Source of the DNA: Hymenobacter fodinae
GTDB taxonomy: Bacteria > Bacteroidota > Bacteroidia > Cytophagales > Hymenobacteraceae
DNA length: 64,000 nt
Assembly: GCF_004745825.1 (NCBI RefSeq)
Contig: NZ_SRLA01000001.1
Span: 1,426,001 to 1,490,000 of the forward strand
Reading direction: 5' to 3'
The notes beneath the pieces are model-generated. The model saw only the letters and a list, made by a program, of their open reading frames with translations. It was not told where the DNA came from and ran no database searches. This document shows positions 1 to 64,000 of this stretch, in pieces; positions within the stretch are counted from its first letter, which is position 1, and each line of letters opens with the position of its first letter. The position numbers were made by a program, and so were the translations under genes.

Positions 1-579
1 TAAGGCGGCATTTTCCTGCTCTGCCCACTCGGTTCGGCCTAAGGCTGCCAGCTTGGCGGTGAGGCGGTCCGCTAGTTCAAACAGGTAGATGACATCATTG
101 GCGGCGTACTCTTTCTGCGCGTCCGTGAGTGGGCGCTTCAACCAGTTCGACTTCTGCTCTCCCTTATCAACCTCAATGCCTAGCTCCGCCTGAATAAGAC
201 GGCCTAAGGAAATATTATTGTCTGCTTCAGCCAAGAGTGTGTATTGCACACTGGTGTCGGTGATATGGCGCACGTGCACGCCGTACAGTTCATCGAGCAG
301 TAGAATATCAGATTTACAGCTATGGAAAATTTTCTCAACTGCGGGGTCACGCAGAATAGCCCATAGTGGCTCCAACTCGTGGGCCGGGTTAGTGAGAGGC
401 AGAGGGTCAATTAAATAGGCTTCTTGGCCATCGAAGAGCTGAATTAGCGCCAAGTTGCGCCCGTAGCGGTGGCGCATATCGTCAAATTCAAGGTCGATGG
501 CAATGCGAGGTGCCGTCTGCAACGCTTCGGCGAGTTGTTGCACTTGAGCGGCAGTAGTCAGGTACTGAAGATTAGGCAT
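1..579 (-). CDS. rnd: Ribonuclease D (3'-5' exoribonuclease), 3' end cut off by window edge
   Basis: The reverse strand reads open from an ATG at 579 to the first base of the window, giving the first 193 residues of a DEDD-type 3'-5' exonuclease. All three exonuclease motifs are visible: IDLEFD near residue 28 (metal-binding Asp/Glu), HSCKSDI near residue 89 (Asp), and YAANDVIYL near residue 161, whose Tyr and Asp mark the DEDDy subclass. RNase D trims 3' ends of tRNA and other stable RNA precursors in the cytoplasm. The C-terminal HRDC region expected of the family lies outside the window, so full length cannot be judged. The gene diverges from susC across a 449-bp gap. RNase D is favoured over a stand-alone DEDDy exonuclease, but without the C-terminus that is not proven. 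Confidence 0.9.
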   Translation of the reverse strand, partial: MPNLQYLTTAAQVQQLAEALQTAPRIAIDLEFDDMRHRYGRNLALIQLFDGQEAYLIDPLPLTNPAHELEPLWAILRDPAVEKIFHSCKSDILLLDELYGVHVRHITDTSVQYTLLAEADNNISLGRLIQAELGIEVDKGEQKSNWLKRPLTDAQKEYAANDVIYLFELADRLTAKLAALGRTEWAEQENAAL

Positions 580-1028
580 TCACAAATGAAATAGGCGAAG
601 AGTATCCAGCAAGGCCTACTCTGCATTAGGAAGGCCAGGCTGGTAAAGGTAGGGAGCCTGTAAAGGCAAAACCAATTAGCTGCTTTATCAACAACTACCT
701 GCCATAGGAAGTGCTATTGAAAGAGGTACTATAAAGCGGGCATATTAGCTAAAAGCTGCTTAGATGGAAAGAAGGTGTCGAGCAGCTAAATAGAAATAGT
801 AGGCAAGCAGAACGACCTAACAAACTGCTAAACTGCATAATAGTAATGTGCATATGTAATGAATCTCATTACGATTTGAGGCGATTATTGAAATAATTAC
901 GCGTTTAGTTGCTTTACTCTTTAATTTGCGAATCGGTAACGGCTGAATCATAGTCGTTTCGGGATTGCAACACCGGAAATTTTAGACCGGTGAATTTTCA
1001 CTCTAATCGACCTCAAGGTCCAGATTAT
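580..1028. other. Divergent intergenic region between rnd and susC
   Basis: This 449-bp stretch between two divergent genes holds no convincing ORF or RNA gene. It becomes AT-rich from about 780 to 950. A near match to the Bacteroidota -7 element lies at 921-928 on the plus strand, and a weaker one (TACCTTTA on the reverse strand) at 644-651. No anti-sigma/ECF sigma gene or two-component regulator, which often precede susC, is present here. Confidence 0.6.
921..928 (+). promoter_or_regulatory. Possible -7 element for susC
   Basis: TTAATTTG matches seven of eight positions of the Bacteroidota sigma-ABfr -7 consensus TAnnTTTG. No TTTG or TTG lies at the usual 19-21 bp upstream, so this is a weak candidate. 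It would give a leader of about 95 nt before the susC ATG at 1029. Confidence 0.25.
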
Positions 1029-3995
1029 ATGAAACAAAATTTCCTCATTCCTCTTGCCTGCGGATTAGCGTTAGCTTCAACTGCATCGGCCCAAACACGT
1101 GCCGTTAGTGGCCGTGTAACGGATGCTGGTGGCACGGGGCTACCTGGCGTAACCGTTCTAGAGCGCGGTACCACCAACGGCACGAGCACCGATGCCAACG
1201 GTGGGTTTTCCCTAACTGTACAGCCAGGCGCTACGCTAGTAATTAGCTCTATTGGCTTTGAAACGCAAAACGTAACTGTTGCAGACCGTACATCGGTGCC
1301 GGTAACGCTGAAAAGCAGCGCCACCGAGCTCGGCGAAGCAGTGGTAGTTGGCTACGGTACCCAGACTAAAGCTGACGTAACTGGCTCAGTTACGCAGCTC
1401 AGCAGCAAGGACGTACAGAACGTACCTACGGTAAGCTTTGAGCAAGCCATTCAAGGCCGTACTCCGGGTGTTCAAATCAACCAAACCTCCGGTAAACTTG
1501 GTGCTGGCGTACAAATCCGGGTGCGTGGTTCATCGTCCGTAACGGCTTCTAACCAGCCACTCTACGTAATTGATGGTATCCCTGTAACCTCGCAAGATGT
1601 AGGGTCTGATACGGAGCCTCTGAACCCGCTGGCTGATCTGAACCCCAACGACATTGAGTCGATTACCATTCTGAAAGATGCGGCCTCTTCGGCCATCTAC
1701 GGCTCTCGTGCATCCAATGGCGTAGTGCTTGTCACAACCAAGCAGGGTCGTCAGGGACAAACCAAGGTAAACGTAGGTTACTACATCGGTACCAGCGAAA
1801 CTACCAAGCGCCGCAAGTTCCTGAATGCTGCGCAGTACAAGGAGCTGTTTACTGAAGCTGCTACAAATGAAGGGTATGATCCTCGTGAAGAATTTGAAGG
1901 CAATGGCTTAGACTACGATTCTCCTTACGATCAGAAGTGGAGCGATGAGCCTTTCCGTAAAGGTAAAGTCACACAGTATGACTTGAACGTGAGCGGGGGC
2001 GATGCCAAAACGCGCTTCTATCTGAGCACCACTTATAATGACCAGACCGGTATCATTATCGGCAACCGGTACCGTCGGGGCAGTGCCCGCATCAACCTCG
2101 ATCATTCTATTTCTGACAAGATCAAGGTGGGGTTCAACTTGTCGCTCACGCGCTCGGTCAACGACCGTACGCCCAACGACAACGCCTTCTCCAACCCCGT
2201 TCAGCTGAACGCTTTGCCACCTATTCAGCCCAAGTACGATCCTGCTACCGGAGAACTGAACAGAAACACGCTGTACTACAACAACCTGCTGGACTTGGAT
2301 AAGGGCTCTAACCGTGCAGGCACCTACCGTTCGTTCAGCAACGTCAACCTGTCTTATCAGCCCATCAAGAACCTGACGCTTCGTACGGAGGCCGGGGCCG
2401 ACTTCCTGAATCTGAACGAGGATATTTATCGGGCAGCAGGCACGCAGGATGGTGGTAACAGCGGGTATGGCTATAGCAACCAGGTACAGGTAATCAACTA
2501 CACCACCAACAACACGGCTACCTATCTCAAAACTATTGGGGAAGATCATAGCATTGAAGCGTTGGCTGGTTTCTCGTTCCAGCGGTCAGACAACCAGACG
2601 ACTTCGGCTGAAGGGCGTGGTTTCCCGAACGCTGAGTTTACGCGCGTAGCTAGCGCCGCCATTAAAACAGCCGGCTCGGGTTCTACTCGCTCAGGCTTCT
2701 CCTTCGTATCGTACTTCGGGCGTGTCAACTATGCCTTCCAGGGCAAATACCTGGTTTCGGGTAGCGTCCGCCGCGATGGTTCTTCGCGCTTTGGGTCTAA
2801 TAACCGCTACGGTACATTTGGAGCGGGCTCAATTGGCTGGTTGATTTCGGAGGAAGGCTTCCTAAAGGACAACTCCATCCTCAACTACCTGAAGTTACGG
2901 GCTAGCTATGGCCTAACAGGTAACGCTGAAATCGGCAACTTCGCCTCCCGGAACTTGTATGGCGCTCTGCCTTATGCCGACCAGGCTGGCATTGTGCCCA
3001 GCACTACGGTTGGTAACCCTAGCCTAACTTGGGAGAGTACAGCTCAAACTGATATTGGTTTGGAGTTTGGCTTCTTCGATAACCGTATCTCCGGCGAAGT
3101 AGATGTGTACGAAAAGAAGACCCGTGACCTGCTCCTTAGCCGGCCCCTGGCCTACAGCAACGGATACACTAGCGTAACGGAGAATGTTGGTTCATTGCGT
3201 AACCGTGGTCTGGAAATTTCCGTGAACACGCGCAATTTTGATGGCCCGTTCAAATGGACCACCAACTTCAACATTTCATTCAATCGGAATAAAATCACTT
3301 CCCTGGCAGCTCCCATTCAGAGTGGCTACCTGGGTAGCGTTCGGGAAGGCCAGCCAATTGGTATCTTCTACGGCCGGAAATATGCGGGCGTGAATCCTGA
3401 AAATGGCGATGCGCTCTACTATACGGCTGATGGCTCTACCACTAATGTTTCTTCACAGGCAGCATTGCAGATAGTAGGTAACCCTAATCCCGACTTTACG
3501 GGTGGTATCACGAATAATCTGTCGTTTAAAGGGTTTGATCTAAGTGCTTTAGGTCAGTTCGTGTACGGCAATGACATCTACAACGCGGCGGGTGTGTATC
3601 AAGCTGTTAATGGCGATTATTTCGACAACCAGACGATTGATCAGCTGAAGCGCTGGCAGAAGCCCGGTGATATGACAAATGTGCCTCAAGCTCGTTTATA
3701 TGCCGGGAACGGAACCGTACAGTCTTCGCGTTGGGTCACCGGTGGTTCTTTCTTCCGCGTGAAGAACGTAACGCTGGGCTACAATATCCCCTCGGCTATT
3801 GTGAAGAAGGGACGTATTCAGTCTGCCCGGATTTATGTGTCTGCTCAAAACTTGGCTACCATCACCAACTATGATGGCTATGACCCTGAGGTTAATACCG
3901 CTGCATTCGGAGCTGCTAACTACTTGATTGGGCACGACTTCTACACGCCGCCACTGGCCAAGACTTACCTGGTTGGTATCAACGTGGGCTTCTAA
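1029..3995 (+). CDS. SusC/RagA-family TonB-linked outer membrane transporter
   Basis: 988 residues. An in-frame GTG at 990 would add 13 residues, but the ATG at 1029 directly opens a good signal peptide (KQNFLIPLACGLALASTASA, cut after AQ). Next comes a carboxypeptidase-regulatory-like beta-sandwich domain (VSGRVTDAGGTGLPGVTV, about residues 25-95), then the plug with the SusC signature VVVGYGTQTKADVTGSV and PLYVIDGIPV, then a long beta-barrel ending in an aromatic residue (GINVGF). Such proteins import oligosaccharides, peptides or other nutrients across the outer membrane with a SusD partner, powered by TonB. The susD-like gene follows 20 bp downstream. No degradative enzyme, TonB gene or regulator lies beside the pair, so the substrate cannot be guessed. 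Confidence 0.95.
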   Translation: MKQNFLIPLACGLALASTASAQTRAVSGRVTDAGGTGLPGVTVLERGTTNGTSTDANGGFSLTVQPGATLVISSIGFETQNVTVADRTSVPVTLKSSATELGEAVVVGYGTQTKADVTGSVTQLSSKDVQNVPTVSFEQAIQGRTPGVQINQTSGKLGAGVQIRVRGSSSVTASNQPLYVIDGIPVTSQDVGSDTEPLNPLADLNPNDIESITILKDAASSAIYGSRASNGVVLVTTKQGRQGQTKVNVGYYIGTSETTKRRKFLNAAQYKELFTEAATNEGYDPREEFEGNGLDYDSPYDQKWSDEPFRKGKVTQYDLNVSGGDAKTRFYLSTTYNDQTGIIIGNRYRRGSARINLDHSISDKIKVGFNLSLTRSVNDRTPNDNAFSNPVQLNALPPIQPKYDPATGELNRNTLYYNNLLDLDKGSNRAGTYRSFSNVNLSYQPIKNLTLRTEAGADFLNLNEDIYRAAGTQDGGNSGYGYSNQVQVINYTTNNTATYLKTIGEDHSIEALAGFSFQRSDNQTTSAEGRGFPNAEFTRVASAAIKTAGSGSTRSGFSFVSYFGRVNYAFQGKYLVSGSVRRDGSSRFGSNNRYGTFGAGSIGWLISEEGFLKDNSILNYLKLRASYGLTGNAEIGNFASRNLYGALPYADQAGIVPSTTVGNPSLTWESTAQTDIGLEFGFFDNRISGEVDVYEKKTRDLLLSRPLAYSNGYTSVTENVGSLRNRGLEISVNTRNFDGPFKWTTNFNISFNRNKITSLAAPIQSGYLGSVREGQPIGIFYGRKYAGVNPENGDALYYTADGSTTNVSSQAALQIVGNPNPDFTGGITNNLSFKGFDLSALGQFVYGNDIYNAAGVYQAVNGDYFDNQTIDQLKRWQKPGDMTNVPQARLYAGNGTVQSSRWVTGGSFFRVKNVTLGYNIPSAIVKKGRIQSARIYVSAQNLATITNYDGYDPEVNTAAFGAANYLIGHDFYTPPLAKTYLVGINVGF

Positions 3996-4015
3996 CTTTC
4001 TGACTTTCTCTTCTG

Positions 4016-5425
4016 ATGAAAACGATATTTTCTCGCTCAGCCACGGTTTTAGCTCTGGGTCTTAGCCTAGGCCTAGCCTCCTGCGATAAGCAGCTGGACA
4101 TTGACCCCTATCAGTCAGTTGATGCTGCTACCGCATTAAACAATGAGACGAACGTAGGTAGTGCCGTAGTGGGCATGTACGCTCGGCTCGACGATCCGAA
4201 CCTGTACGGCACCAACCTAATTCTGGTGCCTGAGTTGATGGCAGTGAACAACTACATCCGTTTCCAGGGCTCATTTCAAAATTATATTCAGCTAGCCAAC
4301 CGCACTACCAACGCGCAGAATACCAGCGCGGAAGGCATCTGGCGCGCAGCTTATCAGGCTATCAATCAGGCTAACTTAATTATTGATGCGCTGCCCGTGG
4401 TATCAACTGCTAACCTGAAGTCGCAATACGAAGGCGAAGCTCGGTTTGTGCGCGCCGACATGCACTTTGAACTGGTGCGGTTGTATGCCAAGCAGTATCA
4501 GGTTGGCGGAGGTAATTCGCAGCTGGGTATTCCAATCAACCTGGTGCCTGTGAAGAGCGTGGAGGAAGCCTCTACGTTGCAGCCACGGGCTACTGTAGAA
4601 CAAGTATACGCTCAGGTTATTGAGGATCTGACGAAGGCTATTGCGTTGCTGCCTAAGAATAATGGCACACGTGCTTCCAGCTACACGGCCAAGGCATTGC
4701 TGGCCCGGGTGTATTTGCAGCAGGGCAATTTTGCACAAGCAGGTACACTAGCTGACGATGTTATCAAGAACAGCGGTAAAGCGTTGTCGCCCACACTGCA
4801 ATCGGTATTTACCAACCGCAACTCGTCGGAGACACTGCTAGAAATTCAGCAGAACGATCAAAACAACGCTGGTACGTCTAACAGTGGCCTGGCCACTCAC
4901 TTTGCCAGCATTGGGCAACTTGGCCGCGGCGATATTCAGGTGCTACCAGCATTCGCCGCTCAGTATGAGCCTACTGATGCTCGAGGGGAAGCTGCCCTCT
5001 TGTACGTAGGAACGGGTACTCGTGCGGGTGTGCTGCGCTCTGGTAAGTGGACCACCTATGGGCAGAATATTCCGGTAATTCGCCTTGCTGAAATGTATTT
5101 AATCCGCGCTGAGGCAGCTTTCCGTGCTGGTGACACCCCTGCTGCTCTAGCGGATATCAACCGAATTCGCACTCGTTCAGGTGCCACCCCTCTGATTGCT
5201 ACTCAACTTTCCTTGGCTACTATTCTGCGTGAGCGTCAGTTGGAGTTAGCGTTTGAAGGTTTCCGGATACATGATCTGAAGCGGACTGGCACGGACATCT
5301 TCATCCCTGCAACTGGTTCAAACCCGGCCACTACATTCCCTATTACCAGCGACCGGTTAGTACTGCCCATCCCGTTCCGCGAGACTAACGTGAACACTAC
5401 ACTAGTGCAGAACCCAGGCTACTAA
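4016..5425 (+). CDS. RagB/SusD-family nutrient-binding outer membrane lipoprotein
   Basis: 469 residues, beginning with a lipoprotein signal (LGLSLGLASC, lipid-anchored Cys at about residue 23). The helical TPR-like body typical of SusD follows (AEGIWRAAYQAINQANLIIDAL, ALLARVYLQQGNFAQA), and a SusD C-terminal region with the family-typical RLAEMYLIRAEAAFRAGD and RERQLELAFEGFRIHDLKR. The length fits the family. It should sit on the cell surface as the lid of the SusC barrel encoded 20 bp upstream; both genes are probably one transcript ending at the hairpin at 5451. The substrate is unknown. The family assignment is firm because of the C-terminal motifs and the tandem arrangement. Confidence 0.95.
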   Translation: MKTIFSRSATVLALGLSLGLASCDKQLDIDPYQSVDAATALNNETNVGSAVVGMYARLDDPNLYGTNLILVPELMAVNNYIRFQGSFQNYIQLANRTTNAQNTSAEGIWRAAYQAINQANLIIDALPVVSTANLKSQYEGEARFVRADMHFELVRLYAKQYQVGGGNSQLGIPINLVPVKSVEEASTLQPRATVEQVYAQVIEDLTKAIALLPKNNGTRASSYTAKALLARVYLQQGNFAQAGTLADDVIKNSGKALSPTLQSVFTNRNSSETLLEIQQNDQNNAGTSNSGLATHFASIGQLGRGDIQVLPAFAAQYEPTDARGEAALLYVGTGTRAGVLRSGKWTTYGQNIPVIRLAEMYLIRAEAAFRAGDTPAALADINRIRTRSGATPLIATQLSLATILRERQLELAFEGFRIHDLKRTGTDIFIPATGSNPATTFPITSDRLVLPIPFRETNVNTTLVQNPGY

Positions 5426-5450
5426 ATTTTTAGTAAACGCGTACTACACA

Positions 5451-5484
5451 AAAAGGCCGCAACGATCTTCGTTGCGGCCTTTTT
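5451..5484. terminator. Bidirectional intrinsic terminator
   Basis: A perfect 10-bp stem GGCCGCAACG/CGTTGCGGCC (5455-5464 with 5470-5479) and a 5-nt loop, flanked by an A-run on the left and a T-run on the right. It lies between convergent genes and can end transcription from the susCD side and from the reverse gene at 5524. Confidence 0.85.
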
Positions 5485-5523
5485 AATATTTATTCTTGTT
5501 GGCTTGCTTAGGCCAGCCAGACC

Positions 5524-6000
5524 TTATTGGTCGTCTTCGTCTTCCTCGTGATGGCTGAAGTCAAGCTGGGTGGCTACTTCTATTGCCTCGCGGATAACTC
5601 CATCCATGAGGGGCTGGGTGTCGGCATCGAGGGTGCGTTCGAAGAGGCCTAGCAGCAGTTCACCGTCCTCGTTCACGTAAAGATTGGTGTACAGACGCTC
5701 GAACACCTTCGCATCCTTGTTGATGGTGGCGTCAATTTCAGTGACAGAGCGGGCACCTAGTGCGCGGTGCAGCACGTCCATCACGCGGCGGCTTTCCTCA
5801 TGGTCGCCTAGATCGGCGAGGAGCTTCATCAGGGCTAGGGCTACGCCTAAGCGTACTCGTTCGAAGCGGAAAGCAATATCCGCTTTCGAGGCTTGCCGGA
5901 AGGTATCGTAGGCTGAGAGAGTAGCAGGTGGTAAGAATCGGCTGGCATCGGCGGCAATAGGGAAAGCAACCCGAAGAAGTTGTTCGTAGGCAGAAGGCAT
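5524..6000 (-). CDS. Conserved-looking helical protein of unknown function
   Basis: 158 residues from an ATG at 6000. I do not recognise a family. The protein has no signal peptide or membrane segment and appears almost wholly alpha-helical, with Leu/Ala/Arg heptad-like stretches (FERVRLGVALALMKLLADL, ESRRVMDVLHRALG). It ends in a strongly acidic tail (HHEEDEDDQ). It is therefore probably a soluble cytoplasmic protein, perhaps a scaffold or small regulator, but nothing in the sequence shows a catalytic site. A perfect Bacteroidota -7 element (TACCTTTG) sits about 65 bp upstream, and a bidirectional terminator follows, so it looks like an independent transcription unit. Codon use is like that of its neighbours. 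Confidence 0.7.
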   Translation of the reverse strand: MPSAYEQLLRVAFPIAADASRFLPPATLSAYDTFRQASKADIAFRFERVRLGVALALMKLLADLGDHEESRRVMDVLHRALGARSVTEIDATINKDAKVFERLYTNLYVNEDGELLLGLFERTLDADTQPLMDGVIREAIEVATQLDFSHHEEDEDDQ

Positions 6001-6065
6001 AAAAAAAGCGGTCAGAGGAGGCCTAGCGCAGCAGAAATGTGCTGCCAGAGCAAAACATTCAGGCC

Positions 6066-6073
6066 CAAAGGTA
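6066..6073 (-). promoter_or_regulatory. Predicted -7 promoter element for the gene at 5524-6000
   Basis: CAAAGGTA on the plus strand is TACCTTTG on the reverse strand, an exact match to TAnnTTTG. A TTG at 6097-6099 (reverse) lies 23 bp upstream, slightly further than usual. The start site would be near 6059, giving a leader of about 60 nt. Confidence 0.5.
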
Positions 6074-6149
6074 CGATTGTATTAGCAGGCCTTGTGCAAC
6101 TCCGGAATTGGCACCATCTTCACTACTTCTGATACATTCTAACACTCCT

Positions 6150-6410
6150 ATGACGCACAAAGAAAAATGGCTCACATTCGCCCCCGCCGGGCTAGTGGTT
6201 GTTGGACTAGGCACCTGCCTGGTTCAGTGGGCCGCAGATAAAAAGCGCAACAATGCCCCTACGTCGGAGTGGATAGCAGCTGGCACGGCGGCGTTGGTAG
6301 TATTTAACGCTGGCCTAAGCTTGTTTGGACGAGGGGTATCGGAAAGTGTGCTGTATGAATTACGAGAGAAGCCCCAAGAAATGGATTTCTACAACGTGCC
6401 CCGGATGTAG
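6150..6410 (+). CDS. Small two-helix membrane protein, function unknown
   Basis: 86 residues from the ATG at 6150. The reading frame stays open upstream to 6039, but that part has no membrane-protein character and reads like non-coding DNA. The protein has a short charged N-terminus (MTHKEKW), a first hydrophobic helix (FAPAGLVVVGLGTCLVQWA), a positively charged loop (DKKRNN), a second helix (WIAAGTAALVVFNAGLSLFG) and a cytoplasmic tail ending YNVPRM. Small proteins of this kind are common and poorly studied in Bacteroidota. No partner is evident: neighbours are convergent or divergent and each is closed by its own hairpin. The coding call rests on the clean two-helix pattern and the following terminator. 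Confidence 0.7.
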   Translation: MTHKEKWLTFAPAGLVVVGLGTCLVQWAADKKRNNAPTSEWIAAGTAALVVFNAGLSLFGRGVSESVLYELREKPQEMDFYNVPRM

Positions 6411-6430
6411 AATAGTAGCCCTAGGTACCA

Positions 6431-6465
6431 GAAAGCGCCCTTATACCAAGTATAGGGGCGCTTTC
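6431..6465. terminator. Terminator hairpin between convergent genes
   Basis: GAAAGCGCCC plus TTATA (6431-6445) pairs with TATAGGGGCGCTTTC (6451-6465), a 15-bp stem with one G-T pair and a 5-nt loop. It lies between the small membrane protein and the reverse hydrolase gene and can serve both strands. Confidence 0.75.
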
Positions 6466-6498
6466 TAGCGTTTATAGCTAATAGCTGAAGTGGCCGGC

Positions 6499-8436
6499 CT
6501 AGAGTACTTTCACGGTGAGTTGCGAAGCATGCGCTGGCGAGTGATACAAGCGGTGAGTTGCGGCTTGGAAATCTTTCTCGTCGGCTTCAAAAATGTTAGG
6601 CACGAAGGTTTGTGGGTTGCGGTCTACCAACGGAAACCAGGAGCTTTGCACCTGCACCATGAGACGGTGGCCCTTCCGGAAAGTGTGGCAGAGGTCCTGC
6701 ACGGTAAAAGGTACGGCCGTTACTTGCCCCGGCACAAAAGCTTCAGGTTTGGAGAAGCTGTTACGGAAGCGGCCACGCATTACTTCTGAGCGAACCATCT
6801 GCTGATAGCCGCCCAGCTTCACGGCGGGGTTAGTGCGCGGATTGTCAGGTATATCGTTTGGGTACACGTCAATAATTTTCACCACCCAGTCAGCGTCGGT
6901 GCCAGTGGTAGCTACCTGCAGCAAGGCCTGAATGGGCCCCGCCAACGTCATATCTTCAGTAAGTGGCTCTGTTTGGTACGTTAGTACGTCGGGGCGGCGA
7001 CTAGCGAAACGCTGGTCGTCGGTCATGTACTCGCGTGTCATGCCAGTGGTGGTGGCTTCTGAAAATGGAACCGGGTGTGCCGGGTCGCTGAGATATTGAT
7101 CATATTCGGGGCCAGTGCTGGGTTTTTCGAAGCCAATTTTGCCGGCTGCCTGAAAATAGAGCGTGCGGTCTTGAGCCTGTTTGGGAGGCCAGGCGTCAAA
7201 CGTGCGCCAGCGGTTCGTGCCTCCTTCAAATACGGTGGCCTCAGGCGTGGCGGCCGGCTTGCCATCTTTCAGATAAGACTTGAAGAACGGCGCCTCAATT
7301 TCCTTTTGATAGTACAACGACGGAGACTCCCCGTAGGCCACGTTCCCCACCATTTCACCGGTGCCGCGGGCCCAGCCACCATGCACCCACGGACCCATAA
7401 CGAGGCCGTTGCGCATTCCGGGGTTCTGCTTCTCAATAGACTCATACGTTCTTAAGGCCCCAAACAAGTCCTCAGCATCATTAAACCCTCCTACGGTGAG
7501 CACAGCCGTGCCCTTGTTGAGGTTTTTGAGGTGGGGCCGCAGGTTACGGGCCTGCCAAAACTCATCGTAGTTCGGGTGGCTGGCCATTTCATTCCAGAAG
7601 GCCACCTTACCCTTATAATAGTTGGCATCGGCATTCTTCAGCGGTCCCATCTTCAAGAAGAAGTCGTAGCCGTCGGGAGTGCCATGCTTGAAGCCGGGGT
7701 TGCCAGTGGGAGTAGGTTGAGGACGAGCCAGCCCGAAAGAGGCTAAGAAGTTGAAGGCGTGCGGCAGGAAGAAGGCCCCGTTGTGGTGGAAGTCATCCCA
7801 AAACCAGTCGGCAATGGGAGCCTGCGGCGAAGAAGCTTTCAGTGCCGGATGCCGGCTCAGCAAGCCGGTGGCAGTGTAGTAGCCGGGGTAGGAGATACCC
7901 CACTGGCCTACGCGGCCATTGTTCTTAGGGCCATGTTTCAGTAGCCACTCTATGGTGTCGTAAGTGTCCGTGCCCTCATCAGTATCATTCTTGCCTTTAT
8001 GGGTATCTTTTTCGGGGCGCACATCCACAAACTGACCCTCCGACATGTATCGGCCGCGCACGTCTTGATAGACGAAGATGTAGCCCTCATGCATCATGGT
8101 GCTGCTGGGGCCTAGGTTGTGCTTATACTTGCCGGCTCCATAGGGACCCACTGCGTAGGGCGTACGGTTAAGCATAATTGGGTAGCGGACCTTATCGGCG
8201 TCTTTCGGTGCGTATACCACTGTGTAGAGCTTGGTACCATCCCGCATCGGAATTTGATACTCCGTTTTGGTATAGTGCTGCTGGATGTAGGCGGTATCCG
8301 CTAGGATAACGGCCATCTGCGCTTTGTCGGCATCAGATGCTACCGGATATGTAACGGCTGATTGCCCGTAGCTGCAGAAGGCCGCGGCCAGGAGTAAGCC
8401 CGTGAAGGCAGCAGTAGGAGGGAAGCTTTTAAACAT
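6499..8436 (-). CDS. CocE/NonD-family X-Pro dipeptidyl-peptidase-like hydrolase (S15), secreted
   Basis: 645 residues from the ATG at 8436; a TTG ten codons earlier is less likely because the signal peptide (FTGLLLAAAFCSYGQ) starts well from the ATG. The alpha/beta-hydrolase domain shows the family features MRDGTKLYTVVYAP, the nucleophile motif GISYPGY (Ser182) and VYQDVRGRYMSEG. The C-terminal half (SQPQAPIADWFW-like cap, then a beta-rich region with FSEATTTG, EDMTLAGPIQALLQV and GHRLMVQVQSSWFPLVDRNP) matches the X-Pro dipeptidyl-peptidase C-terminal domain. Members cleave Xaa-Pro peptides, acyl esters such as cocaine, or glutaryl beta-lactams; here a periplasmic or secreted peptidase/esterase role is likely, the substrate being unknown. 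The TAG stop lies within a GGCCTAG repeat copy. Confidence 0.9.
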   Translation of the reverse strand: MFKSFPPTAAFTGLLLAAAFCSYGQSAVTYPVASDADKAQMAVILADTAYIQQHYTKTEYQIPMRDGTKLYTVVYAPKDADKVRYPIMLNRTPYAVGPYGAGKYKHNLGPSSTMMHEGYIFVYQDVRGRYMSEGQFVDVRPEKDTHKGKNDTDEGTDTYDTIEWLLKHGPKNNGRVGQWGISYPGYYTATGLLSRHPALKASSPQAPIADWFWDDFHHNGAFFLPHAFNFLASFGLARPQPTPTGNPGFKHGTPDGYDFFLKMGPLKNADANYYKGKVAFWNEMASHPNYDEFWQARNLRPHLKNLNKGTAVLTVGGFNDAEDLFGALRTYESIEKQNPGMRNGLVMGPWVHGGWARGTGEMVGNVAYGESPSLYYQKEIEAPFFKSYLKDGKPAATPEATVFEGGTNRWRTFDAWPPKQAQDRTLYFQAAGKIGFEKPSTGPEYDQYLSDPAHPVPFSEATTTGMTREYMTDDQRFASRRPDVLTYQTEPLTEDMTLAGPIQALLQVATTGTDADWVVKIIDVYPNDIPDNPRTNPAVKLGGYQQMVRSEVMRGRFRNSFSKPEAFVPGQVTAVPFTVQDLCHTFRKGHRLMVQVQSSWFPLVDRNPQTFVPNIFEADEKDFQAATHRLYHSPAHASQLTVKVL

Positions 8437-8610
8437 GCTGAATAGAGAGGTGGCGAAGGAGCCCAATCTATCCTGTTTTTTCTGATTTTGCTGCTATACG
8501 CTTGGCAGTCGTCGCCCGCAAAACATCTTTAGTTGATGCGATTACAAGGTTTGCGGCTTTTATATCCGTAGCAACGCTTCTTTCTGCTTTCTTTGAGTTC
8601 AACTTGTACT

Positions 8611-11214
8611 ATGCGGGCTGCAGCCTGCACAATTTTCCTTTCCGTGCTAAATTCTCGCTTTCGGGTGGCCTACCTGCTGCTTCTGCTGATGTGGGCGCCC
8701 CGGCTCTTTGCGCAAACCCCTGCCACAACCTCTGAAGGGCCATTGCTTACCCCTGCCCAGTTTTTGGGCTATGAGCTCGGGACTCAGTTTACCCCTCATG
8801 CGGCGTTGCTCCGGTACGTAGAGCACGTAGTGCAGCACACGCCCGGCCAAATGAAACTGCAGCGCTACGGCAAAACCTACGAAAACCGACCTCTAGAGCT
8901 GGTGTACGTAGCCACCGCCGACAATATGAGTCAGCTGGAGAATATCAGGCACAACAATTTGCGCTTGGCAGGCCTAGAAAAAGGGGCAATTCAGCGCCAG
9001 CAGCCGGCCGTGGTGTGGCTGAGCTATAACGTGCACGGAAATGAGGCTGTGTCGTCGGAGGCGGTAATGGAGGTGCTGTATGATCTGGCTAATCCGCAAA
9101 ACCAGCAGATGCAGCAGTATCTGCGGAACCTGGTGGTTATCGTAGACCCCTGCGTAAATCCTGATGGCCGCGACCGGTATGCTATGTGGTACAACCGCGT
9201 CCGGAATCAGCAGGCCAACGCTTCGCCCTACGCCTGGGAGCATCGGGAGCCTTGGCCCGGTGGGCGCTACAATCATTATTACTTTGACTTGAACCGCGAC
9301 TGGGCCTGGCAAACGCAGCAGGAAAGCCGTCAGCGAATTCTGGTATACAACCAGTGGCTGCCTCAGGTACACGCCGATTTCCACGAGATGGGGCCGAACA
9401 ACCCCTACTATTTCTCGCCGGCGGCCAAGCCCTTCCACGCTGACCTCACAGAGTGGCAGCGTAAGTTTCAGAATATCATTGGCGACTACAACCGCCAAGT
9501 ATTTGATAAAAACAACTGGCTGTACTTCACCCGCGAAACATACGACCTGTTCGCGCCATTCTACGGCGATACGTGGCCGTCTTTTAATGGGGCCATTGGC
9601 ATGACCTACGAGCAAGGCGGCGGCAGTCCGGCCGGCATCCGGTACACCAAAGCCGATGGCGACACACTGACTCTGTCGCAGCGCATTGCCCACCACCATG
9701 CTACCAGCCTGGCCACTATTCAGGCAGCTTCTGACCGCCATAGTGAGTTGGTGAAGGAGTTTCAAAACTTCTATACTAACGCCAGCACCAAGCCTAAAGG
9801 GGAGTACAAATCATTTGTGCTGGCCGGCAGCGGCGACCCTGGGCAAGTACGCGCCCTGACGCAGTACCTCGACCGCCAGCAGATTGCATATGGCTACGCC
9901 ACGAAGCGCAGTAAGCTCAAGGGCTTTGACTACACCACTGGCAAAACCGATAATGTGCAGATTGAGCCGCACGACGTGGTTGTGAGCATGTACCAGCCAA
10001 AATCGACGCTGGTGAAAGTGCTGTTTGAGCCGCAGTCGGCCCTCGAAGATTCCCTGACATATGACCTCACTTCGTGGTCGTTGCCATACGCATTTGGCTT
10101 AAAGGCTTACGCGCTGAAAAGCCGGGTTGAGGCATCTCAATCAAGGCCAGTGGCAGCTACAGTGAAGGGAAGTGCTGCCGCGCCAGTCGAGCGTCCGTAT
10201 GCATATCTGGCTCGCTGGAATAGCCTCCAAGATGTACGGTTCCTGGGGCGGTTGCTGCAGCAGGGCGTAAAGGTGCGGGTGGCAGATGAACCCTTCGAAA
10301 CCGAAGGTCAGAAATACCAGCGCGGCACGGTGGTTATTACTCGCACCGGTAATGAATCATTGGGTGCGCGTTTCGACCAGCTGGTGCGTGCCCAAGCCGA
10401 CTCTGCCGGCGTGCTGCTGCAGGCTGTGCAGTCGGGCTTCTCTACCAGCGGTGGCGACTTAGGATCCCGCTCCGTGCGGCCTATCAAGCAAGCCAACGTA
10501 GCAGTGCTAGCTGGCCCAGGCGTTGATGCTACGGCCTTTGGGGAAGTGTGGCACTTTTTTGAGCAGCAGCTTGGGTACCCCATCACCGTTGTTGGCACCG
10601 ATTACTTCAGCTCCGTGCCCCTGGCCAAGTTTGACGTGCTCATTCTGCCTGATGGAGGCTACGAGGACATCCTCTCGGAACGTAACTTGGAGAGTGTAAA
10701 AGCCTGGGTACGGGCAGGTGGTAAGCTCGTAGCTCTAGAGGGCGCCTCCCGCTTTTTGGCTGGCAAGAAAGACTTCCTACTCAAAACCAAACCCGCCGAC
10801 TCTGCCGCCGCCAAGAAAGCCAGCCCCTACGCCGCGCTACGCCGCTACGCCGATGCCGAACGGGAGCAAATTGGAGAACGGGTGCAGGGCAGTGTCTACC
10901 GTGTGCAGCTTGATAATACCCACCCGCTCGCTTTTGGGTACGGTGACACGTACTACGCTCTATTGCGTGATATTCCGAACTACCGCTTCATGCCCGCGGG
11001 GGGCTGGAACGTGGGTGTGTTAAAGAAGAACAGCTACACGGCTGGCTTTGCCGGCCGCAAGGCCCAGCGGGTGCTAAATGATACATTCGTGCTGGGCACT
11101 CAAGACCTGGGCCGCGGGCAAGTAGTGTACCTCGGCGACAACCCTCTGTTCCGGGCTTTCTGGCAGGGTGGTAAGCTGTTATTTGGCAACGCCATTTTCA
11201 TGGTAGGCCAGTAG
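8611..11214 (+). CDS. M14-family zinc carboxypeptidase, secreted
   Basis: 867 residues from the ATG at 8611; a TTG at 8593 is possible but gives no better signal. A hydrophobic signal sequence (VAYLLLLLMWAPRLFAQ) precedes the M14 catalytic domain. Zinc ligands are visible in NVHGNE (His142, Glu145) and HADFHEM (His254/His258), substrate-binding residues in NPDGRDRY and FDLNRDWAW, and the likely catalytic Glu334 in TYEQGGG. The C-terminal half (about residues 400-867) is beta-rich, with a DPGQVRALTQYLDRQQIAYGYA region and a glutamine-amidotransferase-like fold (FDVLILPDGGYEDILSE), common in large Bacteroidota M14 proteins. It should remove C-terminal residues from peptides in the periplasm or outside the cell. 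It diverges from the S15 hydrolase gene; the pair may jointly serve peptide use. Confidence 0.92.
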   Translation: MRAAACTIFLSVLNSRFRVAYLLLLLMWAPRLFAQTPATTSEGPLLTPAQFLGYELGTQFTPHAALLRYVEHVVQHTPGQMKLQRYGKTYENRPLELVYVATADNMSQLENIRHNNLRLAGLEKGAIQRQQPAVVWLSYNVHGNEAVSSEAVMEVLYDLANPQNQQMQQYLRNLVVIVDPCVNPDGRDRYAMWYNRVRNQQANASPYAWEHREPWPGGRYNHYYFDLNRDWAWQTQQESRQRILVYNQWLPQVHADFHEMGPNNPYYFSPAAKPFHADLTEWQRKFQNIIGDYNRQVFDKNNWLYFTRETYDLFAPFYGDTWPSFNGAIGMTYEQGGGSPAGIRYTKADGDTLTLSQRIAHHHATSLATIQAASDRHSELVKEFQNFYTNASTKPKGEYKSFVLAGSGDPGQVRALTQYLDRQQIAYGYATKRSKLKGFDYTTGKTDNVQIEPHDVVVSMYQPKSTLVKVLFEPQSALEDSLTYDLTSWSLPYAFGLKAYALKSRVEASQSRPVAATVKGSAAAPVERPYAYLARWNSLQDVRFLGRLLQQGVKVRVADEPFETEGQKYQRGTVVITRTGNESLGARFDQLVRAQADSAGVLLQAVQSGFSTSGGDLGSRSVRPIKQANVAVLAGPGVDATAFGEVWHFFEQQLGYPITVVGTDYFSSVPLAKFDVLILPDGGYEDILSERNLESVKAWVRAGGKLVALEGASRFLAGKKDFLLKTKPADSAAAKKASPYAALRRYADAEREQIGERVQGSVYRVQLDNTHPLAFGYGDTYYALLRDIPNYRFMPAGGWNVGVLKKNSYTAGFAGRKAQRVLNDTFVLGTQDLGRGQVVYLGDNPLFRAFWQGGKLLFGNAIFMVGQ

Positions 11215-11230
11215 GCCACCCATAACGCAC

Positions 11231-11267
11231 AAAAAAGCCCCGCTACAACCGTAGCGGGGCTTTTTTT
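11231..11267. terminator. Bidirectional intrinsic terminator
   Basis: AAAAAA, a perfect 10-bp stem GCCCCGCTAC/GTAGCGGGGC with an AACC loop, then seven T. It lies between the M14 gene and the convergent small basic protein gene. Confidence 0.9.
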
Positions 11268-11282
11268 ATGTGACGACGCAGA

Positions 11283-11636
11283 TTAGTCTACTACGTCTTC
11301 AGCTTTGTTTTTAACAGCTTTGGCGCCTTTTTTCACAGCATGGCCGGTTTTCTGAGCACCTCTTTTTACTACGTGGCCAGTTTTCTGGGCGCCTCGTTTA
11401 ACGGCGCTGCCCGTTTTTTGGCCAGCATATTTAGCGTCCTCTTTGGTGTTGTGAATTTTCTCGCCAGCTTCCGTACGGCCCGTCTGAGACTCCACTTTCA
11501 TGGTGCCATTATCGCGGGTGGTTACGGTAGTTTTGGCGCCGGTAGCATCATCTTTTGCTACAGTTTTGGTATCGCCTTGGGCGAAAGCTGCCGTAGAAAA
11601 GGCTACCGCAGCAACTATCATCAGGATCTTTTTCAT
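11283..11636 (-). CDS. Small secreted basic protein with tandem KTG-VK-GA repeats
   Basis: 117 residues. A clean signal peptide (MKKILMIVAAVAFSTAAFAQ) leads to a Thr/Lys/Asp-rich hydrophilic segment and then three near-identical units of about 12 residues in a row (QKTGSAVKRGA, QKTGHVVKRGA, QKTGHAVKKGA) followed by AVKNKAEDVVD. The mature protein has no cysteine, no membrane segment and a strong positive charge in the repeats. It is probably periplasmic and partly disordered or amphipathic-helical; the repeats are reminiscent of stress/desiccation (LEA-like, CsbD-like) proteins, but that is only a resemblance. It is a single-gene unit between two terminated genes. No function can be assigned. 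Confidence 0.75.
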   Translation of the reverse strand: MKKILMIVAAVAFSTAAFAQGDTKTVAKDDATGAKTTVTTRDNGTMKVESQTGRTEAGEKIHNTKEDAKYAGQKTGSAVKRGAQKTGHVVKRGAQKTGHAVKKGAKAVKNKAEDVVD

Positions 11637-11762
11637 GGTTAAGGAATAGGTTTGGAAAGTAAACCTGTGTCCTTATACGCGGTGCTGAAAATAAGTTGCA
11701 GCAGACGAAAGCAAGAGTAACTGTTGAGGTTGGTAACTAAGCTCTGGTACTCAAAAACGGCG

Positions 11763-12998
11763 TTAGGGCAGCAGTAAAGAACTATCCCCGTAGCTCAAAA
11801 AGCGGTATCCATTGTCTAGCGCGTGTTGGTAGATGTGGCGCCAACTGGGCCCTACCAATGCCGCCACTAGCAACAAGAGTGTGCTTTCTGGCTGATGAAA
11901 ATTGGTAACTAACCCCCCAATTACCCTGAACTTGTAACCTGGCGCAATAAGCAGCTGTGTGGTAGCGTGTAACTCTTGGGCACCGGTACGCTCTAGGTAG
12001 CTAAGCAACGCTTGCAGGGCCGCTACGGCCGTAACCTCCGTAGCGGCTTCGTACGGTTGCCACTGGCCTACGTGCCATGTTGCTGTTGCTTCGGGTTGCT
12101 GCACCAGCCGGGCGCCTAGCCAGTACAGGCTTTCCAAGGTCCGAAGGCTGGTAGTACCTACTGCCACGATAGGCTTAGGCCAGTGCTCTAGGAGCTGCCG
12201 CAGCGTAGCAGCCGTAACGCTGATGGGTTCACCGTGCATAGGGTGGCCTAGCATCTGCTCTGCTTTCACCGGCTGAAATGTGCCTGCGCCCACGTGCAAG
12301 GTTACGTGGGCCGACGTGATATGCCGCGCACGTAGCTCGGCCAAAACGGCATCAGAAAAGTGTAGGCCAGCGGTTGGGGCCGCCACTGCTCCCTCGTGCG
12401 CGGCATACACCGTCTGGTAGCGCACCGCATCAACCTCAGTATCGGGGCGGTTTAGGTAGGGGGGAAGAGGCAAGTGCCCCGCTGCCCGCAGAACCTCCGC
12501 GAATGGTAAGCTAGCCGGCTCCCAACTGAAACGAATAAGTGCGAAGCCTTCGCCCTGTTCTTGGCGCTCTGCCGTGAGGGTTGCGGGCTGCCCCTCAACC
12601 GTAAATTCCAGTAATACTGGGCCGCTTTTCCAGCGCTTCCCATTTCCCACTAAGCATTTCCACACGCAGCTACTAGTTTGCTGCATAGCCGGCTCAATTG
12701 CCGTATGCGGAGCTACCGGCTCCAAGCAAAACAGCTCCACTACTCCGCCCGTGGGCTTATGCGCAAATAGCCGCGCCCGCACCACTTTGGTATCGTTGAA
12801 TACCAATAAGGAGTCAGGTGGCAACAGATCAGGCAACTCCTGGAAACGACGGTCTTGCAGTTGGCCGGCCCGGTAAAACAGCAGGCGCGACTGGTCTCGG
12901 TCAGCGAGGGGCTCAGGCGCAATTCGCTCGGGAGGCAGCTGATATGTAAAGTCGTGAATAGAAAGATGACGAGGATCGGGAGCGGCAGAGGCAGACAT
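11763..12998 (-). CDS. queA: S-adenosylmethionine:tRNA ribosyltransferase-isomerase (QueA)
   Basis: 411 residues from the ATG at 12998; an upstream in-frame GTG at 13025 is unlikely because QueA proteins begin close to the FTYQLPPERIAPEPLADRDQSRLL motif, here at residues 17-38. Further family signatures are VFNDTKVVRARL, PTAGLHFSD, VTLHVGAGTFQPVK and VAVGTTSLRTLES. QueA transfers and isomerises the ribosyl group of SAM onto 7-aminomethyl-7-deazaguanine in tRNA, making epoxyqueuosine. Length is somewhat longer than the roughly 350 usual, owing to an insert around residues 95-130, as in other Bacteroidota. No other queuosine gene is near. A TACCTTTG element almost abuts the start, so the transcript may have a very short leader. 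Confidence 0.95.
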   Translation of the reverse strand: MSASAAPDPRHLSIHDFTYQLPPERIAPEPLADRDQSRLLFYRAGQLQDRRFQELPDLLPPDSLLVFNDTKVVRARLFAHKPTGGVVELFCLEPVAPHTAIEPAMQQTSSCVWKCLVGNGKRWKSGPVLLEFTVEGQPATLTAERQEQGEGFALIRFSWEPASLPFAEVLRAAGHLPLPPYLNRPDTEVDAVRYQTVYAAHEGAVAAPTAGLHFSDAVLAELRARHITSAHVTLHVGAGTFQPVKAEQMLGHPMHGEPISVTAATLRQLLEHWPKPIVAVGTTSLRTLESLYWLGARLVQQPEATATWHVGQWQPYEAATEVTAVAALQALLSYLERTGAQELHATTQLLIAPGYKFRVIGGLVTNFHQPESTLLLLVAALVGPSWRHIYQHALDNGYRFLSYGDSSLLLP

Positions 12999-13002
12999 GC
13001 TA

Positions 13003-13010
13003 CAAAGGTA
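13003..13010 (-). promoter_or_regulatory. Possible -7 promoter element directly upstream of queA
   Basis: The reverse strand reads TACCTTTG, an exact TAnnTTTG, ending only 5 bp before the queA ATG. With transcription starting about seven bases downstream the mRNA would be leaderless or nearly so. No -33 TTG is visible at the right distance, so a chance match is possible. Confidence 0.3.
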
Positions 13011-13068
13011 AAGCGTCTGGCGCACTCTGCCTGACCGTGCCGATAGGCCTAGGCTTGGGTAAAGACGG

Positions 13069-13848
13069 CTATTTTGCCCGACGGAAAATCATCAGATGCT
13101 GCTGAGGCAAGGTTTCGATGGTATCGGCTAGCTCTAGGCCTATGGCCGCCATTTCGCGCTTGGCCTGCTCCACCGACATCTTATGAATCCGCTTAATAGG
13201 GACGTTCGGATCCTCAGCCCGGTACTCTACCAACGCTAACCGGCCTGTTGGGCGTAGCGCATTGCGCACAGCACGCATCATCTCGCGCGGGTGGTCAAAC
13301 TCATGGTAAGCATCCACTACAAGCACTAGGTCTACGCTATTGGCGGGCAGATTTGGGTTCTTAGTGGTGCCCAGCACCGGCTCTACGTTTGGAGCCTTGA
13401 AGCGGGCTTTATTTGCTTCTAGAGCCGCAAGCATTTCAGGCTGAATATCTACGGCCAGCACTTTCCCTTGCGGCACCAGCGTGCTTAAGCGGAAGGTGAA
13501 ATATCCTGTGCCAGCTCCCAAGTCAGCCACAACATCCGTGGGCTTGAGGCGAAGCTCCCGCAACAGAATATCGGTTCCTTCTTCTTGTTGGCGGTCGGGC
13601 CGCTCAAGCCAATCGGAGCCCTCATGTCCCATCACATGGGCAATCTGGCGTCCCATGTAATATTTACCGATGCCATTAAGGTCATTCGGGGCCCGCCGCT
13701 CATAGCCGCTGCTGTCAGGTACTACGCTGCCCTGAAACTGGGAAAGCTGAGCAGCAGTGCTTTCAGTAGGTGGCTGGGTGCACGCCGCCGGAAAGAGCAG
13801 CAAACCAGCCAGACTTACACGCAAAAACAACAGAGGAGAAGAAAACAT
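13069..13848 (-). CDS. Lipoprotein-anchored class I SAM-dependent methyltransferase
   Basis: 260 residues from the ATG at 13848, which opens a lipoprotein signal (FLRVSLAGLLLFPAACTQ); ATGs and other starts further upstream give a poorer N-terminus. The Rossmann methyltransferase core has motif I DLGAGTGYFTFRL, motif II AVDIQPEML, motif post-I DLVLVVDAYHEF and LRPTGRLALVEYR. The fold binds SAM and methylates a small molecule or protein. A methyltransferase exported as a lipoprotein is odd, because SAM is cytoplasmic, yet similar exported proteins with the segment NGIGKYYMGRQIAHVMGHEGSDWLERPDR are found in Bacteroidota and other bacteria; I recall this only as a family pattern. Substrate unknown. 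It lies 70 bp upstream of queA in the same direction and could be cotranscribed. Confidence 0.85.
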   Translation of the reverse strand: MFSSPLLFLRVSLAGLLLFPAACTQPPTESTAAQLSQFQGSVVPDSSGYERRAPNDLNGIGKYYMGRQIAHVMGHEGSDWLERPDRQQEEGTDILLRELRLKPTDVVADLGAGTGYFTFRLSTLVPQGKVLAVDIQPEMLAALEANKARFKAPNVEPVLGTTKNPNLPANSVDLVLVVDAYHEFDHPREMMRAVRNALRPTGRLALVEYRAEDPNVPIKRIHKMSVEQAKREMAAIGLELADTIETLPQQHLMIFRRAK

Positions 13849-14072
13849 ACGCACAGTGCAATTAAACGGCGAATGGACTAACATCCTAATTGCCGGAAGC
13901 GTTCGGCCCTGACTACTGTTGTGTGAAACGCTACTGTAAGCGGGTAGCGGCAAGCCTGTCTTATCTTGCTATAATTCATATGAATGCATATTTAATATTC
14001 GTTTTTATGACCAATTATTACTTTCGCCCGTAGAAAACGCGTCTGACACACTTTTAACCAACCTTCTTTTCC

Positions 14073-14654
14073 ATGAAACACTTGTCCGGACTCCTTCACA
14101 AGCTGACTGCCGTAGCGGCTGTAGCCGTAGCTCTAACCAGCTGTAACCGTGCTGAATACGCCATGCTGCCCAAGACTGCTTCTGCCTACCACGGCACCCA
14201 GCGCGCTACCATCGTGACGCCAGCCCCTGCTGCTGCTCCCGTGGTTGACCAAGCTGTTGTAGCTAGCACTCCGGCAACTGCTCCTGCCGAAACGGCTCCT
14301 GCTGCAGTTGCTCAGCCTGCTCCCGCCTCAGCCCCAGCTACCACTGAGCGTGCCGCTGTTGCTACTGCTCCTGCCAAAGCGCCTACCGCAGCTCCCAAGC
14401 TGACGCTGGCTCAAAAGGCACTGGTGCGCAGCATCGCTAAAAAAGCCGACAAGCTCGCGGCTAAAGCGCAAGTGAACAAGAAGTCGGAAGTTGCCTCTAA
14501 GGAAGACGCTAACGCTATCAGCCGTAACATCAAGCTCGGTATCGTGCTGCTGCTGGTAGGTATTCTGGTTGGTCTCATCATTCCAATCCTCGGTACCGTA
14601 ATTGCCATTATCGGTATCGTGTTCATCGTACTAGGCCTGCTCGACGAAGTATAA
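14073..14654 (+). CDS. Ala/Pro-rich lipoprotein with paired C-terminal hydrophobic helices
   Basis: 193 residues. A lipoprotein signal (AVAAVAVALTSC, Cys near residue 24) is followed by an Ala/Pro/Thr-rich linker (about residues 45-110), a Lys/Ala-rich helix (ALVRSIAKKADKLAAKAQ) and two adjacent hydrophobic segments at the C-terminus (IKLGIVLLLVGILVGLIIPI and GTVIAIIGIVFIVLGLL). The product would be anchored by lipid at one end and by a helical hairpin at the other, possibly bridging envelope layers. I do not recognise a named family. The gene at 14855 has the same architecture, so the two look like diverged tandem copies. A strong terminator follows. Coding is well supported by signal, hairpin and third-position GC/T preference. 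Confidence 0.8.
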   Translation: MKHLSGLLHKLTAVAAVAVALTSCNRAEYAMLPKTASAYHGTQRATIVTPAPAAAPVVDQAVVASTPATAPAETAPAAVAQPAPASAPATTERAAVATAPAKAPTAAPKLTLAQKALVRSIAKKADKLAAKAQVNKKSEVASKEDANAISRNIKLGIVLLLVGILVGLIIPILGTVIAIIGIVFIVLGLLDEV

Positions 14655-14678
14655 GCCTACTGCTTTTTACCTAATCAA

Positions 14679-14722
14679 AACCACCCCAATTGCGCAGGCA
14701 GTTGGGGTGGTTTGTTTTTTTA
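14679..14722 (+). terminator. Intrinsic terminator
   Basis: AACCACCCCAA (14679-14689) pairs with TTGGGGTGGTT (14702-14712), with a 12-nt loop and a T-rich tail of TTTG followed by seven T. It ends the lipoprotein gene at 14073-14654. Confidence 0.85.
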
Positions 14723-14854
14723 AGCTGCGCTATATAGTTCGTTTCTTATTCTATCTTGCTCGGGCTATTTCCCGCCTATCGTTATGCCGCACTGCTACGC
14801 AGCGTTTTTAGAAGGTAACGTGTGCAATTTCCCTTCACCTATTCTTTTCGGATT

Positions 14855-15397
14855 ATGAGTAAGTACTATTTGACACCGGCTAGCAGCCTGATTGGGCTTA
14901 GCGTCTGCCTGCTCGCCAGTTGTCAGACTACACATTCGGCACTGCCGGCTGGCGGTGGCTTTAATTCTGTTGCTGCAGCGCCAGTAGCGGCTAGGCCAGT
15001 ACCGGAAGAGCCCGCAGCCCTTGTTGCTTCTGTTTCCGAGCAGCCGACCTTGCCAGCTGCTTCAAACCCGCAAAGGGAGCGTGTCGAAGATATCGGAAGG
15101 GGTGAGGGCAGCCCGCATTACTCGCTGCGTCCGGCTACTGGCCTACAAACAAGCGTGCCCGATACACTGCCAGCAAAGCAACCCGAAGCCCGCCGTGAGT
15201 TTGGGGTTACGCAAATAGCACACATTGGAGGAGGCTTACTGGTCTTAAGCGGTGGCGCATCCGTTATTAATGGCCTGAACTCAGACAGCACAGGGTATTA
15301 TCCTTTGGCGGCCATTGGCTTCGGGATAATATTGGCCTTGATAGGTGGTGCTATGCTTCTCTTTAAAGGAAAAACAGCCCATCGGCGCCCGAAGTAG
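14855..15397 (+). CDS. Lipoprotein with paired C-terminal hydrophobic helices (tandem relative of preceding gene)
   Basis: 180 residues from the ATG at 14855; a GTG at 14822 is in frame but would place the lipoprotein signal (SLIGLSVCLLASC) too far inside. After the lipid Cys near residue 24 comes an Ala/Pro/Glu-rich spacer (about residues 30-105), then two hydrophobic stretches (IAHIGGGLLVLSGGASVI and YYPLAAIGFGIILALIGGAMLLF) and a short basic tail (KGKTAHRRPK). This mirrors the protein encoded just upstream although direct sequence identity is low. No function is known to me. It ends at a hairpin made of an inverted pair of the GGCCTAG repeat. Confidence 0.78.
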   Translation: MSKYYLTPASSLIGLSVCLLASCQTTHSALPAGGGFNSVAAAPVAARPVPEEPAALVASVSEQPTLPAASNPQRERVEDIGRGEGSPHYSLRPATGLQTSVPDTLPAKQPEARREFGVTQIAHIGGGLLVLSGGASVINGLNSDSTGYYPLAAIGFGIILALIGGAMLLFKGKTAHRRPK

Positions 15398-15424
15398 GCC
15401 AAACAATACGTCTTGAGTGTAAAC

Positions 15425-15464
15425 AAAGTGGCCTAGCCTATCTCATCGATGGCTAGGCCACTTT
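15425..15464. terminator. Hairpin built from an inverted pair of GGCCTAG repeats
   Basis: AAAGTGGCCTAGCC (15425-15438) pairs perfectly over 14 bp with GGCTAGGCCACTTT (15451-15464), with a 12-nt loop, between convergent genes (lipoprotein and priA). Only short T-runs follow, so termination would rely on the stem. The use of an inverted pair of the window's iterated motif as a terminator resembles paired DNA uptake sequences in Neisseria and Pasteurellaceae. Confidence 0.75.
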
Positions 15465-15468
15465 GGCG

Positions 15469-18078
15469 TTACATCGGATCTACATCGGCTGCAATGCGGG
15501 CCTGCTTAAAATCCTTATGGTCGCGTACTAGGTTGATGGACTCCAAAATGTCAGCCTTCGCTGACCGCAGCACGGTATGCTCCCGGCTGAGCTTGATGGT
15601 GATTTCCTGCAGGTAAAAGTTACGAATCCGGAAGATGTACGGCGCTTCCGGTCCGAGCACTGCCTCGCGGCCCAACCGGTCAACTAATTCCTGGGTAAGC
15701 ATGATGGCAGCCCGCTCGGCCGCTACTGGGTCTACGTGTTTTACCGTGAGGCGAATCACGCGCATGAAAGGGGGGTAACCATGCTCGCGGCGTTGCAGAA
15801 TCTCGTACTCGTAGAATTCGAGGTAATCATTGCGAATTACCTTATCGAAGATAACCTGCTGCGGGTCGCCCGTCTGGATAATTACTTTGCCCTTCTTACC
15901 CTTGCGTCCCGCCCGCCCGCTCACCTGCACAAACATTTGGAAGGCTCGCTCATGGGCCCGAAAATCGGGGTAATGGATGATACTGTCGGCATTGATGATA
16001 CCTACCAGACTCACGTTAGCGAAATCTAGCCCTTTAGTCACCATTTGGGTGCCCACCAGCACGTTGGTTGTCTGCTTCTCGAAGTCAGAAATAATCTGCT
16101 GATAGGAGTTCTTGGCGCGAGTAGTATCCAGGTCCATGCGCTGCACGCTGGCAGCAGGCAGCATAATCTTCAGATCGTCTTCCAGCTTCTCCGTGCCAAA
16201 CCCCACCGTTTTGATGTTGCGGGAGCCGCAGGCCGGACACTCCACTGGCATTCGGTCATGGTAACCGCAGTAGTGGCAGCGCAGCTCGTGGGCATGTTTA
16301 TGGTAGCTAAGGCTTACAGCGCAGTTCTTACACTTCGGTATCCAGCCGCAGTCGAGGCAATTGATGAAAGGAGCGTAGCCGCGGCGGTTCTGAAACAGAA
16401 TTACCTGCTCCTTCGCGGCCAGCTTGCGCTCCATTTCCTGCATCAGCTCCGGCGTGAAATGGTTGAGCATGGTTTTCTGCTCCCTTGACTTTCGGGTATC
16501 TACTAGCTCAATCTCCGGCAAGCCTGCCTCCCCAAAGCGCTTAGTCAACGAAACGAGGCCATAGCGTCCGGTGCGGGTCTGGTAGTAGGTTTCTACAGAA
16601 GGGGTAGCTGAGCCCAAAAGCGTTTTTGCGCCCTGGAAGTTGGCCATCATCAGGGCCACTTCCCGGGCATTATAGCGGGGGGCGGGGTCATACTGCTTGT
16701 AACTCGACTCGTGCTCCTCGTCAACAATCAGCAGCGCTAGATTATCGAAGGGCAGAAACACCGACGACCGAACACCCACTACCACCTGAAAGCGCCCCGA
16801 GAGCACGCCATTCCAGACCTCTACCCGCTCATTATCGGAGAACTTGGAGTGGTACACCCCCAACCTAGAGCCAAACACGCGCATCAGGCGCGTTACTATT
16901 TGGGCCGTCAGGGCAATTTCAGGTAGCAGATACAGCACTTGCCCTCCACCTTCCAGTGCCTGCTGAATCAGGTTGATGTAGATTTCCGTTTTGCCCGCAC
17001 CCGTTACGCCGTGGAGCAGCACAATATCCTTCTCCTGAAACTGCCGCATGATGTCGTCGTGCGCCTCTTGCTGGGCTTCACTGAGGGTGAAGTGCATATT
17101 GGCAGCTTCGTCATCCTCCATCGGAAAGCGCGACACAATAACATCAAACTGCTCTAGTACGCCATTTTTGATTAGCGTATTCACCGCCGAAGGGGAAAGG
17201 TGAGGGGCGCTGGTTAGCGCCGCTTTCTCCATCCCCTTGTGGTTGGCATGCTCATTCTGATACACGGGCACCCGTTGCAGGTAGCGCATGAGCACATCGA
17301 GCTGCTTGGCTTTGGAAGCTAGCTGCGTAAATAGCTGCTCGAGAGCCGCCTCAGCTACATAGTGGTGAGCCAGGCGCACCTTCTTCACCACTTTGGGCGA
17401 GTACTTATCCGACAGGTGCTCAAACAGAAACACCACGTCCTTCTGCATCAACGACTTGATGTACTTATGGAAGGAGGCAATGCCGAGCAAGTCGCCCACC
17501 TCCGTAAAGGTCATGGATTTGCCTTCCTCACCCGTGCTAAGCGCATCTACGATCTTCTGCTCTTGCTCACTCAGCGGGTAAGGGTTAGTATCGACCTCGA
17601 ATGCCGGATGCAGCTGCACTCGGCTCTCTGAGCTAAGCTTGAGGGCGGCAGGCAATGCCGCATTAATCACCTCGCCCAACGTGCAGAGGTAATAGTCGGC
17701 CATCCAGCGAAACAGCTTTAGCTGGGGCTGGGTAACCACCGGGGCATCATCGATAAACTCCAGGATGTACTTCGCCTGATAGTTGGCGGGCGGCGTCTCG
17801 TGTACGGCAGCCACAATGCAGCTCAGCGTTTTTTTGGCGCCAAACTGCACAATTACCCGGCCCCCAATCACCACTTGGTCGTTTAGTTCAAAGGGGACGC
17901 GGTAGGTGTACAGCTTGGGCAGCGGCAACGGCAGAATCACGTCCGCGAAGAGCGTAACGCGGTCGGCGGCCGGTTCTGGCTGCGGCTGAACAAAGTCAAA
18001 CGTGAGGCTCAAAAGAAGTCGGAAACAGAATGCGAACAGTAAAGATAAATGGCCGGGCTCAATGAAGTAACGAGCCAT
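15469..18078 (-). CDS. priA: Primosomal replication restart helicase PriA
   Basis: 869 residues from the only upstream ATG (18078). The first 22 residues are oddly hydrophobic for a cytoplasmic helicase, so translation may really start at the TTG at 18012 (847 residues). The DNA-binding N-domain begins at TLFADVILPLPLPKLYTYRVP. The helicase has Walker A HGVTGAGKTE (Lys363), DEEH (Asp453), then the PriA zinc-binding block of paired cysteines (CLDCGW, CKNC, CHYCG, CPACG; from about residue 574) and motif VI QVSGRAGRKGKKG. PriA recognises abandoned forks and reloads the replicative helicase. It appears to be a single-gene unit between two hairpin or palindrome elements. Confidence 0.95.
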   Translation of the reverse strand: MARYFIEPGHLSLLFAFCFRLLLSLTFDFVQPQPEPAADRVTLFADVILPLPLPKLYTYRVPFELNDQVVIGGRVIVQFGAKKTLSCIVAAVHETPPANYQAKYILEFIDDAPVVTQPQLKLFRWMADYYLCTLGEVINAALPAALKLSSESRVQLHPAFEVDTNPYPLSEQEQKIVDALSTGEEGKSMTFTEVGDLLGIASFHKYIKSLMQKDVVFLFEHLSDKYSPKVVKKVRLAHHYVAEAALEQLFTQLASKAKQLDVLMRYLQRVPVYQNEHANHKGMEKAALTSAPHLSPSAVNTLIKNGVLEQFDVIVSRFPMEDDEAANMHFTLSEAQQEAHDDIMRQFQEKDIVLLHGVTGAGKTEIYINLIQQALEGGGQVLYLLPEIALTAQIVTRLMRVFGSRLGVYHSKFSDNERVEVWNGVLSGRFQVVVGVRSSVFLPFDNLALLIVDEEHESSYKQYDPAPRYNAREVALMMANFQGAKTLLGSATPSVETYYQTRTGRYGLVSLTKRFGEAGLPEIELVDTRKSREQKTMLNHFTPELMQEMERKLAAKEQVILFQNRRGYAPFINCLDCGWIPKCKNCAVSLSYHKHAHELRCHYCGYHDRMPVECPACGSRNIKTVGFGTEKLEDDLKIMLPAASVQRMDLDTTRAKNSYQQIISDFEKQTTNVLVGTQMVTKGLDFANVSLVGIINADSIIHYPDFRAHERAFQMFVQVSGRAGRKGKKGKVIIQTGDPQQVIFDKVIRNDYLEFYEYEILQRREHGYPPFMRVIRLTVKHVDPVAAERAAIMLTQELVDRLGREAVLGPEAPYIFRIRNFYLQEITIKLSREHTVLRSAKADILESINLVRDHKDFKQARIAADVDPM

Positions 18079-18147
18079 TTACGATTTGCCCAGGTCACTT
18101 CTATATAGCAACCTCCACATAGGTGCAGCGAAACCTGAGCTTACATA

Positions 18148-18163
18148 AGTGGCCTAGGCCACT
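18148..18163. repeat. Perfect 16-bp palindrome AGTGGCCTAGGCCACT
   Basis: Two fused copies of the extended iterated motif (GTGGCCTAG and its complement) form a perfect 16-bp palindrome in the 118-bp gap between priA and the downstream-lying thioredoxin-domain gene. It could be a protein-binding site in the priA upstream region or a cruciform; it has no loop, so it is not a typical terminator. Confidence 0.7.
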
Positions 18164-18196
18164 ATAGCAACAGACGAACGTGGCAGAAAACGGACG

Positions 18197-20233
18197 CTAG
18201 GCCAGTTGGGCCAATGCTTCAGCTACGGAGTGCACGGGGCGCTGGCACGTGTGGCTAAAACAAACGTAAATGGTCGTTTGATTACCAACAGCCTCACGGT
18301 TTCTGAGCAGCGGCAACTCACTGCTAGTAGAAGTGCCCGCCAGCACACTGTTGGGCAGGTAATGCTGGCTAAGGCTGGCCCGAAATTTTTCTGCTTCGGG
18401 GCCCACAATGACAATTTCGGCGGCTGGGCGCAGGTGGGCGGCGTATAGGCTTGCCCAGTTGGCCAGGTGCTGCGGCTCTTGAACTACTAGTTCCTGCACT
18501 TGCCGGAGCATGCGTCCCGCTAATTCTGTGTAACGCTCATTTTCAAGGAGCAGGCCTAGCCGATGCAGGTTGTGGGCCATTACAGAGTTTGAAGCCGGAA
18601 TCACATTGTCAAACAACTCCTTTTTGCGGGCTATAAGTGCTGTGCTCTGCGCACTGGTGTAGAAGAATAGGTTTTCACTGGGGTCGAAGAAGTGTTCTAG
18701 CACGTAGGCCACTAATGCATCAGCTTCCTGTAGCCACTCCTCCGCAAACGTGGCTTCGTAAAGGCTAATGTAGGCCTGTATGAGTAGGGCGTAGTCCTCT
18801 AAGAAGGCATCAATGCTGGCTTGCCCGTTCTTGTAGCTGCGGTATAAGTGGTTGCCCTGGCGGAGGTGTTGCTGCAGAAAGGTAGCGTTGCCCATTGCTA
18901 ACTCCAGAAACCTCGGCTCCTGAAATGCGCGGTACGCATCTAAAAGCCCTTGCAGTAGCAACGCATTCCAGCCTGTCAGAATCTTGTTATCTAGGCCAGG
19001 GCGGATGCGGGTTTCGCGCAACTCAAGGAGCTTCTTTTTCCATCCGGCTACTAGCTGCTGCAAAACTGAAGGGCTGAGCTGGTGGTGCTGAGCAAATGAA
19101 GTGTCTGACTCGCGGCGGTGCAGAATGTTGCGTCCATGCTCCCAATTGCCTAATGCCGTGCAGTTGAAATATTCGCTGGCCAATGGTTCCTCATCGCCAA
19201 GTGCCTCTTGCAGTTCCTCTCGGGTCCAAACATAGAATTTGCCTTCTTCGCCTTCACTGTCGGCATCAAGAGAGGAATAAAAACCGCCTTCCGGGCTCAG
19301 CAGCTCACGTTGTATAAACCCAACTATATCGTAGGCTACTTGCTGATATAGCTTTTCCTGAGTCCGTTGGTACGCTTCAGCATACAGGCTTAGTAATTGG
19401 CCATTATCATACAGCATTTTCTCAAAATGCGGTACCAGCCAGTCGGCGTCCACTGCGTAACGGGCGAAGCCGCCTCCCACTTGGTCATGTATTCCACCCC
19501 AAGCCAGTTCGCGCAAGGTGAGATGCAGTTGGGCCAAGATTGCGTCGCTATTGGTTAGCGCGAGAGTTCGGAGCAGAAAGCGCCAGATGCTAGGCATTGG
19601 AAACTTGGGCGCCCGGCTAGTACCGCCTTTCTCCCTGTTAAATCGGGTAGCTAGATTATATATGAGCTGCTTGAATTCTTCATCGGAAACCCCCGTGCTA
19701 GTGGTTGGCGTCCGGTACTTGTCAAGTTCGCTGGCCTGAATTGCTCGCGTAAATTGCTCCGCGGAGGCAGTTAGTTCATCCCGATATTCTCCGGCGTACC
19801 CAGTACCAATACTTTCCAGCAGCTCAAGCCAGTTACGGGGCGAAAAGTACGTGCCACCGTAGAAAGGCTTAGCCTCCGGAGTAAGAAATACATGGAGCGG
19901 CCAACCGCCCGCCAGCCCCATAGCCTGCAGCGCATCTAAGTACACCTGGTCCACATCGGGCCTTTCCTCCCGGTCTACTTTGATGCAGACAAAATGCTGA
20001 TTCATAACCGCCGCCACCTTTGGGTCCTCAAACGATTCCCGCTCCATCACGTGGCACCAATGACAAGATGCGTACCCGATACTCACCAAAATCGGCTTCT
20101 GCTCTGCCTGCGCGCGTGCTAATGCCTCTTCTCCCCATGGGTACCAGTCAACAGGGTTGTGCGCGTGTTGTAGCAGATACGGGCTAGTTTCTTGGGCGAG
20201 GCGGTTGCTGAAGGCAGGGAGTGATGATGTCAT
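18197..20233 (-). CDS. DUF255 thioredoxin-domain protein (YyaL/SPATA20 family)
   Basis: 678 residues from an ATG at 20233. The N-terminal DUF255 thioredoxin-like domain starts with the family signature [25 protein letters not shown] and carries SCHWCHVM (Cys57 and Cys60, the CxxC pair), [12 protein letters not shown] and [12 protein letters not shown]. The remainder is an alpha/alpha-barrel of the six-hairpin glycosidase type ([49 protein letters not shown]). Full length for the family. The biochemical role of these proteins is not established; a redox or sugar-related activity is assumed. Its TAG stop is part of a CTAGGCC repeat copy. It sits alone between a terminator upstream and the palindrome downstream. 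Confidence 0.92.
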
Positions 20234-20258
20234 CGACGGACAGATATAACGCGGTATA

Positions 20259-20296
20259 AACAGAAAACCCGGCCGCCTAGGGCCGGGTTTTCTGTT
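20259..20296. terminator. Terminator with perfect 16-bp stem
   Basis: AACAGAAAACCCGGCC (20259-20274) pairs with GGCCGGGTTTTCTGTT (20281-20296) around a 6-nt loop GCCTAG. On the reverse strand it follows the GSCFA gene, whose transcript it should end before the DUF255 gene. Confidence 0.85.
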
Positions 20297-20325
20297 GCAT
20301 TGATTATCCTAGACGCTAGGCCACT

Positions 20326-22716
20326 CTACTCACTAGCTTCCGTCCCCTGGTCAGGCGCTGGTTTGCGGCGAGGTGGCCTAGCGCGTTTAGGTGCGGGGGC
20401 CGTGGCACCCTCCGGCGTCGGAGTTGGCTCTGGTGCTGCTTTCTTGCGGCTACGGGATGGTTTAGGAGCTGATTCTGCGGCGCTCGTCGTTAAAGTAGGA
20501 GTTGGCTCCGGCGCAACAGTCGAAGCCGTTTTCCGGGCAGCGCGCTTTTTGGCAGGAGGTGCTGTCGGTGGTGACGAAGTTTCTGACGAGTTTTCCTCTA
20601 CGGGCGGAGTGACTGCTGTCGGCGCTGGAGCCGCAGAAGGTTTCCGTGGTGCCCGCTTTGGTAGTGAGGGGGGAGGCACTACCGGAGCCTCGGAAGGCTC
20701 CAACGGTGCGGAGGCAGCAGGTGCCACAGTCTCCACGGGCGTTTCAGCACTAGGAGGGGTGGGCTGCGCTGCAGTGGCCGCCGATTCGGCAGCTGCGGCC
20801 ACTCGGTTCTGGGCTGCTTTCCCGCGGTTTCGACCCGCTCCACCGCGGCTGCGCGAACGGCCTTTTGAAGCGTTAGGGATAGGTGCCTCTTCTGGGGCAA
20901 CAGCTTCTGGAGTACCTGTCTCCGAAACTTCTGGTACCGTCATGGGGGCCACTTCCGCTGCAAGGGGTTGAGTCTCCACAGTGGGCTGCTCAGTTTCTAT
21001 GCTAGCTTCCGCTTCCTCCGCTGGCGGCACCGCATACAGCGCTTGGCGGTTGCCACGGCGAGGCTCTCGGTCTTGTTGCCGTCCTTTCCGCTGCGGACGG
21101 TTACGCCGCCGCGAGGGTTGTTCGGTCGGTTCAGCAGTTTCTGGAGCATCGGCTACTACTGACGGATCTTCTGCTACTGGTAGTAGTTCTTCGCTACTAG
21201 ATTTAATTGCCTCTGGTGCGCTAGGCCTATCCGTTTTTCCGAATAACTCAGCTTCTGTAATGTAAGTAATGCCATCAGCAATTGGGGCGTCCTCCGAGGA
21301 AGTAGCCGTTTCAGCGCCAGATTCTATGTCGGACTGGCCTACTGGTGTATCAACGGCCGTCACGGCCAAAGCAGCTTCGGCCTCTGCAGCTAGGCGGGCC
21401 GCCTTGCGCTTACTACGCTTAGCCCCACCGCGTGACCGGCGCTTTTTCTTGCGTACAGGTGTTTCTGCCTCTGAAATGCTCCCATCGGCTTCCTCCCCAG
21501 GTTCTTCTTCCTGCGCATATTCCAAAGTGGCCCCTGAGTACGCCGACTCGTAGGCCTCGTCTGGATCAGCTTCTGCTGCCTGTTGCTCGTCAGACGTTTC
21601 CGCTTCTATGAGTAGGCCACTACCTTGGCTAAGCAATTCGGCGCGGGCCTGGTCAGCCTCCTGGGGTTGATCTTCTTCTAAGAAATCGTCCTCGTCCTCA
21701 TCCTCGTCGGGTTCAGGAGTTGGTGGGGGAGGGGGGAGCGGAAGCGAAGCAAGTTCTCTTTCTACGTGCAGAAGCTCCATGCGCACATCAGCTTGCGCAC
21801 TCAGGCGTTGCAGGCGTGCTAGGGTGCCTTCTAAAAACTGGCGGTGCTCTGATGCGGCACTGTGCAGTGGGCGGTGAGCCAGCGCCTGCCTAATGCCTTC
21901 CCATTCTTTCTTGAATCGGCCAAAAGCCGTGTCAAAATATGTACGTGTGAACCGTTCCCAGATATAGTTCTCGGCTACATCGGAGGGATGGAGCATGTCT
22001 GATGCATAAAAGCGGTAGTCCCGCAAATCATCCATCAGCAACTCGTACGCCGGGAAGTAAGACACGTCAGGCAGTAACTCACTAAGGAAGTGGCACGCCA
22101 CGCGCAACATGGATTTACTAACCGAGCTGAGTGGTAACGTTTCTTTCAGGTGACGCACGGGGCTCACCGTTAATATGAAGCGTAAACGTGGGTTAATGCG
22201 TCGTAAGTACGCGTGCGTTTCTGCTATAGCCGCAATAATTTCATCGGCAGTCAGCAGTTCTTTTTCGAATTTATCCGCGGGTACCTTATGACAGTTGCTA
22301 ATGATTTCTTCGGTTTCGCGTAGGCGGTAGGCATAAGCTGTACCAAGCGTCAACACCACTGCATCAGCGGTAGCCAGAAATACCCCTGTTTCCCGCACAA
22401 TACTTTGTATGTGCTGGAGTAAGTCAACGGGTGATTCTGCCCCAAGTGTCGCGTGCAAGTCATAGCTCTGCCAGCGGCCTCGCGCTTCCACTACATGCTG
22501 CTGCCAATCCATGTCTTCGCCCGCAGCAGCACGAAGGAGTTTGCACGCTGAAACAGGGTTGAACACGGTACCAAAAGGGTTTACCAGTGTCGCCACCTTA
22601 AAATCTGCTAATCGGTTTCCAATGGAATCCGAAAAGCAGGAACCAATTGTCAACACCCGCGCGGAGTGCGGCAGTTGTTGCGGATGAGGCGTAAGTGGTA
22701 ATTCAGTTCGAAACAT
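20326..22716 (-). CDS. GSCFA-domain protein with very long charged, low-complexity C-terminal tail
   Basis: 796 residues from the ATG at 22716; a TTG ten codons earlier is less likely. Residues 1 to about 290 form a GSCFA domain, an SGNH/GDSL-like fold named for its GSCF[AS] motif, here GSCFSD at 25-30, with VNPFGTVFNP, VLTLGTAYAYR, LTVSPVRH and DMLHPSD as other conserved blocks. Substrates of GSCFA proteins are unknown. From about residue 310 the protein changes to alternating acidic (EPDEDEDEDDFLEEDQ) and Arg/Lys-rich clusters (RKKKRRSRGGAKRSKRKAAR, SRRRNRPQRKGRQQ, KGRSRSRGGAGRNRGKAA) set in Pro/Ala/Glu/Thr-rich sequence to the end. Such tails resemble disordered RNA-binding tails. The fusion is unusual; no frameshift is seen, and a 16-bp-stem terminator follows. 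Confidence 0.85.
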   Translation of the reverse strand: MFRTELPLTPHPQQLPHSARVLTIGSCFSDSIGNRLADFKVATLVNPFGTVFNPVSACKLLRAAAGEDMDWQQHVVEARGRWQSYDLHATLGAESPVDLLQHIQSIVRETGVFLATADAVVLTLGTAYAYRLRETEEIISNCHKVPADKFEKELLTADEIIAAIAETHAYLRRINPRLRFILTVSPVRHLKETLPLSSVSKSMLRVACHFLSELLPDVSYFPAYELLMDDLRDYRFYASDMLHPSDVAENYIWERFTRTYFDTAFGRFKKEWEGIRQALAHRPLHSAASEHRQFLEGTLARLQRLSAQADVRMELLHVERELASLPLPPPPPTPEPDEDEDEDDFLEEDQPQEADQARAELLSQGSGLLIEAETSDEQQAAEADPDEAYESAYSGATLEYAQEEEPGEEADGSISEAETPVRKKKRRSRGGAKRSKRKAARLAAEAEAALAVTAVDTPVGQSDIESGAETATSSEDAPIADGITYITEAELFGKTDRPSAPEAIKSSSEELLPVAEDPSVVADAPETAEPTEQPSRRRNRPQRKGRQQDREPRRGNRQALYAVPPAEEAEASIETEQPTVETQPLAAEVAPMTVPEVSETGTPEAVAPEEAPIPNASKGRSRSRGGAGRNRGKAAQNRVAAAAESAATAAQPTPPSAETPVETVAPAASAPLEPSEAPVVPPPSLPKRAPRKPSAAPAPTAVTPPVEENSSETSSPPTAPPAKKRAARKTASTVAPEPTPTLTTSAAESAPKPSRSRKKAAPEPTPTPEGATAPAPKRARPPRRKPAPDQGTEASE

Positions 22717-22886
22717 TTCTCCTTGATACGGCCCTAATACGGCCAACGGACAGGCAACCTACTTAACATCGTTGGTTCGACCAAAAACCCGCTAAAGCAG
22801 CGGCGGGAATGGGTTAACTAACCTCCCAATGTAAAATAGCACTATTTGAGGCACCTTAGTATAAACTCCAAGACAACCTCAGCCAG

Positions 22887-22920
22887 AAAAAAAGCCCGGC
22901 TACGCAAGCAGCCGGGCTTT
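22887..22920 (-). terminator. Terminator of the ribosomal protein operon
   Basis: On the reverse strand AAAGCCCGGCT pairs with AGCCGGGCTTT (22891-22901 with 22910-22920) and is followed by a run of seven T (22893-22887). It lies about 20 bp after rplI. Confidence 0.9.
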
Positions 22921-22941
22921 CTTATACGCAAGCGGAATAGC

Positions 22942-23385
22942 TTATTCAGCTACTACGTTGAAGCGTACCTTGTGTTTTACTTCACGGTGCAGGTCAACCG
23001 AAGCCGTGTACTCACCTACTGCGCTGGGCTCCGAGTCAAACGAGAGACGCTTACGGTCTACCTCGATGCCCTTAGCTTTCAGTGCGTCGGCCAGCTGAAG
23101 CGTGGTCACACGACCGAAGATACGGCCGCTTTCACCCACTTTAGCTGGAATATCCAGAACTACATCACCGATTTTGTCAGCTATTGCCTGAGCATCAGCT
23201 TTCACTTTCTCGGCTTTGTGAGCAGCCTGACGAATGTTCTCGGCTACAATTTTCTTGTTGGTTTTGTCGGCTAGGATAGCCAGACCCTGCGGGAGCAGGT
23301 AGTTACGGCCGTAGCCAGGCTTTACAGTAACGGTGTCGTTCTTGTAACCCAGGCCTTTAACGTCGTCTTTCAGAATTACTTCCAT
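22942..23385 (-). CDS. rplI: 50S ribosomal protein L9
   Basis: 147 residues, the usual length. The N-terminal domain has the L9 signature MEVILKDDVKGLGYKNDTVTVKPGYGRNYLLPQGLA, then the long linking helix (AHKAEKVKADAQAIADKIG) and the C-terminal RNA-binding domain (GRIFGRVTTLQLADAL, VDLHREVKHKVRFNVVAE). It binds 23S rRNA at the base of the L1 stalk. It is the last gene of rpsF-rpsR-rplI, 95 bp after rpsR, and a strong terminator follows. Confidence 0.98.
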   Translation of the reverse strand: MEVILKDDVKGLGYKNDTVTVKPGYGRNYLLPQGLAILADKTNKKIVAENIRQAAHKAEKVKADAQAIADKIGDVVLDIPAKVGESGRIFGRVTTLQLADALKAKGIEVDRKRLSFDSEPSAVGEYTASVDLHREVKHKVRFNVVAE

Positions 23386-23480
23386 GTCTTTATAGAGTTG
23401 CTAGCTGCAAATTGTTGGTTGATGATCAGCTACAAGTAGCCCGACTAGCAACGCACAACTGACAACTAAACACTGACAAC

Positions 23481-23732
23481 TTATTTCAACGAGTCGGTTA
23501 CGTAAGGCATTAGCGCCAGGTGACGGGCTTTTGCCACAGCCTGAGCTACTTTACGCTGGAACTTCAGGCTAGTACCCGTGATACGACGGGGCAGGATGCG
23601 ACCCTGCTCGTTCACAAACTTCAGCAGGAAGTTCGGGTCTTTGTAGTCTACGTACTTAATGCCGTTCTTTTTGAAGCGGCAGTATTTCTTGCGCGTATCC
23701 TGCTTGTGGATTTTTTCGTTGGCGAGGCTCAT
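23481..23732 (-). CDS. rpsR: 30S ribosomal protein S18
   Basis: 83 residues. The S18 core KYCRFKKNGIKYVDYKDPNF, GRILPRRITGTS and KFQRKVAQAVAKARHLALMPY is complete. It partners with S6 in the 30S platform. The gene starts 9 bp after rpsF, implying translational coupling. No ssb gene lies between rpsF and rpsR, as is usual in Bacteroidota and unlike Escherichia coli or Bacillus. Confidence 0.98.
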   Translation of the reverse strand: MSLANEKIHKQDTRKKYCRFKKNGIKYVDYKDPNFLLKFVNEQGRILPRRITGTSLKFQRKVAQAVAKARHLALMPYVTDSLK

Positions 23733-23741
23733 CTTTCTAAC

Positions 23742-24116
23742 TTACTGGGCTACGGCTTCCGACTGTTTTGCTTTCTGCTGGTTCATCTCGCCCTTACGAC
23801 GACGCTCGCCGTAAGCTACGGCGTGCTTGTCCAGAACGGTAGTCAGGAAGCGGATTACACGCTCATCGCGGCGGAAAGCCAGCTCCAGCGTGTCCACGAT
23901 GTTGCCCGAACCGGTGAACTCCACGAGGAAGTAGTAGCCAGTGGACTTTTTCTGAATTGGGTACGCCAGTTTCTTGAGGCCCCAAGCTTCAGTGTTGATA
24001 ATGTCGGCGCTATTTTCCTTAAGCACCTGGGTGAACTTCTCGACCGTCTCTTGCACTTGGCTCTCGTTCAGCACGGGAGTCAGAATGAAGACCGTCTCGT
24101 AATTTCTTACTTCCAT
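23742..24116 (-). CDS. rpsF: 30S ribosomal protein S6
   Basis: 124 residues beginning [19 protein letters not shown], with the ferredoxin-like S6 fold motifs [23 protein letters not shown] and [11 protein letters not shown], and a basic, disordered C-terminus ([16 protein letters not shown]). It binds S18 in the small subunit. First gene of the operon, about 40 bp downstream of an exact Bacteroidota -7 element. Confidence 0.98.
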
Positions 24117-24157
24117 TACGACGGGGTGAAAATTGTGTGAAAAACTAAATGAGGGGG

Positions 24158-24165
24158 CAAAGGTA
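24158..24165 (-). promoter_or_regulatory. Predicted -7 element of the rpsF operon
   Basis: Reverse strand TACCTTTG, an exact TAnnTTTG, 41 bp before the rpsF ATG, giving a leader of about 35 nt. No clear TTG is seen at -33. Confidence 0.5.
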
Positions 24166-24452
24166 ACACGTTTTTAGCTCGGTGCTATACTATAATGATA
24201 AATAATTCATCATTGTCTTTCTAGCAAGGAATTGATAGTCAGTAGGCAAAACTTTCTTCTTCGTTGTAGAGTTGCAAATGAGGTACCTTATATAATAGGT
24301 GTACACCGAGAAAATAGGAGTAGGAACGAAGCTGGAGCGTCTTGGAGTATAAAGTGGGCTAAGTGGATGAATGTTGTAGAAGTAGCACCACTGAAGCCTT
24401 TTTTAGACGAATTCTAGACTACTGTCAAAGGGCGAAAATTAGCAGAAGCGGG

Positions 24453-24483
24453 TTTGTTCTCTGCGTTTCCCGACCTACATTTG
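24453..24483 (+). promoter_or_regulatory. Bacteroidota-type promoter of the act-cox operon
   Basis: TTTG (24453-24456), a 19-bp spacer, and TACATTTG (24476-24483) match both halves of the Bacteroidota -33/-7 consensus (TTTG, TAnnTTTG) with the standard spacing. Transcription should start near 24490, about 40 nt before the actA ATG at 24531. This is the best promoter in the window. Confidence 0.75.
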
Positions 24484-24530
24484 TGGCCTTGGAGCACCCC
24501 CGAGTTTCTTTTTCCCCGTCAAATTGTGCT

Positions 24531-25877
24531 ATGAATAGCATCCGACTTCGTTCTCTTCCCCATCTCCTTCTTGCTCTGTTTCTGACGCTTGCAGCCTACG
24601 GTCAATCCTTGGCTCAAACGGTAGGCTCGGCTCCGGCCGTGAGTAAGGAAGGCGTAGCGCCCGACGCTACGGCTGGCGCAACTGCTGCTACAGCCACTGC
24701 ACCCGCCGCCGGTGGCGGTGATGCCGCCGCTATTGCGGCTGGCGATGCCTTGTTTAAAGGTAACTGTGCCCAGTGCCACGCCGTGAACGACGTAGTAGTA
24801 GGTCCGGCTCTGGCTGGAATTACCAAACGCCGGCCCATGTCTTGGATCATTCCATGGGTAAAGAACTCCAGTAAAGTAGTTGCCAGTGGCGATGAATACG
24901 CTGTTAAGCTATTCAACCAGTATGGTAAGCAGCAGATGCCTAGCTTCCAGCTTTCTGATCAAGAAGTTACGTCCATCGTAGCTTGGGTCACTTCGCAAGA
25001 AGGAAAAGCAACTGGTCCTACCGATAATGCAAACGGGAACAATATTGCTCCTGGTGAGGGCAGCAAAACTCCTGGTGATGATGCAGCTGCCGGTGCAGGA
25101 AGCTACGTGAACGTGCTTCTCATTGTGTTGGTAGTAGTACTGATTGTACTGGTGGTAACGCTGGTTATCATCGCTAACATCATGAAGGATGTGCTCCGTG
25201 GCCGCAAAGATCTTGATGGTCGTGACGTGGAGATTATTGAACAGCGCTTCGACTACTCGAAAATCTACAAGTCTACTGCTGTTCGGGCAATTGTCGGAGT
25301 AGTATTCGTTCTGGCAGTATTATATGAGTCGGTACAAGGGGCTATGGGCGTAGGCCTGCAGCAAGGCTACCAGCCTACCCAACCTATTGCCTTCTCGCAC
25401 AAGTTGCACGCTGGCGAAAACCAAATCAACTGTGCATACTGCCATACGTCGGTATACAAGAGCAAGTCTGCCAACATTCCCTCGGCCAACATCTGTATGA
25501 ACTGCCACTCGCAGGTGAAAACGGAGTCGCCCGAAATCAAAAAGATCTACCGCGCTATCGAGCGTAAGCAGCCTATCCAGTGGGTTCGGATTCACAACCT
25601 ACCTGACCTTGCTTACTTCAACCACTCTCAGCACACACAAGTAGGTGGTATTGAGTGTCAGACCTGCCACGGCCCGATCCAGAATATGGAAGTAGTATAC
25701 CAGTACTCTCCGCTGACCATGGGCTGGTGCATTAACTGCCACCGCGAAACTCCTCTGAACACGAAAGGCAATGCCTACTACGATAATCTTGTGAAGCTCC
25801 ATGACACCAAGAATGGTGCAGTTCCCTTCACAGTATCGTCTAACGGCGGCACGGAGTGCTCGAAGTGCCACTACTAA
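24531..25877 (+). CDS. actA: Alternative complex III subunit ActA: multiheme cytochrome c with fused monoheme domain
   Basis: 448 residues from the ATG at 24531, which opens a signal peptide (LLLALFLTLAAYGQSLAQ); the frame is open 56 codons further upstream but reads as non-coding. A monoheme cytochrome c domain comes first (CAQCH at residue 79, Met ligand region QQMPSFQL), then a membrane helix (VNVLLIVLVVVLIVLVVTLVIIANI, about 190-215), a second hydrophobic segment (VRAIVGVVFVLAVLYESV), and a pentaheme domain with CAYCH 301, CMNCH 322, CQTCH 376, CINCH 400 and CSKCH 443. Six hemes in total. ActA carries electrons within the quinol:acceptor oxidoreductase that replaces the bc1 complex. First gene of the actABCDEF-cox cluster; a hairpin separates it from actB. 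Confidence 0.93.
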   Translation: MNSIRLRSLPHLLLALFLTLAAYGQSLAQTVGSAPAVSKEGVAPDATAGATAATATAPAAGGGDAAAIAAGDALFKGNCAQCHAVNDVVVGPALAGITKRRPMSWIIPWVKNSSKVVASGDEYAVKLFNQYGKQQMPSFQLSDQEVTSIVAWVTSQEGKATGPTDNANGNNIAPGEGSKTPGDDAAAGAGSYVNVLLIVLVVVLIVLVVTLVIIANIMKDVLRGRKDLDGRDVEIIEQRFDYSKIYKSTAVRAIVGVVFVLAVLYESVQGAMGVGLQQGYQPTQPIAFSHKLHAGENQINCAYCHTSVYKSKSANIPSANICMNCHSQVKTESPEIKKIYRAIERKQPIQWVRIHNLPDLAYFNHSQHTQVGGIECQTCHGPIQNMEVVYQYSPLTMGWCINCHRETPLNTKGNAYYDNLVKLHDTKNGAVPFTVSSNGGTECSKCHY

Positions 25878-25892
25878 CAGGTCAATAAGATC

Positions 25893-25934
25893 TCAGGAGC
25901 CTAGGCCGTTGCAAGCAACAGTCTAGGCTCCTGA
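25893..25934 (+). other. Intercistronic hairpin between actA and actB
   Basis: TCAGGAGCCTAG (25893-25904) pairs perfectly over 12 bp with CTAGGCTCCTGA (25923-25934); inside, GTTGC/GCAAC (25908-25912 with 25915-25919) extends the stem past a small internal loop. There is no T-run, so it is probably not a full terminator. It may stabilise or process the mRNA and set the actA:actB ratio. Confidence 0.65.
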
Positions 25935-26036
25935 ATCAAGAAGCCTTAAGCCTTTAACTAAGCCTTAAACTTGCGGACTAAGCGGGGCCACATAGCCGAA
26001 ACCCCAAGTCCCCAAGACCCTAAGTCCCCTAAACAA

Positions 26037-29000
26037 ATGCAAGAGTCGCCTAAGTACTGGAAGGGAATTGAGGAACTGGAGAACTCACCGGAGTTCATGA
26101 AGAATGCGCTCACCGAGTTTGCAGACTTCCTGCCGGTGAAAGAATCTCATGGTGCTTCGGATGCCACGGTGGCCCCCCGCCGCGACTTTCTCAAGCTCAT
26201 GGGCTTCGGCATTGCCGCCGCAACCCTCGCCAGCTGCGAAACCCCCATCAGAAAGGCAATTCCATACCTCAATAAGCCAGAGGAGGTAGACCCAGGAATT
26301 GCGAACTTTTATGCCTCCACGTTTTTTATCGGCCAGGACTACAACAGCATCCTGGTTAAAACTCGTGAAGGTCGCCCAATCAAGTTTGAAGGCAACCCTG
26401 AATCACCCATCACACGTGGCGGCTTATCAGCTCGTGCTCAGGCTGCAGTTTTAAGCCTGTATGATGGTGGTCGTCTGCAGCACTTTGCTATTAAGAAAGG
26501 CAATGAGCACGTTAAGACTGACCGCGACCAGGTTGACCAAGAGGTGCGCGCTGCTCTAGCTAGCACTACGGGCAAGATTGCCATTGTGTCCCCCACTATC
26601 ATCAGCCCTTCTACGAAGAAGGTTATTGCTGAATTTGCTTCCCGCTTCCCAAGCACGGAGCACGTGATGTATGATGTAAACTCTGCATCAGGCTTACTAC
26701 AGGCCAATGGTGGAGTTTTGCCTTCCTACGACTTCAGCAAAGCTCGTACTATCGTAAGTGTTGGCGCTGACTTCCTAGGTACCTGGCTGTCACCAGTAGA
26801 GTACGCTCAGCAGTATATCACGAACCGTAAGGTATCGAGCGAGAAGCGTGAGATGTCGCGCCACTATCAGTTTGAGTCGGCGCTGACTTTGACGGGTTCT
26901 AACGCTGACGTACGGGTAGCCGTGAAGCCTTCTATGCAAGGCGAAGTGGTACTGGCTCTATACAATGCAATTGTAGGAGGCGACGCTGCGTCAAGCTACA
27001 ACGACGAAAGCAAGCAGCTTGCCAAGGCTGTCCGGGACCTGAAAAATGCTCGCGGTGCAGCATTAGTTGTAGCTGGCTCTAATGACCCAGCGGTACAAAC
27101 CCTAGTTGCTGCAATTAACCAGACATTGGGTTCTACAGCAGTAGATACTACTGCTCCTTCCATGATTCGTCAGGGAGATGACGCTCGCATGGCTCGTCTC
27201 ATTCGTGAGATGAACGCCGGTCAAGTAGGGGCAGTAATCTTCTACAATGCTAACCCTGCGTACGATCATCCCCTAGCTGAGCAAGTTGTTAATGGCCTCA
27301 AGAAGGTTAAGACTACTATTTCGCTCAACGACCGTCTTGACGAAACTGGTATCCTATGCACATACGCGGCACCGGACCACAACTTCCTCGAGTCTTGGAA
27401 CGACTATGAGCCGAAGCGTGGCTCGTTGAGCTTAGCTCAACCAGTTATTACGCCCCTGTTTGCTACTCGTCAAGCGCAAGACACGCTGTTGACTTGGGCA
27501 GGAAGCCCAACTACCTATTATAACTACCTTCGCAATCAGTGGAAGGGGGTGTTAGGCGGTAATTTCCAGAAAGCTTGGGATAAGGCTGTACACGATGGGG
27601 TAGCAGTTGGTACTGCTTCGCCTGCTCCGGTGGCTCAAGTGGCTCAGCCACTTGACGTGAATGCAGCTATTTCGGCTATTAAGTCAGCGCCTAAGCCTTC
27701 AGGTATTGAACTTACTATCTACGAGAAGGTAGGTATTGGTAATGGCGCTAACATTTACGCCAACAACCCTTGGCTTCAGGAACTACCTGACCCTGTATCA
27801 AAAGCAACTTGGGGTAACTATGTTGCTGTATCCCGCAAAATGGCTGTTGAGCGTAAGTGGGAGCAAGGTGATGTAGTAGAAGTAAGTGCAAATGATAAGA
27901 CGATTCAGTTGCCAGTGCTTATTCAGCCAGGTCAGGCTGATGGGGCTGTAAGCATCGCCTTAGGATATGGCCGCACCAATGCGGGCAAAGTAGCCAATGG
28001 TGTAGGCGCAAACGTATTGCCCCTCGCTTCTATGCGCAACGATGGTATTCTCTATACCAACGTTGTAAACATCAAGGAGACGGACGCAAAATCACCTATT
28101 GCTCAGACCCAGACGCACCATACAATCATGGACCGCAAGGCCGTGGTGCAAGAGGCTTCTTTGGCTGATTATATCAAAGATCCTAAGGATGTAACTGAGT
28201 ACGAGACTATCTCTACTCCTGAAGGCCCGCAGAAGCCTAATAAAGTCTCTTTGTGGCAGGATTATGAGTACAAGAACCACCACTGGGGTATGGTTATCGA
28301 CCTCAACTCATGCATTGGCTGTGGCTCATGTGTAGTTGGGTGTCAGGTAGAAAATAACGTAGCAGTAGTTGGTAAGCAGGAAGTTCTCAACCGTCGCGAA
28401 ATGCACTGGTTACGTATTGACCGCTATTACAGCTCAGACGCGCATAAAGAAGACTTCGAAACGAAGGGCAAGTTGGATACTTACGAGGCGATGGAGCATC
28501 CTTCGGACAACCCGAAGGTGATTTTCCAACCTATGTTGTGCCAGCATTGCAACCACGCTCCCTGCGAGACGGTGTGCCCCGTATTGGCTACCACGCACAG
28601 TTCGGAAGGTCTGAACCAAATGACCTACAACCGTTGCGTTGGTACCCGCTACTGCGCTAACAACTGCCCGTACAAAGTGCGTCGTTTCAACTGGTTCTCG
28701 TACTACTCTAACGAGAAGTTCGAAACGGTAAATGGCCACATGTTCACGGACCTAGGCCGGATGGTATTGAACCCCGACGTAACAGTACGTGCTCGTGGTG
28801 TGATGGAGAAGTGCTCCTTCTGCGTGCAGCGGATTCAGCTCGGCAAACTGGAAGCCAAAAAGCAGAAGCGCCGTCCGCAGGATGGTGAAATTGTCTCGGC
28901 TTGTGCCCAGTCCTGTCCCACTCAGGCTATTGTATTTGGCGATATGCGTGACCCCAACTCCCGCATTTCGCAGATCATGCGCCGCGAAGATGGCGAGCGT

Positions 29001-29093
29001 GCTTTCCACGTACTCGACACTATCAACACGCAGCCGAACATCACGTATCTGACCAAGATCCGTAACACGGAATCAGAAGTTCGTAACGCCTAG
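26037..29093 (+). CDS. actB: Alternative complex III subunit ActB: molybdopterin-oxidoreductase-like iron-sulfur protein
   Basis: 1018 residues from the ATG at 26037; an upstream TTG at 25971 is less likely. A twin-arginine-like motif RRDFLKLMGFGIAAATLASC sits at residues 48-67, well inside a family-typical N-terminal extension that begins with KYWKGIEELENSPEF. The long middle part is a molybdopterin-oxidoreductase-like fold that in ActB has lost the cofactor. The C-terminal part is a ferredoxin-type domain with four cysteine clusters (CIGCGSCVVGCQ from Cys759, CQHCNHAPCETVCP, CVGTRYCANNCP, CSFCVQ with CAQSCP), expected to carry [4Fe-4S] and [3Fe-4S] centres. It passes electrons from the quinol site on ActC to the ActA hemes. 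actC follows after 76 bp. Confidence 0.95.
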   Translation: MQESPKYWKGIEELENSPEFMKNALTEFADFLPVKESHGASDATVAPRRDFLKLMGFGIAAATLASCETPIRKAIPYLNKPEEVDPGIANFYASTFFIGQDYNSILVKTREGRPIKFEGNPESPITRGGLSARAQAAVLSLYDGGRLQHFAIKKGNEHVKTDRDQVDQEVRAALASTTGKIAIVSPTIISPSTKKVIAEFASRFPSTEHVMYDVNSASGLLQANGGVLPSYDFSKARTIVSVGADFLGTWLSPVEYAQQYITNRKVSSEKREMSRHYQFESALTLTGSNADVRVAVKPSMQGEVVLALYNAIVGGDAASSYNDESKQLAKAVRDLKNARGAALVVAGSNDPAVQTLVAAINQTLGSTAVDTTAPSMIRQGDDARMARLIREMNAGQVGAVIFYNANPAYDHPLAEQVVNGLKKVKTTISLNDRLDETGILCTYAAPDHNFLESWNDYEPKRGSLSLAQPVITPLFATRQAQDTLLTWAGSPTTYYNYLRNQWKGVLGGNFQKAWDKAVHDGVAVGTASPAPVAQVAQPLDVNAAISAIKSAPKPSGIELTIYEKVGIGNGANIYANNPWLQELPDPVSKATWGNYVAVSRKMAVERKWEQGDVVEVSANDKTIQLPVLIQPGQADGAVSIALGYGRTNAGKVANGVGANVLPLASMRNDGILYTNVVNIKETDAKSPIAQTQTHHTIMDRKAVVQEASLADYIKDPKDVTEYETISTPEGPQKPNKVSLWQDYEYKNHHWGMVIDLNSCIGCGSCVVGCQVENNVAVVGKQEVLNRREMHWLRIDRYYSSDAHKEDFETKGKLDTYEAMEHPSDNPKVIFQPMLCQHCNHAPCETVCPVLATTHSSEGLNQMTYNRCVGTRYCANNCPYKVRRFNWFSYYSNEKFETVNGHMFTDLGRMVLNPDVTVRARGVMEKCSFCVQRIQLGKLEAKKQKRRPQDGEIVSACAQSCPTQAIVFGDMRDPNSRISQIMRREDGERAFHVLDTINTQPNITYLTKIRNTESEVRNA

Positions 29094-29169
29094 AAACAGA
29101 GCCATAGGGGAGTGCCATGTGGCCTAGCGCTAAATAGCCCTTCCCGTTTACTCCTTTAAGTCTAAACAT

Positions 29170-30630
29170 ATGCAGCACGTATCGCCTGTACGGGAGCCGC
29201 TCGTAACCGGGGGGAAAACGTACCACGACGTCACCCAGGACGTGTGTCGCCAGGTAGAAGCCGCCCCGAATGTTCGGTGGATGGCCGCCCTGAGCGTCGC
29301 CCTTGTTCTCCTCGGCGTATTCTTCTATTCCGTGTACCGGACCTTGTGGTACGGTATAGGTGAATGGGGCCTTAACAAAACCGTAGGTTGGGCCTGGGAC
29401 ATCACCAACTTCGTGTGGTGGGTAGGTATCGGCCACGCTGGTACGCTTATCTCAGCAGTTCTGCTGCTGTTCCGTCAAAAGTGGCGGACTTCAATTAACC
29501 GCGCTGCAGAAGCCATGACGATCTTCGCTGTAATCTGCGCCGCAATGTTCCCTGTACTTCACATGGGCCGTCCTTGGCTCGCTTACTGGGTATTCCCTTT
29601 CCAGAACACATTCGGTTCTCTGTGGGTGAACTTCAACTCGCCTCTGTTGTGGGACGTGTTTGCTATTTCGACTTACTTCACTGTATCTCTGGTATTCTGG
29701 TACACGGGTCTAGTTCCTGACTTTGCTACTATCCGTGACCGCGCAAAAGGTCCGATTGCAAAAGTGGCCTACTCGCTATTGAGCATGGGCTGGAAGGGTT
29801 CGGCAAAACATTGGTCACGCTACGAAACAGTCTCGCTGATTTTGGCCGGTGTTTCTACTCCTCTGGTACTTTCGGTACACACCATCGTATCGATGGACTT
29901 TGCTACCTCTGTAGTTCCAGGTTGGCACACCACTATCTTCCCTCCCTACTTCGTAGCAGGTGCTATCTTCTCGGGTTTCGCAATGGTACTCACCCTGATG
30001 TTGATCACTCGGGTAGTATTTAAACTGGAGGACTACATCACTATTGAGCACATCGCCCTCATGAATAAAATCATGATGGTAACGGGTTCTATTGTGGGTG
30101 TGGCTTACATCACAGAGTTCTTTATTGCTTGGTACTCTCAGGTTGAATTCGAGCAGTATGCTTTCATCAACCGTGCTACTGGTCCTTACTGGTGGGCTTA
30201 TTGGTCAATGATGACCTGCAACGTAATCACGCCACAGTTGGTGTGGATTCGTCGGGTACGTTACAGCATTCCGCTGACATTCATCCTGTCGATCATCGTG
30301 AACATCGGTATGTGGTTCGAGCGTTTCGTAATTATCGTTACCTCGCTGCACCGTGACTATCTGCCCTCAAGCTGGGTAATGTTCTCGCCCTCTATTATCG
30401 ATATCGGCATTTATGTAGGTACGATTGGTTTGTTTTTCACTCTTTTCCTATTGTTTGCCAAGTTCTTCCCGGTAATCAACATGGCGGAAGTGAAGTCGGT
30501 ACTGAAGTACACTGTGGATAACGGCCCAACGTACACAGGCCACGATCCTCACCATGCTCCAACTACACATCAACCCTCCACCCACGGGGTTCCGGCTTCG
30601 GCTCCTGTAAACTACGATAAGCATGACTAA
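29170..30630 (+). CDS. actC: Alternative complex III subunit ActC: NrfD-like membrane quinol-oxidising subunit
   Basis: 486 residues, polytopic, NrfD/PsrC family. Successive hydrophobic helices start at about residue 38 ([20 protein letters not shown]) and continue to residue 445, including [21 protein letters not shown] and [20 protein letters not shown], which are typical for the quinone-binding bundle. The C-terminus is hydrophilic and His-rich ([11 protein letters not shown]). In the complex it faces ActB on the periplasmic side and oxidises menaquinol. It overlaps actD by 8 bp, which indicates translational coupling. Confidence 0.95.
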
Positions 30631-31147
30631 GCGCTTCGCCCTCGGCATCTTCGACGACGAAGACGTGCTGTTGCACGCTGTTGAGAACGTCCGTGAAGCG
30701 GGCGTCAAGATCTACGAGGTATTTACCCCGTTTCCAATCCACGGTATTGACGACGCGCTAGGCATTGAGCGTTCACGCTTGCCAATTGCTGCCTTCTTTT
30801 TCGGCCTGACCGGATTGTGCTTTGCACTGTGGTTACAGATCTATACGCTAGGTTTTGACTGGCCTATGATCATTGGTGGTAAACCCCATATTGCTCTGCC
30901 TGCCTTCATCCCAGTGTCTTTCGAATTAACGGTATTCTTCTGCTGCCATGGTATGGTGATTACCTTCTATACCATAAGTAAGCTTTACCCACGTTGGAAA
31001 ACTCCTGTACTGGATGTACGCTCAACTGATGACAAGTTTGTAATGGCCATTGAGGTAAACGAAAATACCGACATGGTAAAACTGTCGCAGCTGCTGCGTG
31101 ACAACGGTGCTTCTGAGGTGAACCAAAAAGAAATGTCTAAGTTCTAA
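30623..31147 (+). CDS. actD: Alternative complex III subunit ActD (DUF3341)
   Basis: 174 residues with the DUF3341 start [42 protein letters not shown], then two membrane helices ([21 protein letters not shown] and [26 protein letters not shown]). ActD has no cofactor and stabilises the ActB/ActC/ActF interface. The ATG lies inside the end of actC, and its TAA stop shares a base with the ATG of actE (TAATG), so the three genes are tightly coupled. Confidence 0.95.
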
Positions 31148-31881
31148 TGACGCATTCGCTGAAAATAACTCTGCAAGCGTCGGCGGTTCTGCTGGCATCG
31201 GTGTTCACCACCGCTTGCAACCGCGCCGATGACCCAGGAGTGGAGTACGCTCCGGAGATGTACTATTCCATCCCCTACGAGCCATTAAAACAGGAAAGCA
31301 CCAACAAGGTGAACCCGATGGGCCTCAACATGCGAGTACCTGCTATTGGTACGGTTCCTCGCGGCAAGCTCAACTACTTCACGCATATTGGTAAGGACAG
31401 CGTTGGGATTGCAGAAAAGACTCTGCGTGAGCCATACGCTTATACCAAAGAGAATCTGGCCGAAGGGCAGATTCTTTATACCCGTAACTGTCAGCACTGC
31501 CACGGCGAGCAAGGTGATGGTCAGGGTCCAGTAGGAGTAAAGTTTAAGGGTGTGCCTAACTACTCTACTGGTGCTTACAAGACCATGAATGAAGGCCATA
31601 TCTACCACGTCATTCAGTGGGGCAAAGGCCGTATGATGCCACACGGCTCACAGGTCAATCCTGAAGAACGGTGGAAGATTGCTATGTACGTGCGTGTGTT
31701 ACAACTTGGTAAAGGCCCTGACGGGTTAACTGACCTGTTGGCATCCAAAGGGGTTTCTGCCACCGACTCAGCTCAAACTACTGAAGCTGTGAACCAAGGC
31801 CCAGTAGAAGAGGCACAGGCAGACAAAGGCTCTACTACCCCAGCACAAGGTGATAAAGCACGTAACGGAACGGCGAACTAA
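31147..31881 (+). CDS. actE: Alternative complex III subunit ActE: lipoprotein monoheme cytochrome c
   Basis: 244 residues. A lipoprotein signal (ASAVLLASVFTTAC, Cys near residue 25) is followed by the ActE-specific stretch YYSIPYEPL and a class I cytochrome c domain with one CQHCH heme site at residue 115 and a Met-ligand loop WGKGRMMPHGSQV. The tail after residue 195 is Gln/Thr/Ala-rich and looks flexible. ActE is the mobile-looking electron carrier subunit between ActA and the oxidase. It begins on the actD stop codon and is 6 bp from actF. Confidence 0.95.
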   Translation: MTHSLKITLQASAVLLASVFTTACNRADDPGVEYAPEMYYSIPYEPLKQESTNKVNPMGLNMRVPAIGTVPRGKLNYFTHIGKDSVGIAEKTLREPYAYTKENLAEGQILYTRNCQHCHGEQGDGQGPVGVKFKGVPNYSTGAYKTMNEGHIYHVIQWGKGRMMPHGSQVNPEERWKIAMYVRVLQLGKGPDGLTDLLASKGVSATDSAQTTEAVNQGPVEEAQADKGSTTPAQGDKARNGTAN

Positions 31882-31887
31882 CTCAAT

Positions 31888-33228
31888 ATGGCAACTCTGA
31901 CCCATCACGAAAACGTGACGGCTGAATACCTGGAGGTTTCACCGAATGCACGTAAACGATTTATTACCTTCATTGTAGCCGGCGTAATTTTGCTGGTTAT
32001 CGGGCTGATTGTAGCTGCAATGGGCATTGGAGCTGAGCATCACGAAGGTGCAGCAGCAGCTCATGGTGCAGCTGCAGGCCATGGCGCTGCTGCAGGTCAC
32101 GAAGGAACTGGCCATCATGGTAGTCCTATTTGGTTGAAGCGTCTAATTGTCAGCCTTTGGCACAATAACGTCTTCTTCACAGGGGTATCAGTGATTGGTA
32201 CTGTATTTATGGCCATTCAATATGTGGCCTATGCTGGATGGTCTGTTCTTATTAAGCGTGTTAATGAAGCATTAAGCGCTTGGGTACTGCCTGGTGGTGT
32301 ATTGATGGTTGTAATATTTGTGGTTGGCTTGCTCAACCATGATATCTTCCACTGGACGCTACCCGGTATTATGGAGAAAGGCAATGCAAACTATGATGCT
32401 ATCATAGCTGGCAAATCAGGTTTCCTGAGCATTCCTTTTTATCTCATCCGTACGGTTTCCTACATTATCATCTGGGTAGTATTCACCAACAAGCTTCGTA
32501 GCCTGTCACTACAGGAGGATTTGAATGGTGGCACTGAGTACTTCCATAAGAGCATCACAGCTTCGGCTCTTTTCTTGGTGCTCTTTGCCGTGACTTCTTC
32601 CATGTCTGCTTGGGACTGGGTGATGTCTATTGACACTCACTGGTTCTCCACAATGTTTGGCTGGTATGTATTTGCTTCATGGTGGGTATCTGGTATTGCA
32701 GCAACTACTCTTATCGTAATCTTCCTCAAGCAAGCTGGATATCTTCAATCCATTAAAGAAGGTCACCTACACGACCTTGGCAAGTTCATGTTTGGCTTCA
32801 GCATCTTCTGGACCTACGTATGGTTCTCGCAGTTTATGCTGATTTGGTATGCCAACCTTCCTGAAGAAGCTGTTTATTTCAATCAGCGTCTGGGTGGCTT
32901 TAACGGGCAGTATACTTGGCTGTTCTTTTTCAATCTGTTCATCAACTTTGCCTTCCCATTCCTTGTTCTCATGACACGGGATGCAAAGCGTCAGATGATC
33001 ATGTTGAAGATTGTAAGCATTGCCATTCTCATCGGTCATTGGTTTGACTTTTATTTAATGATCATGCCGGCAACTATGCAGGCTGAGAATGGGTTTATCA
33101 TAGAGATAGGGACGGGCTTGGTTTTCTTAGGTTCCTTCTTGCTCTTGATAACCAAACGCCTATCGCAGGCCTCATTGGTACCTGTTCATCATCCATTCTT
33201 GGATGAGAGTGTGCACCATACGACCTAA
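31888..33228 (+). CDS. actF: Alternative complex III subunit ActF: NrfD-like membrane subunit
   Basis: 446 residues, polytopic, with about ten helices and paralogous to ActC. After the first helix (FITFIVAGVILLVIGLIVAAMGIG) comes a His/Ala-rich loop (about residues 50-78) holding repeats of HGAAAG, unusual within a core respiratory subunit and possibly metal-binding. ActF forms the second membrane bundle of the complex and may take part in proton movement. Conserved-looking parts include LSAWVLPGGVLMVVIFVVGLLNHDIFHW and SAWDWVMSIDTHWFSTMFGWYVFASW. The next gene, coxB, begins 92 bp downstream after a small imperfect stem (33248-33286). Confidence 0.93.
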   Translation: MATLTHHENVTAEYLEVSPNARKRFITFIVAGVILLVIGLIVAAMGIGAEHHEGAAAAHGAAAGHGAAAGHEGTGHHGSPIWLKRLIVSLWHNNVFFTGVSVIGTVFMAIQYVAYAGWSVLIKRVNEALSAWVLPGGVLMVVIFVVGLLNHDIFHWTLPGIMEKGNANYDAIIAGKSGFLSIPFYLIRTVSYIIIWVVFTNKLRSLSLQEDLNGGTEYFHKSITASALFLVLFAVTSSMSAWDWVMSIDTHWFSTMFGWYVFASWWVSGIAATTLIVIFLKQAGYLQSIKEGHLHDLGKFMFGFSIFWTYVWFSQFMLIWYANLPEEAVYFNQRLGGFNGQYTWLFFFNLFINFAFPFLVLMTRDAKRQMIMLKIVSIAILIGHWFDFYLMIMPATMQAENGFIIEIGTGLVFLGSFLLLITKRLSQASLVPVHHPFLDESVHHTT

Positions 33229-33320
33229 TCATAGACATGAGCATTGAGAGGTGAGGGGAAGAGCGTTATAGCTAGCCTCTCACCTCAACTCTCTTACAGT
33301 TTTCAGCTTACCCTTATCTC

Positions 33321-34388
33321 ATGACTACACTTGGTATTCTTCTGGTCTTGGCGTTGCTGCTGGTCGTATTTGGCCTGCTGTTCCGCCTCCAGATTTTGAC
33401 CTCCATCTTCTCGGGTAGTACTAACCGTGAAGTCGGAGTTAGTAATCGCGTCAATGCCATCCTATTTATCATTTTTATGATAGTAGGGGGGGCAGCTTTC
33501 GCTTGGTCTTTTGTCGACAATTATGACAAAATGAACCCTCCGATTGCTTCCGTTCATGGTCATGCCACAGAGCGTATGTTCTGGACTACCATGATTATTC
33601 TGGGCATTGTGTTTACGCTTACCCATATCTTGTTGTTCGTGTACTCTTATAAGTACCAACACAAAGAAGGGCGTCGGGCTTTCTTCTTCCCTCACAACAA
33701 CAAGATTGAAATTATTTGGACCCTTATACCAGCTGTTGTAATGGCGGGTCTGGTGTTCGCAGGCTGGAAAGAATGGTCCCGTATTACTGGTCCTGCTCCT
33801 AAGGATGCTGTAGTACTGGAAGTGATGGGTAAGCAGTTCAACTGGCTTGTACGTTACCCTGGTCGTGACCAAAAGCTTGGTATGGTAAACTACCGTCTGA
33901 TTGACGCTACCAATGAATTTGGTTTCGACTTGAGTGACCAGAGCGGGTTAGACGATTTTGTAGCTCCTGAAATTCACGTTCCCAAGGGTCACCCAGTTCT
34001 ACTGCGTATCCGTTCACGTGACGTGTTGCACGCAGTATATATGCCTCACTTCCGCGTGCAGATGTATGCTGTGCCCGGTATGCCAACCAAGTTCTGGTTC
34101 ACGCCTACTAAGTCAACGGACGAGATGCGTGCTCAAACTGGCAATCCTAAGTTCAACTACGAACTTGCTTGTAACCAAATTTGCGGCCGTGGACACTTTG
34201 CAATGAAGCTGAACATTGTGGTAGATGAACCAGATGACTATGTTGCTTGGTTCTCTCAGCAGAAGTCCTTTTCGGAGCAGAACCCAGATGTACTGGCTAG
34301 CTTCAAGCAAAAGACGAACAAATTGGCTAGCAAGGAAGCGACAATTCCTGCCGCTGCAGTAGTGCCTGCTGCTAAAGCTTCGCTTTAA
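33321..34388 (+). CDS. coxB: Cytochrome c oxidase subunit II
   Basis: 355 residues. One hydrophobic segment at the very N-terminus (LGILLVLALLLVVFGLLF) and two more (VNAILFIIFMIVGGAAFAWSF, TTMIILGIVFTLTHILLFVYSY) precede the helix EIIWTLIPAVVMAGLVF and the periplasmic cupredoxin domain. The binuclear CuA site is complete: His in DVLHAVYMPHFR, then CNQICGRGH with Cys284, Cys288 and His292, followed by Met295. No C-terminal cytochrome c domain is fused, so this is not the caa3 form of subunit II. It receives electrons from a cytochrome c, probably ActE or ActA of the complex encoded just upstream. coxA starts 25 bp later. Confidence 0.96.
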   Translation: MTTLGILLVLALLLVVFGLLFRLQILTSIFSGSTNREVGVSNRVNAILFIIFMIVGGAAFAWSFVDNYDKMNPPIASVHGHATERMFWTTMIILGIVFTLTHILLFVYSYKYQHKEGRRAFFFPHNNKIEIIWTLIPAVVMAGLVFAGWKEWSRITGPAPKDAVVLEVMGKQFNWLVRYPGRDQKLGMVNYRLIDATNEFGFDLSDQSGLDDFVAPEIHVPKGHPVLLRIRSRDVLHAVYMPHFRVQMYAVPGMPTKFWFTPTKSTDEMRAQTGNPKFNYELACNQICGRGHFAMKLNIVVDEPDDYVAWFSQQKSFSEQNPDVLASFKQKTNKLASKEATIPAAAVVPAAKASL

Positions 34389-34413
34389 TTTACTATAAAC
34401 GCACGCTTCTCAT

Positions 34414-36273
34414 ATGGCTGCTAATCTTCCTAATCAAGCCCAAGTGCAGGGTGGGGCCGGGGTAACCGAGCCTGGCATCTCGCACAATGAGCATACGCAC
34501 CACGACGAGCACCACGAGCAAGGTTTCTTGTCGAAGTACGTATTTAGCACCGACCATAAGACGATTGCTAAGCAATTCCTGATTACAGGTATGCTGTGGG
34601 CAATTGTTGGTGGTACGCTTTCTAGCTTATTCCGTTTGCAACTCGGTTGGCCCGAATCTACATTCGAATGGCTGCAGCCACTGCTTGGAAAGTGGATTGA
34701 AGCAGGTAAACTCAACCCTGAGTTTTACCTCGCTCTAGTAACGATGCACGGCACCATCATGGTGTTTTTCGTACTGACCGCTGGCTTATCGGGTACGTTC
34801 TCGAACTTCCTGATTCCATTACAGATCGGTGCCCGTGACATGGCTTCGGGTTTCATGAACATGCTGTCTTACTGGTTTTTCTTTATTTCCAGTGTTATCA
34901 TGTTCGTTTCCCTGTTCATTGAGACAGGACCTGCAGCAGCTGGGTGGACTATTTATCCTCCGTTGAGCGCTTTGCCTCAGGCTATTCCTGGCTCGGGAGC
35001 TGGCATGACGCTATGGCTTGTGTCGATGGCTTTGTTCATTGTGTCGCAGCTATTAGGTGGCGTTAACTACATTACTACTGTAATTAATCTACGTACTCAG
35101 GGAATGAGCATGAGCAAGTTGCCACTGACTATCTGGGCATTCTTCCTGACCGCTATTCTGGGTCTGTTAGCTTTCCCAGTACTGTTCTCTGCCGCTCTTC
35201 TCCTGATCTTTGACCGTTCGTTCGGTACCTCTTTCTTCCTGTCGGATATCTACATTGCTGGTCAAGCGTTGCCGAATACCGGTGGCTCACCCATTCTGTT
35301 CCAGCACCTGTTCTGGTTCCTAGGCCACCCTGAGGTATACATTGTTATCATGCCTGCTATGGGTATGGTTTCCGAGATTCTCGCTACCAACTCGCGTAAG
35401 CCTATTTTCGGCTACCGTGCCATGATCGGTTCGTTGCTGGGTATTTCGCTGCTGTCGTTCGTTGTGTGGGCTCACCACATGTTCGTGACAGGCATGAATC
35501 CCTTCTTAGGTTCGGTGTTCATGTTCTTGACCCTGATCATTGCAGTACCGTCAGCTGTAAAAACCTTTAACTGGTTGGCAACATTGTGGCGCGGTAATAT
35601 TCGCTTCACTGCGGCCATGCTGTTCTCTATTGGTTTTGTGTCGCTGTTTATTGCTGGTGGTTTGACGGGTATCGTACTGGGTAACGCCGCTCTCGATATT
35701 CAGATGCATAACACGTACTTTGTGGTAGCTCACTTCCACTTGGTAATGGGTAGCTCGGCTTTCTTTGGTTTGTTTGCTGGTGTATATCACTGGTTCCCGA
35801 AGATGTTTGGTCGTCACTTAGACGAGAAACTGGGTTATGTTCACTTCTGGCTCACTTTCATCGGTGTATACCTCGTATTCCTGCCCATGCACTATGTGGG
35901 TATCGCCGGCTTCCCCCGTCGCTACTACGCTTGGACCGGTTTCGATACGTTCAGCCAGTTTGCTAATCTGAACAAGTTTATCTCGGTGGCCGCAATTCTG
36001 GCGTTCTTCGCTCAGTTTGTGTTCGTCTTCAACTTCTTCTATAGCATCTTCCGCGGCCGTCGTGCCAGCGAGAACCCATGGCGCTCTACCACGCTGGAAT
36101 GGACTACTCCAGTAGTTCCTGGTCACGGCAACTGGCCTGGTGCTATCCCAGCTGTTCACCGCTGGCCCTATGACTATAGCAAGCCTGGCGCTGCAGATGA
36201 CTTCATCCCGCAGAACGTTCCTTACTCTCAGACGCAGTCTTCAAACCTGCCCTACGAAAAGGAAATGGAATAG
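34414..36273 (+). CDS. coxA: Cytochrome c oxidase subunit I
   Basis: 619 residues with the twelve-helix heme-copper oxidase core. Ligands of heme a, heme a3 and CuB are visible in TMHGTIMVFF, in FWFLGHPEVYIVIMPAMG (His, cross-linked Tyr and the D-channel Glu, so A1-type), in WAHHMFVTGM and in HNTYFVVAHFHLVMGS. The N-terminus is His-rich (HNEHTHHDEHHEQ), perhaps copper-binding. The enzyme reduces oxygen to water and pumps protons. It lies directly after coxB, and a terminator-like hairpin follows 24 bp downstream, so act-coxB-coxA may be the main transcript and ctaA onwards a weaker one. Confidence 0.97.
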   Translation: MAANLPNQAQVQGGAGVTEPGISHNEHTHHDEHHEQGFLSKYVFSTDHKTIAKQFLITGMLWAIVGGTLSSLFRLQLGWPESTFEWLQPLLGKWIEAGKLNPEFYLALVTMHGTIMVFFVLTAGLSGTFSNFLIPLQIGARDMASGFMNMLSYWFFFISSVIMFVSLFIETGPAAAGWTIYPPLSALPQAIPGSGAGMTLWLVSMALFIVSQLLGGVNYITTVINLRTQGMSMSKLPLTIWAFFLTAILGLLAFPVLFSAALLLIFDRSFGTSFFLSDIYIAGQALPNTGGSPILFQHLFWFLGHPEVYIVIMPAMGMVSEILATNSRKPIFGYRAMIGSLLGISLLSFVVWAHHMFVTGMNPFLGSVFMFLTLIIAVPSAVKTFNWLATLWRGNIRFTAAMLFSIGFVSLFIAGGLTGIVLGNAALDIQMHNTYFVVAHFHLVMGSSAFFGLFAGVYHWFPKMFGRHLDEKLGYVHFWLTFIGVYLVFLPMHYVGIAGFPRRYYAWTGFDTFSQFANLNKFISVAAILAFFAQFVFVFNFFYSIFRGRRASENPWRSTTLEWTTPVVPGHGNWPGAIPAVHRWPYDYSKPGAADDFIPQNVPYSQTQSSNLPYEKEME

Positions 36274-36296
36274 CAGCCGAAAGGCATAAGTAATCG

Positions 36297-36328
36297 AAAA
36301 GGGCCGCTGTATTTACGGCGGCCCTTTT
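36297..36328 (+). terminator. Intrinsic terminator after coxA
   Basis: AAAAGGGCCGC (36297-36307) pairs perfectly with GCGGCCCTTTT (36318-36328) around a 10-nt loop, followed by CCTTTTC. It may end or attenuate the long act-cox transcript before ctaA. Confidence 0.75.
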
Positions 36329-36434
36329 CCTTTTCAGGCAACCGGCATCGGCTTAGTCGGTGCCGGTTTTTGCATTCTATGAAGCAAACTTTGTGAAAAG
36401 ATTGTTTGCTAAATAACACCTGTATCACTTCAAG

Positions 36435-37514
36435 ATGCTTCTTCCTGACTACGTACGTCGCTTTCGTTTTATTGGAATTCTCACGGTTATAGCCGTGTAT
36501 GCCCTGATCTTGGTGGGCGGAATCGTTCGGAGCACCGGTTCAGGAATGGGATGCCCTGACTGGCCTAGGTGTTTTGGTACCTGGGTACCACCAACTCATA
36601 TAAGTCAATTACCGGCCAATTATAAGGAAGTATACACTGCTCAGCGGGTAGAAAAGAACAAGAAGTTGGCCGCAAAGCTGGAGCGCATGGGCTTCCACCA
36701 GGTTGCCGGAGACATCTTTGCTCATCCGAGCCAATACATTGAAACTGATTTCAATCCGGTGAAAACGTGGATTGAATACATCAACAGACTAGTTGGCGTG
36801 CTGATCGGCTTTTTCATGATACTGACAGTCGTATTCGCAGCTCCTTACTGGAAGCGCGATAGGCCAGTTTTTTGGCTGGCATTTGCTTCCTTCGTCCTAA
36901 CCTTGGTGCAAGGATGGCTAGGTTCGTTAGTAGTGTCGACCAACCTGCTTCCTATTATGGTTACCATTCATATGGGCTTGGCACTACTCATTGTGGCATT
37001 ACTGATCTACGCGGTTGACCGTTCGCAACGGGAGCAAGTCACCTGGCAATCTGTACGAGCTGTGCCAGGGCTAACCGGATGGCTGTGGGTTGCTATTTTG
37101 CTCACCTTTGGCCAAATAGTGCTGGGTACTCAAGTGCGGGAGCAAATTGATATGGTAGCCTTTAGCAATAACTATTTGAATCGGGCAGAGTGGGTAGGCC
37201 AGTTAGGTGGTTCCTTCCGCTTCCATCGGACCTTTTCAGCAGTCTTGTTACTGGTAAACGTATATGTGGCCTACCGCATGTACTTATTACCCTCACGCAA
37301 GCTCCATATCATGGCTACAGCCATATTGGCTTGCATAGGACTTGAGATACTGGCTGGTGTTACGTTGGCGTATTTTTCTTTTCCTGCTATAGTGCAGCCA
37401 GTGCATCTTACCGTTGCTACGTTGCTCTTCGGGGCACAGTTTATTGCGCTTATTGACTACCGACGGGCCACTAAATTGCAGCAGCAGACCGCTATTCCGG
37501 TCGTTGTTGCGTAA
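36435..37514 (+). CDS. ctaA: Heme A synthase (COX15/CtaA family)
   Basis: 359 residues, polytopic. The first helix and loop hold the family signature VGGIVRSTGSGMGCPDWPRCFG; the heme-ligand histidines are in HMGLALLIVALLI, GGSFRFHRTFSAVLLLVNVY and VQPVHLTVATLLFGAQF, and WIEYINRLVGVLIGF is the conserved EYxxR-type helix. CtaA oxidises heme O to heme A in the membrane, for the oxidase encoded upstream. ctaB follows after 53 bp. The family assignment is firm. Confidence 0.95.
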   Translation: MLLPDYVRRFRFIGILTVIAVYALILVGGIVRSTGSGMGCPDWPRCFGTWVPPTHISQLPANYKEVYTAQRVEKNKKLAAKLERMGFHQVAGDIFAHPSQYIETDFNPVKTWIEYINRLVGVLIGFFMILTVVFAAPYWKRDRPVFWLAFASFVLTLVQGWLGSLVVSTNLLPIMVTIHMGLALLIVALLIYAVDRSQREQVTWQSVRAVPGLTGWLWVAILLTFGQIVLGTQVREQIDMVAFSNNYLNRAEWVGQLGGSFRFHRTFSAVLLLVNVYVAYRMYLLPSRKLHIMATAILACIGLEILAGVTLAYFSFPAIVQPVHLTVATLLFGAQFIALIDYRRATKLQQQTAIPVVVA

Positions 37515-37567
37515 CTTTGCGGCCCCGTTCCGGGTGCGTTTTACCCGGTCACTTGTTTGTACAGTTG

Positions 37568-38419
37568 ATGAGTAAAGCCAGGGCGTTTTTTCAGTTAATC
37601 AAATTCCGGCTGGCGCTGACAGTAGCCTTTTCAAGCGCTATCGGGTATTTGCTGGGAGCCCATGAGCTAGATTGGGGCAAGGCGTTGTTGGTGATGGTAG
37701 GTGGCCTAGCTGTGACGGGTTCTGCTAACACAATCAATCAGATCTTTGAGATTGAGCTTGACAAGCAGATGAAGCGAACTGCCAAGCGCCCATTGCCTAT
37801 GGGTGTATTGTCAGTAGCAGAGTCTTGGGCTTTCACTGCTGTGTTGGGCGTCATAGGCCTAGGCCTACTCACGTATTTTTTCAATCCGCTGGCGGCAGCG
37901 TTGTCGTTAGTGTCATTGATCCTATACGGCTTCATCTACACCCCACTAAAAACAATCTCTCCAATTTGCGTAGCTGTAGGAGCCATTCCGGGTGGCTTAC
38001 CGCCGCTTATCGGCTGGGTAGCCGCAACTGGTTACTTAGGGATAGAAGGGTGGATACTCTTTGGAATTCAGTTTATGTGGCAATTTCCACACTTCTGGGC
38101 TATTGCTTGGGTGCTGGATGATGACTACAAAAAGGCAGGGTTCAAGATGCTGCCTACACCCGGAAAAAAGGATCTGCGCACGGCTTTCCAGATTATGACG
38201 TATACACTCGTCTTGATTCCGCTGAGTCTGTTGCCTTTTTACTTTGGGATGACTAACACTACCTATCCTATGGTGGCGGCCATCTGCGGAGTGCTTTTCT
38301 TGATGCAAACTTTTTACTTAATGCGCACGGTCAGCAAAAAGGCTGCTATGAGTATTATGTTCGGCTCATTTCTATACCTGCCAATCGTGCAGATTGCGTT
38401 GGTATTAGACAAAACATGA
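37568..38419 (+). CDS. ctaB: Heme O synthase (protoheme IX farnesyltransferase, UbiA superfamily)
   Basis: 283 residues from the ATG at 37568 (MSKARAFFQLIKFRLAL); an earlier in-frame start at 37517 would add a stretch that does not belong to the family. The UbiA prenyltransferase motif NQIFEIELDKQMKRTAKRPLP (first Asp-rich site) and the second site AWVLDDDYKKAGFKMLP are present, with about nine membrane helices. It adds a farnesyl group to heme B, the step before CtaA. Neighbouring ctaA and the oxidase genes fit this role. Confidence 0.95.
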   Translation: MSKARAFFQLIKFRLALTVAFSSAIGYLLGAHELDWGKALLVMVGGLAVTGSANTINQIFEIELDKQMKRTAKRPLPMGVLSVAESWAFTAVLGVIGLGLLTYFFNPLAAALSLVSLILYGFIYTPLKTISPICVAVGAIPGGLPPLIGWVAATGYLGIEGWILFGIQFMWQFPHFWAIAWVLDDDYKKAGFKMLPTPGKKDLRTAFQIMTYTLVLIPLSLLPFYFGMTNTTYPMVAAICGVLFLMQTFYLMRTVSKKAAMSIMFGSFLYLPIVQIALVLDKT

Positions 38420-38564
38420 GTAGCTGAAAGGAGCTGTAAAAACTTGGAAATATAGCCGTGCCTCAAGCGCTAAGTGCGCACAAAATGAAGCGAGCATTTG
38501 TTATTAGAGGGCAGGCCTAGGATACTACTAGACGCCTTTTTAGCACTACTAACTCTTAACTCTT

Positions 38565-39152
38565 ATGCATCCTGCAGAAGCTTTAAATAGCAAGCAGCCC
38601 GCAACTGGCGTACATCCGTTACGGTTTCTGCTTTGGCTTATGATGGTGAGCATCACCATGATTTTCGCGGCTTATACGAGTGCTTACATCGTACGACGCG
38701 AAGAAGGCAACTGGCTTGAGTTTGATTTGCCTACCGGCTTTCTCATTACCACTTGTATTATCGTTGTAAGCTCAGCTACGATGCAATGGGCTTGGTTTGC
38801 CGCGCGCAAAGACGAGATAAACCAGGCACGTACCGGCTTGTTGCTAACGTTCCTGTTGGGGGTGGCCTTTTTGGCTGGTCAGTGGACGATGTGGGGGCAG
38901 TTGGTTGATAGCCGCATCTTTTTTGGCGGCACCGATGCCAACCCTTCTGGCTCTTTTCTGTATGTATTAACCGGAGTACACGGATTTCACCTGATAACCG
39001 GTCTTATCTTTTTACTGGTGGTATTGCGTAAAAGCTTTAACTATCAGGTGCATTCACGGCAAATGCTCTCGATTGGCAACGTGACCATTTACTGGCACTT
39101 CCTCGGCGCGCTTTGGTTGTACCTGTATTTGTTCCTACTTTTGAACCACTAG
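38565..39152 (+). CDS. coxC: Cytochrome c oxidase subunit III, first copy
   Basis: 195 residues with five hydrophobic helices, the short Bacteroidota form of subunit III. Family features are FAAYTSAYIVRREEGNW, the conserved VLTGVHGFHLITGLIFLLVVL and the C-terminal YWHFLGALWLYLYLFLLLNH. Subunit III stabilises subunit I and supports proton uptake. A second, longer coxC-like gene follows 23 bp downstream, an arrangement common in this phylum. A GGCCTAG copy lies in the upstream gap. Confidence 0.93.
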   Translation: MHPAEALNSKQPATGVHPLRFLLWLMMVSITMIFAAYTSAYIVRREEGNWLEFDLPTGFLITTCIIVVSSATMQWAWFAARKDEINQARTGLLLTFLLGVAFLAGQWTMWGQLVDSRIFFGGTDANPSGSFLYVLTGVHGFHLITGLIFLLVVLRKSFNYQVHSRQMLSIGNVTIYWHFLGALWLYLYLFLLLNH

Positions 39153-39175
39153 ATTTTCGTCAACCCCCGCACGCT

Positions 39176-39949
39176 ATGTCCACCATTTCCACGACGCAGA
39201 CGATTCCTGATTCCGCCCTGGATAAGCCGCGCACCGGCACCTGGGACGGAGGAAACGAGCCCTTCAAAGCTAGCTATGGCAAGCTGATGATGTGGTTCTT
39301 CCTGCTGTCGGACGCTTTCACGTTCGCCGCTTTCCTGACCACTTATGGCCTGATCCGTCACCGCTATGCAGCGTTTGACGAGAAAATTCACGGCGCATTC
39401 AAGTTCTCAACCGACTATTGGCCAGTGCCAGATAAGGTGTTTAATGCCTTTCCTGGCCTACATGGCATGGATGTTCCGCTGGGCTTCGTAGCCTTGATGA
39501 CGATGATCCTGATCTTTAGCTCGGTTACGATGGTACTGGCAGTAGAGGCAGGCCACCGGATGGATAAGGCTGACGTACAGAAATGGCTGCTTTGGACTAT
39601 CCTGTTCGGTGCCACCTTCTTGAGCTCACAGGCGTGGGAATGGAGCCACTTCATCGGTGGTCATGATGAGCCAACCATTATGGCTGATGGTACTCGCTTC
39701 TTTGGCGCTAACCTAACCATGAACCAGTATGGCCCGGTGCTGTTTGCTGACTTGTTCTTCTTCATTACGGGCTTCCACGGTACGCACGTATTCTCTGGGG
39801 TTTGCTTGCTAGTGTACTGCTTCATTGCAACTACCAACGGTACGTTCGAGAAGCGTGGCCACTATGAAATGGTGGAGAAAGTAGGCCTGTACTGGCACTT
39901 TGTAGACTTGGTGTGGGTATTCGTCTTCACCTTCTTCTACCTCGTTTAA
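39176..39949 (+). CDS. coxC: Cytochrome c oxidase subunit III, second copy
   Basis: 257 residues from the ATG at 39176; the frame is open to 39113 inside the previous gene, but that part is a shadow. The protein shares with the first copy the final motifs GFHGTHVFSGVCLLVYCF and GLYWHFVDLVWVFVFTFFYLV, and it adds SSQAWEWSHFIGGHDEPT. It starts with a hydrophilic N-terminus and has about five to six helices. Together the two copies may be alternative or joint parts of the oxidase. A terminator-like hairpin follows before the subunit IV gene. Confidence 0.93.
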   Translation: MSTISTTQTIPDSALDKPRTGTWDGGNEPFKASYGKLMMWFFLLSDAFTFAAFLTTYGLIRHRYAAFDEKIHGAFKFSTDYWPVPDKVFNAFPGLHGMDVPLGFVALMTMILIFSSVTMVLAVEAGHRMDKADVQKWLLWTILFGATFLSSQAWEWSHFIGGHDEPTIMADGTRFFGANLTMNQYGPVLFADLFFFITGFHGTHVFSGVCLLVYCFIATTNGTFEKRGHYEMVEKVGLYWHFVDLVWVFVFTFFYLV

Positions 39950-39960
39950 TCTTCATGTAT

Positions 39961-40007
39961 ACCCGGGTAGCAATCGGCTTATGAGCTGACTAGCTACCCG
40001 GGTTTTT
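39961..40007 (+). terminator. Terminator or attenuator inside the oxidase cluster
   Basis: ACCCGGGTAGC (39961-39971) pairs perfectly over 11 bp with GCTACCCGGGT (39993-40003), with a 21-nt loop and a five-T tail (40003-40007). It lies 15 bp before the subunit IV ATG and could lower expression of the downstream genes. Confidence 0.7.
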
Positions 40008-40022
40008 GATTTCCTTACTACA

Positions 40023-40364
40023 ATGGCTAATCACGTAAACACAGCTCCCGCGCACGTAGGAGAAATTCCAAAGCCCAACACGGGCTGGATCTGGAAGACG
40101 TTCTTTGTTTTGGTTGGTATTACGGCACTGGAATTTGTATTCGTGTTTGCCATGGACCCCAGCACCCTGCGTAATTCCATTTTCATCATTCTGACCATCT
40201 TCAAGGCGTTCTTTATTGTGGCCGAGTTCATGCACTTGAAGCATGAGACCAAAGGACTGATCTGGAGCATCATGATTCCTATGGCGTTGCTTATCTGGCT
40301 GCTCGTCGCCCTCGTTACCGAGGGTAATGCCATCGGTGCTGCCGTCGACAACATCGTTTCCTAA
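40023..40364 (+). CDS. Cytochrome c oxidase subunit IV-like membrane protein
   Basis: 113 residues with three hydrophobic helices (GWIWKTFFVLVGITALEFVFVFA, FIILTIFKAFFIVAEFMHL, SIMIPMALLIWLLVALVTEG). The pattern KAFFIVAEFMHLKHE is typical of prokaryotic subunit IV (COX4_pro). It sits in the expected place after the subunit III genes and 3 bp before the SCO-like gene. It probably aids assembly or stability of the oxidase. Confidence 0.88.
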   Translation: MANHVNTAPAHVGEIPKPNTGWIWKTFFVLVGITALEFVFVFAMDPSTLRNSIFIILTIFKAFFIVAEFMHLKHETKGLIWSIMIPMALLIWLLVALVTEGNAIGAAVDNIVS

Positions 40365-40367
40365 CGG

Positions 40368-41030
40368 ATGAGGCCCAAACAAACACTTGTGTTGGGCCTC
40401 ATTCTGCTGGTTCCGGTTTTAGCTTTTCTGTTTCTGAAGAGCTTCGGAACTAACCGTTACGCGCTGCCAACTTATCTGCCCGACCACGTGGACTCCACGC
40501 AGGTTGACGGAAAGTGGCAGCGCGATACTGTTTTTCACCAGATTGGTGACTTTCGGTTGCCGGCACAGTCGGGGCGGGAAGTTTCACAGGCGGAGCTGGC
40601 AGACAAAGGTCTATACGTGGCAAGCTTCTTTCAGACGGGTAATGCAAATTATCAGCGCCTGAATACACAACTCATGCGTGTGCAGGAGAAGTTTAGACGA
40701 GAGCCGCGGGTCCGGATGGCGTCATTCAGTGTGGACCCTACACACGATTCTGTGGCTGTACTGTCTCGCTATGCGGAGCAGTTTGGCGCAATTGCCGGAA
40801 AGTGGTTCTTCCTGACAGGTGATGAAGCCAGTCTGAACAAAGTGGCTGCACAGGAGTTTAGATTGCCACTAATTGATGGCTCAACTAGTGGGTCATTGAA
40901 TAGTCAGCAGGTATTTTTGGTTGATAAAGATCGGCGCGTGCGGGGCATATACAATGGCACCAGCGAGAAGGAAATCAACCGACTCATGACCGAAATTGAA
41001 GTGTTGCTTTACACTTATGACCACGAATAA
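40368..41030 (+). CDS. SCO1/SenC-like thioredoxin-fold protein lacking copper ligands
   Basis: 220 residues: one N-terminal membrane anchor (TLVLGLILLVPVLAFLFLKSF) and a periplasmic thioredoxin fold. The SCO family pattern is recognisable in HQIGDFRLPAQSGREVSQAEL, in ASFSVDPTHDSVAVLSRYAEQFGA, in KWFFLTGDEASLNKVA and in VFLVDKDRRVRGIYNG. However, the CxxxC copper motif is replaced by FFQTGNANYQ, the distal His before VFLVDK is replaced by LNSQQ, and the whole protein has no cysteine. It therefore cannot bind or transfer copper in the SCO way and may be a structural assembly factor. It overlaps the DUF420 gene by 14 bp. Confidence 0.85.
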   Translation: MRPKQTLVLGLILLVPVLAFLFLKSFGTNRYALPTYLPDHVDSTQVDGKWQRDTVFHQIGDFRLPAQSGREVSQAELADKGLYVASFFQTGNANYQRLNTQLMRVQEKFRREPRVRMASFSVDPTHDSVAVLSRYAEQFGAIAGKWFFLTGDEASLNKVAAQEFRLPLIDGSTSGSLNSQQVFLVDKDRRVRGIYNGTSEKEINRLMTEIEVLLYTYDHE

Positions 41031-41571
41031 TTCAGCCGTTAACCCCGGCAATTTCACCAAGTACAAGGTTATGGCTGCCGTGTTAGGCGCTGTAATCCCG
41101 GTGGCAGTAGCGGTACTGTACTTCTTCCCAGAGGTATTCCGAATAGAAGGCGCGCAAGTAAAATCACTGCCAAAAGTAAATGCGGTTCTGAATTCGCTGA
41201 CGGCCGTGTTTCTGATGATTGGGTACTACTTCATCCGGCGCAAAAACGTGGCGCGGCACCGGGCCATGATGGGTATGGCCTTTTTATTGGGGTCCTTGTT
41301 CCTGGTATCGTATGTGGCCTACCACTCACAGGTGCCAAGCACAAAGTTTGGCGGAACCGGTCTAATCAAAGGAGTTTACTACTTTATTCTGCTTACCCAT
41401 ATTGTGCTGGCAGCCGTTACAGTAGGATTGGTGCTCTTTACACTGTATTTCGCTCTAACCGAACAGTTTCAGAAGCACCGGCGTATTGCCCGCTGGACGT
41501 ATCCCATTTGGCTGTATGTATCTGTAACGGGTGTAGTTGTGTATTTCATGATAGCGCCCTACTATACCTGA
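41017..41571 (+). CDS. DUF420 membrane protein (oxidase-assembly-associated)
   Basis: 184 residues from the ATG at 41017, overlapping the SCO-like gene by 14 bp. Five hydrophobic helices, with the DUF420 features PKVNAVLNSLTAVFLMIGYYFIRRKNVARHR, KGVYYFILLTHIVLAAVTVGLVL and HRRIARWTYPIWLYVSVTGVVVYFM. DUF420 proteins (CtaM in Bacillus/Staphylococcus) occur with heme-copper oxidases and are needed for heme A oxidase maturation in some species. The location here supports such a role. Confidence 0.9.
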   Translation: MTTNNSAVNPGNFTKYKVMAAVLGAVIPVAVAVLYFFPEVFRIEGAQVKSLPKVNAVLNSLTAVFLMIGYYFIRRKNVARHRAMMGMAFLLGSLFLVSYVAYHSQVPSTKFGGTGLIKGVYYFILLTHIVLAAVTVGLVLFTLYFALTEQFQKHRRIARWTYPIWLYVSVTGVVVYFMIAPYYT

Positions 41572-41675
41572 TACCAGGGGAATTGTTTGCCTGCGCGGTT
41601 GTTCTACTGTAGAGGCCTAGCGTGGTTGCAAATACAGTTCATGCGTTGCCTTCCTAATTTAGAAGTTGTACTAGG

Positions 41676-41936
41676 ATGAAAAAGACAATTTTTGCCGGAA
41701 CATTAGCTCTGTTGCTAGGAGTATTGCTCAGTGTGTTGCCGCTGTCTGTGCAGGCGCAGTGCACCATGTGTAAAACCCAGGTTGAGGCTTCTCGTCAGGA
41801 GAAGGATGGATACGACACCACGGGCCTCAACAAAGGCATTCTGTACCTGATGACCATTCCATATGTACTGATGGGGACAGTAGGCTACTTCTGGTACCGG
41901 AATAGTAAGAAGAAAAAGGTAGCCAACAGCCGGTAA
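41676..41936 (+). CDS. Small CxxC membrane protein at the end of the oxidase cluster
   Basis: 86 residues. A signal peptide or first helix (AGTLALLLGVLLSVLPLSVQAQ) is followed at once by CTMC (CxxC), a polar loop, one helix (GILYLMTIPYVLMGTVGYFWY) and a basic tail (RNSKKKKVANSR). The CxxC directly after the cleavage site would face the periplasm and could hold copper or act in thiol exchange, which is of note because the nearby SCO-like protein has no cysteines. Not a named family to me. It is 104 bp after the DUF420 gene and has its own terminator. Confidence 0.78.
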   Translation: MKKTIFAGTLALLLGVLLSVLPLSVQAQCTMCKTQVEASRQEKDGYDTTGLNKGILYLMTIPYVLMGTVGYFWYRNSKKKKVANSR

Positions 41937-41996
41937 CAAGCTCCCTTTGTACCCTCATTATAGTGCTCAGCACTGAGGTAAAAATGCTAGGTTAGG

Positions 41997-42022
41997 AAAT
42001 GCCGCCCAAGGGCGGCATTTTT
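41997..42022 (+). terminator. Intrinsic terminator closing the oxidase cluster
   Basis: AAATGCCGCC (41997-42006) pairs with GGCGGCATTT (42011-42020), a CAAG loop, and a five-T tail. It lies 60 bp after the small CxxC gene. Confidence 0.88.
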
Positions 42023-42082
42023 GTTGCTTATCATCAGCGCTTAAGCCCAACTGGGTAGGCCACTCGCTATTTACGCTGAACT

Positions 42083-45000
42083 TTGAAGTTTATTCGTCTC
42101 TCGCCCGTACTGTTACTCTTACTGGCGGCCCTATGCTTTGTTGGAGCTTACGTGAGCAACCGGTACAGCCGTACGCCGGAGGTTGTATTGCGTTTGGCTG
42201 CTTCTCGCTTACAACAGCAAGTGGTAGGGGCAGAAGAGACGGCCCGACAGGAAGCAGCTGAATTAGCGCAGGATGTAGCTGCCAACACCATCAGCTTTCA
42301 GTCGCTGGTAGGCCACACCACGTATCCGACCTTTATTTTTCGAGGGGAAAAGCTGCTGTACTGGTCTGACCACATTGTTAAGCCAGAGCCGGAGCACGCC
42401 GTTCAGGTATACGACGAGAAGCTGGTTGAAACTAGATTTGGGCAATTCCTGACCATGCGCCACGTGGCAGGGCCGTACGTAATTCTGACATATGTGCCCT
42501 TGGAAATAGGCTACGGCATTAGTAACCGTTACCTGCGCGAAGGCTCAGAACGGGCCCTTTTCCGTGACTTGACGGTACAAATTGTTAGGGAAACGACCCC
42601 GAGTAAGCGGCCCCGCATCTACTCTGAAAAGGGCAAGTACCTTTTCTCCATCGAAAGTCTGCAGGCCGACCCTATTACCGGACGCTACTTACCCCTAGGC
42701 CTATTGCTGATAGGATTTGCGCTGTATTTGGCTGCCTGTGTGCGGCTGGCACGTGGGTTTTTCAAGAAGGGAAGGGTAGTAGAAGGAGCCGCTACGGTAG
42801 TATTGTCACTGGCTTTGTTCAGGGCCGTGATGCTGTATCTAGGCCTACCGTTTTCATTCATTGAGCTACGGCTCTTTGACCCACGGGTGTACGCCGCTTC
42901 ACTATTATCGCCCTCACTCGGAGACCTTCTGCTTAATGCCATGCTGTTCGTAGTAGCCGCGTACTATGCGTTGCTGCTGTTTCGGCGTTACGGGGTACTA
43001 CGCTGGACCCAGCATACGACCGGTGTTCAGCGCTGGGTGGTCGGGAGCGTAGCGGTGCTTCTCTTCTTTGGACTGCTAGAACTCCTATTTGACTTCTACA
43101 CCAGCAGTTTCAACAATTCTCTGTTGGTACTAGACATCACGCAGAGCATTCAGTTTAGCTCAATTAAAGCTTTGCTCTGCCTAGCCATTGTGCTCCATAC
43201 CATCGGATACTTGGTTGGTTTCTACCTGCTATCGTTGGTGTTTGTGAGTATAGTACGGCCCGCCACACGCCGGTTGGGCATCACGCTGCTGCTGTTTGCT
43301 ACGGTCTTTATCCTGCCGCTGGGGTTAGCTTTTGAGCAGATTGATTTGATTCTGCTGGGCCTGACGCTGCTCTTCTTCCTAGTACTGCGCATCACTGGGC
43401 TCAAAACTCGGGGAGCGGTGCTGCCTTATCAGGTATACCTGTTCATTTTCTTGATGTTGGGGGTAAGCTCCGCGGTAGGTGCCTTGGCCCTCTACGAGCA
43501 CTTCGACCAGCAATTGCTTCTTAACAAGCAAACTATTGCGGGAAACCTGTTGGTAGACAACGACCTTCAAGGGGAATATCTGCTGGCAGAGCGCGCCGTG
43601 GATATGGCCGAGGACCCCGGCCTGCGGTCTATGCTGGCTAGTCCCTTTATTAATCTAGACCTGATCAGGCAAAAGATAGCCAAGTACTACCTGCGCGGCT
43701 ACTTCGATAAGTACGAGGTAAACATCACCGTATTCGGGCCGAATGATTTGGCTGTGGGGATGCCGGGCAGCCTGAAGCAAATGCAGGATTATCTGCTGCC
43801 GCAGGCCGTGCCCACTGACCACCCCAATATTTACTTGCTGCGCGGAACTACGTCGTTTGTGAGCCGCCGGTACGCGGCCTTTCTGCCCATACCCATGGCC
43901 GAGGGCGATACTAGTCACGTGGTGCTGGAGCTGTCGCTGAAAAAGCTTACTGCCAACAGCGTAGTACCGGAGCTGCTGATGGACCAGAAGTACTTTCAGC
44001 CTGGCCTAGGAACCGAGCTAAGCTACGCTGGCTACGAAAACAATCGGCTGGTATATAATGAAGGTAACTTTGATTACGTAAATCAGTTTCCCAGCGCTCT
44101 GCTGCAAGACCCCCGGCTGTACAGCACCGGCCTGTCAATGGATGGGTTCCAGCACTTAGGAGTACGCGGACCAAAGGGGCAGAATCGGGTGGTTGTGGTT
44201 ACGACCGCCACGTATTCCTTCACCGATTGGCTAGCGAACTTCTCCTTCCTGTTTTTGCTGTTTACCTTTTTCTGGGTGGTAGGTCTAGGCCTGTATCTGC
44301 TGGTTCGGGGGCAGTACGTGGAGCTGTTGCGTACCAACTTCAGCACCAAGATTCAGCTTTTCTTAAACCTAGGTATTCTGGTGCCGCTGCTGGTAGTGAG
44401 TATTGCTACGGCCAGTCAGGTAACCAACTCGTACAAGCGCGACTTGCGGCGGCTGTACCAACGCCGGGCCCAGGCTGTGCAAGACAATCTGCTCAAGAAC
44501 CGCGACCTACTAGCTGATTCTGCCAGTCGGGTAGATCTGGTGGAGCTGGCCGAGAACGTATCTGGCCTGACGGAAACAGACCTGAACCTGTATAACTCCC
44601 GGGGCGAACTGCTGGTGAGCAGCCAGCCGCTCATCTTGGAATCGGGGCTGCTGAGTACGTTAATAAATCCGCAGGCTGTAGCTGAGCTGCGGGAGGGGGG
44701 CAAGCCTCGGGTGTTGCTTACGGAGCGGGCCGGCACGCTTTCCTTCAACGCGCTGTACTTGCCGCTGCGGGCAACTGCTACCTCGCCGGGCCGGCCGGGT
44801 GCGGTACTGGGCTACGTAGGTATTCCCTTCTTCGACTCGGAAAAAGACCTGGATAATAAGCTTACTGAGTTGATTTCCACCATCCTGAACATCTTCACGG
44901 TGATGTTCATCTTGTTCCTGGTGCTGGCGTTTGTGGCCTCTCGCATTCTGACCGAGCCGCTGAAGCTGATTACGGAAAAGCTGAAACAGACGACTCTGAC

Positions 45001-45802
45001 TGGCCAGAACGAGCGACTGGCCTACGAGTCGGAGGATGAGATTGGGCTGCTGGTGCGCGAATACAACCAGATGCTGCTCAAGCTAGAGGACAGCAAGAAA
45101 GAGCTGGCCACCCAGGAGAAGGAAGCTGCTTGGCGCGAAATGGCCCGGCAGGTGGCGCACGAAATCAAGAACCCACTTACGCCCATGAAGCTGAGCCTGC
45201 AGTTTTTGCAAAAAGCCATTCAGGAGCAGCGCCCCAATACCGAAGAGCTGATCAGCAAGATTTCTCAGACCCTGATTACTCAGATTGATGTGCTATCGGA
45301 CATTGCCACGTCGTTCAGCACCTTCACCAATCTGCCGGCCATGAAGCCCGAGCGCCTAGATGTGGCTGCCGTACTGCGCCGGTGCGTAGCATTGCACCAA
45401 GGCGTGGGCAACCGAGAAATTGAGGTGAAGCTGCCTCACGATGCGGAAGACGGACGCTACATAGTGTATGCCGACGAAAACCTGCTGGTTCGCACCTTCA
45501 ATAACTTGTTGATTAATGCAGTGCAAGCCGTGCCCGCCGACCGGACTCCGCACATTGTGGCCAGTATGGAGCTGTTGGAGGGAGGCCGGGTGCAGATTTG
45601 CATTCAAGACAATGGAAGCGGCATCCCTGACGAGGTAAAGGAAAAGATCTTTGTACCCAACTTCACTACCAAGGAAAAGGGCTCGGGGATAGGCCTAGCA
45701 GTGGCGCGGCGCGGTATTGAGAGTGCCGGTGGCGCTATCTGGTTTGAGACCAAGGAAGGCGAAGGCACCACCTTCTGCATTGAGCTTCCTCTGGCTGGAT
45801 AA
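42083..45802 (+). CDS. Very large NtrY-like sensor histidine kinase with polytopic sensor part
   Basis: 1239 residues from a TTG at 42083; no ATG gives a plausible N-terminus. Helix 1 (VLLLLLAALCFVGAYV) leads to a periplasmic domain (about 25-205), then about eight helices (210-470), a second large extracytoplasmic domain (about 480-710), two helices (FLFLLFTFFWVVGLGLYLL, LFLNLGILVPLLVVSIA), a third extracytoplasmic part (about 785-930) and a last helix (ILNIFTVMFILFLVLAFVAS). HAMP, DHp with VAHEIKNPLTPMKLSLQFLQ (phosphoacceptor His1026) and an HATPase domain (NNLLINAVQAV, DNGSGIPDEVKEKIFVPNFT, GSGIGLAVARR) follow. The NtrY-like H-box is clear. No response regulator gene is adjacent, so its partner is unknown. 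Confidence 0.9.
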   Translation: MKFIRLSPVLLLLLAALCFVGAYVSNRYSRTPEVVLRLAASRLQQQVVGAEETARQEAAELAQDVAANTISFQSLVGHTTYPTFIFRGEKLLYWSDHIVKPEPEHAVQVYDEKLVETRFGQFLTMRHVAGPYVILTYVPLEIGYGISNRYLREGSERALFRDLTVQIVRETTPSKRPRIYSEKGKYLFSIESLQADPITGRYLPLGLLLIGFALYLAACVRLARGFFKKGRVVEGAATVVLSLALFRAVMLYLGLPFSFIELRLFDPRVYAASLLSPSLGDLLLNAMLFVVAAYYALLLFRRYGVLRWTQHTTGVQRWVVGSVAVLLFFGLLELLFDFYTSSFNNSLLVLDITQSIQFSSIKALLCLAIVLHTIGYLVGFYLLSLVFVSIVRPATRRLGITLLLFATVFILPLGLAFEQIDLILLGLTLLFFLVLRITGLKTRGAVLPYQVYLFIFLMLGVSSAVGALALYEHFDQQLLLNKQTIAGNLLVDNDLQGEYLLAERAVDMAEDPGLRSMLASPFINLDLIRQKIAKYYLRGYFDKYEVNITVFGPNDLAVGMPGSLKQMQDYLLPQAVPTDHPNIYLLRGTTSFVSRRYAAFLPIPMAEGDTSHVVLELSLKKLTANSVVPELLMDQKYFQPGLGTELSYAGYENNRLVYNEGNFDYVNQFPSALLQDPRLYSTGLSMDGFQHLGVRGPKGQNRVVVVTTATYSFTDWLANFSFLFLLFTFFWVVGLGLYLLVRGQYVELLRTNFSTKIQLFLNLGILVPLLVVSIATASQVTNSYKRDLRRLYQRRAQAVQDNLLKNRDLLADSASRVDLVELAENVSGLTETDLNLYNSRGELLVSSQPLILESGLLSTLINPQAVAELREGGKPRVLLTERAGTLSFNALYLPLRATATSPGRPGAVLGYVGIPFFDSEKDLDNKLTELISTILNIFTVMFILFLVLAFVASRILTEPLKLITEKLKQTTLTGQNERLAYESEDEIGLLVREYNQMLLKLEDSKKELATQEKEAAWREMARQVAHEIKNPLTPMKLSLQFLQKAIQEQRPNTEELISKISQTLITQIDVLSDIATSFSTFTNLPAMKPERLDVAAVLRRCVALHQGVGNREIEVKLPHDAEDGRYIVYADENLLVRTFNNLLINAVQAVPADRTPHIVASMELLEGGRVQICIQDNGSGIPDEVKEKIFVPNFTTKEKGSGIGLAVARRGIESAGGAIWFETKEGEGTTFCIELPLAG

Positions 45803-45869
45803 GTGGCACGAATTCGGCGGCCAGTAACGTTGTGTTAGCTCTAAACTACAGGCCTCGTATTTTTACTGA

Positions 45870-48800
45870 ATGAGTAGCAGCTTTCCGCACCTTTTCCTGC
45901 GCTTCTGGCTGTTGCTCATTCTGTTGGCAGGGGTGGGCGCGGGAGCCAATGCTCAACAGTTAACGCCCGCTAACACGCGGCGCTGCACGTGGGTGCGCCT
46001 GCTGCCGAACCGCGACACTACCGAGTTCAGCTTGCAAGACACGCTGACCATTGTGCCCGCCTCAGTAGCCATTGAGGGGCGCTCAGTGGCCTACGACAAC
46101 CGGAGTGGGCGCTACCGCTACATCCGGCCCTCCATGCGGTTCCCGTCGCCGAAGCCCGGGCAGCCCGATTTGGTATTGCCCAGTGGCCTAGACTCCGTAT
46201 TGGTGTGCTACCGCGTACTGCCGGTGCAGCTGTCGGCCGCCCGGTACTTGCGGCCCCGCCGCATGATGGATAGCCTGGAGTTTATTCGGCGACCATTTGG
46301 GCTGGAAGACTTTACGGTGAAGGAGCAGATACTCAGTACGCCGGGCATCAATAAGACCGGCAACCTCTCCAGGGGCGTTTCTTTTGGCAACACCCAGAAC
46401 GTATTCGTCAACTCGTCTCTGAACCTGCAACTGGAAGGGCGCCTAACCGACCAGATTACGCTCACGGCGGCTATTTCGGACCAGAATGTGCCATTTCAAC
46501 CGGAGGGCAATACTCAGCAGCTGCAGGAGTTTGACCGCATTTTTATCACGCTCACGCACCCGCGCTGGAACCTGACGGCCGGCGATGTGGTGCTGCGCAA
46601 TAAGCCCGATTACTTCCTGCGGTTCTACAAAAACATTCAGGGTGCAGCCGTGGAAGCCAATTTCGGGCAACTACCCTTGGGCGGATTCGGGGGTGGTGCG
46701 GTAGGTCCTGCGGTTAGCAATACTCAACTCTTCCAGTACCCCAATGCTTCCGGAACGAGTACAGGTACCTTCGTGACGGCTCCGCCCACAGTGCCGGTTA
46801 ACCCACCTGCTGCCGGAGCAGTGCCCCCACGGCCGCTCGATAACACCCAAACGGTGACGACAGTTACGCCGGCCCGGAGTGGGGTAGGAGCTGATGGCGC
46901 GCCGCGTAGGCCAGTGTTTGCCACCACTACTGCCGCCGCCGGCGTGGCCAAGGGAAAATTTGCCAGCATTGATGTGGCACCGATAGAAAATGTGCAGGGC
47001 CCGTACCGCCTGCGCGGCCCCAACGGGGAGCAGTTTATCATTGTGCTGGCCAACTCAGAGCGGGTATACCTGGATGGGCGGCTGATGGTGCGCGGCTTCG
47101 ACTTCGATTATGTTATCGACTACAACCAGGCGGAGGTAACCTTCTCGCCCCGGCACCTGATAACTCGCAACTCGCGCATCAAGATTGATTTCGAGTACTC
47201 CGACTTCAACTACGCCCGCTCGCTCCTGCACGTGAGTCATTACCAGCAGCTGGGCCGGCTGCAGGTGCACGCCAACTTCTACCGCGAATCAGACAACCCC
47301 GACAACTCTCCCAACCTAGTATTATCGGACACGGATAGGGACCTGTTGCGGAACATCGGCGACAACGTGAGCCGGGCCGTGACGCCGGGCGCGGAGCTAC
47401 AGGCCTACGACCGGCGGCAGGTGCAGTACAACCTCAATGAGGTGAACGGCGTGCCCGTGTATGCGTACTCTGACCCGCCGGACTCTACGCGCAACGTGTA
47501 CAACGTGCGCTTTACCAACGTGGGCACTGGGCAAGGCAGCTACAACCTCAGCACCAAATTCCCGAATGCCAACGGCCGGGTATATGAGTACGTGGGGGAG
47601 GGCAAGGGCAACTACTCGCCGGTGCGGGTGCTGCCCACACCTATTCAGAAGCAACTTGCTACAGTAGGAGCCAGTTACCGCCTCGATTCTACGAGCACCG
47701 TGTTCGTGGATCTGGCGTCCTCAGACTTGGACTTAAACCGTTTCTCGCCGGAGTCGGCGAAGGGACGGGCCATGCGCGTGGGCTACACCATTCAGGATCG
47801 GCCCGTGCGGCTCCCTGGCCTAGAAGGGTACAAGCTGCGTAGCTCCCTGGATTACGAGTACACCAGCCACCGGTTTTCGCCTATTGACCGGTACCGGGAT
47901 ATTGAGTTTGACCGCAACTGGAGCGCTTCTACCTCCACTACTACCACCATCAACGGCACGGCCCCAACACCCAAGGAAGAGAACATTCTGAACTTTGCCC
48001 TGGGCGTAGTCAAAAATGCCGACAACGCCATTGGCTACCGCCTGAGTCGGCGCTACCGGGCCGGCGAGGTGAGTGGCCTACAGCACTGGCTCGATGTGGC
48101 CCACCAAACTGGAAACGTGCAGTTACGCGGCAGCTTGTTTGTGCTCAACTCGGAGGCAGGCCGGCGGCACTCTAGTTGGGCGCGCGGTGAGGCTACGGCC
48201 CGCTACGTGGGTGGCCCCGTAGTGCCCGGCTATGCGTACCGCTTCGATAAAAACCGCGTGGCTCTGCCCAATGGCGACTCCCTGACTTCGGCCAACTACT
48301 TTGATGAGCACGCGCTGTTTGTGCAAAGTCGAGACTCCGCCCGCACTCGTTTCCGCCTCGATTACAGCTACCGCCGCGACCAAACTCCTACCACCGACCA
48401 AAGAGCCCTGCGCGGGCGGGGCCGGGCCCAAACCTGGCAGGGCACCATGGCCACACGCTTAGGCAGCACCCAAGAGCTCTCCCTGCTGGCTACCTACCGC
48501 GACCTGGCTGCTCTGGATAGTGCCCGCCAGCGCACGGTGCTCAGCAAGCTCGATTGGAACGCCAGCTTCTTCGATAACATGCTGCGCTCTGAGCTGAGCT
48601 ATGCCGTGGCTACGGGCCGCGAACTAAAGCGCGACTACGCCTTCATTGCCGTGCCTAATGGGCAAGGGACGCACTACTACGCCGGTGACACCAACCCTAA
48701 AAACGGACAGCAGGACAAGGCCGAATTCTTCGAAGCTCAAACGCTGGATGCCCAATACCGCACCCACATAAAGGTGTACCTGCCTACCGATGAGTACATT

Positions 48801-49652
48801 CTGGCCTTTACCAACCGCTTCAGCTACCGCCTTACTACCAATGCCCCGCGCGGCTGGCGGGAGCAACCTGGCCTACGCAGCTTCATCGGGCGGTTCTCGG
48901 CCATTACTACCGTCACACTCGACCGCAAAACCACTGAGAATAGCCTCAGCTCCCGGCTCAACCCCTTTGCCTTCCAGACCGAGGACAGCTTGCTGCTAAG
49001 CCTGAACAAGCTGTTGCGCAACACCCTATACTTCAACCGCTCAAACCCCATTTTCGGGGCGGAGTTTACGGTGCAGCAAGCCCAGCAGAAGGTGCTCCTG
49101 ACGCAAGGCTCCGATATACGCAACTTGGCCAGCCAGAGCCTACTGCTGCGGCGTACCCTTGCTCAGTCGCTCACTGGGCGGCTTACTACCAGCCGCACTA
49201 TTCGGCAGAATGCTTCTAACTACCTCACAAACCGAAATTTTCGGCTGCTGCAGTACGAAATTGCGCCTGAGCTGAGCTATCAACCCTCACAGTCGCTTCG
49301 CTTTACGGGCACGTACCTGCGTACCACCAAGCAAAATACCGCGGGCCCCGAGCTAGACACGCGCGGCACCTTTGATGAGATGGGGATAGAAACCCGCGTT
49401 AGTCAGGTTGGCAAGCGCACCCTGTCGGCTACCACGCGCTATGTGCGGGTAGGGTTTGAGGGAGAGCAAGCCTCACTGGTAGGGCTGGAAATCCTGAATG
49501 CCCTGCGCCCTGGCAGCAATTTCACCTGGAACCTGAACCTGGAACAACGCCTCAGCAACGGCCTCAACATTACGGTGGCCTACGACGGCCGCAAGGCCAA
49601 CGGCCTAAACGCCGTGCATACCGGGCGCATGCAGGTGGCAGTTCTGTTCTAA
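45870..49652 (+). CDS. Large predicted outer-membrane beta-barrel protein, function unknown
   Basis: 1260 residues with a signal peptide (FLRFWLLLILLAGVGAGANAQ). After an N-terminal beta-rich domain, KTGNLSRGVSFGNTQNVFVNSSLNLQLEGRL (about residues 160-190) begins a series of amphipathic strands rich in Arg, Tyr and Asp with many turns, continuing to a C-terminal aromatic residue (MQVAVLF). A Pro/Thr/Val-rich insert of about 80 residues (46740-46930) interrupts the strands. The pattern fits a large outer-membrane barrel of a type I know only as uncharacterised in Bacteroidota; some phrases (GDVVLRNKPDYFLRFYKNIQG) recall SprA-like proteins without proving relationship. It follows the kinase by 67 bp in the same direction and may be cotranscribed. 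Confidence 0.75.
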   Translation: MSSSFPHLFLRFWLLLILLAGVGAGANAQQLTPANTRRCTWVRLLPNRDTTEFSLQDTLTIVPASVAIEGRSVAYDNRSGRYRYIRPSMRFPSPKPGQPDLVLPSGLDSVLVCYRVLPVQLSAARYLRPRRMMDSLEFIRRPFGLEDFTVKEQILSTPGINKTGNLSRGVSFGNTQNVFVNSSLNLQLEGRLTDQITLTAAISDQNVPFQPEGNTQQLQEFDRIFITLTHPRWNLTAGDVVLRNKPDYFLRFYKNIQGAAVEANFGQLPLGGFGGGAVGPAVSNTQLFQYPNASGTSTGTFVTAPPTVPVNPPAAGAVPPRPLDNTQTVTTVTPARSGVGADGAPRRPVFATTTAAAGVAKGKFASIDVAPIENVQGPYRLRGPNGEQFIIVLANSERVYLDGRLMVRGFDFDYVIDYNQAEVTFSPRHLITRNSRIKIDFEYSDFNYARSLLHVSHYQQLGRLQVHANFYRESDNPDNSPNLVLSDTDRDLLRNIGDNVSRAVTPGAELQAYDRRQVQYNLNEVNGVPVYAYSDPPDSTRNVYNVRFTNVGTGQGSYNLSTKFPNANGRVYEYVGEGKGNYSPVRVLPTPIQKQLATVGASYRLDSTSTVFVDLASSDLDLNRFSPESAKGRAMRVGYTIQDRPVRLPGLEGYKLRSSLDYEYTSHRFSPIDRYRDIEFDRNWSASTSTTTTINGTAPTPKEENILNFALGVVKNADNAIGYRLSRRYRAGEVSGLQHWLDVAHQTGNVQLRGSLFVLNSEAGRRHSSWARGEATARYVGGPVVPGYAYRFDKNRVALPNGDSLTSANYFDEHALFVQSRDSARTRFRLDYSYRRDQTPTTDQRALRGRGRAQTWQGTMATRLGSTQELSLLATYRDLAALDSARQRTVLSKLDWNASFFDNMLRSELSYAVATGRELKRDYAFIAVPNGQGTHYYAGDTNPKNGQQDKAEFFEAQTLDAQYRTHIKVYLPTDEYILAFTNRFSYRLTTNAPRGWREQPGLRSFIGRFSAITTVTLDRKTTENSLSSRLNPFAFQTEDSLLLSLNKLLRNTLYFNRSNPIFGAEFTVQQAQQKVLLTQGSDIRNLASQSLLLRRTLAQSLTGRLTTSRTIRQNASNYLTNRNFRLLQYEIAPELSYQPSQSLRFTGTYLRTTKQNTAGPELDTRGTFDEMGIETRVSQVGKRTLSATTRYVRVGFEGEQASLVGLEILNALRPGSNFTWNLNLEQRLSNGLNITVAYDGRKANGLNAVHTGRMQVAVLF

Positions 49653-49683
49653 CTACTCCAGGCGTTGCGCTGCCGCAGGTGGC

Positions 49684-50553
49684 CTAGCGCACCCGAACCA
49701 GCGTGTATTGCAATGGGCCGCGTAGTAAGTCGGGCTCGGCTACGCGGGCATTATAGAGGCGCACAGTGTCGTGGCTGATGGTGTACACGTAGTCCTGCTG
49801 GCGCTTGGTGCCGATGTCGAAAATAAGGTTGTCGAGGTTGTTTTCGACGGTCACGACAAAGTCGGTGGCCACGTAGTACTGGCGGAAATTGTCGAGACCT
49901 TCAACCTGACCGGTGGGCGTAAACCGAACCTCCTTCTTGTTGCCTTTCGCATCGAGGGCGGTGTAGGTGCCAGCCAACAGCTGCCGGTTAACGAAGTATT
50001 GCAAGCCATCAGAAGGCGCCGAATTTGACGGCGGTACGCCCGGAATGCGCGAGTAGGACACCGATTGCAACAGGCGTTTTTGCTGGTTGTACTTATTAAG
50101 CACCAGTACCGTATCGGTCGGGCTCAGGCGGTAGGCCAGTTCGTAAAAATTGGTAAGCTGGGCGTAATCAGACCAGGTAGTGGGCAGGGAGGTTGGCTGC
50201 AGGCCCGGGCGCAGCACAACTTGGAAAGTAGCAGCTTCATGGTTGTTGTAGTTGGCATCCACCAGCAGACTGTCGCCATTGGCCCGGCCGGGCTCCACCG
50301 AAAAGGCCACAAGGTCGGTTAGCTTGCGGGCCGACTTCAAGGGGGATTTTGTGCGTGCTACGTCAGCCAGGTAATCAGCTTTCACCCAGACGCCGCGTAA
50401 AATGGGGGCTACTCGCGCCAGCGTAGGAGCGGCCGCCGCACTAACGGAGGTCGGCTCCGTGGCTTCTCCGGAGCGGGTGGGGTCGGCGGCTTCGGGCTGG
50501 GGGCGTTGGCAAGCAGCAAGCAATAAGATGGCAGCCAGGTACGAGCGTTTCAT
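49684..50553 (-). CDS. Lipoprotein of unknown function
   Basis: 289 residues from the ATG at 50553; the frame is open further upstream into the GH20 gene, but the lipoprotein signal (KRSYLAAILLLAAC, Cys at residue 15) fixes the start. The mature part has a Thr/Ala/Glu-rich spacer and a beta-rich domain with WVKADYLADVARTKSPLKSARKLTDLVAFSVE and TLVRVR at the end. It may be a calycin-like beta-barrel, though I recognise no family. It lies 20 bp downstream of the hexosaminidase gene and is probably in its operon, which hints at an envelope role. The TAG stop is part of a GTGGCCTAG repeat copy. Confidence 0.75.
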   Translation of the reverse strand: MKRSYLAAILLLAACQRPQPEAADPTRSGEATEPTSVSAAAAPTLARVAPILRGVWVKADYLADVARTKSPLKSARKLTDLVAFSVEPGRANGDSLLVDANYNNHEAATFQVVLRPGLQPTSLPTTWSDYAQLTNFYELAYRLSPTDTVLVLNKYNQQKRLLQSVSYSRIPGVPPSNSAPSDGLQYFVNRQLLAGTYTALDAKGNKKEVRFTPTGQVEGLDNFRQYYVATDFVVTVENNLDNLIFDIGTKRQQDYVYTISHDTVRLYNARVAEPDLLRGPLQYTLVRVR

Positions 50554-50573
50554 AAGTGGAGAGCGTAGGTCTG

Positions 50574-52682
50574 TTACTTCGCTTCTACGAGCCGGCGCAC
50601 TGCCGGGACGATGGCCAACTCCGTTTGGCCGGCAGGTGCTTTGGCCGCCTCCAGTTGTTTGAGGGCCGCCGCCTGCCACGCGGCCGTAGGCGCCTGCCTC
50701 TTTTCCAGCTGCGCTAAGCGCTCCAACGACAAGGTAGCCAGCGCCTTCAGCTGAATAGAAAGCGGGGCGTATTCCGTAAGCGTAGGGTTGGTCGTAAGAA
50801 GGGGCTGCACTAGGGCATCATTGGCTTGCCAGCGCAGCAGCGTGGCTCGCAATGCGGCCAGGGTAGCACGAGTATCAGCGGGGAGGGTGCCAGCCGAGGC
50901 CGCGCGCCGCGCCAGCAAGGCATCTACGGCTACGCCAAACTCCCGCGCCGCATCTGACTCGGGCAAGGCTGCATCCACAAGCCGGGTTAGGGGCGTTTGA
51001 GTGGTGTATTTGAACCCCTGGAAATGGCGCTTGTATTCCTTCACGGGCTCTAGCACGCTGGCGAAAGTGCGTAACGGGGCCACCGCTTGCCCCTGGGCCA
51101 GTTGGGCAAGCAACTTCTCCGGGGCCTTTTTGTGCTGTAGGCCCATAGCATCTAGCTGCTGACTAACCAGCGCCAAGCGGCGGTACATATCCGGCACCGA
51201 TGTAACGGAGCCGCTGCTCCACAACCGCTCGGCTACGGCCGCTGCTCTAGGCCAGATTCGGGAGTCGACAATGACGGAATCCACGAACTCGGCCCACATG
51301 GTGGCTTCCCCACCAAGCACCAGCTTCTTCTGCTCGGCAGTAAGGGGCGCATCCTGGGGCAAAGGGTCTACGGCGTAATGGCTGGCGGCGCTGTAGTTCA
51401 GATCAATATAGTAGCCATTGGAGAGCAGGGTAGGATGGCCTTGTTTAGCTGCATCATAAAGACCCTTGCGGCCGCGCCAGCTCTGAATAACGGCATCGGT
51501 CGGTAAGCCTGGACCCAGAATTTCGTCCCAGCCCACCATTCTCTTGTTGTAATTGGTGAGCATTTGCGCAATACGACGGTTGAAGAAGGTCTGCAAAGCA
51601 TGCTTATCCACTTGGCCCTTATCCGTTACCATCTTGTTGTCGCGCATGTACTGGGCAATGCGAGGATTGCGTTTCCACTGACGGCCATCATTTTCATCGC
51701 CCCCGATGTGGAAGTAAGGGTCCGGAAACAGTGCGGTCATTTCGGCCAGTAGTTTATCTATCAGCTGGTAGGTGGTTTCCTTAGTCGGGTCGATGGCAAT
51801 ATTAAGGACTCCCCAACGCGGCGAAACACCATACGTGGAGTCGTTGGAAGCAAGCTCAGGGTAGCCCGGCAACCAGGCCGTGGTATGGCCCGGCATATCA
51901 AACTCCGGCACCACCCGGATGCCCCGCCGGGAGGCGTAGGCCAGTACTTCTCGTACCTGGGCCTGCGTGTAGAATTGTCCTTCGCTGCCCATAGTGTGCA
52001 GGCGCGGCAAAGCGCGGCTCTCCACCCGGAACCCTTGATCATCGGACAGGTGCCAATGCATAACATTGAGCTTGGTAGCCCACATGCCATCTAGGTTACG
52101 CTTGATGACAGGCAGGGGCATGAAGTGGCGAGCTGCATCAAGCAGGAGCCCCCGCCAAACAAAGCGCGGCGAATCGGTGATGTCTACTTCCGGAAACCAG
52201 AACGATTTTTTCTCATGCACAACGAGTTGCCGGAGAGTAGCCAGTCCGCGCAGTACGCCCAGGTGGGTAGCAGCATTGAGGGATACGCCCATGGGCGTCA
52301 CGCGGAGGCTGTATGACTCATCTTCGCCTAAAGCCAGCAACTGACCCGCCCGCCCGTACTGAATTACCAAATTGGCCATTGGCACCTGCGAGGCAAGGCG
52401 GGCTTTACGGACCGCATCAGCCGAGGGTGATGCCGCTGATAAGGCTGGCAGCAGGAAGCGGTTGACGGTTTCGGTAATGGCAGAATCGGCGGCACTGCTT
52501 GGGGCTAGCGTAGAAACCTGCCAGGTAAAGCTCGCCTTAATGGGGAAGCGGCCCTGGCCCCAAGCGGCCTGAGTTGGTACGGGCAACAGACCACGCGTAT
52601 CGGTGGTAGGTTGAGCGTGTAAGCCACCAGTGCAGAAAAGCAGTACTAAAAAGAAGAAACGAGGGAGCAGGAACCGAGGCAT
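50574..52682 (-). CDS. Secreted beta-N-acetylhexosaminidase (GH20)
   Basis: 702 residues from the ATG at 52682; earlier in-frame starts lack a signal. Signal peptide FFFLVLLFCTGGLHAQ, a GH20b-like N-domain (LLPVPTQAAWGQGRFPIKASFTW), then the GH20 TIM barrel: GLLLDAARHFMPLPVIKRNLDGM, MHWHLSDDQGFRVES, VPEFDMPGHTTAWLPGYPEL and the catalytic Asp329-Glu330 pair in HIGGDEND. The C-terminal part (about 540-702) is helical. It removes terminal N-acetylglucosamine or N-acetylgalactosamine from chitin oligomers, glycans or peptidoglycan fragments in the periplasm or outside. The lipoprotein gene follows in the same direction; no chitinase or transporter is near. Confidence 0.94.
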   Translation of the reverse strand: MPRFLLPRFFFLVLLFCTGGLHAQPTTDTRGLLPVPTQAAWGQGRFPIKASFTWQVSTLAPSSAADSAITETVNRFLLPALSAASPSADAVRKARLASQVPMANLVIQYGRAGQLLALGEDESYSLRVTPMGVSLNAATHLGVLRGLATLRQLVVHEKKSFWFPEVDITDSPRFVWRGLLLDAARHFMPLPVIKRNLDGMWATKLNVMHWHLSDDQGFRVESRALPRLHTMGSEGQFYTQAQVREVLAYASRRGIRVVPEFDMPGHTTAWLPGYPELASNDSTYGVSPRWGVLNIAIDPTKETTYQLIDKLLAEMTALFPDPYFHIGGDENDGRQWKRNPRIAQYMRDNKMVTDKGQVDKHALQTFFNRRIAQMLTNYNKRMVGWDEILGPGLPTDAVIQSWRGRKGLYDAAKQGHPTLLSNGYYIDLNYSAASHYAVDPLPQDAPLTAEQKKLVLGGEATMWAEFVDSVIVDSRIWPRAAAVAERLWSSGSVTSVPDMYRRLALVSQQLDAMGLQHKKAPEKLLAQLAQGQAVAPLRTFASVLEPVKEYKRHFQGFKYTTQTPLTRLVDAALPESDAAREFGVAVDALLARRAASAGTLPADTRATLAALRATLLRWQANDALVQPLLTTNPTLTEYAPLSIQLKALATLSLERLAQLEKRQAPTAAWQAAALKQLEAAKAPAGQTELAIVPAVRRLVEAK

Positions 52683-52816
52683 AGCGGAAGGAGGGTGGAG
52701 ACTCGAAAGTACACAAGCATCGGGCCGGTACAGGAACCCGTGGCTTTTTTTCTCATTTTGCGCCCGATTACGCCTATTCTCCTTCACTAGTTATCGGCCC
52801 GCTGTTTCTGTACTGC

Positions 52817-54616
52817 ATGAAGTCGCCCTCCCGTCTGGCCTGGCTGTTCTGCTCGGTATTTATCGTACTGGTATCCTTCTGGTACTATCCAAAATGGAAA
52901 AACACGCAAACTGAAGCAGTTATCAGCTGGGATGCCTCTGGGTACTACATGTACTTGCCGGCCATATTCGTGTACCACGACCTGAAGGAACTCAAGTTTC
53001 GGGACGAGGTGGTAACGAAGTACAAGCCCGCGCCCGGTTTCGATCAGGCCTTCCTGCACCCCAAGAGCGGCCACTATGTGATGAAATACTCCTCGGGCCT
53101 GGCCCTACAGGAGCTTCCGTTCTTCTTACTGGCGCACACGTTAGCCGAGCCGCTTGGCTACCCCGCCGATGGCTTTTCCCCGCCTTATCAGTTGATTCTG
53201 CAGATTGCGAACACGTTGGTGGCCTTGCTAGGCCTGTGGCTGGTACGCCGGGCGCTGCTACCTCGGTTTGGGGAGTGGCCTACGGTGCTGACGCTGTTGG
53301 TGCTAGTCCTCGGCACCAACTACCTCGACTACTCCGCCATTAATGGGGCCATGACCCACAACTGGCTGTTTCTGTGGTATGCCGTGCTGATTCTGCTGAC
53401 TCCGGCTTTTTACCGGCGCCCTACGCTGGGGCGGGCCGTGGCTATTGGGGCCGTGGTAGGCTTAATGGTGCTAACGAGGCCCACCGAAATTCTGGCCGCG
53501 CTGCTCCCGCTGTTCTGGGGGATGCAGCCCAGCTGGGCGTCGGTGCGCGAGCGGCTTGCTTTTTGGCAGCAACACCTAGGCCTCTTGCTGGGCGCGGGAG
53601 TGGCCGGCGCCGCCTTTGTAGCTATTCAGCCCTTGTACTGGCACTACGTAAGCGGCGACTGGATTGTGTATAGCTACCAGGATCAGGGCTTCAGCTGGCT
53701 CAAGCCCCATCTCTGGGACGGTATCTTCAGCTTCCGGAGCGGCTGGCTGCTGTACTCACCCTTGCTCGTTACGGCCCTGCTTGGCTTCGGACCGCTGCGG
53801 CACCGGGTGCCGCGCAGCTTCTGGGCTATTCTGCTGTTTACCGTAGCTTTCATTTACGTCACGTTCGCCTGGGACATTTGGTGGTATGGTGGCTCATTGG
53901 GTCAGCGGGCTATGGTGCAGAGCTACGCCGTGCTGGCCTGGCCGTTGGCTGCTTCCTTAGGCTGGATACTGGCCCGGCCTCGGTGGGTACTGGCCTACGC
54001 CGTGTTCTTTGTGCTGGGTGTGTACTACAACCTGTGGCTCACCCACCAAGCACACCGGGGCGGGCTGCTGGTTGCCGGCGACATGACCCGTGCCTACTGG
54101 CTGCGCATACTCGGGCGCTACGAGGTGCCCAAAGAAGCGCGCCTACTGCTAGACAGCAACGGCTGGTACACAGGCCCCACCGACAATGCCAAAGTACTGC
54201 TACAAGAAGGGTTTGAAACGCAGGATAGTGCTGCCTGCGCTGGTCCGCCGCTGGTGGGGCGCTGCTCCTTCCTGATGGACACGGTGCGGCAGAATACCCC
54301 CGAGTATACGGTGCCGCTACAACCCGGCGACTACACTTGGCTGCGAGCCACGGTGCAGGCCCGAACCGAGGAAATGCAGTGGGATATGTGGCACATGACG
54401 CTGCTGCTAGTCAGTTTCCGCAAAGGCGATGCTGTAGTAAAAGAAAGCTACATCCGGCTGGAGCGCGCCCTCGAACCTGGCCAAACGAACACCCTGCCGC
54501 TCGACGTGCACACTCCTCGCCGTGGTGAGTTCGATAAAGTGGTTGTCAAGCTCTGGCATCCCGGCAAAACGCGCTTGCTCATCGATGACCTGAAGCTGGT
54601 AGGATTCCCTGATTAG
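52817..54616 (+). CDS. Polytopic GT-C-like glycosyltransferase candidate
   Basis: 599 residues. A first helix (LAWLFCSVFIVLVSFWYYP) is followed by a loop beginning ISWDASGYYMYLPAIFVYHDLKEL, whose acidic residue in the first periplasmic loop matches the GT-C (dolichyl/undecaprenyl-phosphate sugar transferase) layout, then about ten more helices to residue 420. The last 170 residues are soluble and beta-rich, perhaps a carbohydrate-binding jelly roll (GDYTWLRATVQARTEEMQWDMWH). This would glycosylate a lipid or protein at the outer face of the inner membrane, but this is inferred from topology only. It diverges from the GH20 gene and is closed by a bidirectional terminator. Confidence 0.75.
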   Translation: MKSPSRLAWLFCSVFIVLVSFWYYPKWKNTQTEAVISWDASGYYMYLPAIFVYHDLKELKFRDEVVTKYKPAPGFDQAFLHPKSGHYVMKYSSGLALQELPFFLLAHTLAEPLGYPADGFSPPYQLILQIANTLVALLGLWLVRRALLPRFGEWPTVLTLLVLVLGTNYLDYSAINGAMTHNWLFLWYAVLILLTPAFYRRPTLGRAVAIGAVVGLMVLTRPTEILAALLPLFWGMQPSWASVRERLAFWQQHLGLLLGAGVAGAAFVAIQPLYWHYVSGDWIVYSYQDQGFSWLKPHLWDGIFSFRSGWLLYSPLLVTALLGFGPLRHRVPRSFWAILLFTVAFIYVTFAWDIWWYGGSLGQRAMVQSYAVLAWPLAASLGWILARPRWVLAYAVFFVLGVYYNLWLTHQAHRGGLLVAGDMTRAYWLRILGRYEVPKEARLLLDSNGWYTGPTDNAKVLLQEGFETQDSAACAGPPLVGRCSFLMDTVRQNTPEYTVPLQPGDYTWLRATVQARTEEMQWDMWHMTLLLVSFRKGDAVVKESYIRLERALEPGQTNTLPLDVHTPRRGEFDKVVVKLWHPGKTRLLIDDLKLVGFPD

Positions 54617-54656
54617 CCAGCCTCGCTGGGCCAACAGTTGATACCTAAAACATATA

Positions 54657-54704
54657 AAACCCCGCCCGACGCCCAACTATGTATTGGCGCGCCGGGCGGG
54701 GTTT
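54657..54704. terminator. Bidirectional terminator hairpin
   Basis: AAACCCCGCCCG (54657-54668) pairs with CGGGCGGGGTTT (54693-54704) over 12 bp with a 24-nt inner region. It lies between the convergent GT-C-like and DUF58 genes. Confidence 0.75.
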
Positions 54705-54755
54705 GACTTATATAAGGTAGCCAAGCAATGTTGTGGCCTAGCATGGCCTGAAACC

Positions 54756-56111
54756 CTAAATCAGGCCACGCGCCTTAAACTCCAGATACTTATTGATGGT
54801 GTTGGCCGTGAGCTGCTGGGGAGGAGTTAGGAGAGAGTAGATGCCGTAACGGTTTAGCTCCAGCACAATCTGCCGCTTCTCCTGCGCAAATTTTTCGGCA
54901 ATAGTTTGGTTATACACATCCTCCGTAGTGGCGGCGGGTGTTTCCAGGTACTGCCGCAACTCCGTGTTTTCAAAGAACACCACTAGCAGCAAGTGCGACT
55001 TAGCCAGGCGGCGCAGGTAAGGCAACTGGCGCTGCATGGCGCTCAGCGTTTCGAAATTGGTGAACAGAATGAGGAGGCTGCGCTGCTTAATATGCGTCCG
55101 GACTTGGGTGTAGAGGGCCTGAAAGTCGGTTTCCAAATATTTCGTGCGCTGCTTGTACAGCACCTCCAGCAGTTTGCCCAGGTGGCCACTGCGCCGGTCG
55201 GCGGGCACGAGGCGCTCGGGCTTTTCGGCGAAGGTGAGCAGCCCCGCTTTATCGTGCTTGAGCAGGGCAATGTTGCTCACCACCAAGGTCGCGTTGATGG
55301 CGTAGTCTAGCAGGCTGAGGCCATCAAAGGGCATGCGCATTACCCGACCTTTGTCGATGAGGCAGTACACCTGCTGGGCGCGCTCATCCTGGTAATGATT
55401 CACCACCAAGGCTTCGGCGGCCTCCGGAGTGGTGGCGCGGCGGGCAGTAGCTTTCCAGTTGAGGCTGCGGGAGTCGTCGCCGGGAACGTACGGCCTGATC
55501 TGCTCAAACTCCATACTGTGGCCTACCCGCCGAATGCGCTTCACGCCCACATCGGTGAGGCGGTTATGAATGGCCAGCAGCTCAAACTGGCGCATCTGCA
55601 GGAAAGAGGGGTACACTGGCACCATCTGATCTTGCGCAAACCGGAACCGGCGGCGTACCAGGCCTAGAGGGGAGGCCACCAGCACGTTTAGCGCCCCAAA
55701 GTGGTATTCGCCCCGCTTGGTAGGCCGTAGCTGATAGCGAATAATGTGCGTCTGGCCGCTCTCTATTTCTGCCTCAAACAGCACGTCGCGCCGCTGAAAC
55801 TGGTGTGGAATCTCATCAATGGCTTCGGCGCTGATTGGGAAGCGGTAGTGATTTTCAATATAGAGCGCCACTTCATTGTCGGAGCCGTTGGCGAGTTTGT
55901 CACCCAACACCCGCCGGCCAAATAACGGCCGGCGTTTCTGCCCCTGCCCCGGCGCGTAGAGCAGAACAATATCAATGAACGACAGCAGGAGAAGGGCCGC
56001 CAGCAGCACCTGCAGCGGCACTAGCAGCCCCGGCACCAGAAAAGCCACCACAAAGCCCACCACCAACAGGCCTAGCACTACAAAAAAACGGGGCGTCAGG
56101 AAAAAACTCAT
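54756..56111 (-). CDS. DUF58 domain-containing membrane protein
   Basis: 451 residues. Two N-terminal helices (FFVVLGLLVVGFVVAFLVPGLLVPLQVLLAALLLLSFIDIVLL region, first 55 residues) precede a beta-rich domain, then the DUF58 signature EFEQIRPYVPGDDSRSLNWKATARR and a von Willebrand A-like C-terminal half (VYCLIDKGRVMRM in place of the usual DxSxS metal site). DUF58 proteins accompany MoxR ATPases in many phyla and are thought to be chaperone partners or binding targets for it. It starts with an ATGA overlap on the NADAR gene, so both are translationally coupled. Last gene of the module. Confidence 0.92.
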   Translation of the reverse strand: MSFFLTPRFFVVLGLLVVGFVVAFLVPGLLVPLQVLLAALLLLSFIDIVLLYAPGQGQKRRPLFGRRVLGDKLANGSDNEVALYIENHYRFPISAEAIDEIPHQFQRRDVLFEAEIESGQTHIIRYQLRPTKRGEYHFGALNVLVASPLGLVRRRFRFAQDQMVPVYPSFLQMRQFELLAIHNRLTDVGVKRIRRVGHSMEFEQIRPYVPGDDSRSLNWKATARRATTPEAAEALVVNHYQDERAQQVYCLIDKGRVMRMPFDGLSLLDYAINATLVVSNIALLKHDKAGLLTFAEKPERLVPADRRSGHLGKLLEVLYKQRTKYLETDFQALYTQVRTHIKQRSLLILFTNFETLSAMQRQLPYLRRLAKSHLLLVVFFENTELRQYLETPAATTEDVYNQTIAEKFAQEKRQIVLELNRYGIYSLLTPPQQLTANTINKYLEFKARGLI

Positions 56112-56659
56112 GTGGTGCGTAGCTGGTCTCTTACTTCCATCAGGGCAAAGCCCAGCAGGTTCTCGCCCTGCCAGCGCGCCGGGTGCTCCGCATCCACTGA
56201 GTCGGCCGCCAAGCCTATGCCCCAGATGCTGTCAACGGGGCTGGCTTCCACCAGTACCCGGTCGTGGGTGTCTAACAGAAAGTCTCGTAACGAAGGATGC
56301 TGGCTGAACTTGTGGACGTTGCCAGCTCGAACAATCTCGTACTTGCGGGCATCCCACACCGCAGGGTCGAAACCTGTGACTTGGCGGCCCAGCTTCTTAG
56401 CTTCGGCCGGGCTGGGAGCCGCCAGAATTTTCGCCAAGAGCTCCGTATTCTGAAATAGCCGCGCTTTCTCGGCCATCATCCAGTGCTCCGTGGAGCGGTA
56501 AGTGATGCCCGTCACTACAAAATCAGCCAGCCACCACTGGCTGAAGCACGACTTGGTTAACTCTCCCGATTTGCTGGGCTGGTGCCCCCAAAAGAATAAG
56601 TACTTGAGGCGGTGCCCCTGCGTGAGCTCATCAAGCAGCCAGGAAGTGGAGTACTTCAT
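56108..56659 (-). CDS. NADAR-family protein (YbiA-like N-glycosidase)
   Basis: 183 residues with the NADAR-family blocks LKYLFFWGH, SCFSQWWLADFVVTGITYRSTEHWMMAEKARLF, AEAKKLGRQVTGFDPAVWDARKYEIVRAGNVHKFSQHPSLRDFLLDT, LVEASPVDSIWGIGL and WQGENLLGFALMEVRDQL. The Glu of STEHWMM and the acidic WGIGL-region residues match the catalytic pocket pattern. NADAR proteins include E. coli YbiA, an N-glycosidase acting on riboflavin intermediates, and enzymes removing ADP-ribose from DNA guanine (DarG/NADAR antitoxins). Here it is the middle gene of moxR-NADAR-DUF58 with 0-bp and 4-bp junctions, an unexpected place. No DarT-like toxin is seen. Confidence 0.9.
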   Translation of the reverse strand: MKYSTSWLLDELTQGHRLKYLFFWGHQPSKSGELTKSCFSQWWLADFVVTGITYRSTEHWMMAEKARLFQNTELLAKILAAPSPAEAKKLGRQVTGFDPAVWDARKYEIVRAGNVHKFSQHPSLRDFLLDTHDRVLVEASPVDSIWGIGLAADSVDAEHPARWQGENLLGFALMEVRDQLRTT

Positions 56660-57736
56660 TTAGCGGGGCACTTCAATCTGCTGGATAATTTGCTTGACGA
56701 TGTCGTCGGGGGTGCCGCCTTCCATTTCGCGCTCCGGCGTGAGCTGAATGCGGTGGCGCAACACGGCTGGCGCCAGGTACTGAATGTCCTCGGGCGTCAC
56801 AAAGTCGCGGCCGCGGAGGGCGGCCAGGGCTTTGGCCCCATTGAGCAGAGCGATGGAAGCCCGTGGCGAAGCCCCGAGGTAGAGACCCTTATGGGCGCGG
56901 GTCTGGCCTACAAGACGAGCAATGTATTCTAGCAGCTTCGGCTCCACGTGCTGCCGACGGACCAACTGGCGCATGTCGGCCAACTGCGCGGCCGTTAGTA
57001 CGGGCTGTACAGCATCAGTCGTGACGCCGCCAAAGCCGCTGTGGTGGCCTAGCAGAATCTGTACTTCTTCCTCGGCGGTAGGGTAACCCACGTGGAGCTT
57101 AAACAGGAAGCGGTCGAGCTGGGCTTCGGGCAAGCGGTAGGTGCCTTCCTGCTCCACCGGGTTTTGGGTTGCCAGTACCAGAAACGGCTCCGGCATGGCG
57201 TAGGTGGTGCCATCCTGGGTTACGTGCCGTTCTTCCATTACCTCGAACAGAGCCGACTGCGTTTTGGCCGGAGCACGGTTGATTTCGTCGATCAGCACGA
57301 TGCTAGCGAAGATAGGGCCCGGCCGAAACTCAAATTCTCCGCGCTGCGGCCGAAACACGGAGGTGCCTAACACGTCGGAGGGCATGAGGTCAGGGGTGAA
57401 TTGCAGGCGGCTGAACGGCACATCGAGGGTGCGGGAGAGCAGCTTGGCCGTGAGGGTCTTGGCAACACCCGGTACGCCTTCTAGCAGCACGTGGCCATCA
57501 GCAAGCAGCGCCGTCAGCAACAGCTCGGCTAACTCCTGCTGGCCCACAATAATCTTGGCCAGCTCCTGGCGGATAGCGGCGGCATGCGCGGAGAGCTGAC
57601 TGAAATCGGTGCGCGGAGCAAGCGTTTCCGAAGCCGAAGAAGTTGCGTCGTGGAGTGACTCAGTAGCAGGAGCTTGGGGTGTGGTGTCCTCTGGCAAGTG
57701 GTGGCCTAGATCCGAAGAAGTTGATGAATTATCCAT
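56660..57736 (-). CDS. MoxR-family AAA+ ATPase
   Basis: 358 residues with an ATG at 57736. A disordered Ser/Thr/Pro-rich N-terminus of about 55 residues leads into the AAA_3 domain: IVGQQELAELLL, Walker A GVPGVAKT (87-94), FTPDLMPSDVLG, Walker B SIVLIDEINRAPAKTQSALFEVMEERHVT, sensor 1 LATQNPVEQEGTYRLPEAQLDRF, and the lid domain (ASPRASIALLNGAKALAALRGRDFVTPEDIQ). MoxR ATPases act as chaperones for VWA-domain or membrane complexes and link to stress resistance. The NADAR gene begins directly at its stop. An AT-rich gap of 164 bp upstream may hold an internal promoter. Confidence 0.94.
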   Translation of the reverse strand: MDNSSTSSDLGHHLPEDTTPQAPATESLHDATSSASETLAPRTDFSQLSAHAAAIRQELAKIIVGQQELAELLLTALLADGHVLLEGVPGVAKTLTAKLLSRTLDVPFSRLQFTPDLMPSDVLGTSVFRPQRGEFEFRPGPIFASIVLIDEINRAPAKTQSALFEVMEERHVTQDGTTYAMPEPFLVLATQNPVEQEGTYRLPEAQLDRFLFKLHVGYPTAEEEVQILLGHHSGFGGVTTDAVQPVLTAAQLADMRQLVRRQHVEPKLLEYIARLVGQTRAHKGLYLGASPRASIALLNGAKALAALRGRDFVTPEDIQYLAPAVLRHRIQLTPEREMEGGTPDDIVKQIIQQIEVPR

Positions 57737-57900
57737 ATGTTAGGCAGATCGAAAGCGAATGAAATGAGGAGTTGGTTGGTGAGGTTTAGTTATAATATTA
57801 TTTCATATATATGTGTTGTGTTTAAGCTGATAGAAGCCGCAATCCAGTGAATTGATAAAGTACAATTACGGTAAGATTATATTTTTGAGTTAAGTGCAAT

Positions 57901-59190
57901 TTAGAATGCGGCTTTTCTGAAGTCGCTTAGTGCTCGGCTAAGACGCAGCAAATCGGTAGCAGTAACTTGCGGCGCGGTTTCCACCCGATGTATCAGCTTA
58001 ATCAGGTCATCTACTTGCGCGCGCGGTATCCCGGCCTTTTGGGCTAGTCGCTCACGGGTAGCCTCATCGTTTAAATCGAGCGTGGGTTCTTGTAGACGGT
58101 GACGTAATTGCTCCCGAAACAGCCCAATCTTTTTCTCGGCAATAAGCGCATGGTTTGCCCCTTGCCGATACAGCGCGGCCACGGTACGCGTGAAGAGCAG
58201 CGTAGTATTGGGCAACGGCTTCAGCACGGGAATAACGCGCTGACGCCGGCGGGCCTCGAAGAACGTGAACAGCGCTAGGCCGGCTAGGCCAGTATACAGC
58301 GCCCACCGCAAGGCGGTATTTTGCTTTAGCACGCGCAACAACGACTGCTCACCCAAAGTCCCCTGCTTCTGGTACTCATCCCAGAACACCGGCCGCGCAG
58401 CCGGCAGCACTGACAGTGCCGCAAATGCATAAGTGGTGGCGCGTGGCTGGAGCAGCGTGTAGTTGCTAAAGACGGCCGGCGTGGAGCTCAGCACGAAAGC
58501 GCCCTGGCCTAGCGGCACCCGCAGCAGCACGGGCCGCCGCTGGGCATCGATGGCCAGTACGGTGGCCCGGCATCCCGTGTAGGCTTCAAAATGCCACTGC
58601 ACATCATCAGTAGGAAAGCGGTACTGGCCTGCCGCGCCACGGGGGGGAGAGAGCAGAGTAAGGCTGGCCTGTTGAGAGGCAGGAGCCAGGTTGCGTCTGG
58701 AGCGCTGGAACCGGCGGGCCATCAGACTATCCAGATCCAGGGCCGGCTTGGTATCAAAATGCAGCGTGTCTTGCAGCAGATTGTCAAATTGCTCGGCCGC
58801 AATAAAGGCCGTATTACCCGCCGCAACGTAGCGCAGTAGGGCATCACGATCGAGGCGGGAGCAATAAAAATCAGCGTTGATAAAAATATAAGAAGCTGCC
58901 TGGCCTAGCAGGGGCAACTGAGACTGGGGAGACAGCACCGAATCGGGGTTGATGTCCTCGTTAAGCGTGGGCAGCAGTTGGTTGGCAATAGGCTGCCGAA
59001 TGGTGGTGATGGCCTGACCCGGAAATACGCGCGGCAACGCGTCGAACAAGACGTAGGTGCCGTACGGGATTTTGTCGCGGTTGATGAAGGTGGGTCGCCA
59101 GTTAGTAGGAGTAGGCCGGAAGTACTCAACCAGCACGAAGGCCACAAACAGCAGCACTAACCCCAGAAAGAAAGCACGGAAGCGGGTCAT
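57901..59190 (-). CDS. DUF4350-like membrane protein of the MoxR module
   Basis: 429 residues from the ATG at 59190. One N-terminal helix (FFLGLVLLFVAFVLVEYF), a soluble periplasmic domain with ThuA/glutamine-amidotransferase-like character (DKIPYGTYVLFDALPRVFPGQAI, TLLSPPRGAAGQYRF, VPLGQGAFVLSSTPAVFSNYTLLQP), a second helix (LRWALYTGLAGLALFTFFEARRRQRV) and a helical cytoplasmic part (LFREQLRHRLQEPTLDLNDEATRERLAQKAGI). This is the usual architecture of DUF4350 proteins next to MoxR. Role unknown, but the module position is fixed in many bacteria. It starts 4 bp after the stop of the preceding gene, which indicates coupling. Confidence 0.85.
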   Translation of the reverse strand: MTRFRAFFLGLVLLFVAFVLVEYFRPTPTNWRPTFINRDKIPYGTYVLFDALPRVFPGQAITTIRQPIANQLLPTLNEDINPDSVLSPQSQLPLLGQAASYIFINADFYCSRLDRDALLRYVAAGNTAFIAAEQFDNLLQDTLHFDTKPALDLDSLMARRFQRSRRNLAPASQQASLTLLSPPRGAAGQYRFPTDDVQWHFEAYTGCRATVLAIDAQRRPVLLRVPLGQGAFVLSSTPAVFSNYTLLQPRATTYAFAALSVLPAARPVFWDEYQKQGTLGEQSLLRVLKQNTALRWALYTGLAGLALFTFFEARRRQRVIPVLKPLPNTTLLFTRTVAALYRQGANHALIAEKKIGLFREQLRHRLQEPTLDLNDEATRERLAQKAGIPRAQVDDLIKLIHRVETAPQVTATDLLRLSRALSDFRKAAF

Positions 59191-59194
59191 AGGC

Positions 59195-60070
59195 CTAGGC
59201 GGCAACGCGGGTGAGCTGGTGGAGGAAGTGCTGGCGGCTTTCCCGCAGGGCCGGGTACGCCTCGGGCGCTATGGGCAGCTCGCCGTACCACACGTACTCA
59301 AACTGCCGGGTGAGGGTAGCAAACTCCGCGGCCCAACGAGTGCCCGCCAGCTCCTGCAGATAATAATGGTTGGTTTTTTCGGGCTGCCAGTCAATCAAGC
59401 GTTGCTCGGCCAAGTGGCGCAGCACTTGCAAGTATCCTAAGCGCACGGCCAAGCGGTAGTTGGCCGCCGCCTCAGCTTCGGCCAGCGCGGTGGCAAAGTC
59501 CACGGCATGAATGTCTTCGATGGCCGACTCATATGGTAGGGGCTCTGCCGCTAAAGCTCGCCGCCCAAACAGGGTGGTGAAGTCTAGGCGTAGCAGGCGC
59601 ACGAGCACGTACAGAAACGCGAGGCCAAACAGGCAATACACCACGTAGCGCCCCCGATTCTCATAGCCCGGCCCAGAGAGCAGCTTACGGAACCACTCCG
59701 ACAGGCGCCACCAAATCAACGACCACATGCTGGGGTCCTTGGGCTCTTCCTCGGGTTTCACGTACTGAAACTCGCGCTGGCTGCGCAGTTCCTGCAGGCG
59801 TTGCTCGGAGGGGCGGCGCAGTACGGCAGGCAGTTGCTGGTCGCCGGGTAGAGAGATGAGGCGTTGCTCGGCCGTGGCTGTATCTCGTGCTGGTCTTTCC
59901 GGCGGCAGAATAGGCGACTTAGGCGGCCGCACGGGCGGTTGCACGCTTGGGCCCGGGGCTGCCGTGCTCGTCAGCGTCAGGCTGCACAATAGGCCTAGCA
60001 TCAGCCCCAAACGTAGGGCCTGCCGGCAGTGGTGAGCGAACAAATGAAAGAAAAATAGCACGCGAAACAC
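59195..60070 (-). CDS. DUF4129-like membrane protein of the MoxR module
   Basis: 291 residues from a GTG at 60070; an ATG at 60001 would still leave the signal-like segment (MLGLLCSLTLTSTAAPG), so the start is uncertain. A Pro-rich stretch (PPVRPPKSPILPPERPARD) leads to one helix (GRYVVYCLFGLAFLYVLVRLL) and a helical cytoplasmic C-terminal domain (YRLAVRLGYLQVLRHLAEQRLIDWQPEKTNHYYLQEL) matching the DUF4129 pattern, which is also the C-terminal domain of transglutaminase-like membrane proteins. The stop TAG lies inside a GGCCTAG copy and is 4 bp from the next start. Confidence 0.82.
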   Translation of the reverse strand: MFRVLFFFHLFAHHCRQALRLGLMLGLLCSLTLTSTAAPGPSVQPPVRPPKSPILPPERPARDTATAEQRLISLPGDQQLPAVLRRPSEQRLQELRSQREFQYVKPEEEPKDPSMWSLIWWRLSEWFRKLLSGPGYENRGRYVVYCLFGLAFLYVLVRLLRLDFTTLFGRRALAAEPLPYESAIEDIHAVDFATALAEAEAAANYRLAVRLGYLQVLRHLAEQRLIDWQPEKTNHYYLQELAGTRWAAEFATLTRQFEYVWYGELPIAPEAYPALRESRQHFLHQLTRVAA

Positions 60071-60123
60071 GTAAAGAATAAGCGGCAGTTCGGCTAGGCC
60101 AGTACGCCCGCTAATGGATAGGC

Positions 60124-61179
60124 CTAGTACTCGCCTTCGTCGTCGGGGCGCAGGATTTGGGGCTGTACTTCGGGAGCAGGTTGTCCAATGGCATCTACCA
60201 AGTAGTGCAGGCTTTCGCCTTCTTTGCGCTCTATCAGGTTGAAATATTGAAAAGCTATGGCCAGCAGAATTAATGGGTATACGGCCAAGCTCAGGATGGA
60301 GCGCAGCGCAGTCGCTACCACAAAACCAACACGGGCACTGCCCTCTAGGCCACCCTGTGAGGTTGCTAGCGCAAAAGGCGAGCTGATCAGGGAGGTCAGC
60401 ATCGTAATGGCTAGCAGGATGACGATACTAATAATCAGCATTACGGCTAACAGGCCGAAGGTAGACCACCATTTTCCCCAGATGAGCCGGAAGCTGCGCC
60501 CGATGGTAGCAAAAAAGCCCAACCGCTCCCGCACCCAAATAATCAGGAATAAACTGAGCGCAACGGAGATATACGTGAATGAGCCGAAAACTAGAGTGAG
60601 CATGAGCATTACCGCAATGCCGAGCAATACCTTGCTTCCTCCACCTCCTCCTACTAGGAGCGCACTAATCAGGCCTGCCGCTAGCGCAACAAAGAAGAAC
60701 ACTACCATAAAGGCTAGGCCTAGGCCTAGAAAGGCCAATACCGTCCCGAAAAAGCGCTGTCGCACCAACCGCCACACATCTGCCACCTCAACTTCGGTGG
60801 TAGGAGCGGCTTCCATCCGGAGCGTTACGTAGCCATACACTGTCAGGACGAGGATGGTAAGGAGAACCAGACTTCCGAAGAGAATTACTAGGTAGGCTGG
60901 GCTAAGCAACATGCCGGAAAAAACGGAGCTCATGATGGCTGCCGGATTGTTCTTGCCCGCCACTGAGCTCTGCAGAGTTGCGATGTTATTGAGCCATTCC
61001 AGCGTCATCACTGCCGATACTATTCCAATGAGTAACGCAACGGGCAGTACAATCATCAGCAATGCCTTGCCCAGGGGTTTAAAGTGGGCCCTTACAAAAT
61101 CAAAGGAGGCCTCTATTTTCTGCCCGAAGTCACGCTCCTTTAAAAAGTGGGAGGGATGGGTAAATGGCAGGTAACGCAT
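60124..61179 (-). CDS. Polytopic membrane protein of the MoxR module, function unknown
   Basis: 351 residues, ATG at 61179. The hydrophilic N-terminus (FLKERDFGQKIEASFDFVRAHFKPLGK) is followed by six or seven long helices between residues 35 and 300 and a polar tail ending DDEGEY. It recalls DUF4013/GDPD-membrane-domain-like proteins but I cannot assign a family with certainty. It lies 35 bp after the SpoIIM-family gene in the same direction. Within the coding DNA, positions 60714-60729 hold three overlapping repeat units that encode Gly-Leu-Gly-Leu in a membrane helix. The TAG stop also belongs to a repeat copy. Confidence 0.82.
   Translation of the reverse strand: MRYLPFTHPSHFLKERDFGQKIEASFDFVRAHFKPLGKALLMIVLPVALLIGIVSAVMTLEWLNNIATLQSSVAGKNNPAAIMSSVFSGMLLSPAYLVILFGSLVLLTILVLTVYGYVTLRMEAAPTTEVEVADVWRLVRQRFFGTVLAFLGLGLAFMVVFFFVALAAGLISALLVGGGGGSKVLLGIAVMLMLTLVFGSFTYISVALSLFLIIWVRERLGFFATIGRSFRLIWGKWWSTFGLLAVMLIISIVILLAITMLTSLISSPFALATSQGGLEGSARVGFVVATALRSILSLAVYPLILLAIAFQYFNLIERKEGESLHYLVDAIGQPAPEVQPQILRPDDEGEY
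60714..60729. repeat. Overlapping cluster of the GGCCTAG repeat
   Basis: CTAGGCCTAGGCCTAG is a perfect palindrome-like run holding four overlapping copies of the heptamer (two per strand) inside a coding sequence, densest point of the dispersed family in the window. Confidence 0.85.
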
Positions 61180-61214
61180 ACGGGTAAACGTGGAGAAATA
61201 GAAAAAGAGTAAGC

Positions 61215-62183
61215 TTAGAAAGCAGATGGTTTAGGCAGGCTGGCACCACGCCGGTGCAGCCACCACGGGTACACCACAAAATAGCCCAGAATAAAAGAAG
61301 CGGAGGTACCAATGATGGCTAAGCTGGCCCACATGGGCATTTCGGTGTGGCGTGTAACAAAGCCTTCCAAGAAACCGGCTACCACGAAGATGGGTACCAG
61401 ACCTAGCACTAGCTTCATGCCGTCGCGGGCACCGAGGCGCAGGGCGTCAGCCCGGGAATACGTACCCGGAAACAGCAGGCTACGCGCCATGATGAGGCCC
61501 GCCCCGCCCGCCAGAATAATGGCGGAAATCTCCAGCGTACCATGAATCCAGATGGTGAGTACTGAGGGCAGCAGCACGCCCTTCTGGTGAAAGAAGTATT
61601 GGAAGGAACCCAGCATCACGCCGTTCTGAAACAGCATGTACCCCGTTAGCAACCCGCCCGTAATACCGCCCGCAAAAGCATAGAGCGACACCTTTACATT
61701 GTTGAGCGTAATCTGCAGGAACATCAGCGTCTCGTCGGTGCCTTTGTAAATGGCCATGGGGTCACCCTTCTGGATGTTGGCCAGCGTCTGGTTGACGTAC
61801 CGGTCGCCGAGCACTACCCGCACGAAGGTGTCGTCGAGAGCCGCGGATAGAGCTCCGATAGCCGTGCAAAGCAGAAAGAACAAGAAAGTGCCCAGTAGTA
61901 CCCGATGGTGCCGCACAATGAGCAAGGGCAACTCAAGGCGCCAAAACTGCCCCAGCCGACTCGTGTCCTCGGTTTTGTTTTTGTACAGGGCCTGGTGTAG
62001 CTTGCTGGCCAGCCCATTGAGGTAAACGGTGGTCGTCGAGTTCGGATAGAAAGTTCGGGCGTACGACAGGTCGTCGGTCAGCTCAATGAACCGCTGGGCT
62101 AGTTCATCGGGTCCGGTAGGCGGCTGCGTTTCGTACTGATGCCAACGCTCCTGATTCTGGCGTAAGAATACGGCTTCGCGCAT
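61215..62183 (-). CDS. Stage II sporulation protein M (SpoIIM)-family membrane protein
   Basis: 322 residues. The N-terminal cytoplasmic region has the family pattern MREAVFLRQNQERWHQYE and LAQRFIELTDDLSYARTFYPNS. Then come about six helices with NNVKVSLYAFAGGITGGLLTGYMLFQNGVMLGSF and LLPSVLTIWIHGTLEISAIILAGGAGLIMARSLLFPG, which are characteristic of SpoIIM/UPF0095-type proteins. Outside spore formers these genes occur beside RDD and MoxR genes, as here, and their role is unknown. First gene of the reverse operon; an exact Bacteroidota -7 element lies about 55 bp upstream. Confidence 0.92.
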   Translation of the reverse strand: MREAVFLRQNQERWHQYETQPPTGPDELAQRFIELTDDLSYARTFYPNSTTTVYLNGLASKLHQALYKNKTEDTSRLGQFWRLELPLLIVRHHRVLLGTFLFFLLCTAIGALSAALDDTFVRVVLGDRYVNQTLANIQKGDPMAIYKGTDETLMFLQITLNNVKVSLYAFAGGITGGLLTGYMLFQNGVMLGSFQYFFHQKGVLLPSVLTIWIHGTLEISAIILAGGAGLIMARSLLFPGTYSRADALRLGARDGMKLVLGLVPIFVVAGFLEGFVTRHTEMPMWASLAIIGTSASFILGYFVVYPWWLHRRGASLPKPSAF

Positions 62184-62238
62184 AAGGTGTGCCGCCGGTA
62201 AAACAGCTAATATTACGGGCGCCGATAATGGCGCTGGT

Positions 62239-62246
62239 CAAATATA
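62239..62246 (-). promoter_or_regulatory. Predicted -7 element of the SpoIIM-MoxR operon
   Basis: Reverse strand TATATTTG, an exact TAnnTTTG, 56 bp before the ATG at 62183, giving a leader of about 50 nt. No clear TTG lies at -33. It is in the 109-bp gap shared with the divergent RDD gene. Confidence 0.5.
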
Positions 62247-62292
62247 CAGGTTTCGGACTGGCACCCATCGGGCTGGTTTTTTTTCTTTTTAC

Positions 62293-63021
62293 ATGAGTAC
62301 CATTCGCATCCAAACCGCCCAAAATGTAGTGGTGGAGTACGACACGGCCAGCGTGGGCGACCGAATTGTGGCCCAACTGCTCGACTGGCTAGTGATGGGA
62401 CTCTGGGCCCTCGGGGTAGGGTTCCTGCTGGATAAGGCGCTGGATTCGGGCACGCTCAAAAACACGTTTTTCTACGTGCTGGTGGCGGCACCACTGCTGG
62501 TGTATCATCCCGTGTGCGAAATTTTCTTCAACGGCCAGAGCCTGGGTAAGCAGGTGCGCCGCATCAAAGTCACGCGCCTCGACGGAACTCGCCCAGGCCT
62601 CGGCGACTATCTGCTGCGCTGGCTCATTGGGCTGTTTGAAATTCAGATGACCGGCGGTACAGTGGCCTTGCTGGCGGCTCTAATCAACGGGCGCGGGCAG
62701 CGCCTCGGCGACCTGGCCGCCGGCACCACTGTGGTCAGTATGCGCAGCCCCCAAAATAGCCCCGATTTCGAGCTGACCCTGGTGCCACCTGGTTATCAAG
62801 TAGTTTTCTCCCAGGTTGCAGCCTTATCTGACCACGATATGGCCCTAATTAGGCGCCTGTATCAGCAAGCCGTTGCTCGAAACAACTATGTGCTGCTCAA
62901 CGACGTGGCCAACAAAGTCAAGACACTCACCAATATTCAAACCACCCTGCACGACGAGCCCTTTCTGCGCACCATCTTGCGCGACCATGCCGCTCTGTTG
63001 CAGGAAGAAAACGCCCGCTAG
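62293..63021 (+). CDS. RDD-family membrane protein
   Basis: 242 residues. The RDD domain is complete: TASVGDRIVAQLLDWLVMGLWALGVGFLL (R, DD-type positions), TFFYVLVAAPLLVYHPVCEIFFNGQSLGKQVRRIKV and ALINGRGQRLGDLAAGTTVV. A soluble, helical C-terminal extension of about 80 residues (VAALSDHDMALIRRLYQQAVARNNYVLLNDVANKVKT) follows. RDD proteins are small membrane proteins of uncertain function, some linked to ion transport. It diverges from the SpoIIM gene, the usual partner. The TAG stop belongs to a CTAGGCC copy. Confidence 0.92.
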   Translation: MSTIRIQTAQNVVVEYDTASVGDRIVAQLLDWLVMGLWALGVGFLLDKALDSGTLKNTFFYVLVAAPLLVYHPVCEIFFNGQSLGKQVRRIKVTRLDGTRPGLGDYLLRWLIGLFEIQMTGGTVALLAALINGRGQRLGDLAAGTTVVSMRSPQNSPDFELTLVPPGYQVVFSQVAALSDHDMALIRRLYQQAVARNNYVLLNDVANKVKTLTNIQTTLHDEPFLRTILRDHAALLQEENAR

Positions 63022-63037
63022 GCCACCTCGCCGCACC

Positions 63038-63076
63038 AAAAGACCGACCTGCACTTAGGGGCAGGTCGGTCTTTTT
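63038..63076 (+). terminator. Intrinsic terminator after the RDD gene
   Basis: AAAAGACCGACCTGC (63038-63052) pairs perfectly over 15 bp with GCAGGTCGGTCTTTT, loop of 8 nt, five-T tail to 63076. Confidence 0.9.
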
Positions 63077-63092
63077 CCTTAGTAAGTTATTC

Positions 63093-63119
63093 CCTAACGG
63101 CTGCAGCCGCGCCGTTAGG
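63093..63119. repeat. Inverted repeat between RDD and SDR genes
   Basis: CCTAACGGC (63093-63101) and GCCGTTAGG (63111-63119) form a 9-bp stem with a 9-nt loop. No T-run. It is the middle of three consecutive hairpins. Confidence 0.6.
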
Positions 63120-63131
63120 TCTTGATGCAGA

Positions 63132-63163
63132 AGGGGGCAGCACTCCGAAGAATGCTGCCCCCT
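63132..63163 (-). terminator. Hairpin downstream of the SDR gene
   Basis: AGGGGGCAGCA (63132-63142) pairs with TGCTGCCCCCT (63153-63163) over 11 bp with a 10-nt loop, 27 bp after the SDR stop on the reverse strand. No T-run follows, so a weak or factor-aided terminator. Confidence 0.6.
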
Positions 63164-63190
63164 ATACCTGAATGGGTGATTATACCTGGC

Positions 63191-63901
63191 CTACCATGGT
63201 ACCGGCTGCCCTTGCCAGGTTACGAAGCTGCCGTTTTCTTCGGCGTGCAATTGGTCGGTGAGGCGGATGATGCCTTTAGCCGAATCGGCAGGCGGAATGG
63301 CCGCGTTAGAGCCTCCCATACCCGTCCGCATCCAACCCGGATCTACCAGCACCGAAATCAAACCATAGGTGCCTACTTCGGCGGCTAGTGCCCGCATATA
63401 CATATTTAGGGCGGCTTTGCTGGCCGAGTAATGGTACGGCTCACCAGAAGCTTTCCAGGTAAGGGAGCCCAGGCCCGAAGAAAGGCTGATGATGCGCGGC
63501 TTGTTTCCGGCTTTCAACAGCTCCAGAAAGGTCTGTGCTACTAGCACAGGACCAATGGCATTTACCTTAAATACCGTGAGGGCATTATCGGAGGTGAGGG
63601 CGCCTAGGTTCTGTTTGGCGGGGTCCTCGGGACCAGCCCCCGGGAAAATACCGGCATTGTTAATGAGGATGTCGAGAGCTGCGGTGTGGCGACGCACTGC
63701 TTTCTGCGCCTGCGCAATAGAGTCTTCGCTCGTTAAATCAAGCTGAATAAGGTGCAGGCGAGTAGTGCCTAACGCCTTCAATTCAGCAGCTGCATCAGGG
63801 TTGCGGCAAGCGGCATACACCGTGTCGCCCCGCTCCAGATATTGGCGAGTGAGTTCGAGGCCCAGGCCCCGGTTGGCCCCGGTAATTAGTACGCGTTTCA
63901 T
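63191..63901 (-). CDS. Short-chain dehydrogenase/reductase (SDR)
   Basis: 236 residues, ATG at 63901. The NAD(P)-binding motif TGANRGLGLEL (residues 7-17), NNAG (ILINNAGIF), the catalytic Ser in ISLSSGLG and YHYSASK (Tyr and Lys of YxxxK) are all present, as is the PG loop (VDPGWMRTGMGG). Family length is normal. The closest pattern is that of the C-factor/sniffer-like single-domain SDRs, which reduce carbonyls; the substrate is unknown. It is separated from the RDD gene by three hairpins. The RNRG-type turn (Arg after Asn) and AACRNPD suggest NADPH preference. Confidence 0.92.
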   Translation of the reverse strand: MKRVLITGANRGLGLELTRQYLERGDTVYAACRNPDAAAELKALGTTRLHLIQLDLTSEDSIAQAQKAVRRHTAALDILINNAGIFPGAGPEDPAKQNLGALTSDNALTVFKVNAIGPVLVAQTFLELLKAGNKPRIISLSSGLGSLTWKASGEPYHYSASKAALNMYMRALAAEVGTYGLISVLVDPGWMRTGMGGSNAAIPPADSAKGIIRLTDQLHAEENGSFVTWQGQPVPW

Positions 63902-64000
63902 AAAGGGAGGTGAAAGAATGAAAGATGGCGTTAGGGGGCCGCAGTTTACATCAAAAACTAGTAAGCTGCTGCCTAGGCCACTCGTTCTTGTTAAAACAAA

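Follow-up and report, generated by a model that had tools for sequence, protein, structure and literature searches.

The hairpin between the convergent genes for a small predicted lipoprotein and for PriA in Hymenobacter fodinae is built from two opposite copies of a word, SCTAGGCCAST, which is iterated thousands of times in this genome (G000; 6.08 Mb, 15 contigs) and in three relatives of the same clade. The word marks these genomes throughout, is specific to the clade and is maintained there. By analogy, and as a guess, its likeliest role would be that of an uptake-type self-recognition word, read in these Bacteroidota by a route that does without type IV pili. On its own the hairpin is a modest finding, and the word behind it is more significant: with thousands of copies maintained in one small clade, few in the other 116 genomes searched in the genus and a different word in five, it offers a natural comparison by which to address the long-standing question of how iterated genome words arise and are kept.

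The hairpin and its place

The hairpin lies in a contiguous 64,000-nt stretch of the H. fodinae genome (the window), to which the positions below refer. Its perfect arms, read from the letters, span 15 bp, CAAAGTGGCCTAGCC at 15424-15438 and GGCTAGGCCACTTTG at 15451-15465, and enclose a 12-nt loop (15439-15450) with a short apical ATC/GAT helix in the predicted fold. The left arm holds a copy of the motif GGCTAGGCCACT on the minus strand and the right arm a copy on the plus strand. As GGCTAGGCCAC, the copies occupy 15428-15438 (minus) and 15451-15461 (plus), for a shuffle mean of 0.08 (100 shuffles, one of which also has two copies). An initial annotation of this DNA had described two motif copies in inverted order, pairing over 14 bp between the convergent genes; order, pairing and place are all recovered here, and the length is corrected to 15 bp. 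The lipoprotein gene (14822-15397, plus strand, start uncertain) has its stop 26 nt before the hairpin, and priA (15469-18078, minus strand, N-terminal start uncertain) has its stop 3 nt from it on the other strand. The lipoprotein ORF carries a lipobox, LLASC (by eye), and matches no Pfam family, while the priA product contains the PriA 3'BD, Zn ribbon and C domains (Pfam). The gap between the two stops is 71 bp, and the hairpin is, by eye, the sole sizeable structure in it. A third, lone TAGGCCA copy lies at 15395-15401 (plus) and supplies the lipoprotein gene with its stop codon, TAG.

Folded as RNA, the 40-nt element reaches -27.4 kcal/mol against a shuffle mean of -8.2 (z -7.9; 0 of 200 shuffles as stable), and its 55-nt context gives z of -7.5 and -9.5 for the two strands. 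It is thus a stable GC-rich hairpin soon after a stop codon, as an intrinsic terminator is expected to be, and its stem is flanked by TTTGG on the plus strand and TTTGTTT on the minus strand, a short T-tract of three T and then G. A terminator scan of the window, which accepts loops of 3-8 and requires five or more T in 8, does not list it. Elsewhere the scan lists a terminator-like hairpin with a TTTTTTT tail (14678-14713), 3' of the neighbouring gene at 14073-14654.

The hairpin is probably a shared two-way transcription terminator of the intrinsic type. The lipoprotein (plus) and priA (minus) transcripts would terminate at one common GC-rich hairpin of 15 bp, with a short U-tract closing the arms (UUUGG one way, UUUGUUU the other), and we infer that RNA polymerase would be stopped there. 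Two opposing copies of a word that is present about once per kb for another reason could have provided the stem at little cost, and selection would then have lengthened and retained this stem.

In one relative, G025, the arms are kept at the same place (AAAGTGGCCTAGC / GGCTAGGCCACTTT) around a new loop. The apical helix is CGTC/GACG there and ATC/GAT here, different letters that pair in both, a covariation resting on two sequences only, and the two folds are equally stable (-30.3 and -30.9 kcal/mol). The gap after priA in G119 holds a different hairpin, with TTTTT flanks and without TAGGCC, and no such hairpin is seen by eye after priA in G111. Among samples of the four word-bearing genomes, seven other inverted pairs can be traced to a relative and none is kept as the same pair (for one, the relative has two copies in another arrangement), so that the focal pair is unusual in being kept.

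Inverted pairs as a class

Throughout G000 (spacers 1-31), 79 arms-out and 66 arms-in pairs give 145 inverted pairs against 61 direct ones, about 5.9 standard deviations from the equal numbers expected if strands are independent (hand calculation); smaller samples of G025, G119 and G111 hold five arms-out, four arms-in and three direct pairs. With site density fixed within each region class, a null for 624 kb yields 6.7 arms-out pairs for 9 observed (46 of 200 randomisations as high) and 6.8 arms-in pairs for 6 observed, and 13.4 direct pairs for only 6 observed (199 of 200 randomisations at or above this number). An excess of inverted pairs over site density is therefore not found, and a deficit of direct pairs is found instead. 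About half of the sampled G000 bases were picked for holding pairs; the pair null and the densities given below use the other 624 kb, which includes the 64-kb window, itself picked beforehand. Gene calling relied on an in-house ORF and Markov script, which missed the lipoprotein gene, and the densities, the pair null and the convergent-gap and site-conservation counts carry some mislabelled bases; for the placement of pairs in 1.37 Mb and for the test of site direction, the gene was added by hand.

Since the density of the motif predicts 6.66 arms-out pairs per 624 kb, or about 0.7 per 64 kb, the pairing alone is unsurprising. The two focal copies could accordingly lie in opposite order by accident, given how dense the motif is, and form a hairpin that has no function; an expectation of about one arms-out pair per 94 kb and the lack of conservation of the seven other traceable pairs speak for this. 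We consider it unlikely, given the perfect 15-bp arms, their retention in G025 despite the changed loop, and a lengthening of the arms that affects intergenic pairs as a class but not coding ones. Perfect arms of at least 14 bp occur in 10 of 41 intergenic arms-out pairs (0.42 expected) and 5 of 31 arms-in pairs (0.46 expected), together 15 of 72 (0.9 expected), and the mean intergenic arm is 11.5 bp in the former and 11.2 bp in the latter, against 9.0 in the null for both. Coding pairs have mean arms of 8.5 (null 8.4, n=12) and 8.0 (null 8.4, n=18), and none of the 12 or the 18 reaches 14 bp, though just 0.1 would be expected to. Arm length beyond chance indicates that part of the intergenic pairs are real hairpins. 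With coding and intergenic pairs mixed, the inward extension of the arms is clear for arms-out pairs (1.65 against 0.90) and is not so for arms-in pairs (0.98 against 0.83, p 0.14), in 49 pairs per order among the matches listed (50 of 79 arms-out, 50 of 66 arms-in).

In 1.37 Mb of G000, counting all pairs there (53 arms-out, 49 arms-in, 46 direct; most C10-C12 pairs lie outside), 72 of 102 inverted pairs are intergenic, compared with 16 of 46 direct pairs (Fisher p 6e-5). The initial annotation had proposed to ask whether inverted pairs sit preferentially between convergent genes or after stop codons, and had named as contrary evidence that they be no more frequent downstream of genes than elsewhere. 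That outcome did not arise, and inverted pairs lie more often in intergenic DNA, with apparently little further preference for convergent gaps, as these hold 21 of the 72 intergenic pairs (29%) and, of 607 single sites between genes in those stretches, 142 (23%).

The pair might instead act as DNA, an inverted double site for a motif-reading factor (an uptake receptor, a recombination protein or a nucleoid protein), with the hairpin incidental. Each inverted order (79 and 66) exceeds half of the 61 direct pairs, as for a dyad site, and the T-tails of the intergenic pairs are weak, averaging 1.5-2.0 T of 5 in arms-out pairs and 0.4-1.0 in arms-in pairs; arms lengthened well beyond the motif, in intergenic pairs only, and the small number of pairs among some six thousand TAGGCCAS sites nevertheless make this reading quite improbable. 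A terminator role, as predicted from sequence, is likely for the focal hairpin and for a subset of the intergenic pairs.

The word is not, on the other hand, the usual source of terminators. Among 67 convergent gaps of up to 700 nt in G000, 41 contain a stem of at least 9 bp, of which 5 hold TAGGCC (2 as an inverted pair) and 36 do not; the focal gap is outside the 67, as the gene caller missed the lipoprotein gene, and would add one pair. Pooling the four genomes, a stem is present in 69 of 109 convergent gaps and an inverted pair in 4 of the 69. The remaining stems often resemble AAAAAGCCC...GGGCTTTTT, with AAAAA/TTTTT flanks and without the motif. Inverted pairs as the standard terminator here are accordingly rejected, convergent-gap hairpins being mostly other sequences; with an inverted pair in a few per cent of them, the word appears to be occasionally re-used rather than a standard stem. 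The annotated view of paired motifs as terminators is supported in that inverted pairs outnumber direct ones, are mostly intergenic and have lengthened arms there, and fails as a general rule. The focal hairpin is like the ordinary two-way convergent-gap hairpins of the clade in having a long stem with at most one mismatch, and unlike the many that have AAAAA...TTTTT flanks. Convergent gaps of the four genomes also contain stems of up to 38 bp, with at most one mismatch, around ordinary terminators, one of which bears motif copies at its base in mirror order (G025 sample, gap 20806-20873). Single sites show no preference for pointing to convergent-gap hairpins or away from them (44 toward, 34 away, p 0.31).

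Form, range and maintenance of the word

Most of the top over-represented words in the window are derivatives of TAGGCC, which itself occurs 127 times in 64 kb. The intergenic consensus, pooled from 377 sites in four genomes, is SCTAGGCCAST, with C at 0.76 before TAG, the second S as C (0.61) or G (0.31), and a terminal T at 0.68. STAGGCCAST occurs 3506 times in G000, 4028 times in G025, 2302 times in G111 and 3339 times in G119, against 17-119 copies in each of the other 116 of 120 Hymenobacter genomes and 16 copies of a reversed control word in G000. The annotated iteration of the motif is hence confirmed, and copies in thousands, far above chance, are as expected of an uptake word. PriA places the window in Hymenobacter. 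The four word-bearing genomes form one branch of a PriA tree of 37 chosen rows (92/92; 90% of 200 bootstrap trees), next to H. mucosus, whose 22.6-kb priA locus has 3 copies of STAGGCCAS, compared with 24 in H. wooponensis, a clade member with the same PriA as G119 in the tree.

Intergenic one-mismatch forms of TAGGCCAC are mostly within about twofold of expectation (small counts), with TAGGCCAG (102 vs 9.7 expected), TAGGCCTC (24 vs 6.5) and TAGGCCAT (14 vs 6.0) as exceptions. SCTAGGCCAST is asymmetric, which sets it apart from palindromic words of the HIP1 type, and the palindrome TAGGCCTA occurs 77 times against 644 TAGGCCAS in the same 624 kb of G000. Overlapping copies form palindromes such as TAGGCCTAGGCCTA and GTGGCCTAGGCCAC (window 37854-37867, 60715-60728 and 18149-18162).

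In the 624 kb of G000, TAGGCCAS is densest in convergent gaps (4.8 per kb), followed by tandem gaps (about 2), divergent gaps (1.5) and genes (0.82); overall its density is about 1 per kb, so that extrapolation from the 644 copies gives some six thousand sites in this genome. In the four genomes, sites peak at 0-50 nt after stops (4.9 per kb, vs 0.7-1.05 in the preceding 300 nt). Within genes, the motif lies on the strand opposite the coding strand in 470 cases and on the coding strand in 264 (samples of four genomes), a bias to be expected in part, since one frame cannot contain TAG. A motif-poor stretch of the window, 21619-35320, has 7 TAGGCC in 13.7 kb for about 27 expected at the window mean, and the proteins scanned in it (ribosomal L9, cytochrome c, Fe-S, NrfD and COX1) point to a set of conserved genes and not to obviously foreign DNA.

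Aligned coding sites from the window have remained intact at 24 of 43 positions in G025, 37 of 49 in G119 and 29 of 49 in G111, while any 7-mer is intact in 21-27%; retention in the clade is thus 56-76%, or 2.3-2.8 times background. Three species that lack the word keep 1, 3 and 3 of 10 coding sites each, for a background of 17-20%. Coding copies of the word, intact above background in the clade, are thus maintained there, be it by selection or by drive. For intergenic sites the picture of maintenance, judged from alignments, seems mixed: 8 of 12, 5 of 13 and 9 of 13 are intact in G025, G119 and G111 (background 19-33%), and in L037, a shorter stretch of the genome of G119, coding sites are intact in 13 of 15 cases and intergenic sites in none of 5.

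Possible functions of the word

Uptake words are known as DUS in Neisseria and USS in Haemophilus. A word of this kind, spread via preferred uptake and recombination, is a serious candidate here, if one that falls somewhat short of probable. It would account for thousands of STAGGCCAST in one four-genome clade and 17-119 in the other 116 genomes, for a TAGGCCAS density near 1 per kb that is highest between genes and after stops, and for coding sites kept well above background in the clade and near background in three outgroups. The ComEC channel, expected with an uptake word, is present in 15 of 15 genomes tested; as it is equally present in genomes without the word, it does not discriminate. 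No match to the type IV pilus ATPase profile PF00437 is found in G000, G025, G111 or G119, and 3 of 120 Hymenobacter genomes have one above the cut-off. A literature search found no Hymenobacter transformation data. Riemerella, also a member of the Bacteroidota, does transform, and according to the portion of PMC8459023 used here its transformation involves ComEC, DprA, ComF, RecA and proteins without known transformation homologues. Single-mismatch forms are described as common at lost DUS sites (PMC2397512, in the part that concerns them), which the intergenic one-mismatch forms of TAGGCCAC, mostly within about twofold of background, do not match.

The comparison with the pathogens drawn in the initial annotation holds for the pattern and does not extend to the proportion or to the machinery tested, the pilus ATPase; it is a resemblance, not membership. 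As in the DUS and USS systems, at least as set out in the sections of Kingsford 2007 (PMC1852404) drawn on here, a genome-wide word of about 10 nt is present about once per kb, close pairs in opposite orientation are favoured over same-strand pairs and are mostly intergenic, and some pairs form stems with A and T flanks. The same source gives the uptake word in about 55% of terminators in Neisseria and 16-29% in Pasteurellaceae. A large share of terminators formed by inverted pairs, expected of an uptake word on that precedent, is not seen here (2 of 41 hairpins in G000): the few per cent of convergent-gap hairpins in Hymenobacter contrast with the 16-55% of terminators there, the two figures being obtained by different methods. 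In further contrast to the systems as described in those sections, Hymenobacter has both inverted orders about equal, short T-tails, arms that extend beyond the word and no pilus ATPase found. Because the orders are about equal, the T-tails are short, the preference for convergent gaps is small, no PF00437 pilus ATPase is found and terminators with the word are a minority, 'uptake sequence' is a guess.

A by-product of DNA methylation and mismatch repair, on the model put forward for HIP1 by Elhai 2015 (PMC4390886, as far as the excerpt used here goes), is a doubtful alternative. Like cyanobacterial HIP1 and the alternate HIPs of that excerpt, the word has a density near 1 per kb, and other genomes of the genus have a different word, the palindromic ACCTAGGT. 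It is unlike HIP1, as portrayed there, in being mostly non-palindromic and strongly concentrated in the first 50 nt after stops, and in that no methyltransferase of three families is common to the four word-bearing genomes (PF00145 in 2 of 4, PF01555 in 1 of 4, PF02086 in 0 of 4). GGCC m5C methylation as a common cause is rejected, since two of the four genomes lack PF00145.

A Chi-like or chromosome-segregation site, read one way, would likewise be an asymmetric octamer to decamer found genome-wide. Of seven stretches of 64-200 kb, however, six show no strand bias and one has p 0.047, and the sites are concentrated between genes, leaving this reading very improbable.

A second word and other candidates

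Five other Hymenobacter genomes are rich in ACCTAGGT, with 3262 copies in G013, 1867 in G105, 1815 in G019, 492 in G070 and 450 in G086, while each of the other 115 has at most 60. Over 120 kb sampled from G013, the wider form reads ASCTAGST, with a post-stop peak of 3.0 per kb at 0-50 nt, compared with 0 to 0.43 per kb in the six bins that precede the stop. A 160-kb sample of G105 shows no clear post-stop peak (0.77 at 0-50 nt, and also 0.77 in the -300 bin). Both words contain CTAG and C/G-ambiguous (S) positions.

The second word in five genomes and the CTAG and S positions common to both words invite a bolder reading, which we offer tentatively and consider possible rather than likely. Hymenobacter would have a self-recognition word in dialects that differ by clade: SCTAGGCCAST in the clade studied here, ASCTAGST in other genomes and perhaps G/C-rich words elsewhere. 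The reader of these dialects would be an uptake or recombination system that works without type IV pili, and such DUS-like genome marking would have arisen separately from that of Neisseriaceae and Pasteurellaceae. Sites are concentrated after stops in the first clade and in G013, and not clearly so in G105. The focal hairpin might then be a secondary re-use of the word as a stem, by analogy with Neisseria. The DUS dialects of Neisseriaceae, in the part of Frye 2013 (PMC3630211) considered here, are comparable in that related species have variant words; they differ in that the two Hymenobacter words are not simple variants of each other and that a receptor is only hypothetical.

The literature search also found no iterated genome word of such kind for Bacteroidota and no Hymenobacter uptake sequence. 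To our knowledge, a DUS-like marking of the genome would be the first in this phylum.

Further words are possibly iterated in loci of about 22 kb, and some of these candidates may be terminator stems. They comprise AGGGCCCC in H. coccineus and H. nivis, CTACCCC or CCCTACCC in H. latericoloratus, H. sediminis, H. citatus and H. profundi, GCCCCCCA in H. qilianensis and two relatives, and AAGTACCC in Rhabdobacter.
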